A stretch of DNA of 23,535 nucleotides, from IMG/VR virus record IMGVR_UViG_3300004448_000249, positions 1 to 23,535 of that record; one strand, written 5' to 3'. How positions within the stretch are numbered: the stretch's first letter is position 1; each line of letters opens with the position of its first letter. The notes beneath the pieces are model-generated. The model was not told the origin of the DNA, searched no databases, and saw nothing but the letters and a program-made list of their open reading frames with translations. Made by a program: the position numbers and the translations under genes. This DNA comes from a virus. This document shows positions 1-23,535 of the stretch, piece after piece.

Positions 1-192
1 GATCGTTGCATTGCGCCAAAAGAAAATATGCTAAATAATATAAACAATTATAATGGTCCTGCTCAAACAATGTATGAATGGGATGGTTACTCAGTTGAAA
101 ACGACAAGCAAGGTTATCGTAAAAAGTTTTTAGTTACTAAAGATGACGACCCAGAATTAAAACGGTTAAAGGACATATCATATGTTAAATAA
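1..192 (+). CDS. C-terminal end of an unidentified protein (5'-truncated by window edge)
   Basis: Frame 1 is open from the first base to a TAA at 190-192, giving 63 C-terminal residues. The fragment is polar and Asn/Asp/Lys-rich, with the recognisable stretches YEWDGYS and TKDDDPELKRL. I do not recognise a family. It overlaps the start of the following radical SAM gene by 11 bp, the same tight packing seen through the rest of the accessory region, so the two are probably co-transcribed and may belong to one pathway. The single Cys near the window edge is not enough to call a metal site. That it is a real gene is inferred from the frame staying open and from the overlap style; its function is unknown. 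Confidence 0.6.
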   Translation, partial: DRCIAPKENMLNNINNYNGPAQTMYEWDGYSVENDKQGYRKKFLVTKDDDPELKRLKDISYVK

Positions 193-1318
193 CGAATGGA
201 AAGATTATGTGAACGGTGGGCGTGGCGAAGAGTTTGTTTCAATCGACAGTATGGGTCAGTATAAAATTCAAGTTAATTTAGAAATACTTGAAGGTTGTTC
301 ATATATGTGCCCAGGATGTTTTGTTAAGCGTCGCGGTAATTGGAACCCAAAATCAATTGCGTTGTTTCATCAATTAGCATATGAGTTAAAAGACAGGACT
401 GACGTTGTACTAGACGACATTGTAATTGGTCCAACTGATTTCTATGGTGCTGAGAATTTGGATGATATTATTAATAACCCAAGGCTTGCAGATGCTATAT
501 TAATGATGCCAAAAGATAATAGAAATATCCAACATAACTGTTCTATACTCGGTTCGTTATCTGAAAAAGATATTGAAAGCAAGATTAAATCTATTGAGGA
601 CTCACCGCTGGGTAAGGTCGTTGAAGCGTGGGATGTACAAATCGCTTTAGATCTAAATCGTTTAATGACTGATAAAAGTTATGTAGCTGCGCTTGATGAA
701 AGAATTGAAACGTTTAAGAATAGCTCCTTAGACTTTGAAATATCAATGGCTACTAATATCGTACAGGGAGTTGAAGGAATACTTTATGCTGCGATTGATT
801 ATGTCCGCGATAGATACGAAACAGTTATAGAAGTACTGCCATCTGTAGTCCGTTCATTTAATCATAGCGCAAAACACGGTGATAAACTATTTGAATGGAA
901 TGATATGTTAACGCGGTTGGCCGCGGATCCACATAGATTTAAAAACAAATTCCATTTCTTGCAAGGTGATGTTTCACACAAAGCTTTTCACTATTCAGTA
1001 GTAAGCTTACACCAAGGTAATATGTATATGTCGCCATTCATATATGAGAATGCTCAGCTGCATACTAACGACTTTGTTGTACTAAAAGAAAACAGTTTAG
1101 TTGATTCTATATTAAACAAAAAGCAAGAGATTGTCAATAGCCAAATTAAAAAATCCGTTGACAAAGAATGCGGAAGCTGTAAATATTTAAACATATGCGC
1201 AAACAGAATGGTTCCTATGATTATGGATACTGTGTTTGATGGAAGAAAAGAATGCATCTTAAATAAAGATGTGATTGGTTTATATGATGATGAGGTTTAT
1301 CATGGGAATAGTTACTAA
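182..1318 (+). CDS. Radical SAM enzyme A with C-terminal four-Cys motif (GPTD variant)
   Basis: This 378-aa protein is a radical SAM enzyme. It has the CX3CX2C cluster motif at C39, C43 and C46, which would hold the [4Fe-4S] cluster that cleaves S-adenosylmethionine to a 5'-deoxyadenosyl radical. Where most family members carry GGE after the second beta strand, this one reads IGPTDFYG (residues 82-89). The C-terminus has C330, C333, C339 and C358 (CX2CX5CX18C), which resembles the last part of a SPASM or twitch domain and could bind one auxiliary cluster. The next gene is a paralogue with the same cysteine spacing and the same GPTD motif; the two overlap by 17 bp. The start ATG at 182 lies inside the end of the preceding gene, suggesting translational coupling. 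Substrate unknown; peptide or protein modification is inferred from the SPASM-like tail. Confidence 0.85.
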   Translation: MLNNEWKDYVNGGRGEEFVSIDSMGQYKIQVNLEILEGCSYMCPGCFVKRRGNWNPKSIALFHQLAYELKDRTDVVLDDIVIGPTDFYGAENLDDIINNPRLADAILMMPKDNRNIQHNCSILGSLSEKDIESKIKSIEDSPLGKVVEAWDVQIALDLNRLMTDKSYVAALDERIETFKNSSLDFEISMATNIVQGVEGILYAAIDYVRDRYETVIEVLPSVVRSFNHSAKHGDKLFEWNDMLTRLAADPHRFKNKFHFLQGDVSHKAFHYSVVSLHQGNMYMSPFIYENAQLHTNDFVVLKENSLVDSILNKKQEIVNSQIKKSVDKECGSCKYLNICANRMVPMIMDTVFDGRKECILNKDVIGLYDDEVYHGNSY

Positions 1319-2330
1319 CAATAAACGTGCAGCACAAGCCGATAAGGATTTTGATTTATCTTTTAACGAAGGTCATGAAATCAAAGTACAATTTAATTGT
1401 GAAGTATTATCTGGCTGCGAGTTTAAATGTAAAGGTTGCTTTGTTAATAAGCTTGGATCCAACATGGGATCGTTTGATAGATTAAATAATGCTATTGACT
1501 TATTTAACAATAATGGTTATAGAGTGTCAACCATTAATATTGGTCCTACTGATATATTTGGTAACAACAACATTATTGAGTTATTGAAAGACGAAACGTT
1601 CCGTGATTGCTTGAGCAAGGTTTCTACTATACAAATGGTCACGACTCTAACAAACATTTCGCAGGAAGTTATTGAATTACTTAACAGTATTCCTAAAATA
1701 GATGGATTTATGTATGACGTTAATATTGCGTTGCAGCCACCCGTAGATTGGAATTGGGTCGAAGAAAGATTAGACCTTCTAAATGGATTTACTGATGATC
1801 TAAATTATTATATGGTTTATAACATGGGTAATGATGACGAGTACAATTCTAAAGTTCTTGAAATGTCTGAACTTGTAGAGGATAGGTTTGACTCAATCCT
1901 TACACTAAACCCATCATTCTTTAGAGCACCAAAATCTAAAGTTCAAAAACATTTAATTGAAAAATGGAAAGGCTATGATTTCTCAGATGATCTTATGCCT
2001 AAAACGTTTATTGACCAAGCGCAAGGCGGTTCTTTAGAGTTAAACTATACTTACTGCAACGAACGTTTCTTTTGGACACCATTCGTATATGACATCGCTT
2101 TAATAGGTACTGATGAATTTAAAGTCAAAGATGAGAATGATATTGAGTCATGGACAGAAGCCAAATCGTTTCAATTTATGGAACAATTAACGTACTCTGC
2201 TGAAACAAATAACTGTGGCTCCTGTCCTAATATGATGACATGTATAGACAAGGGCGTTCTAAGTTATATGAAACATCACTCACTTGTTTCGTGCGTGTTT
2301 CCCGGCGTGGTAACGACCAATAAAAGTTGA
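1302..2330 (+). CDS. Radical SAM enzyme B, tandem paralogue of A (GPTD variant)
   Basis: This 342-aa radical SAM protein has CX3CX2C at C39, C43 and C46, exactly the residue numbers of its neighbour A. It also has IGPTDIFG around residues 80-87 and a C-terminal CX2CX5CX16C (C305, C308, C314, C331). A and B further share a (T/S)PF(I/V)Y segment before the C-terminal cysteines, so they look like an old tandem duplication whose sequences have diverged strongly. The reading frame is open further upstream to a TTG at 1275, but the ATG at 1302 has a GAGG ribosome-binding site at 1292-1295 and gives the matching N-terminus, so I chose it. Two diverged copies side by side could act as a heterodimer or on successive steps; this is inference. 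Its last 51 bp are also coding on the opposite strand. Confidence 0.85.
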   Translation: MGIVTNNKRAAQADKDFDLSFNEGHEIKVQFNCEVLSGCEFKCKGCFVNKLGSNMGSFDRLNNAIDLFNNNGYRVSTINIGPTDIFGNNNIIELLKDETFRDCLSKVSTIQMVTTLTNISQEVIELLNSIPKIDGFMYDVNIALQPPVDWNWVEERLDLLNGFTDDLNYYMVYNMGNDDEYNSKVLEMSELVEDRFDSILTLNPSFFRAPKSKVQKHLIEKWKGYDFSDDLMPKTFIDQAQGGSLELNYTYCNERFFWTPFVYDIALIGTDEFKVKDENDIESWTEAKSFQFMEQLTYSAETNNCGSCPNMMTCIDKGVLSYMKHHSLVSCVFPGVVTTNKS

Positions 2331-2990
2331 TGGGAACATATTTTGGTGTTCCTGAAATTCGTGTGGCGTACACTTATGCATGTTAATATCTAACTCTTGT
2401 TCGTGCATTGGGTAAATAGACATAATAGGTGTACCATATTTAAGTGTCACCGTATATTCTTCATCTTTAATAGGAAATACTAAAAATACATTTAAGGTAT
2501 GTTGGTCATAAAAGTTTGTAATCCCGGGAGTAACTAGAATATCATGCTTTCGCAAATCTTCACTAAAATGTACTTCAGTTATCATAAACTCTGCTCTGCG
2601 ATTAGCTTCAACTGACCAAGGACCGTGTAGTTTAAATATTGTTCTATTTGGATATAATGTATCACCAAATTGCTTTCGCTCGTGCATTGCGCCTTCAATA
2701 ATTTTTGCACCATAATGTGGTTCAATACACTCAACATCACCATCAGGCTTTACTTTAAAAATCGCATCAGACCACAGCCTAAGAGTAATAGGCTTGCGAA
2801 TATAATCCACTACACCTGGGCAGGTCTTTAATGTAGGTGTTGGTATTTTTAAACCAACCTTAGATCTAAACGTGTCATACGAGTTCTGTATTGATTTCCA
2901 CCACGTTGGCGGTTTTGATCTTGGTTGAATTGGTTGAAGCTCTAGGATTGAGCCATGTTGTGTATAGAAATCAAGTTTTAGTTTTTTCAT
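2280..2990 (-). CDS. Conserved phage-type 'WWK' protein of unknown function
   Basis: This 236-aa soluble protein ends the minus-strand operon. It has an N-terminal PPTWWK motif, then a TLKTCPG segment, and near the C-terminus a GTPIMSIYP strand. This pattern (P-x-WWK, then CPG, then a 'G(T/E)P' strand) resembles a family of uncharacterised phage and bacterial proteins that I recall only as hypothetical or DUF proteins, possibly related to DUF6065; the name is uncertain. No catalytic motif is evident. The frame reaches a TTG at 2996, but ATG 2990 has AGGA seven bases upstream and is preferred. It overlaps the upstream radical SAM gene by 20 bp, so it is probably translationally coupled and may be a partner or substrate of the radical SAM enzymes (inference). 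Its 3' end overlaps radical SAM B on the other strand. Confidence 0.75.
   Translation of the reverse strand: MKKLKLDFYTQHGSILELQPIQPRSKPPTWWKSIQNSYDTFRSKVGLKIPTPTLKTCPGVVDYIRKPITLRLWSDAIFKVKPDGDVECIEPHYGAKIIEGAMHERKQFGDTLYPNRTIFKLHGPWSVEANRRAEFMITEVHFSEDLRKHDILVTPGITNFYDQHTLNVFLVFPIKDEEYTVTLKYGTPIMSIYPMHEQELDINMHKCTPHEFQEHQNMFPSTFIGRYHAGKHARNK
2333..2352 (+). other. Short inverted repeat just after the stop of radical SAM B
   Basis: GGAACA (2333-2338) and TGTTCC (2347-2352) form a perfect 6-bp stem with an 8-nt loop, three bases after the stop codon of the plus-strand gene. No run of T follows, and the sequence is coding on the minus strand. It might slow or end transcription of the plus-strand pair, but it is weak and could be chance. 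Confidence 0.2.
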
Positions 2991-4047
2991 AATCAAATCC
3001 TGTAATTAGGTTTTGCCCTGTTTTATCCATATAGTTAAACCACATTCTCATAATACAATCAGGCAAGTCACGTTCTCTGTTTTTCCAATCCCATTGTGTA
3101 TAGCATCTAAAGCCACACTTATTATACCATTGACATGATAGACATCCATTTTCATCCATGTAAGCCTGCATCATGCCAGCGTTATCTTTAGGTTCGTACT
3201 TTGTGTTAAAATCTCTTTGGTCATATCTATCCCATCTGCAATTAGATGTAGAATTATCTGGAAAGATTGTAACCTTATTTAAAGCCAAGCAATGCATGTG
3301 ATTGCTCTCTTCATAAATCAAATCCTTGATAGGGTTAATATCAGGATAATTGTGGTATACGAATTTTAAAAACTCGAGGTACTCACTATCTGATGGTATC
3401 ATATGATCATGGCCGCGATCAGGAATATAATCATCAAAGTAAAAGTTATCAAACTTATCGTACAGATAATGGAAGTATTCATCCTCATCTGCCATAAACT
3501 TTCTAATGCTTAATGTCGTAGCAACCATATTAATTGATGTAATATAATCTGAAAAATATTCTATGTTCTTAGCATATGGACCCTTTGTTGGTCTACCGTC
3601 AAAATCATATGAACAAATAATATATGATGGAATATCAATGGCGTTTAAATCGTCGAGAAGTTTCTGAACCCTATCTCGTTTACTAAACTGAAATGATGTT
3701 ACCCATACAACTTTAATCTTTTGTTTATGTTCATCATAGATCTTTTTAATCTCTACCATAAAATCATAGTAAACATCGTAAGCCCATTCTGATATTCTGT
3801 CTTGGAACAATTCACCACCAAGCATATTAATTTGAATGACGTCTGCGCGACCTTTCATTTTAATAACATGTTCTTCAACTAATGGGATCTTAGAGAATAT
3901 TGCTTCCCGTGATAAACCAACAGTTGACTTCTTGTCGTGATGGCAAAACGAGCAATTAAGATGACAGTTTTCAAACAGAGTCATTTCAATCTCAGCGATG
4001 TCTGGTCGCTTACTCTCTAGTATTTGCTTAGTAAAGCTAAAGTCCAT
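2971..4047 (-). CDS. Radical SAM/SPASM enzyme C
   Basis: This 358-aa enzyme has CX3CX2C at C28, C32 and C35, a GGE motif at 77-79 (SAM methionine contact in the family), and a textbook SPASM domain: C253 and C270, then C302-X2-C305-X5-C311-X3-C315, then C331. Seven SPASM cysteines normally hold two auxiliary [4Fe-4S] clusters. Family members typically modify peptides or proteins (sulfatase maturases, sactipeptide and ranthipeptide synthases, PqqE-type). The frame is open to a TTG at 4107, but ATG 4047 sits in an ATG...TAG 11-bp overlap with the preceding gene and leaves a normal short N-terminus, so I take that start. It is the fifth radical SAM-cluster gene after the leftward promoter. The substrate is not evident. 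Confidence 0.9.
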   Translation of the reverse strand: MDFSFTKQILESKRPDIAEIEMTLFENCHLNCSFCHHDKKSTVGLSREAIFSKIPLVEEHVIKMKGRADVIQINMLGGELFQDRISEWAYDVYYDFMVEIKKIYDEHKQKIKVVWVTSFQFSKRDRVQKLLDDLNAIDIPSYIICSYDFDGRPTKGPYAKNIEYFSDYITSINMVATTLSIRKFMADEDEYFHYLYDKFDNFYFDDYIPDRGHDHMIPSDSEYLEFLKFVYHNYPDINPIKDLIYEESNHMHCLALNKVTIFPDNSTSNCRWDRYDQRDFNTKYEPKDNAGMMQAYMDENGCLSCQWYNKCGFRCYTQWDWKNRERDLPDCIMRMWFNYMDKTGQNLITGFDYEKTKT

Positions 4048-4435
4048 ATAACATTTCTTCTTTATAATATTCGTAAATGTCTGGTACCATACCTTTAGTT
4101 TGGTCAAAATTCATTTTATCTAATATGGCATCATACGTTTCTTCGTCGTGCCAATAAGGAACGAAGTGTGGATCATTATTAAATAACAATTCATCATCGT
4201 TCAGTGCTTGAAAGAATGGTTCTTTAAAATCTTTACCAAGCCAATAGGCATAGCAAATCGCAACAACATATGATTTTGCAGGGTAGATCCATTCGTCTAC
4301 ATATTCCTCAAAGTGGCGAAGAGCATCTTCAACCACAGTATCGGGTCTCCATACAGTTTCAATGTTATTTAAATCATCTTTAAATAATGAAGCAGTGAGA
4401 TGATACGCGCTTTGTCTAGCTTTCCATTCTTTCAT
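4037..4435 (-). CDS. Small aromatic-rich protein of unknown function within the radical SAM operon
   Basis: This 132-aa protein lies between radical SAM D and radical SAM/SPASM C and overlaps both (20 bp and 11 bp). It is acidic and looks mostly helical, with five Trp and many Tyr and Phe; the centre (around residues 40-66) contains an aromatic and hydrophobic helix ending in YAYWLGK. I recognise no family, no signal peptide and no leader-core layout of a typical RiPP precursor. Its position between two enzymes suggests an accessory subunit, a carrier or the substrate itself. Start ATG 4435 is the first in frame; the upstream ribosome-binding site is poor, consistent with coupling to the gene before it. 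Confidence 0.7.
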   Translation of the reverse strand: MKEWKARQSAYHLTASLFKDDLNNIETVWRPDTVVEDALRHFEEYVDEWIYPAKSYVVAICYAYWLGKDFKEPFFQALNDDELLFNNDPHFVPYWHDEETYDAILDKMNFDQTKGMVPDIYEYYKEEMLYGL

Positions 4436-5330
4436 AATATTCTAATAACCCTTTATATCCATTACAACTATTGGTTAAGTCGTGTACATACCGATAATGT
4501 TCTGTTAAGCATTTCCCATAATAAGAACATGCTTTACATATATCGCTCAAATTGTTTTCAGGTTCTTCCTTAGCCCACTTCTCGTATTCATAATATGTAT
4601 CATATTCTTTAAAGTATTCTCTGTCGTATTTATCAAATTCTAGCACACCAAATTTTCCATGCGGTGTAATATAAACATGATCATTACTAAACGCGTCGTA
4701 TTCTCCGTCAATAGATTTAAAAATGTTATCTATGTTTTGGAAGTTAAATTTCTTTTCTGTTTTAGCTTCATCAAACTTAATAACAAAATCCTCAAAGTCT
4801 TTATGAGTTACGTTATGTTGGTTTGCTTGATTAATTGAATACGGTTTAATCTCAACTGACTTAACATTAGAAATCATATTAAGTGTAAAGATCATAAACT
4901 CTACATCCATCTCTAATACTTTTGGCGAGGCTAATATTAATACAGATAAATCCTTATTAGCATTCATCATGTTATTTAAAACGTGCTGCTCTTTTTCCCT
5001 AGCATGGAAGTCATATGATACAGACAACGTTACATCCTCATCTCTAAAAAAGTCAGGGAATGCCGATAAGTTAGTATTGATATTAATACTACCACTATAG
5101 TATTTCCTAATCACCTCTTTAAGCGAATAGTAATACTCTGGTGTTAATAAACCAATCTCTCCGCCATACAAATCAACATGACCAATTTTGTCAGTAATTT
5201 GTTGTAGGCTATGTTCTAACCATAAAGGTGTAATCTTATGTCTATCGTTTAGCTGCGATGTTGTCAAATAACAAAAATCGCAAGCGAAGTTACAATAGTA
5301 TGTAGGATTAATTGATAGATTCATCAACAT
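4416..5330 (-). CDS. Radical SAM enzyme D with four-Cys C-terminal motif
   Basis: At 304 aa this is the shortest of the six radical SAM proteins. CX3CX2C lies at C13, C17 and C20, only twelve residues from the start, and the sequence YGGE follows at 55-58. The C-terminal cysteines C265, C268, C274 and C289 (CX2CX5CX14C) lack the earlier cysteine pair of a full SPASM domain, so one auxiliary cluster is the likely maximum (inference). It overlaps the preceding gene by 23 bp and the following small gene by 20 bp. ATG 5330 and ATG 5324 are both possible starts; neither has a good ribosome-binding site, which fits translation coupled to the upstream gene. Confidence 0.85.
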   Translation of the reverse strand: MLMNLSINPTYYCNFACDFCYLTTSQLNDRHKITPLWLEHSLQQITDKIGHVDLYGGEIGLLTPEYYYSLKEVIRKYYSGSININTNLSAFPDFFRDEDVTLSVSYDFHAREKEQHVLNNMMNANKDLSVLILASPKVLEMDVEFMIFTLNMISNVKSVEIKPYSINQANQHNVTHKDFEDFVIKFDEAKTEKKFNFQNIDNIFKSIDGEYDAFSNDHVYITPHGKFGVLEFDKYDREYFKEYDTYYEYEKWAKEEPENNLSDICKACSYYGKCLTEHYRYVHDLTNSCNGYKGLLEYYERMES

Positions 5331-6345
5331 AAGGTGTTACCATGTGTGGACCCATTCCATTCGTAGCAAGTATTCTTGGAGCGAGTGATTTCATTTGTTT
5401 GCAATGTGCTTCAGTTGTTCCTTCACGTTTCATATCGCGTACTGTCTTTTTACATCCATTACATATTTCAAACATAGGGCACGTATAACAAGCCATTTTC
5501 ATTGTTTGGATATTAGGATCATTCTGCAATGGTGTTTGCATTTCACCATTCATTTCTTCTTCAAAATTAATAGGGTAATCCATATCATCTGCGAAAGAAC
5601 CACAAGAATAGTAATCGCCACCTGGGTTAAAGGCACGTATTCCGCTGTCACACAATCTATTTTGTGGACAAGATGTAGCAGAACCACCAAGACGCCTTAC
5701 CATTTGTTTAGTGTTATATTCGTATTCCATTAAACCACGGTCAAATATCTCTAAATAAGTTTCATATATTTTACTAAGCTGATAAGTTGAACCTTGAACA
5801 CCAGATGCCATCGCATAATTAAGTTTGCATTCAACACCCATCTCCTTAGCTAGTTCAACATTTTTAATAGCAAGATGTTCGTTTTCTTCTGTAATAACAG
5901 CAATAAAGTCTGGTCTTTCGCCTGTATGTTTTAGCATAGCATCTGATACCATCCAAAAGTCTTTTTCAGTGAACTCAGAGTAATCGCCTTTTAATCTACC
6001 ACCACCATATTGAAAAGACGTAGCACAACCAAACCGTTCGTTCTTAAAGACAGGCAACCATTTTTCTGGACGCATTAGGAATGGCCAGAGATTAGATGTA
6101 AAGCTGATGCTAGCTGGATAATCGTGTTCATCGAGATGCGCAATTAATTCATGATAATAATCAGGCTTAACCATAAGAGGATCACCACCATTCACGATAA
6201 TAGTGTTTGTCTCAGGATACCGCTTAAGAAATCTATAGATGTAATCTAAATCTAGTAGACCAACTTCGTTCGGATCAATATCAGTTGATGAACAAAAGGT
6301 ACATTTAAAGTTACAAGCCTCGGTTGGTTTAATAATTAAATCCAT
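5308..6345 (-). CDS. Radical SAM/SPASM enzyme E
   Basis: This 345-aa radical SAM/SPASM protein has C11, C15 and C18 in CX3CX2C and GGDP at 53-56 in place of GGEP. The C-terminal domain has C226, C232, C248, then C286-X2-C289-X5-C295-X2-C298 and C315. The NPGGDYYSC segment ending at C248 is the typical first SPASM strand pair (compare anaerobic sulfatase maturases). The last short spacing is CX2C rather than the usual CX3C. ATG 6345 has a good ribosome-binding site (AGGAGAT followed by AAAGG) even though it overlaps the previous gene by 10 bp, so it may be translated independently. Role: probable radical modification of a peptide or protein; the substrate is unknown. Confidence 0.9.
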   Translation of the reverse strand: MDLIIKPTEACNFKCTFCSSTDIDPNEVGLLDLDYIYRFLKRYPETNTIIVNGGDPLMVKPDYYHELIAHLDEHDYPASISFTSNLWPFLMRPEKWLPVFKNERFGCATSFQYGGGRLKGDYSEFTEKDFWMVSDAMLKHTGERPDFIAVITEENEHLAIKNVELAKEMGVECKLNYAMASGVQGSTYQLSKIYETYLEIFDRGLMEYEYNTKQMVRRLGGSATSCPQNRLCDSGIRAFNPGGDYYSCGSFADDMDYPINFEEEMNGEMQTPLQNDPNIQTMKMACYTCPMFEICNGCKKTVRDMKREGTTEAHCKQMKSLAPRILATNGMGPHMVTPYVDESIN

Positions 6346-7364
6346 CCTTTATCTCCTGCTAATTTCATCATTAATGTTTTAGGCGCTGGGCATACATCGT
6401 CTACCCATTGTAATTGGTGACAATCAGAATGGCAATAGATAAACACAGGGCAATCATAACAACGAGGATCTCGGTCATGTGTCTCACACGCAATAACTTC
6501 CATGCGCTTAGGGCTTTCTCTAACTGTTTTTGCCGGCATATCAATAGTACCATACCATTGTGTTGGTGCAGTGTTAGGGCATCCAGCTACAGTTCCATCT
6601 GCATTAATCGTATGTAACTTTTGTTCACAATCGCGACAGAATGTTCCATTAAAGAATTGACCTTTACTAAATTTATCATATACCGTGTTAAGAAAGCTAT
6701 TATGAACTGGGTGGTCTTCCGTTGTTTCATGCATCTTCATCCAAAAAGCATCAAGCTCTGAGTTATGTGGAAAAATATCTAGATTAATAGTAGCATTACC
6801 GTCATGAGTTAAACGCTCGTAACTAATAGATCCGATACCCAACGAATGCATATAGTCTGCAATTTCAAGTGGTTCCATTTTTACAACATCTTTTGATGCA
6901 GAGATAAAGCACTTAACAAAGCAACCTTCTTCAACTAAAAGTTTTACATTCTTTTCCCACAACGATCTCTGTATTTCATTTTTAAATCTAATATTTGGAT
7001 CCCACGAAGTACCAATTGAACCACCGTCAATCATTTTTAAAAACTTTAGTCGCTCGTCAGTCATTTTATAGACTAAGTTTGTAGTAATACCATGTGTACA
7101 CCTATCGCCCCACTGAGTTTTAGTTATATTGTAAAACTCAAGTAAGTCTTCCATAGGCGCAAGAATAGGTTCACCACCATGATATTCAAAGTGGATTGCA
7201 TTATCTTGTGTATCTAATTCGTTACACCAATTCGCGGTTTTCTTTGCATCAAAGTAGATCTTACGTCCATTTGTGCCAGAAGTAAAGCAGTGACTACAAT
7301 CTAGGTTGCAAGTCTCCGTCGTCTTCACGTAAACCATTAAGTGTTTCTGTGTCATGAATGCCAT
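6336..7364 (-). CDS. Radical SAM/SPASM enzyme F (sulfatase-maturase-like layout)
   Basis: This 342-aa enzyme has C19, C23 and C26 in CX3CX2C and HGGEP at 62-66. It has a full SPASM domain: C246, C262, then C302-X2-C305-X5-C311-X3-C315 and C325, with the typical INADGTVAGC strand before C262. Of the six it is closest in layout to anaerobic sulfatase-maturing enzymes and peptide maturases. It follows the cupin gene with a large overlap: ATG 7364 gives 71 bp, ATG 7355 gives 62 bp and ATG 7337 gives 44 bp. Any of these keeps the first beta strand, so the exact start is undecided. The stop codon of the cupin falls inside the codons of this enzyme's CX3CX2C motif. Confidence 0.9.
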   Translation of the reverse strand: MAFMTQKHLMVYVKTTETCNLDCSHCFTSGTNGRKIYFDAKKTANWCNELDTQDNAIHFEYHGGEPILAPMEDLLEFYNITKTQWGDRCTHGITTNLVYKMTDERLKFLKMIDGGSIGTSWDPNIRFKNEIQRSLWEKNVKLLVEEGCFVKCFISASKDVVKMEPLEIADYMHSLGIGSISYERLTHDGNATINLDIFPHNSELDAFWMKMHETTEDHPVHNSFLNTVYDKFSKGQFFNGTFCRDCEQKLHTINADGTVAGCPNTAPTQWYGTIDMPAKTVRESPKRMEVIACETHDRDPRCYDCPVFIYCHSDCHQLQWVDDVCPAPKTLMMKLAGDKGWI

Positions 7365-7779
7365 ATGATATCATTAACGCCTTTTTATTATTAAGTGCCC
7401 TGTGCTTTGTTCCTGCCGGTATTAACACACTTTGATTTGGCTGCAGAATAACCGTAGTCCCATCTACTTCCATTATCTTTGTGCCATCCAAACATTCTAT
7501 CAAAACATCTACTGGGTCCGCATGTTCTTCAAACGATGGACCATTTATATCGTTATAAAATATATGTATTGTTCCATTGTTATATTCAAATAGTTTCTCG
7601 GCTTGCTCAACTTTAATAGTAGCCCTATTAGCTAATAAAACTGTAACCTCACCAAGGTAAGCGATATATTCTGAATGTTTTAGGTAATGCTGGTTGCCGT
7701 CGTTATCTATATGAGATACGTCGTGGTTGTTAAAGCAATCTTCTGTTAATAGGAAGTTTTCAAAGTTTTCAAACAGCAT
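7294..7779 (-). CDS. Cupin-fold protein, first gene of the leftward operon
   Basis: This 161-aa protein has a C-terminal cupin barrel. Residues 80-99 read as cupin motif 1 (GPSFEEHADPVDV...DG), with H86 and D88 as likely metal ligands in place of the usual HxH. Residues 117-128 read as motif 2 (SVLIPAGTKHRA), with H126. Such single cupins bind a metal and act as small dioxygenases, epimerases, or sensors or binders of a small ligand; which applies cannot be decided here. The N-terminal 75 residues are of unknown fold. ATG 7779 lies 27 bp downstream of a leftward late motif and about 30 bp downstream of a leftward sigma70 -10 box, so it is the promoter-proximal gene of the radical SAM operon. 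Confidence 0.8.
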   Translation of the reverse strand: MLFENFENFLLTEDCFNNHDVSHIDNDGNQHYLKHSEYIAYLGEVTVLLANRATIKVEQAEKLFEYNNGTIHIFYNDINGPSFEEHADPVDVLIECLDGTKIMEVDGTTVILQPNQSVLIPAGTKHRALNNKKALMISYGIHDTETLNGLREDDGDLQPRL

Positions 7780-7806
7780 TGTGTTCCAATCATAATATAC
7801 GATATT

Positions 7807-7814
7807 TATTTATA
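7807..7814 (-). promoter_or_regulatory. Leftward T4-type late promoter motif TATAAATA
   Basis: On the minus strand 7814-7807 reads TATAAATA, the exact T4 late consensus recognised by the gp55/gp33 system. It overlaps the sigma70 -10 box, so the radical SAM operon may be transcribed both early and late. In such AT-rich DNA one copy could be chance, but its position 27 bp before the first ATG is right. Confidence 0.55.
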
Positions 7815-7840
7815 ATACCATATAGAAGTGAATTTGTCAA
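7812..7840 (-). promoter_or_regulatory. Leftward sigma70 (early-type) promoter of the radical SAM operon
   Basis: Read on the minus strand: TTGACA (7840-7835), 17-bp spacer, TATTAT (7817-7812), with TGG just before the -10 box (extended -10). This is a near-consensus bacterial promoter and fits the style of T4 early promoters. It points straight at the cupin gene 30 bp away. Confidence 0.75.
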
Positions 7841-7853
7841 CCAGTAAAAACAG

Positions 7854-7861
7854 TATAAATA
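7854..7861 (+). promoter_or_regulatory. T4-type late promoter TATAAATA
   Basis: An exact late consensus lies 25 bp before the ATG of the 2OG oxygenase gene, with the ribosome-binding site GGAGAGG in between. It would start the rightward late unit 7887-8450. Confidence 0.75.
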
Positions 7862-7886
7862 CATTTATACATTATGGAGAGGTGCT

Positions 7887-8450
7887 ATGGAATTTAATGA
7901 AATGTGGCCAACAAAGATTGGTGCAGGTAAATTTGATACTGATGGATTGATAGAATATATCTTTGCTAACTATGATTTAAATAACATGGAAGGTGAAGTA
8001 AATGGCGGAAATATATTCAAAGATAATTCACCCGAAATGAATAAATTTAAAGACATGGTGTATAGCTCGTTTGATCGTTATCTCTATGCAAGTATTGGAA
8101 AACATATCAAAGATTATAAATCGCACGACATGAAAGCGTGGATTACTGGTCATGGTAAAGATTATAATATGACTATACATAATCACTCAGGCTCTCATTT
8201 GTCTGGTGTATTTTATATATTAGCCGAGGATCAAAACTCTGGCGGCGATATTGTTTTCTCAGATCCAAGAACAAACGCTAATCGCGGTTATGATGATTGG
8301 TGGAACGATGTATTTGATAAAAAGTCAGTTACACCAAGAACTGGGGATTATATGATATTCCCAAGCTTTACGTACCACCACGTTAACCCATACTATTCTA
8401 GTCTTAGAATATGTGTACCAGTTGACTTATATCTTTACCGCGGAGGATAA
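7887..8450 (+). CDS. 2-oxoglutarate/Fe(II)-dependent oxygenase (phage 2OG-FeII_Oxy family)
   Basis: This 187-aa protein has the pattern of the small phage 2OG-Fe(II) oxygenases: residues 98-112 read IHNHSGSHLSGVFYI, followed by FSDPR at 124-128, then PRTGDYMIFPS at 150-160, a YHHV histidine pair at 164-165 and R174, the usual 2-oxoglutarate contact. One histidine of the HNHSGSH cluster and one of the YHH pair are likely Fe(II) ligands. Enzymes of this type hydroxylate proteins or small molecules using oxygen and 2-oxoglutarate; the substrate is not known. Ribosome-binding site GGAGAGG is at 7876-7882. It lies just across the divergent promoter region from the radical SAM operon and could act on the same or another late protein (inference). 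It is common in marine T4-like phages. Confidence 0.85.
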   Translation: MEFNEMWPTKIGAGKFDTDGLIEYIFANYDLNNMEGEVNGGNIFKDNSPEMNKFKDMVYSSFDRYLYASIGKHIKDYKSHDMKAWITGHGKDYNMTIHNHSGSHLSGVFYILAEDQNSGGDIVFSDPRTNANRGYDDWWNDVFDKKSVTPRTGDYMIFPSFTYHHVNPYYSSLRICVPVDLYLYRGG

Positions 8451-8452
8451 TG

Positions 8453-8460
8453 TATAAATA
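8453..8460 (+). promoter_or_regulatory. T4-type late promoter TATAAATA
   Basis: An exact late consensus lies 40 bp before ATG 8501, immediately after the oxygenase stop codon. The leader runs to the ribosome-binding site GGAG at 8491-8494. Confidence 0.75.
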
Positions 8461-8500
8461 GACTTAGAAACAAACACATTCACTACAATTGGAGATAAAA

Positions 8501-8878
8501 ATGGCATTTACATATACATACTCTGTCCGCAACTTAAAAGTACAAGACACAGTAAACGCAGAAGGTGAAACCTTATCAAATGCAGTAGTTCAAACTTACT
8601 GGGATATTCAAGGTACGAATGAAGCAGGTCAAGTTGGAAAATTTTCTGGCGCAACACCGTTTTCAGCTGCTAACGTACCAGCAGGTTCATTCACTGCTTT
8701 TGAAGAATTAGAAGAGTCACACGTTACTGGATGGATTGCTAACGTAATCGCTGCAGACGCTCAATATAAAGCACATATTGACGAAATGATTCAAAAAGAT
8801 ATTGACGCAAACGTACAAACTGAAGTTGCTGGCGAAGCACTTCCTTGGGGTACACCAGCTGCAGCACCGATAGAATAA
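8501..8878 (+). CDS. Small conserved phage protein, paralogue 1 (probable virion-associated)
   Basis: This 125-aa acidic protein begins MAFTYTYSVRNLKVQDTVN. It has a GATPF segment near the middle and a C-terminal helix followed by a short Ala/Pro tail. It resembles a small family seen in several copies in marine T4-like phage genomes (possibly DUF7936; I am not sure of the number). Function unknown. It has its own exact late promoter and a strong GGAG ribosome-binding site, which suggests high late expression and hence a virion part (inference). The frame is open to a TTG at 8489, but ATG 8501 matches the ribosome-binding site. The next gene encodes a diverged paralogue. Confidence 0.75.
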   Translation: MAFTYTYSVRNLKVQDTVNAEGETLSNAVVQTYWDIQGTNEAGQVGKFSGATPFSAANVPAGSFTAFEELEESHVTGWIANVIAADAQYKAHIDEMIQKDIDANVQTEVAGEALPWGTPAAAPIE

Positions 8879-8894
8879 TAGGAAAGAGGTAAGC

Positions 8895-9224
8895 ATGACT
8901 TATACTTGGGAAATTTTAAAGCTTGGAACATTAGACCAAACTAATAACGAGGGTGAAGTTCTTGCCGACGCTATCATTTCTGTCAAATGGAAAAAGATCG
9001 CAACAAGCGATGCTAATAAAAACGCAAGTTATGTTTCAACGACAAAGCTTGATCTTTCTGCTTGCGCGGCTGCAGACTTTGTTCATATAGATGATGTTAC
9101 AAAAGCTAACGTAATTGCGTGGGTTGAAGAAGCTCTTGGCGCTGATAAGATAGATGTTATAAATAATATTCTTAGCGCCAAAGTTGAGCAAAATACAATG
9201 ACTATGATTACCCCTAACTGGTAA
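8895..9224 (+). CDS. Small conserved phage protein, paralogue 2
   Basis: This 109-aa protein starts MTYTWEILKLGTLDQTNNEG and so aligns with the N-terminus of the preceding gene (Y-T-[YW] strand, then L.....D..N.EGE.L..A). Both have a similar central strand pair and a C-terminal helix, so this is a tandem duplication that has diverged. The ribosome-binding site GGAAAGAGG is at 8881-8889. No own promoter was found; it probably shares the late promoter at 8453. Function unknown. Confidence 0.75.
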   Translation: MTYTWEILKLGTLDQTNNEGEVLADAIISVKWKKIATSDANKNASYVSTTKLDLSACAAADFVHIDDVTKANVIAWVEEALGADKIDVINNILSAKVEQNTMTMITPNW

Positions 9225-9256
9225 TCTTTTAAAATACTTTATATTATGGAGTTAGT

Positions 9257-10300
9257 ATGCACGATTTGCACATGGGTGGCTTGGCCACATATGCTTTAAA
9301 ACGAGGTGGTTCATTACACCCGATTATTATTCCGACCGAGGTTTTGGGTAATGAAACTGGGATAATGAATCCCTCGATTTTTAAACATAAAGATAAACTC
9401 TTTATTAACGTAAGACACGTTAACTATTACCTATATCACAGCGAAGGTAAAAAGTTTCCTCATCAGTGGGGTCCTTTAGTATACATTCATCCTGAAAACG
9501 ATGTAACGCTTACAACCCACAACGTTATGTGTGAAGTTGACTCTAATTTAAATCTATTATCTGCGCAGCGAGTTAATATGGCGTTAGACACTGGTAAACC
9601 TACATGGAACTTTATTGGTCTTGAAGATTGCCGTTTGTTTAGCTGGGATGATAGAATGTTTTTATGTGGCGTTCGTAGAGATTGTTATGACGATAAAGGT
9701 CGTGGGCGGATGGAGATGGCTGAGATTGAATTTATCAATGGTGAATGGACAGAAGTTTCACGTAACCCTATTCCTTCTCCAAATGGTGATGGATCATATT
9801 GCGAAAAGAATTGGATGCCTATTCTTGATATGCCGTACCACTTTGTTAAATGGTCTAACCCAACACAAGTTATTAAATATGATATTGAAAATGGTACAAC
9901 TGAGGATGCTGTCTACGATAAAGATAAGTATTTAGAAGCCAACAAAGATTTTAGGGGTGGCTCACAAGTTATTCGTATTAGTGATAATCAGCGTATGGCA
10001 TTTATCCACGAGACAAATCTATTAAGAGATTCTTTTGGTAGAAAAGATGGTAACTATGCTCACCGTGTAATCATTTGGGATAACGACTGGAATATTGTTC
10101 ATAAAAGTCGTGAGTTCCATTTCATGGGTACATATTATGACCACGTCAAAGGTCAAGACTATAATATTGAATTTGTTACAGGCGCAACTGTATTGGGTAA
10201 CGATATTCTAATATCATTTGGATGGCAAGATAATGCTTCGTATGTATTAAAGGTGCCTTTAAATGTTTTCTCTAACTTTTTAGCTATGGGTGATCTATGA
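9257..10300 (+). CDS. GH130-like five-bladed beta-propeller (glycan phosphorylase/glycosidase or transferase-like)
   Basis: This 347-aa protein shows the signatures of the GH130 and GH43/68-like propeller fold: NPSIFK near residue 38, GLEDCRLF at 121-128 (the GxEDxR motif) and EKNWMPI at 183-189 (the EKNWxPF motif). Known GH130 members phosphorolyse beta-mannosides, and related proteins are found beside glycosyltransferases. Here it is followed by an FkbM-type methyltransferase and a cytidylyltransferase, so a role in making or placing a glycan on the virion or host surface is likely (inference). ATG 9257 has the ribosome-binding site ATGGAG at 9246-9251. It overlaps the next gene by four bases (ATGA). 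Confidence 0.75.
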   Translation: MHDLHMGGLATYALKRGGSLHPIIIPTEVLGNETGIMNPSIFKHKDKLFINVRHVNYYLYHSEGKKFPHQWGPLVYIHPENDVTLTTHNVMCEVDSNLNLLSAQRVNMALDTGKPTWNFIGLEDCRLFSWDDRMFLCGVRRDCYDDKGRGRMEMAEIEFINGEWTEVSRNPIPSPNGDGSYCEKNWMPILDMPYHFVKWSNPTQVIKYDIENGTTEDAVYDKDKYLEANKDFRGGSQVIRISDNQRMAFIHETNLLRDSFGRKDGNYAHRVIIWDNDWNIVHKSREFHFMGTYYDHVKGQDYNIEFVTGATVLGNDILISFGWQDNASYVLKVPLNVFSNFLAMGDL

Positions 10301-11541
10301 AATTTAAAAACATAAAACTTCTAAACGATGTCGTTTTAGACTATAGTAATCCATTTAAAATGTTTGCTCTAGCTAAAGAATATGATAAGTTAAAACAAGG
10401 GGCTGCCGCGTTTGGTTGGTATTTACGTGCTGCAGACTTTTGCGAAGGCGAAACGTACGAGGAAAAAGAATTACAATATAAATGTATGGTGCTTGGTGCA
10501 GCAGTGTTTGCAAGATCAGAGGCTAGAACACAAACAGTGAAAGGCCTTATTAAGGCTGCTATTGCTGTTCTCCCTGCAAGACCTGAAGCATATTACTGGG
10601 CTGCTAAATATTCAATAGATCAAAACAATTTTCGCAATGCAATGATGTATGCCAAAATGGGTAAAGATTGCGATTTGATAGCTGTATCTATTGGACCAAC
10701 CGAAGAATTGAACTATCCGGGGCCAGTTGGTTTAGAATATTGTTATGCAATTGCTAAATGGAAATCAGATGGAAGAGATGACTCTAAAAATCTATTCTTT
10801 GATTTAAAGCACAAACGCAAATTAGATATGCCTGACGAAATGGCTAAAAGCGTTGATTGGTGGATTGAGCAAGTTGGTTACCCTAGCACCCTCCCGTACA
10901 CACAAAACGAAAAACACAAATACAGATATAAGTTCGATGGTTTAGATACAGTAGTAAAAAACTATTCGCGCCACTTCCAAGATATGTTTGTTTTATCTCT
11001 ACTAAATGGTAAAAAGAACGGAACATTTATTGAAGTTGGCTCAGGACACCCTAAGTTATTTAATAATACATATCTATTAGAAGATAAGTTTGATTGGCGG
11101 GGCATATCTTTAGATATATCAGAACGTATGTGTGCTCAGCATAGTAGAGAACGTAAAAGCAGCATAGTATTAGCTGATGCAAATAAAATAAACTTTAGTG
11201 AGTTGTTTAAACAACATTGCCTAGAAAGTAAAATTGATTTCTTACGCATTAACGCCGATGCTGCATCTTTAAATACCTTGCAGGGTATACCGTTTAACGA
11301 ATACGAATTTTCTACAATTCAAATCCAACATAACGCTTGTTGGTGGGGCGATGAGTTAAAAGATAAAACCAGAAAAATACTAAGCGAAATTGGATATGTA
11401 TTAATGGTACCAGACGTTGCGGTCGATGAAAATAACGCGTACGAAGATTGGTGGGTACATCCCGGTTTTGTTAAAAAGGAAATGGCTACAAAGAAAGGCG
11501 CAAACTTTGCGTGGAATTATATGATGAAGGAGAGAGTGTAA
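10297..11541 (+). CDS. TPR-like + FkbM-type SAM methyltransferase
   Basis: This 414-aa protein has two parts. The first ~200 residues are helical and Ala/Tyr-rich, resembling the TPR-like region found in phage glycosyltransferase-type proteins. The second part (about 225-400) looks like an FkbM-family SAM-dependent methyltransferase: motif I TFIEVGSGHP near residues 243-252, an acidic LDIS after the next strand, and IDFLRINAD around the active site. FkbM enzymes O-methylate sugars or hydroxyls. The ATGA overlap with the propeller gene and the TAATG junction with the cytidylyltransferase indicate one translationally coupled unit. Substrate inferred to be a sugar. Confidence 0.75.
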   Translation: MKFKNIKLLNDVVLDYSNPFKMFALAKEYDKLKQGAAAFGWYLRAADFCEGETYEEKELQYKCMVLGAAVFARSEARTQTVKGLIKAAIAVLPARPEAYYWAAKYSIDQNNFRNAMMYAKMGKDCDLIAVSIGPTEELNYPGPVGLEYCYAIAKWKSDGRDDSKNLFFDLKHKRKLDMPDEMAKSVDWWIEQVGYPSTLPYTQNEKHKYRYKFDGLDTVVKNYSRHFQDMFVLSLLNGKKNGTFIEVGSGHPKLFNNTYLLEDKFDWRGISLDISERMCAQHSRERKSSIVLADANKINFSELFKQHCLESKIDFLRINADAASLNTLQGIPFNEYEFSTIQIQHNACWWGDELKDKTRKILSEIGYVLMVPDVAVDENNAYEDWWVHPGFVKKEMATKKGANFAWNYMMKERV

Positions 11542-12314
11542 TGAAACCAGTAATCGTAACAGGCGGGTTCGACCCACTTCATTCCGGACATATCGCATAT
11601 TTTAAAGCAGCTAAAGAACTTGGATCTATTCTATTCGTTGGTGTTAATAGTGATGAATGGTTAACTCGTAAAAAAGGTAGACCATTTATGTCCGTTGAAG
11701 AACGTATGGCTATTATTAAAGAGATTGGTTGTGTTGGTCACGTATTTACTTTTAATGACGACGACGATACGGCTTGCGATGCTATTCGATATGTAGCAAA
11801 ACAATCTCCTAAGAACTCTGAGATTATCTTTGCAAATGGTGGAGATCGTAAAAAAGGAACAACACCAGAGGTTGAGTTTGCTAGAGATTTACTTGATGAA
11901 TGTAATATATCATTTGCGTTTGGCATCGGCGGTGAAGATAAAAAGAATAGTTCTTCGTGGATCCTAAAAGAGTGGGATAAGCCAACAACACAAAGACTAT
12001 GGGGCAAAAATAGAGAATTGGACCAAAACGGCCATTGGAAAGTTAAAGAACTGTCTATTGATATAAATAAATCGTTATCGGATCAACGCCATTTTGTTCG
12101 TTCCGAACATTGGCATATCGTTGATGGCGAATTAAAAATGGATTTACAATTTAATAATGGTTACTCTACATCTAAAGTCTATAAGACTGGCGATAGTATT
12201 GACATTCCATCTAAGACTTGGCATCACGCAACGAATGTTGGAGACCGTCCAGTCAAAGTAATTGAAGTATGGATGGGAAGTACTCTTTCAGAAGAAGATA
12301 TTGAAAGAAGATAG
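11541..12314 (+). CDS. Cytidylyltransferase (HxGH) fused to a mannose-6-phosphate isomerase-type cupin
   Basis: Residues 1-145 form a nucleotidyltransferase of the TagD/RfaE type: GGFDPLHSGH at 8-17 with the HSGH signature, and NSSSWIL near 136-142 matching the family ISSTxI motif. Such enzymes join CTP (or ATP) to a phosphorylated alcohol or sugar. Residues ~145-250 are a cupin that matches the C-terminal domain of type II mannose-6-phosphate isomerase: LSDQRHFVRSEHWHIVDG and IPSKTWHHATN. The fusion suggests that activation and isomerisation of the same sugar are coupled (inference). ATG 11541 overlaps the previous stop (TAATG), with AAGGAGAG at 11527-11534; a longer in-frame start at 11511 would lie within the upstream gene and is less likely. 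Confidence 0.85.
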   Translation: MKPVIVTGGFDPLHSGHIAYFKAAKELGSILFVGVNSDEWLTRKKGRPFMSVEERMAIIKEIGCVGHVFTFNDDDDTACDAIRYVAKQSPKNSEIIFANGGDRKKGTTPEVEFARDLLDECNISFAFGIGGEDKKNSSSWILKEWDKPTTQRLWGKNRELDQNGHWKVKELSIDINKSLSDQRHFVRSEHWHIVDGELKMDLQFNNGYSTSKVYKTGDSIDIPSKTWHHATNVGDRPVKVIEVWMGSTLSEEDIERR

Positions 12315-12342
12315 ACTGTTATATTGTTTAGTAGATAAATCT

Positions 12343-12370
12343 ATTATACCACACTGGATTTATATGTCAA
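12343..12370 (-). promoter_or_regulatory. Orphan leftward sigma70 promoter
   Basis: Minus strand: TTGACA (12370-12365), 16-bp spacer, TATAAT (12348-12343), preceded by TGG (extended -10). Both boxes are perfect consensus. It points into the antisense strand of the cytidylyltransferase gene; no minus-strand gene lies within 4.5 kb ahead of it. Its layout copies that of the promoter at 7812-7840. Confidence 0.7.
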
Positions 12371-12379
12371 CTCTTTTTT

Positions 12380-12387
12380 TATAAATA
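12380..12387 (+). promoter_or_regulatory. T4-type late promoter TATAAATA
   Basis: An exact late consensus preceded by a T run lies 32 bp before ATG 12420. It would drive the small virion-protein genes that lead into the gene 13-17 block. Confidence 0.75.
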
Positions 12388-12419
12388 ATAGAAATATTAA
12401 TGAAACAAAGGAGAGAAAG

Positions 12420-12827
12420 ATGGCATTTCAGTTATCACCCGGCGCTAGAAATGGTACGCTCCAGTCACTAGAGACTACTATTGGTGCAAGCCCTATCTTA
12501 ACAATTTCGACAGGTAGTGTACCTACAGAGTGTCAATCAGCAAATACAGGTAACATTGTTGCTACTATGGTATTACCGGCGGATTGGCTATCAGCACCAA
12601 CAGGTGGAGTAATTCAGTTATCTGGTAGTTGGCAAGATTTATCCGCAGATGCATCAGGCACTGCTGGTTATTTTAGAGTTCACCAAAACGACGGTACAGT
12701 ATGTCATATGCAAGGCACAGTCTCAGCATCAGGCGCTGGTGGCGATATGCAGTTAGATAACACTAACATTGCAATTGGTCAGCAAATTACTATCACAACG
12801 TTTTCAATTACCGCTGGTGGCGCATAA
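12420..12827 (+). CDS. Small beta-rich phage protein, probable virion component
   Basis: This 135-aa protein is Gly/Ser/Thr/Ala-rich with alternating hydrophobic strands, two Cys and almost no charge. It begins MAFQLSPGARNGTLQSLE and contains an LTISTGSVP strand. This N-terminal pattern (arginine-asparagine helix, then a 'xIxxGxxP' strand) occurs in a widespread group of phage structural proteins of unknown role. AAGGAG at 12408-12413 gives a strong ribosome-binding site and the late promoter at 12380 is just upstream, so high late expression is expected. Whether it decorates the head or the tail cannot be told. Confidence 0.7.
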   Translation: MAFQLSPGARNGTLQSLETTIGASPILTISTGSVPTECQSANTGNIVATMVLPADWLSAPTGGVIQLSGSWQDLSADASGTAGYFRVHQNDGTVCHMQGTVSASGAGGDMQLDNTNIAIGQQITITTFSITAGGA

Positions 12828-12838
12828 GGACTGACTAA

Positions 12839-13426
12839 ATGTCCGCAAATGGCGCTCTTACATCGACATTAGATTTTAGCTTTTTCGGCGGTGGTTATTC
12901 AACTATCGTTGGAGGAGCTGAAGGCACGTTTAACTATGCCTTTACATCTGATGTTTTTGTACCTGTATACGCAACACTAGATCAAACAATATCATTTGAT
13001 GTTGAGGCTGGTATTGTAACACCTACAGTATATGGTGAATTTAGCGGTACTATTGACTTTACATTAACAGAGCCTGCTAGAATTGAATTTGGTATTCAGA
13101 GCTACATATACTCTGGAAATAACGAAATTAATTTCACGGCATCATCAACTGGTTTTTCAATCATTGCTGGTGCTGCAGATATTACGCTGCCAATTACCTT
13201 CTCTGGTACTATGGCTCAATTTTCGTTAGGTCAAACAACTAATGCGTTTGGATACACGTTAAACTCAAAAGTAATTAATTACACACTTACAAATAAAAGC
13301 AGGTTAGGAATAAACGATATAGAACTAACACGTAACATGGAAAACGGCGTGGTTATACGTAGAATATCAGAACCTAACGACATAAGATTAAAAGATAGCG
13401 GCGAAACATTCGCTGAAGTTCGATAA
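12839..13426 (+). CDS. Beta-rich hypothetical virion protein
   Basis: This 195-aa protein is not recognised. Residues 1-150 are repetitive beta strands rich in Phe, Thr, Ser and Gly with frequent 'xFxFT/xIDFT' alternation, as in fibre, whisker or decoration proteins. The C-terminal 40 residues are charged (RNMENGVVIRRISEPNDIR) and could be an attachment segment. The ribosome-binding site AAGGA is at 12826-12830. It lies 11 bp after the preceding structural-like gene and ahead of gene 13, close to where T4 carries its whisker gene, but no similarity to fibritin (no coiled coil) is visible. Confidence 0.65.
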   Translation: MSANGALTSTLDFSFFGGGYSTIVGGAEGTFNYAFTSDVFVPVYATLDQTISFDVEAGIVTPTVYGEFSGTIDFTLTEPARIEFGIQSYIYSGNNEINFTASSTGFSIIAGAADITLPITFSGTMAQFSLGQTTNAFGYTLNSKVINYTLTNKSRLGINDIELTRNMENGVVIRRISEPNDIRLKDSGETFAEVR

Positions 13427-13437
13427 CGAATTTTTTT

Positions 13438-13445
13438 AATAAATA
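13438..13445 (+). promoter_or_regulatory. Variant late promoter AATAAATA
   Basis: AATAAATA (one mismatch to TATAAATA) lies after a T run, 23 bp before ATG 13469, with ribosome-binding site TTGGAG at 13456-13461. The same variant precedes the tube gene at 21395. Confidence 0.45.
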
Positions 13446-13468
13446 AAAGTAAACCTTGGAGATACAAC

Positions 13469-13801
13469 ATGGCGGCAAATTTTTATATAAAGCAAAACGA
13501 CACTGCCCCGTCCCTTGAAGCCGTGCTTACAGATTCAACTGGTCGCGCTAAATCATTAATACTTGCTTCACAAATAAAGTTTAATATGTCAACCGAAGAC
13601 GGTGACAGTTTGATTGATTTGGGTACTTGCTCAATCATAAATGCTACTAAAGGAATTGTTTCATATCCTTGGCAAACTGGCGACACGTCAAACACCGGAA
13701 CTCACAATGCTGAGTTTCAAGTTACGTACACTAATGGTCAAATTGAAACATTCCCTAACTCGGCATATATCAAAGTTATCATTAGAGAAGAGTTAGGATA
13801 A
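13469..13801 (+). CDS. BppU N-terminal-like Ig/beta-sandwich protein, probable virion component
   Basis: This 110-aa protein has the pattern of the BppU N-terminal (DUF2479-like) domain: an opening strand FYIKQNDTAPSLEAVL, a D-x-x-G-x-x turn, KGIVSYPW in the middle and a closing AEFQVTYTNGQIETFP followed by YIKVII. In lactococcal phages this domain anchors the baseplate upper protein; as a stand-alone small protein it is common next to neck genes of diverse phages, where its role is uncertain. It ends four bases before gene 13 and probably shares its transcript. Confidence 0.75.
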   Translation: MAANFYIKQNDTAPSLEAVLTDSTGRAKSLILASQIKFNMSTEDGDSLIDLGTCSIINATKGIVSYPWQTGDTSNTGTHNAEFQVTYTNGQIETFPNSAYIKVIIREELG

Positions 13802-13804
13802 ACC

Positions 13805-14548
13805 ATGGCACAACCACAATCACGAGAAGATTTTAAAGATTTTATTCTAAGAAAGATCGGCGCACCGGTAATTCAAATCAACGTCGCTGATGAACAGGTT
13901 GATGACCGCGTAGATGAAGCTGTTTCATTTTGGAGAGATTATCATTATAACGGTAGCCAATTAGTTTATCTTAAACATCAAATTACTGAAGCTGATAAAG
14001 ATAATGGTTGGATCCCTTTACCTAAACAACTACTTGGTATCTCTAAGATATTTCCCTTTGGTGGTAATATTTCTACAGGTTCTGGGATGTTTAATGTTAA
14101 TTATCAATTCGTTTTAAATAACGTTCAGGATATGACAAGCTATAGCATGCAGAATTATTACATGACTATGCAACATATTGAGTTTATGCAAGAAATACTT
14201 GTTGGTAAACCAATGATCCGTTACAACAAATATGTTAACAAGCTGCACATTGATACTGACTCTAAGTCGTGGGTAGTAGGCAACTATATTGTTATCGAAG
14301 CATATGATGTTATTGACGAGGATGCGTATGCAGAGGTTTGGACCGATCGCTGGTTACAAAACTATGCCGCCGTTTTAGTTAGAGAACAATGGGGTATGAA
14401 CCTTACTAAGTTTAATCAAATGTCTTTGGTTGGCGGGGTAATGTTCAATGGAGAGCAAATATTATCAGAGGCGAGAGCTGACAGGGAGAGAATTGAAGAA
14501 GACGCAATAAGATCGCTTCAACCTCTCACTTACAATTTTATTGGATAA
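13805..14548 (+). CDS. 13: Neck protein gp13 (head-tail connector completion)
   Basis: This 247-aa protein resembles T4 gp13, which with gp14 forms the neck below the portal after DNA packaging. Typical features are the N-terminal helix EDFKDFILRKIGAPVIQINV, the VDDRVDEAVSFWRDYHYNG segment, and the C-terminal TDRWLQNYAAVLVREQWGMNL region with GGVMFNG. T4 gp13 is longer (about 309 aa). Position directly before gene 14 matches the T4 order. Spacing to the upstream gene is three bases and GGA of the preceding codons supplies the ribosome-binding site. Confidence 0.9.
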   Translation: MAQPQSREDFKDFILRKIGAPVIQINVADEQVDDRVDEAVSFWRDYHYNGSQLVYLKHQITEADKDNGWIPLPKQLLGISKIFPFGGNISTGSGMFNVNYQFVLNNVQDMTSYSMQNYYMTMQHIEFMQEILVGKPMIRYNKYVNKLHIDTDSKSWVVGNYIVIEAYDVIDEDAYAEVWTDRWLQNYAAVLVREQWGMNLTKFNQMSLVGGVMFNGEQILSEARADRERIEEDAIRSLQPLTYNFIG

Positions 14549-14551
14549 GTT

Positions 14552-15232
14552 ATGGCAACGAACGCATATTTTAGAAATCATGATAACGTTTATGAACAAA
14601 ACTTAATTGACGATTTAGTAATTGAATCAATTAAGATATACGGTCTTGACGTCAAATTCATTACAAGATTACACCAAAATATTGATAAGCTTTTAAACGA
14701 AGACGATTTACCTACGTTTGACAAGTATTATGATTTTGAAGTTTATATTAAAAATGTTGATGGCTTTGAGGGTGAAGGCGACTTCCTTTCTAAGTTTGGT
14801 TTGCAAATCCGCGACTCAATTACATTCACTGTTGCCATAAGAACATTTGAGCAATTTGTAACACGCGAAGATGATACTAGAAAACGACCACTTGAAGGCG
14901 AAATGATATGGATGCCTCTTAATCAAAAGATGTACAAGATCCAGCACGTTGAACATGAGAGTGTATTCTATCAAACTGGCGCGTTGCAAGTATACGATAT
15001 GCGTTGTGAATTGGCTGAATATTCTGGTGAAACGTTTGATACTGGCGTTCCTGAAATTGACCACTTCTTTGATGACATTGATACATCTGCCAATACTGTT
15101 AATACACTCACCGCACTTTCTGGTGTTGATCCGCTTTCGCAAAACTTTGATTTTGAAGATCAAGCAGACGATATATTAGACTTCTCTGAAATGGATCCAT
15201 TCAGCGAAAACATTTCAATACAGGACTCATAA
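14552..15232 (+). CDS. 14: Neck protein gp14
   Basis: This 226-aa protein resembles T4 gp14 (about 256 aa), the partner of gp13 in the neck. It shows the family's opening ATNAYFRNHDNVYEQNLIDD, a helical DLVIESIKIYG segment and a beta region around residues 60-150 (EGEMIWMPLNQKMYKIQHVE). The C-terminal 45 residues are acidic, with repeated DPxSxNxxxxD patterns. It starts three bases after gene 13 and ends one base before gene 15. Confidence 0.9.
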   Translation: MATNAYFRNHDNVYEQNLIDDLVIESIKIYGLDVKFITRLHQNIDKLLNEDDLPTFDKYYDFEVYIKNVDGFEGEGDFLSKFGLQIRDSITFTVAIRTFEQFVTREDDTRKRPLEGEMIWMPLNQKMYKIQHVEHESVFYQTGALQVYDMRCELAEYSGETFDTGVPEIDHFFDDIDTSANTVNTLTALSGVDPLSQNFDFEDQADDILDFSEMDPFSENISIQDS

Positions 15233-15233
15233 T

Positions 15234-17345
15234 ATGGCAATCGCAAATTATTTCTACAATCAAACTACTAGGAAATACGTAGCACTATTTGGAACACTGT
15301 TTAATCAGTTAAAGATTAAACGTGAGGATAACGCCGGTGTAACTAAAAAAGAAATGATTGTTCCATTATCATACGCGCCGTACCAAAAGATATTGGCGAG
15401 AGTTGCGGCTGACCCTGATTTAATTAACAGTCGTCGTCCAGCAATGACTTTACCAAGGATGTCGTTTGAAATGACTTCCATGCAATACGATCCTTTGCGC
15501 AAACTTGCTTCAACTCAAAAGGTAATTAAACGCCAAAAAGCAGAAGCTGACAATAGCAGAAATTTTGTATATACGCCAGTACCATACACTTTAGATTTTT
15601 CTCTTTACATTATGACTAAGTACGCAGAAGATGCTACTAAACTTATGGAACAAATCCTACCGTTCTTTACTCCTGACTTTACGGTCGGGGCAAAAATGAT
15701 TCCTGACCTTGACCCTATTGATATTCCTATCGTTTTGACAAGTGTAACAACTGAGGATCTTTATGAAGGCGCGTTTGAAGAACGTCAAGCTATTTTGTAC
15801 ACACTCACTTTCACTATGAAAGGTTGGTTCTTTGGTCCTGAGAAAACTAAAAAGGTAATTAAATTCGTTGATATTGATATATTTAATGGCACAGATGAAA
15901 ATTCGCCATTCCAAGAAGGTATTGATATTAAGCCTGGGCTGTCAGCAAATGGAGAACCAATAACTGAAGTTGGCGTAACCGCAATCGCAACTTCGCTGTT
16001 GACAAACGGCACAGTTAGTAGTATAAAACTAATTAACGATGGTGAAAACTATAATGCAAATACTGTCGTAACTATAGGAGCGCCAGACACAGCCAACGCC
16101 GTTATAACATCCAATATAACATTAGGTCGAGTTACTGATATAACCATAGACAACGGCGGAGGGTACTTTAGCAGCGCTCCTACTGTCTCTATAGGGCTGC
16201 CAGATCAACCTATTACGACTGCTACTGCAATAGCAACGGTATCTAGTGGTTCTCTTGCAAATGTGTCTATAACCAATAGTGGTAACTTCTACAATAGTCC
16301 AACGTTTTCAATAGCTCCGCCACCAAATGTGGCTGCAGAGTTTAAGTTTGGTGATGATGCATTAGCTCACGCATCAGAAAATGACGTTACTTTCTTACAC
16401 ACGTTTACTGGATACTTTAGTTCTAACACTGGATATAAAGTATCGTTTTGGATTTACCCAACATCGTTTCCAACAGGAAATCCTTTATCTGTATTGTTTT
16501 CGCCGTTTACTAAAGTATTCTATGATGCTTCTACAGGTCAAGTAAGGTACCAACACGGTGGTTCTCCTGTCGTAAACTCTGATACTAACTTAGTCCTCAA
16601 CCAATGGAACCATGTAGAAGTAGAGCATTACACAAATCTTATTCGTATTAATGTCAACGGTTTATATGGTACACAAGAAACGCGTGGTGCAGGTAACGTT
16701 GCATTCCCCGCGCATACATATCGAGCTGGTGATGCTCAAGGTAACGAATCAGTATTTGATGGAGCTAACAGAAGTTTCCTTGGATATTTAGATAACGTAA
16801 CTTGGGAAACAACCGGTGATATGCCTACAGCTGCTAGTGGTGATCCATATACGATTCCAACAACAGCAAGAACTGGCGATATTATTACTAAGAACTTTGA
16901 CAAGGATCTTCCCGCAGCTACACTTGAAGTAACTAATGGCGAAGTAACTAGCATTACGGTAACGGCTGCAGGTTCAGGTTATGGCAACACTGCTCCTATT
17001 ATTACTATTGCTGAACCAGACAGTACGCCGTCTGCGTTCACGGCATCTATCTCTCCGGTACTTACAAATGGTATCATAAGTGCAATAACAATAAATAACG
17101 CTGGAAGGTTCTACGCGAATTCTCCTGCGATTAACGTTTCTTCGCCAACATCAACTCAAGCAACTGCTATTGCTAATGTTGGTAATAACGGGGATGTTCA
17201 ATCAATTACTATTACAAATGCTGGGCTTGGTTATAGAACAGCGCCAAACGTGACTATATCAACTCCAGACTTTGGATCAATCCCTTACGGTGATATTGAG
17301 TTTGACGATAACTGGGGTATTATTAAAACTATAGTGAGTGAATAA
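15234..17345 (+). CDS. 15: Tail sheath stabiliser gp15 with inserted repeats and LamG-like lectin domain
   Basis: T4 gp15 has 272 aa; this protein has 703. Residues 1 to about 225 match the T4-like gp15 core (opening AIANYFYNQTTRKYVALFGTLFN, then PMSFEM-like and EERQAILYTLTFTMKGWFFGP segments), and the last ~15 residues (DIEFDDNWGIIKTI) look like its original C-terminus. Between them lie six repeats of the type G-x-V-x-x-I-T-I-x-N-x-G-x-x-Y-x-x-x-P at about residues 259, 298, 339, 569, 613 and 653. In the middle (about 366-528) sits a LamG/concanavalin-like domain with VSFWIYPTSFP, NQWNHVEVEHY and FLGYLDNVTW. Gp15 forms the hexameric cap of the tail, so the insert would project from the neck and may bind glycans (inference). 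Confidence 0.9.
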   Translation: MAIANYFYNQTTRKYVALFGTLFNQLKIKREDNAGVTKKEMIVPLSYAPYQKILARVAADPDLINSRRPAMTLPRMSFEMTSMQYDPLRKLASTQKVIKRQKAEADNSRNFVYTPVPYTLDFSLYIMTKYAEDATKLMEQILPFFTPDFTVGAKMIPDLDPIDIPIVLTSVTTEDLYEGAFEERQAILYTLTFTMKGWFFGPEKTKKVIKFVDIDIFNGTDENSPFQEGIDIKPGLSANGEPITEVGVTAIATSLLTNGTVSSIKLINDGENYNANTVVTIGAPDTANAVITSNITLGRVTDITIDNGGGYFSSAPTVSIGLPDQPITTATAIATVSSGSLANVSITNSGNFYNSPTFSIAPPPNVAAEFKFGDDALAHASENDVTFLHTFTGYFSSNTGYKVSFWIYPTSFPTGNPLSVLFSPFTKVFYDASTGQVRYQHGGSPVVNSDTNLVLNQWNHVEVEHYTNLIRINVNGLYGTQETRGAGNVAFPAHTYRAGDAQGNESVFDGANRSFLGYLDNVTWETTGDMPTAASGDPYTIPTTARTGDIITKNFDKDLPAATLEVTNGEVTSITVTAAGSGYGNTAPIITIAEPDSTPSAFTASISPVLTNGIISAITINNAGRFYANSPAINVSSPTSTQATAIANVGNNGDVQSITITNAGLGYRTAPNVTISTPDFGSIPYGDIEFDDNWGIIKTIVSE
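16008..16325 (+). repeat. Three protein repeats before the LamG domain of gp15
   Basis: Repeats begin near 16008, 16125 and 16248. Each encodes a strand like G-x-V-x-x-I-x-I-x-N-x-G, then Y or F, then a P-x-(V/F)-x-I-x-x-P strand. DNA identity between copies is low, so the repetition is at protein level. Confidence 0.75.
16938..17270 (+). repeat. Three protein repeats after the LamG domain of gp15
   Basis: Repeats begin near 16938, 17070 and 17190, with the same pattern as the upstream set (for example GDVQSITITNAGLGY followed by APNVTISTPD). The 3 + LamG + 3 arrangement is symmetrical. Confidence 0.75.
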
Positions 17346-17346
17346 T

Positions 17347-17796
17347 ATGAATGATAAGATAGCTGAAAACCTTGGGATGAGACCTCTTTCTGAAGTTAGG
17401 GAAGAAGAATTGGCGGCAGCGCCAGTTGTAGTTGAAGCTGAGGAAGTACTACCTGCGGTTACGGTGAATGTTGAGGACGATGAAAACCTTAAAGACCTCG
17501 CAAAAGTACGCGAAAATATTGAGGGTGTTATTGAGCTAGGTAACGAAGCTGTACGAGAAATGCTTGAGATTGCTAAACAATCAGAGTCGGCACGAGGGTT
17601 TGAAGTTGTTTCAACACTTATGAAAACCTTGCTTGATGCAAACAAAGACTTTGCTGATGTTTCTACTAAAAAGAAATTCGCAATAGAAGAAATTAACGCA
17701 CCTAAAGAAGCTGCACAAACAAATGTTACTAATAATAACTTAATTGTTTCTACTGCCGATTTACTTAAAATGCTGAAAGATACAGAGAATGGCTGA
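17347..17796 (+). CDS. 16: Terminase small subunit gp16
   Basis: This 149-aa protein is acidic and helical, close to T4 gp16 in size (164 aa), and sits directly before the large terminase with an 8-bp overlap (ATGGCTGA), as in T4. The central region (around 45-115) is a likely coiled coil with EGVIELGNEAVREMLEIAK and STLMKTLLDANKDF; this type of helical pair forms the terminase ring that recognises concatemeric DNA. ATG 17347 was chosen over an in-frame GTG at 17338, which lies in the end of gene 15. Confidence 0.85.
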   Translation: MNDKIAENLGMRPLSEVREEELAAAPVVVEAEEVLPAVTVNVEDDENLKDLAKVRENIEGVIELGNEAVREMLEIAKQSESARGFEVVSTLMKTLLDANKDFADVSTKKKFAIEEINAPKEAAQTNVTNNNLIVSTADLLKMLKDTENG

Positions 17797-19378
17797 TGGA
17801 TATTTAGGTAACTCAAATCTTAAAAGAGTTAGTGAGGAAATCGAATGGTCTCCCGAGCTCTTAAAAGAATATATGAAATGCGCGAAAGATCCTGTTTACT
17901 TTGCTAAAGAATATATTAAAATTGTACATGTTGATAAAGGTTTAGTGCCTTTTAAAATGTATGACTATCAGGAAAGCATCGTACGCAAAATATCTGACAA
18001 CAGACGTTTAGCTGTTCTTACGGCACGTCAGTCTGGTAAAACAACTACTGCAATGGCTATTATCCTTCATTACGTTTTATTTAATGAATTTAAAACAGTT
18101 GCTATTCTTGCTAACAAAGGTGATGCTGCTCGGGAGGTTATGGCTCGCGTCAAACTTGCTTTTGAATCATTACCCAAGTGGCTACAACAAGGTGTTGAAG
18201 AATGGAACAAAGGGAATATTGCGTTAGAAAATGGATGTCAGGTTTTGGCTGGTACCACATCATCTAGTGCTATTCGTGGTAAATCAGTTAACTTCTTGTA
18301 CCTCGATGAGGTTGCATTTATTGAAGGCTATGACGATTTCTTCGCGTCAGTTTATCCTACGATTTCATCTGGCGACACAACGAAACTATTAATGACTTCG
18401 ACTCCTAACGGATTAAACCATTTTTGGAAAACATGTACTGGCGCAAAAGAAGGTACGAATGGTTACGAATACGAAGAAGTTATGTGGGACGATGTTCCGG
18501 GCCGCGATGAAAAATGGCGCAAGGAAACAATCGAAGCATTAGACCACGACGAAGAAAAGTTTAACCAAGAATATTGTTGCCAGTTTCTAGGCAGTTCTGG
18601 TACTCTTATTTCTGGTTGGAAACTAAAAGAATTATTACACGCAACACCAATAGCACAACACGACGGTTTCATGCAATATGAAAAACCAATTCAAGACCGG
18701 CAATATGCATGTATTGTTGATGTTGCACGCGGCAAAGGATTAGACTATTCATGTTTTTCAGTAATAGACATAACAGAGATGCCTTATAAACAGGTAGCAG
18801 TCTTTAGAGATAACATGGTTGGACCAATTGACTTCGCTTCAGTTGTGTACCGCATTGGAACAATATATAATACAGCTGGAGTGTTAATAGAGGTTAACGA
18901 TATTGGCGAGCAAGTCGCTGACGTCTTATTGATGGACTATGGTTACGATAACATATTATACACCGCAAACAACGGCCGTTCTGGTAAAATGCTTACTGGT
19001 GGGTTTGGTAAAAAGGTAGATAATGGAATAAGAACAACTAAAAATGTTAAAGCAACTGGCTGCTCTATGTTAAAAATGCTAGTTGAACAAAACCAACTTA
19101 TTATACAAGATTATGATACAATTCAGGAACTTAGCCGGTTTTCTAAAAAGGCAAACTCATATGAAGCAGAGTCTGGGTTTCACGACGATTTAGTTATGAA
19201 CTTAGTTTTATTTGCTTGGATGACTGAACAGGCATATTTTAAAGATATGACAGACATAAATACGCTTATTAAGCTCAGGGAAAAAACTGAAGAGCAAATT
19301 GAGGAGGAACTTTTACCGTTTGGCTTTGTCAATAGTGGCGGAGATTTTGATTATGAAGACGACGGCCTTAGATTATAG
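17789..19378 (+). CDS. 17: Terminase large subunit gp17 (packaging ATPase and nuclease)
   Basis: This 529-aa protein is the DNA packaging motor. The N-terminal ATPase has Walker A ARQSGKTT at 79-86, Walker B LYLDE at 170-174 and a following TSTPNGLNHFW coupling segment. The C-terminal RNase H-like nuclease has the acidic residues expected of T4 gp17: IVDVARGKGLDYS, VLIEVNDIGEQV and FHDDLVMNL. It is shorter than T4 gp17 (610 aa), mainly at the ends. No intein or intron interrupts it. It is translationally coupled to gene 16. Confidence 0.95.
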   Translation: MADGYLGNSNLKRVSEEIEWSPELLKEYMKCAKDPVYFAKEYIKIVHVDKGLVPFKMYDYQESIVRKISDNRRLAVLTARQSGKTTTAMAIILHYVLFNEFKTVAILANKGDAAREVMARVKLAFESLPKWLQQGVEEWNKGNIALENGCQVLAGTTSSSAIRGKSVNFLYLDEVAFIEGYDDFFASVYPTISSGDTTKLLMTSTPNGLNHFWKTCTGAKEGTNGYEYEEVMWDDVPGRDEKWRKETIEALDHDEEKFNQEYCCQFLGSSGTLISGWKLKELLHATPIAQHDGFMQYEKPIQDRQYACIVDVARGKGLDYSCFSVIDITEMPYKQVAVFRDNMVGPIDFASVVYRIGTIYNTAGVLIEVNDIGEQVADVLLMDYGYDNILYTANNGRSGKMLTGGFGKKVDNGIRTTKNVKATGCSMLKMLVEQNQLIIQDYDTIQELSRFSKKANSYEAESGFHDDLVMNLVLFAWMTEQAYFKDMTDINTLIKLREKTEEQIEEELLPFGFVNSGGDFDYEDDGLRL

Positions 19379-19390
19379 AATTGCTATTTT

Positions 19391-19398
19391 TATAAATA
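19391..19398 (+). promoter_or_regulatory. T4-type late promoter TATAAATA before gene 18
   Basis: An exact late consensus in the 82-bp gap between genes 17 and 18, 62 bp before the sheath ATG. It overlaps a small AT-rich inverted repeat (CTATTT/AAATAG, 19384-19399) that is probably incidental. Confidence 0.8.
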
Positions 19399-19460
19399 GA
19401 AACAGTAAGAAAATATAAAAAACAAGATTAACGCGTTTTCAATACATAAAGGAGAAAAAT

Positions 19461-21395
19461 ATGGCTTTTTCCGTAAGTCCTTCTGTTATCGTTCGAGAAG
19501 TCGATGCTTCCCAGGCAGTACCAGCCATCACAACGCCACCAGCTGCTATGGCAGGGGTGTTTAGATGGGGTCCGACTAACGAACCATTGCTAATTTCGTC
19601 AGAAAACCAACTCGTAGATCGTTTTGGTGCACCTGATGATAACAATTACGAAACATTCTTTACTGCATCGGATTACTTATCGTATTCCAATGCGCTATAC
19701 GTTGTTCGTGCAGATGATGGTTCAACTGAAGCTGATAGCACAAACATCGTCCTAGACGAGAATGAACTACCAACAGACGCTAGCGTTTATGGTGCATTTA
19801 AAGCTAAGTACAAGGGAGTACTTGGTAACTCATTACAAGTTGCATGGGTATCATCCACCGGCTTTGAGAATGCATACGCAGCAGTTGCTGACATTCCAAC
19901 AAATAAAGTTTCAAATAGCAGCATAGATCAAGTTATCTCGTTCAATGCAGCAAACGTATCTTTTGAAACTGCAAACACAAACAACTTAGCTGACTTGGCT
20001 ACAGGTGATGTACTTTCAATTGGTAACGAGTCAATCGGCTACCAAGATGTATACGTTTCTACGTTTACAGAAACACCACTGACAGTTACTGAAAACCCAG
20101 GCGCTAACAACGAGCTTACATACACGGTTGCTTACCAGTATGATATTGAGTTCTCAAATAAGTACACATTAGCAGAAACTGACCTAGCTAAATTGTCACT
20201 GACTAAAAAATGGCAGCATGGTGCTACTTTCTCTAGAAAACCTGATGCAGGTAATATTCACGTTGCGGTTATTGACCAAGACGGCGTAATTTCTGGTACT
20301 AAAGGGTTTATGTTAGAAAAGTTTGAAAATATTTCAACAACTCCGGGTGCGGTCTCTCCACAAGGTACGACTAATTACTACGGTACAGTGATTGAAAACT
20401 TCTCATCTTGGGTTAGTGTTGCTAATACAACTGTTGTTGGCACGGCTGATACTGCGGTAACTGCATACGAAACAATGTCAGGCGCATCAGCAACTGTTAC
20501 TGAAACAACTGCTACGTTGGCTCAATTAGGCTTCGCATTAGATACACTTAGAAGTGCTAATGAAATCGACATTGCTTTTGTACTTCAAGGCAAAGGCGAT
20601 GATATGGCAACTCGCGCAAACTACATTGTTTCTAACATCTGTGAAACAAGAAAAGATTGCGTTGCATTCCTATCACCATCTAAAGAAGCTGTTGTTGACG
20701 AACTTAAAATGAATGCTAAATTGACTAACGCAATTGCATATCGTAACAAAGTTCAAAACTCATCTTACATGTTTATGGATAGTGGATATAAGTATCGCTA
20801 CGATAAATACAACGACACATATCGTTGGACACCACTAAACGGCGACATGGCTGGACTAGCAGCTAGAGTTGAGCCTTGGGAATCACCAGCTGGTTTCAGA
20901 AAAGGCGTAATTAAAAATGTTGTTAAATTAGCGTTCAACCCTAACAAAACAATGAGAGATTTGTTGTATGGTTCAGATATTAACCCAGTAATGTCACAAG
21001 TAGGTCAAGGTATTGTACTATTTGGCGATAAAACCGGTTTAGGTTTAACATCTGCGTTTGATCGTCTTAATGTTCGTAGGTTGTTTATTGCAGTTGAGAA
21101 ATCAATCGCAACAGCAGCTCAAAGCTTTTTGTTTGAACTTAACGACGAATTTACTCAAACACAGTTTAAGAATATCGTTGATCCGTTTTTACGCGATATC
21201 CAAGGAAGACGTGGTATCATTGATTATAGAGTAATTAGTGACTCAACTGTCAACACTCCTGAGGTAATTGACCAAAACAAATTCCGCGCAAGCATATTCA
21301 TCAAGCCAGCTCGCTCTATTAACGTTATCGAATTAACATTCGTAGCAACTAGAACAGGCATCGAGTTTGACGAAATTGTTGGTCAGTTAACTTAA
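19461..21395 (+). CDS. 18: Contractile tail sheath protein gp18
   Basis: This 644-aa protein is close to T4 gp18 (659 aa). The N-terminus has the classical sheath opening SPSVIVREVDAS followed by AMAGVFRWGPTNEP and QLVDRFGAP. The C-terminal domain has RRLFIAVEKSIATAAQSFLFE and the final INVIELTFVATRTGIEF strands that interlock neighbouring subunits. The ribosome-binding site AAAGGAG is just before ATG 19461. Many copies per tail are needed, which fits its own late promoter. Confidence 0.95.
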   Translation: MAFSVSPSVIVREVDASQAVPAITTPPAAMAGVFRWGPTNEPLLISSENQLVDRFGAPDDNNYETFFTASDYLSYSNALYVVRADDGSTEADSTNIVLDENELPTDASVYGAFKAKYKGVLGNSLQVAWVSSTGFENAYAAVADIPTNKVSNSSIDQVISFNAANVSFETANTNNLADLATGDVLSIGNESIGYQDVYVSTFTETPLTVTENPGANNELTYTVAYQYDIEFSNKYTLAETDLAKLSLTKKWQHGATFSRKPDAGNIHVAVIDQDGVISGTKGFMLEKFENISTTPGAVSPQGTTNYYGTVIENFSSWVSVANTTVVGTADTAVTAYETMSGASATVTETTATLAQLGFALDTLRSANEIDIAFVLQGKGDDMATRANYIVSNICETRKDCVAFLSPSKEAVVDELKMNAKLTNAIAYRNKVQNSSYMFMDSGYKYRYDKYNDTYRWTPLNGDMAGLAARVEPWESPAGFRKGVIKNVVKLAFNPNKTMRDLLYGSDINPVMSQVGQGIVLFGDKTGLGLTSAFDRLNVRRLFIAVEKSIATAAQSFLFELNDEFTQTQFKNIVDPFLRDIQGRRGIIDYRVISDSTVNTPEVIDQNKFRASIFIKPARSINVIELTFVATRTGIEFDEIVGQLT

Positions 21396-21402
21396 ATAAA
21401 TA
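21395..21402 (+). promoter_or_regulatory. Variant late promoter AATAAATA before gene 19
   Basis: AATAAATA lies at the sheath stop codon, 27 bp before the tube ATG 21430, with AGGAGA at 21416-21421 as ribosome-binding site. It has one mismatch to the T4 late consensus. Confidence 0.45.
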
Positions 21403-21429
21403 AGCATATAAAATAGGAGAATAGATAAA

Positions 21430-21963
21430 ATGGCATTCAATATCAACCAGTTCAAATCAGAGCTCGTCGGTGGCGGTGCACGTCCTACCCTGTTCCAATG
21501 TCAAATCACAAACCCAATTGCTCCAGAAGCTGATATTAAAGTACCATTTATGATACGCTCAGCAGGAATTCCAGAATCTATTCTGGGGCAATTTACGGTA
21601 CCTTACTTTGGTCGTCAGATCAAGTATGCCGGTGATAGAACATTCGCAGATTGGACCGTGCAGGTAATCAACGATGAAGACTTCGCTGTTCGCAACGCGA
21701 TGGAAGCTTGGTCAAATGCAATAAACTCGCATGACTCTAATACTAGAGCCTTGCCACAAACTTACAAGTCAACTGGGCAAATTACTCAGTTCAGCAAAGA
21801 TGGATCAGTTCTTAGAACATATATCTTTGAAGGTATGTATCCGATACAAATTGACGGTATCCAAATGGATTGGGCGCAAGCTGACACAATCGAAGAATTT
21901 GGTGTTACATTCCAATATGACTTATGGCGTGTTGAGGGTAATACCGGCATTCCTACTACTTAA
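21430..21963 (+). CDS. 19: Tail tube protein gp19
   Basis: This 177-aa protein is the tail tube subunit (T4 gp19, 163 aa). The opening FNINQFKSELVGGGARPTLF is characteristic, followed by PFMIRSAGIPES, VPYFGRQIKYAGDRTFADWTV and a final YDLWRVEG. It forms hexameric rings stacked inside the sheath. Gene order 18-19-20 is as in T4. Confidence 0.95.
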   Translation: MAFNINQFKSELVGGGARPTLFQCQITNPIAPEADIKVPFMIRSAGIPESILGQFTVPYFGRQIKYAGDRTFADWTVQVINDEDFAVRNAMEAWSNAINSHDSNTRALPQTYKSTGQITQFSKDGSVLRTYIFEGMYPIQIDGIQMDWAQADTIEEFGVTFQYDLWRVEGNTGIPTT

Positions 21964-21982
21964 TTGATGAGAAAGTGAATAA

Positions 21983-23497
21983 ATGAAAATTTTTGGTTTT
22001 GACATAAAGCGTGATACAGAGGAGGATGGTTTCGTACCATCCTCTTTTGCTGAACCGCAAAATGATGATGGAGCTGTCACTGTTGGTAATGCAATGGGCG
22101 GCTTCTATAGTACACTATTGGATATGGAAGGAAACGCTAAAACAGAGTCGGAACTTGTAACAAAGTACCGTGGTTTAGCACACCAACCAGAAATTGCACA
22201 AGCTGTTGATGAAGTAATTAACGAAGCAATTAGTGTAGATACAGATGATAAAGTTGTTGAATTACTACTTGACGAATGTGATCTACCAGATAAAATTAAG
22301 AAAATACTTATAGACGAGTTTGACACTGTATTGTCTTTACTCGATTTTTCTGTTACCGCATATGAAACGTTTCAAAAATTCTATGTTGATGGCAGATTAA
22401 ACTATCATGTTATTATTGATAATGAAAACCTCGCTGATGGTATTAAAGAGTTGCGCTATGTGGATGCGCGTAAACTTAAACTTATTCGCGAAGTTGATAA
22501 AAAAGAAAAAGATCCACACTCAGGAGTTCCAGTTAAAAAGGTTAGATCAGAATATTATATGTATTCTGAGTCTGGTTTTGGTTCTGACAAGAACAGTTCA
22601 CAAACGTCTACGCAAGGATATAAAATTGCGAAAGACTCTATTGCTAGGGTTACGTCTGGCGTAATGAACGAAAACAACTCGTTAGTATTGTCATACCTTC
22701 ACCCGTCAATCAAACCGCTAAACCAATTAAGGATGTTGGAAGATGCGACAGTCATTTATACTATTACACGAGCTCCTGAACGAAGAGTGTTCTACATTGA
22801 CGTTGGTAACCTTCCTAAATCGAAAGCTGAGCAGTATCTAAGAGATATGATGGTTCGTCACAAAAACAAACTTCAATACAATTCATCAACCGGTGAACTT
22901 ACTGACGCTCGTAAAATGATGACTATGACCGAAGACTTTTGGTTCCCACGTCGTGGTGGTGAGCGTTCAACTGAAGTTGATACAATGGCAGGCGGAAACG
23001 CTGCAGGTTTAACAGATGATACAAACATGCAGTACTTTCAACGCAAGCTATACAAATCGCTTAAAGTGCCTTTATCTCGTTTAGAGCCAGAAACAATGTA
23101 TTCGTTTGGTCGAGTATCAGAAATCACTCGCGATGAATTAAAATTTAGTAAATTCATTAAAAGATTGCGCTCACGTTTCTCCTCAATCTTTACATCATTA
23201 TTAGAAAAACAGCTTATTCTCAAAGGTATCATGACGCCAGAAGAATTTGCTGAAATTAAAAACGAAATTCGTTACGATTTTGTTCAGGATAACTATTTCC
23301 AAGAACTTAAAGAGGCTGAAATCACTCGCGAAAGACTTTCTACTTTACGTGAAGTTGAAGAACATGTTGGTACATACTATTCTAGAGAATGGGTATTACG
23401 CAACGTTCTCCGCATGTCAGAAGAAGAAATGGGTGACATGAAGGATCAAATTGAGCAAGAACTTAAAGATAATCCTCCTGAAGAGTCCGAGGAATAG
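21983..23497 (+). CDS. 20: Portal protein gp20
   Basis: This 504-aa protein matches T4 gp20 (524 aa), the dodecameric portal at the head vertex. Recognisable segments are LVTKYRGLAHQPEIAQAVDEVINEA near residues 50-80, APERRVFYIDVGNLPKSKAEQYL, FWFPRRGGERSTEVDTMAGG and KVPLSRLEPE before the C-terminal helices. The start ATG 21983 is 20 bp after gene 19. A strong hairpin lies within codons 13-22. The C-terminus is acidic. Confidence 0.95.
   Translation: MKIFGFDIKRDTEEDGFVPSSFAEPQNDDGAVTVGNAMGGFYSTLLDMEGNAKTESELVTKYRGLAHQPEIAQAVDEVINEAISVDTDDKVVELLLDECDLPDKIKKILIDEFDTVLSLLDFSVTAYETFQKFYVDGRLNYHVIIDNENLADGIKELRYVDARKLKLIREVDKKEKDPHSGVPVKKVRSEYYMYSESGFGSDKNSSQTSTQGYKIAKDSIARVTSGVMNENNSLVLSYLHPSIKPLNQLRMLEDATVIYTITRAPERRVFYIDVGNLPKSKAEQYLRDMMVRHKNKLQYNSSTGELTDARKMMTMTEDFWFPRRGGERSTEVDTMAGGNAAGLTDDTNMQYFQRKLYKSLKVPLSRLEPETMYSFGRVSEITRDELKFSKFIKRLRSRFSSIFTSLLEKQLILKGIMTPEEFAEIKNEIRYDFVQDNYFQELKEAEITRERLSTLREVEEHVGTYYSREWVLRNVLRMSEEEMGDMKDQIEQELKDNPPEESEE
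22022..22044 (+). terminator. Terminator-like hairpin inside the start of gene 20
   Basis: GAGGATGGT (22022-22030), loop TTCGT, ACCATCCTC (22036-22044), a perfect 9-bp GC-containing stem followed by TTTT (22045-22048). It has the shape of an intrinsic terminator with a short U tract, located 40 bp into the portal gene, so it could act as an attenuator or an mRNA processing or pausing site. Confidence 0.5.
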
Positions 23498-23499
23498 AA

Positions 23500-23535
23500 A
23501 TGCAACATAAGATTACATATAAATATATAAAAATT
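23500..23535 (+). CDS. Start of the gene after portal (3'-truncated by window edge)
   Basis: ATG 23500 opens a frame that runs to the window edge (MQHKITYKYIKI), two bases after the portal stop, with GAGGAA as a possible ribosome-binding site. In T4 the following genes are the small core proteins and the prohead protease; twelve residues are too few to identify this one. The late motif at 23518 lies inside it, so the frame could also be fortuitous. Confidence 0.35.
   Translation, partial: MQHKITYKYIKI
23518..23525 (+). promoter_or_regulatory. T4-type late promoter motif TATAAATA near window end
   Basis: An exact late consensus lies 21 bp after the portal stop. It probably serves the head-assembly genes that should follow gene 20, with their start beyond the window. 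Confidence 0.55.

Follow-up and report, generated by a model that had tools for sequence, protein, structure and literature searches.

Results

Gene content of the locus

The window, meaning the whole 23,535-nucleotide stretch of virus record IMGVR_UViG_3300004448_000249 (positions 1 to 23,535), holds six intact radical S-adenosylmethionine (SAM) genes, each encoding a single CX3CX2C motif (A, B, D, F, G, and H), together with a cupin (I) and two further proteins (C and E) (Table 1). As an earlier sequence-only reading had stated, each adjacent pair of open reading frames from A to I overlaps, and the cluster sits in the structural region of a T4-like phage, with neck, tail-sheath stabilizer, terminase, sheath, tube, and portal genes at 13805 to 23494. 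The genes assigned to the cluster were confirmed, but the limits given for it, 182 to 7779, proved too narrow: the end of a third A-type enzyme precedes A, and a probable member, J, follows I.

Table 1. Features of the cluster and its immediate surroundings in the window
Feature	Positions	Strand	Evidence
Partial open reading frame: C-terminal end of a third A-type radical SAM enzyme	1..192	+	97% identity over 63 aa to L014 14271-15428
A: divergent A-type radical SAM enzyme	182..1318	+	CX3CX2C at residue 39; C-terminal CX2CX5C..C; family Cys 98-100% conserved
B: second A-type radical SAM enzyme	1308..2330	+	24% identity to A; open reading frame list, phrog_31457, CX3CX2C
C: WWK protein (phrog_7084), accessory	2280..2996	-	12/59 loci; conserved H/E/D set
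D: core radical SAM enzyme, full SPASM Cys set	2971..4107	-	phrog_1802 1.8e-18; 59/59 loci
E: 132-aa core protein (phrog_20737)	4037..4435	-	Mostly helical; no invariant Cys; no solved-fold match
F: core radical SAM enzyme, single twitch-like auxiliary Cys set	4416..5330	-	phrog_1802 1.5e-34; 57/59 loci
G: core radical SAM/SPASM enzyme	5308..6345	-	Best-conserved gene; 54-60% identity to jumbo-phage copies; 59/59 loci
H: core radical SAM/SPASM enzyme	6336..7364	-	57/59 loci; TAIL neighbor in most phages
I: cupin, conserved HxD...H set	7294..7779	-	Cupin_2 1e-8; 44/59 loci
J: 2OG-Fe(II) oxygenase (PF13759)	7887..8450	+	1.4e-13; relatives in 48/59 loci
K and L: paralogous DUF7936/phrog_7802 proteins	8489..9224	+	Syntenic in close relatives only, 17/59

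The left end of the window interrupts a seventh radical SAM gene, whose counterpart is the third A gene of an intact relative locus, L014, with nine radical SAM genes. Beyond this edge, relatives carry A4, X, a 380-aa protein, A5, two genes for a protein that we term TAIL, and tail fibers. Between the window and L014, dN/dS is 0.04 to 0.17; thus, the cluster genes are under purifying selection. For B, the open reading frame list also contains an earlier TTG start at 1275.

Six radical SAM enzymes, three with a full SPASM pattern

In Pfam searches, the Radical_SAM model (PF04055) matched five of the six proteins (5e-9 to 0.014), passing its cutoff for G only and remaining subthreshold for B, D, F, and H, while no match was found for A. 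PHROGs placed D, F, G, and H in phrog_1802 (radical SAM) and A and B in phrog_31457. In families A, D, F, G, and H, every representative retains the CX3CX2C cysteines (100% invariant; 44 to 86 diverse representatives per family), and across the radical SAM families the C-terminal cysteines are 94 to 100% invariant in the same representative sets. This invariance settles the identity of all six proteins as members of the radical SAM superfamily; the cofactor-site cysteines on which the sequence-only reading depended are conserved in every radical SAM family.

Extra C-terminal cysteine motifs, also noted earlier, are indeed present in all six, but the full SPASM pattern is restricted to D, G, and H. 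We defined that pattern as seven C-terminal cysteines, CX9-15GX4C ... CX2CX5CX3C ... C, serving two auxiliary clusters. D and H match it and G does so with CX2CX5CX2C, whereas A, B, and F have four cysteines and keep CX2CX5C...C. All matches to the SPASM model TIGR04085 fall under its 27-bit cutoff.

A conserved core across phages and predatory bacteria

Fifty-nine distinct loci spanning the cluster were collected with E as the anchor for choosing them; among these, all 59 have D, E, G, and X, and 57 of 59 have F, as do 57 of 59 for H. The core consists of E, a partner protein, X, and the radical SAM families D, F, G, and H, four in all. Cluster HMMs were built from these same loci and matched 0/72 control loci. 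The number of A-type paralogues varies from 0 to 6 per locus, giving 4 to 10 radical SAM enzymes per system. Among the carriers of the core are jumbo phages that infect Agrobacterium, Sinorhizobium, Burkholderia, and Pseudomonas, and the system as a whole extends to hundreds of viral contigs, six jumbo-phage isolates, and several predatory-bacterium metagenome-assembled genomes (MAGs); no G homologue was found on plasmids. The sequence-only reading would have been refuted had the genes never been found together elsewhere; they do occur together, and its proposal of a multistep, phage-encoded radical SAM pathway that modifies peptides or proteins is supported by this co-occurrence.

Because relatives of J are found in most loci (48/59), this oxygenase probably belongs to the set. 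In the cupin I, H86, D88, and H126 are each ~100% conserved among 77 representatives and form the HxD/E...H facial triad in a cupin fold (H86xD88...H126) that defines JmjC/2OG-Fe(II) oxygenases; from these residues, I is probably a JmjC/2OG-oxygenase-like cupin and a predicted hydroxylase. K and L were considered as substrates and rejected: they lack the tail motif described below, contain few cysteines, and occur in close relatives only. Both probably lie outside the pathway.

The 132-aa protein E and the WWK protein C had both been put forward as substrates, and neither held up. E has no invariant cysteine among its family members and is predicted to fold as a confident globule (mean pLDDT, 90), with nothing significant in a fold search; it is probably a partner protein rather than a substrate. 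C occurs in only 12 of the 59 loci, and its conserved H/E/D residues are enzyme-like, suggesting a metal enzyme. Profile searches found no known RRE-type family in E, X, or the enzymes, and the system showed neither a known leader nor a known RiPP recognition element.

TAIL carries the candidate target sequence

TAIL is a small protein; its N-terminal body varies, whereas its C terminus, CHxSCHxSCHxSRGRR, is nearly invariant. A search of all frames found the motif absent from the window, the one DNA match (6417 to 6434) falling within radical SAM gene H. Judging from relatives that are 75 to 96% identical across the shared genes, the TAIL gene of this marine T4-like phage, normally a tandem pair, likely lies just past the left contig edge.

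Among 120 viral stretches matching the pattern, 114 contained an open reading frame ending exactly at the motif. As in RiPP-type systems, in which a gene-linked precursor bears a conserved C-terminal core, cluster genes were present at 111 of these 114, and a scan of 257 Gb of cellular genomes found them at 15/16 terminal-motif open reading frames. The 72 nonterminal matches, which served as the internal control of the cellular scan, had none (0/72), and this difference rules out a chance origin of the motif. Nearly all TAIL open reading frames (225/237) lie ≤2 kb from a cluster radical SAM gene, at a median distance of 3 bp. Whole records contain just one or two copies of the motif, and a reversed-pattern control gave zero matches.

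The TAIL bodies are otherwise only ~15 to 25% identical, yet the tail is near-invariant. Between close relatives, identity is 84 to 92% for the enzymes, 57 to 59% for the TAIL bodies, and 88 to 94% for the last 16 residues. AlphaFold predicts the body with confidence and the tail as flexible. No curated model matched TAIL, and a fold search gave no significant match; the best, to an endosialidase chaperone (3gw6, E = 0.17), was set aside as evidence. The sequence-only reading had named four possible substrates; the strongest support is for a virion protein encoded nearby, in the form of TAIL, which lies outside the window. The C-terminal tail of TAIL is very probably the substrate of the enzymes.

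Two other roles for the tail were weighed. It could be a plain metal-binding or assembly tag that stays unmodified while the enzymes act on other targets, such as surface glycans or another fiber protein. Unmodified Cys-His repeats can bind metal, and sugar-type genes (a nucleotidyltransferase and an FkbM-like protein) adjoin the set in the window; however, the block with these genes is found in just 17/59 loci, and the motif hardly ever occurs apart from the radical SAM genes, a dependence not expected of a metal tag that works on its own. We regard this explanation as unlikely. Slightly less likely still, the tail could mature into a true RiPP, a modified peptide cleaved from TAIL and set free in the course of infection, for instance a signal or a bacteriocin-like toxin. 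RiPP precursors with a C-terminal core are classic targets of radical SAM/SPASM enzymes, and the tail weakly resembles the bacteriocin precursor model TIGR04065 (E = 0.03, under the cutoff). Against release stand a conserved core with neither protease nor exporter in the 59 loci, a folded and variable TAIL body of 100 to 300 aa, the retention of RGRR at the extreme C-terminal end, and the position of TAIL, which adjoins fiber genes and opens a virion gene cluster defined by mass spectrometry (MS).

TAIL lies in a probable virion and attachment context

That virion cluster is the one of Agrobacterium phage Atu_ph07, which spans coding sequences 170 to 215 (PMC6102473); its first gene, gp170, encodes TAIL. 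The TAIL of Burkholderia phage S13 is gp72. From the boundary of the Atu_ph07 cluster, gp170 would itself have been detected by MS. H adjoins TAIL in most phages and lies directly upstream of it in 81 distinct cases. In the T4-like group, the TAIL gene comes after the tail-fiber genes, whereas in jumbo phages it lies between H and X and not directly after a fiber gene. The window lies in the island between the fibers and the neck gene gp14, a region termed the host recognition cluster in pelagimyophages (PMC7029224). TAIL is quite probably a virion fiber-tip protein and may well work in host attachment.

In three Bdellovibrionota loci, all from MAGs, the cluster adjoins N_methyl (pilin) and/or Peptidase_S74 proteins, and the flanks are clearly chromosomal in two of the three. 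Phage contamination was rejected as the source, as the contigs of L344 (382 kb) and L310 (78 kb) carry chromosomal genes; between them, these include thiolase, acyl-CoA dehydrogenase, ferritin, peroxidase, and cytochrome oxidase genes around the cluster. Predatory Bdellovibrio recognizes prey via S74 fibers (PMC10769870). From gene content, a cluster common to phages and predatory bacteria suggests a chemically modified attachment tip.

Discussion

Our overall reading, which we consider probable, is that the cluster is a RiPP-like virion-tip maturation system for a fiber-associated adhesin tip. It rests on the near one-to-one link between the terminal motif and the cluster, the adjacency to tail fibers, and the chromosomal version in Bdellovibrionota. 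The substrate would be TAIL, a small fiber-associated virion protein with a flexible (CHxS)3RGRR end. The three CHxS repeats would be the target of D, F, G, and H, joined by 0 to 6 A-type paralogues, no later than assembly; each enzyme would probably introduce a single kind of linkage or oxidation at a Cys, His, or Ser residue. Hydroxylations would come from the HxD...H cupin and the 2OG oxygenases, and E and X would be carriers or partners, X being matched to the body of TAIL. Once mature, the tip would sit on or beside the tail fiber and could bind the host surface through metal binding or a reactive group.

Two readings that leave TAIL aside are improbable. Radical SAM genes could serve low-oxygen growth or other host metabolism, as the authors proposed for Campylobacter phages CP220 and CPt10, which carry 11 to 12 such genes in an interchangeable module (PMC2853527); however, the matches of G and H include no Campylobacter phage, and a strict core with a linked tail motif fits generic metabolism poorly. 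It is comparably improbable that the genes serve counterdefense or host takeover in the manner of viperins, with host proteins or nucleotides as their targets, since F, G, and H resemble prokaryotic viperin models only weakly over the shared radical SAM core (≤25.5 bits versus equivalog cutoffs of 180), the genes lie in a host-recognition/structural region and track TAIL, and viperins, to our knowledge, lack SPASM cysteines.

Among the closest known parallels to the virion-tip system is the His-Xaa-Ser system (HxsA/HxsB/HxsC), one of the maturase-precursor pairs of Haft and Basu, in which several radical SAM enzymes accompany a protein with short C-terminal HxS-containing repeats and the C terminus of the precursor is the inferred target (PMC9062424 and, in part, general background). 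The system described here differs in having three CHxS repeats plus RGRR, four core and up to six further radical SAM enzymes, a cupin, 2OG oxygenases, E, and X, and in being phage borne. The best scores were 27.5 bits against a cutoff of 370 for HxsB and 28.9 against 267.9 for HxsC, and TAIL has no HxsA match.

DarE and DynA, the darobactin and dynobactin maturases, are SPASM enzymes that cross-link peptides. They are the best curated matches of H and G, but at 45 to 49 bits against cutoffs of 450 to 650, and no darobactin-like core is present here. Anaerobic sulfatase maturases (anSME) edit one Cys or Ser in a protein. G is distantly related to them (PDB 4k37, E = 2e-6), although it scores 44.9 bits against 349.45 for TIGR03942 and no sulfatase was seen nearby.

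The earlier statement that no such phage system had been described stands in part. The genes of Burkholderia phage S13 are listed by name (PMC11898562), and radical SAM genes had already been noted in the Campylobacter phages (PMC2853527) and in pelagimyophages, where they come and go in the hypervariable island by the tail fibers and gp14; for the pelagimyophage cassettes, the available text of PMC7029224 gives no substrate, gene set, or function. Our literature search found no paper that describes the system past gene lists or gives its substrate or function, nor any account of a virion protein that radical SAM enzymes modify. On the bacterial side, the mosaic adhesive trimer fibers of Bdellovibrio are S74-ended, phage-fiber-like predator proteins, comparable to the N_methyl/S74 proteins that flank the bacterial clusters; they differ in carrying a signal peptide, and pilins and radical SAM genes are unmentioned in that work (PMC10769870).

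A short, exact predicted substrate is thereby tied to a large and widespread enzyme set. If this assignment is true, it would give a role to the radical SAM cassettes reported from the host-recognition islands of phages and would define a new class of attachment tip, with several new peptide-modifying chemistries indicated. More tentatively, phages and predatory bacteria may share a dedicated radical-chemistry pathway that equips the (CHxS)3RGRR tip of an attachment fiber with a reactive group or a new protein-derived cofactor, so that prey binding would be chemical, whether metal dependent or covalent, and not a matter of shape alone; such binding would be an adhesion class without described precedent. 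The presence of the cluster beside S74/pilin fibers in predatory Bdellovibrionota suggests that the same chemical trick holds prey for phages and bacterial predators.

A conserved C-terminal motif accompanies the radical SAM genes

In four jumbo-phage loci, the position between the genes for the radical SAM enzyme H and the partner protein X holds one gene, the products of which are alike mainly in a C-terminal CHxSCHxSCHxSRGRR stretch. With a pattern that itself fixed the Cys, His, and Arg positions, a scan of all loci and of viral and cellular collections found this stretch ending at or adjoining a stop codon in 168 distinct proteins (a few being spurious low-complexity ORFs), hereafter TAIL. 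The fourth repeat position is Ser in most of these proteins, and Gly separates the arginines in 151. TAIL bodies (100 to 300 residues) are mostly 15 to 25% identical across the family, and TAIL matches only the uncharacterized phage family phrog_35144, mainly through its end.

Among viral stretches with the DNA pattern (n = 120), an ORF ended there in 114, and cluster genes were present in 111/114. The three exceptions were short or stopped at the fetched edge, with L239 sharing a contig with the cluster locus L060. Cellular genomes (257 Gb) yielded 88 matches; cluster genes, detected by HMMs derived from these same loci, accompanied 15/16 terminal matches versus 0/72 nonterminal controls. The central result of this analysis is this pairing: tail and enzymes are parts of one system. 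Loci retrieved through H or the 132-residue protein E that lack TAIL appear mostly to be stretches stopping short of it.

Composition and distribution of the set

The nine genes of the sequence-only reading were verified by ORF calling as real and overlapping end to end, and the proposed T4-like structural setting was confirmed by the remainder of the window, a block of neck, sheath, terminase, tube, and portal genes. Each of the six proposed radical SAM proteins (A, B, D, F, G, and H) carries a single CX3CX2C near its N terminus. Profile evidence for this identity is mixed, as Pfam Radical_SAM scored above the cutoff for G only and below it for B, D, F, and H, and the radical SAM phage family phrog_1802 was matched by D, F, G, and H. 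Family alignments (44 to 86 diverse representatives per family) decide the question, with the three cluster cysteines 100% conserved. The C-terminal cysteines ascribed to all six enzymes proved 94 to 100% conserved, but the complete seven-Cys SPASM-type pattern is restricted to D, G, and H, with a four-Cys set in F and in the A-type enzymes, to which A and B belong. Relative to the close relative L014, dN/dS is 0.04 to 0.17, so purifying selection acts on the cluster genes.

Jumbo phages of Agrobacterium, Sinorhizobium, Burkholderia, and Pseudomonas also carry these genes, as do hundreds of IMG/VR contigs (204 candidate stretches encode a relative of E and 368 a relative of H). That the genes co-occur elsewhere was borne out by 59 distinct loci spanning the whole cluster, for which E was the selection criterion: all 59 have D, G, and X, and 57 have H and F. 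These five, together with E, constitute the strict core. 2OG oxygenases are found in 48/59 loci, the cupin in 44/59, and A-type enzymes in 33/59 (0 to 6 copies).

L014, the nearest intact relative, lies on a 72.9-kb contig and shares 75 to 96% identity with the window genes. Its order is TAIL-TAIL, A5, a 380-residue protein, X, A4, A3, A2, A1 (A1 to A5 being A-type enzymes), C (the WWK protein), D, E, F, G, H, I (cupin), and J (2OG oxygenase). Because the window begins with the end of A3, this order indicates that its phage probably has nine radical SAM genes and that ∼6 kb of the locus is probably missing beyond the left edge. The window itself contains no TAIL gene; in this phage, the pair would lie in the missing part.

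TAIL as a candidate fiber-associated protein

AlphaFold predicts a confident helix/beta-hairpin/helix body for TAIL and a flexible end of 20 residues; a structural search with TAIL returned no significant match. In the T4-like group, tail-fiber genes are followed by a TAIL pair. A 2,795-residue gene, with tail fiber as its best family, ends directly before the pair in L014, and fiber-like sequences (collagen-like GxKGQKG or FYDSNNTGYYF repeats) precede TAIL in about 20 loci of the group. In pelagimyophages, the counterpart of the window region is the host recognition cluster, a hypervariable stretch between VrlC and gp14 in which radical SAM cassettes are noted and left unexplained in the accessible part of that account (PMC7029224). 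In the Agrobacterium jumbo phage Atu_ph07, virion mass spectrometry delimited a structural cluster of CDS 170 to 215 (PMC6102473), with TAIL (CDS 170) at one end and the major head protein (CDS 215) at the other. From this boundary, we infer that gp170 was detected in virions.

Across six close relatives, identity is 57 to 59% for TAIL bodies, 49% for X, and 84 to 92% for the enzymes; the last 16 TAIL residues are 88 to 94% identical. The TAIL body and X thus diverge much faster than the enzymes, whereas the end is preserved; this is the pattern of a putative receptor-facing protein that has a dedicated partner in X and a constant, presumably modified end.

Occurrence in predatory bacteria

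Most of the terminal motifs of cellular origin come from Bdellovibrionota MAGs in several assemblies, and all bacterial cases rest on MAGs. Cell genes flank the core on a 382-kb contig (L344; among them thiolase, acyl-CoA dehydrogenase, ferritin, and peroxidase) and a 78-kb contig (L310; among them cytochrome oxidase). Neighbors in L344, L310, and L368 include proteins with the phage-fiber chaperone domain Peptidase_S74, which in L310 and L368 is joined to a type IV pilin start (Pfam; below the cutoff in L368); by eye, a protein of L371, beside L344, starts similarly. Bacterial G proteins form a separate clade. Bdellovibrio recognizes prey through S74 fibers (PMC10769870). Location beside fiber genes in both phages and predators favors a putative attachment role for the set.

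Coordinates of features in the window and in related loci
Locus	Position	Feature	Observation
Window	1-192	Partial ORF	End of A3; 97% identity to L014 over 63 residues
Window	8489-9224	Paralogous pair of DUF7936/phrog_7802 proteins	Beside 2OG oxygenase; order kept in close relatives
Window	11511-12314	Heptose-1-phosphate adenylyltransferase-like nucleotidyltransferase	Apparent fusion to cupin-like second half; FkbM-like gene adjoins
Window	15234-17345	Tail-sheath stabilizer	∼450 additional residues, partly like baseplate-wedge and fiber modules
L014	17270-18412	380-residue protein	Between X and A5 in close relatives of the window; no significant family match
L006 (Burkholderia phage S13)	18001-19178	Two paralogous genes within cluster	Annotated dihydrofolate reductase; also gp77-78 of Burkholderia phage FLC6
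L371	15694-16323	Conserved ∼200-residue companion of N_methyl/S74 proteins, Bdellovibrionota clusters	End like phage-fiber chaperone sequence by eye; this copy without Pfam match
L374	14546-15148	Same companion	
L368	1563-2156	Same companion	
G004:C34 (genome behind L363)	146000-192500	>15 radical SAM matches	∼50 kb of one bacterial contig

Proposed pathway and relation to known systems

Alongside the observed gene set, cofactor motifs, linkage, and location, the conserved C terminus of TAIL is the predicted substrate of the radical SAM set. D, F, G, and H would each perform one step on the CHxS repeats, the cupin (HxD...H) and 2OG oxygenases may contribute hydroxylations, X and E would assist, and the finished tip would serve host attachment. 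Loci with the short TAIL type, nearly always a tandem pair, are the only ones in which A-type enzymes are abundant (at least five); given this association, these enzymes may target residues outside the tail or distinguish the two TAIL copies. The enzyme families suggest thioether or C-C cross-links and, from the distant relationship of G to sulfatase maturase, Cys/Ser oxidation as candidate chemistries.

The set would work like a radical SAM/SPASM-RiPP maturation system; however, none of the enzymes passes the curated tests for Hxs, anSME, DarE/DynA, or viperin. The published radical SAM module of Campylobacter phages (PMC2853527) is unrelated, with no Campylobacter phage among the matches of G or H. 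Within the part of the literature covered, published mentions of the set are lists or notes only, and the S13 cluster genes have been listed (PMC11898562). Radical SAM enzymes that modify a peptide encoded beside them are an established principle; the setting, the enzyme set, and the candidate substrate are not previously known. Should the modified tip prove to act as a cofactor or covalent anchor of a new type, the system would be new in kind.
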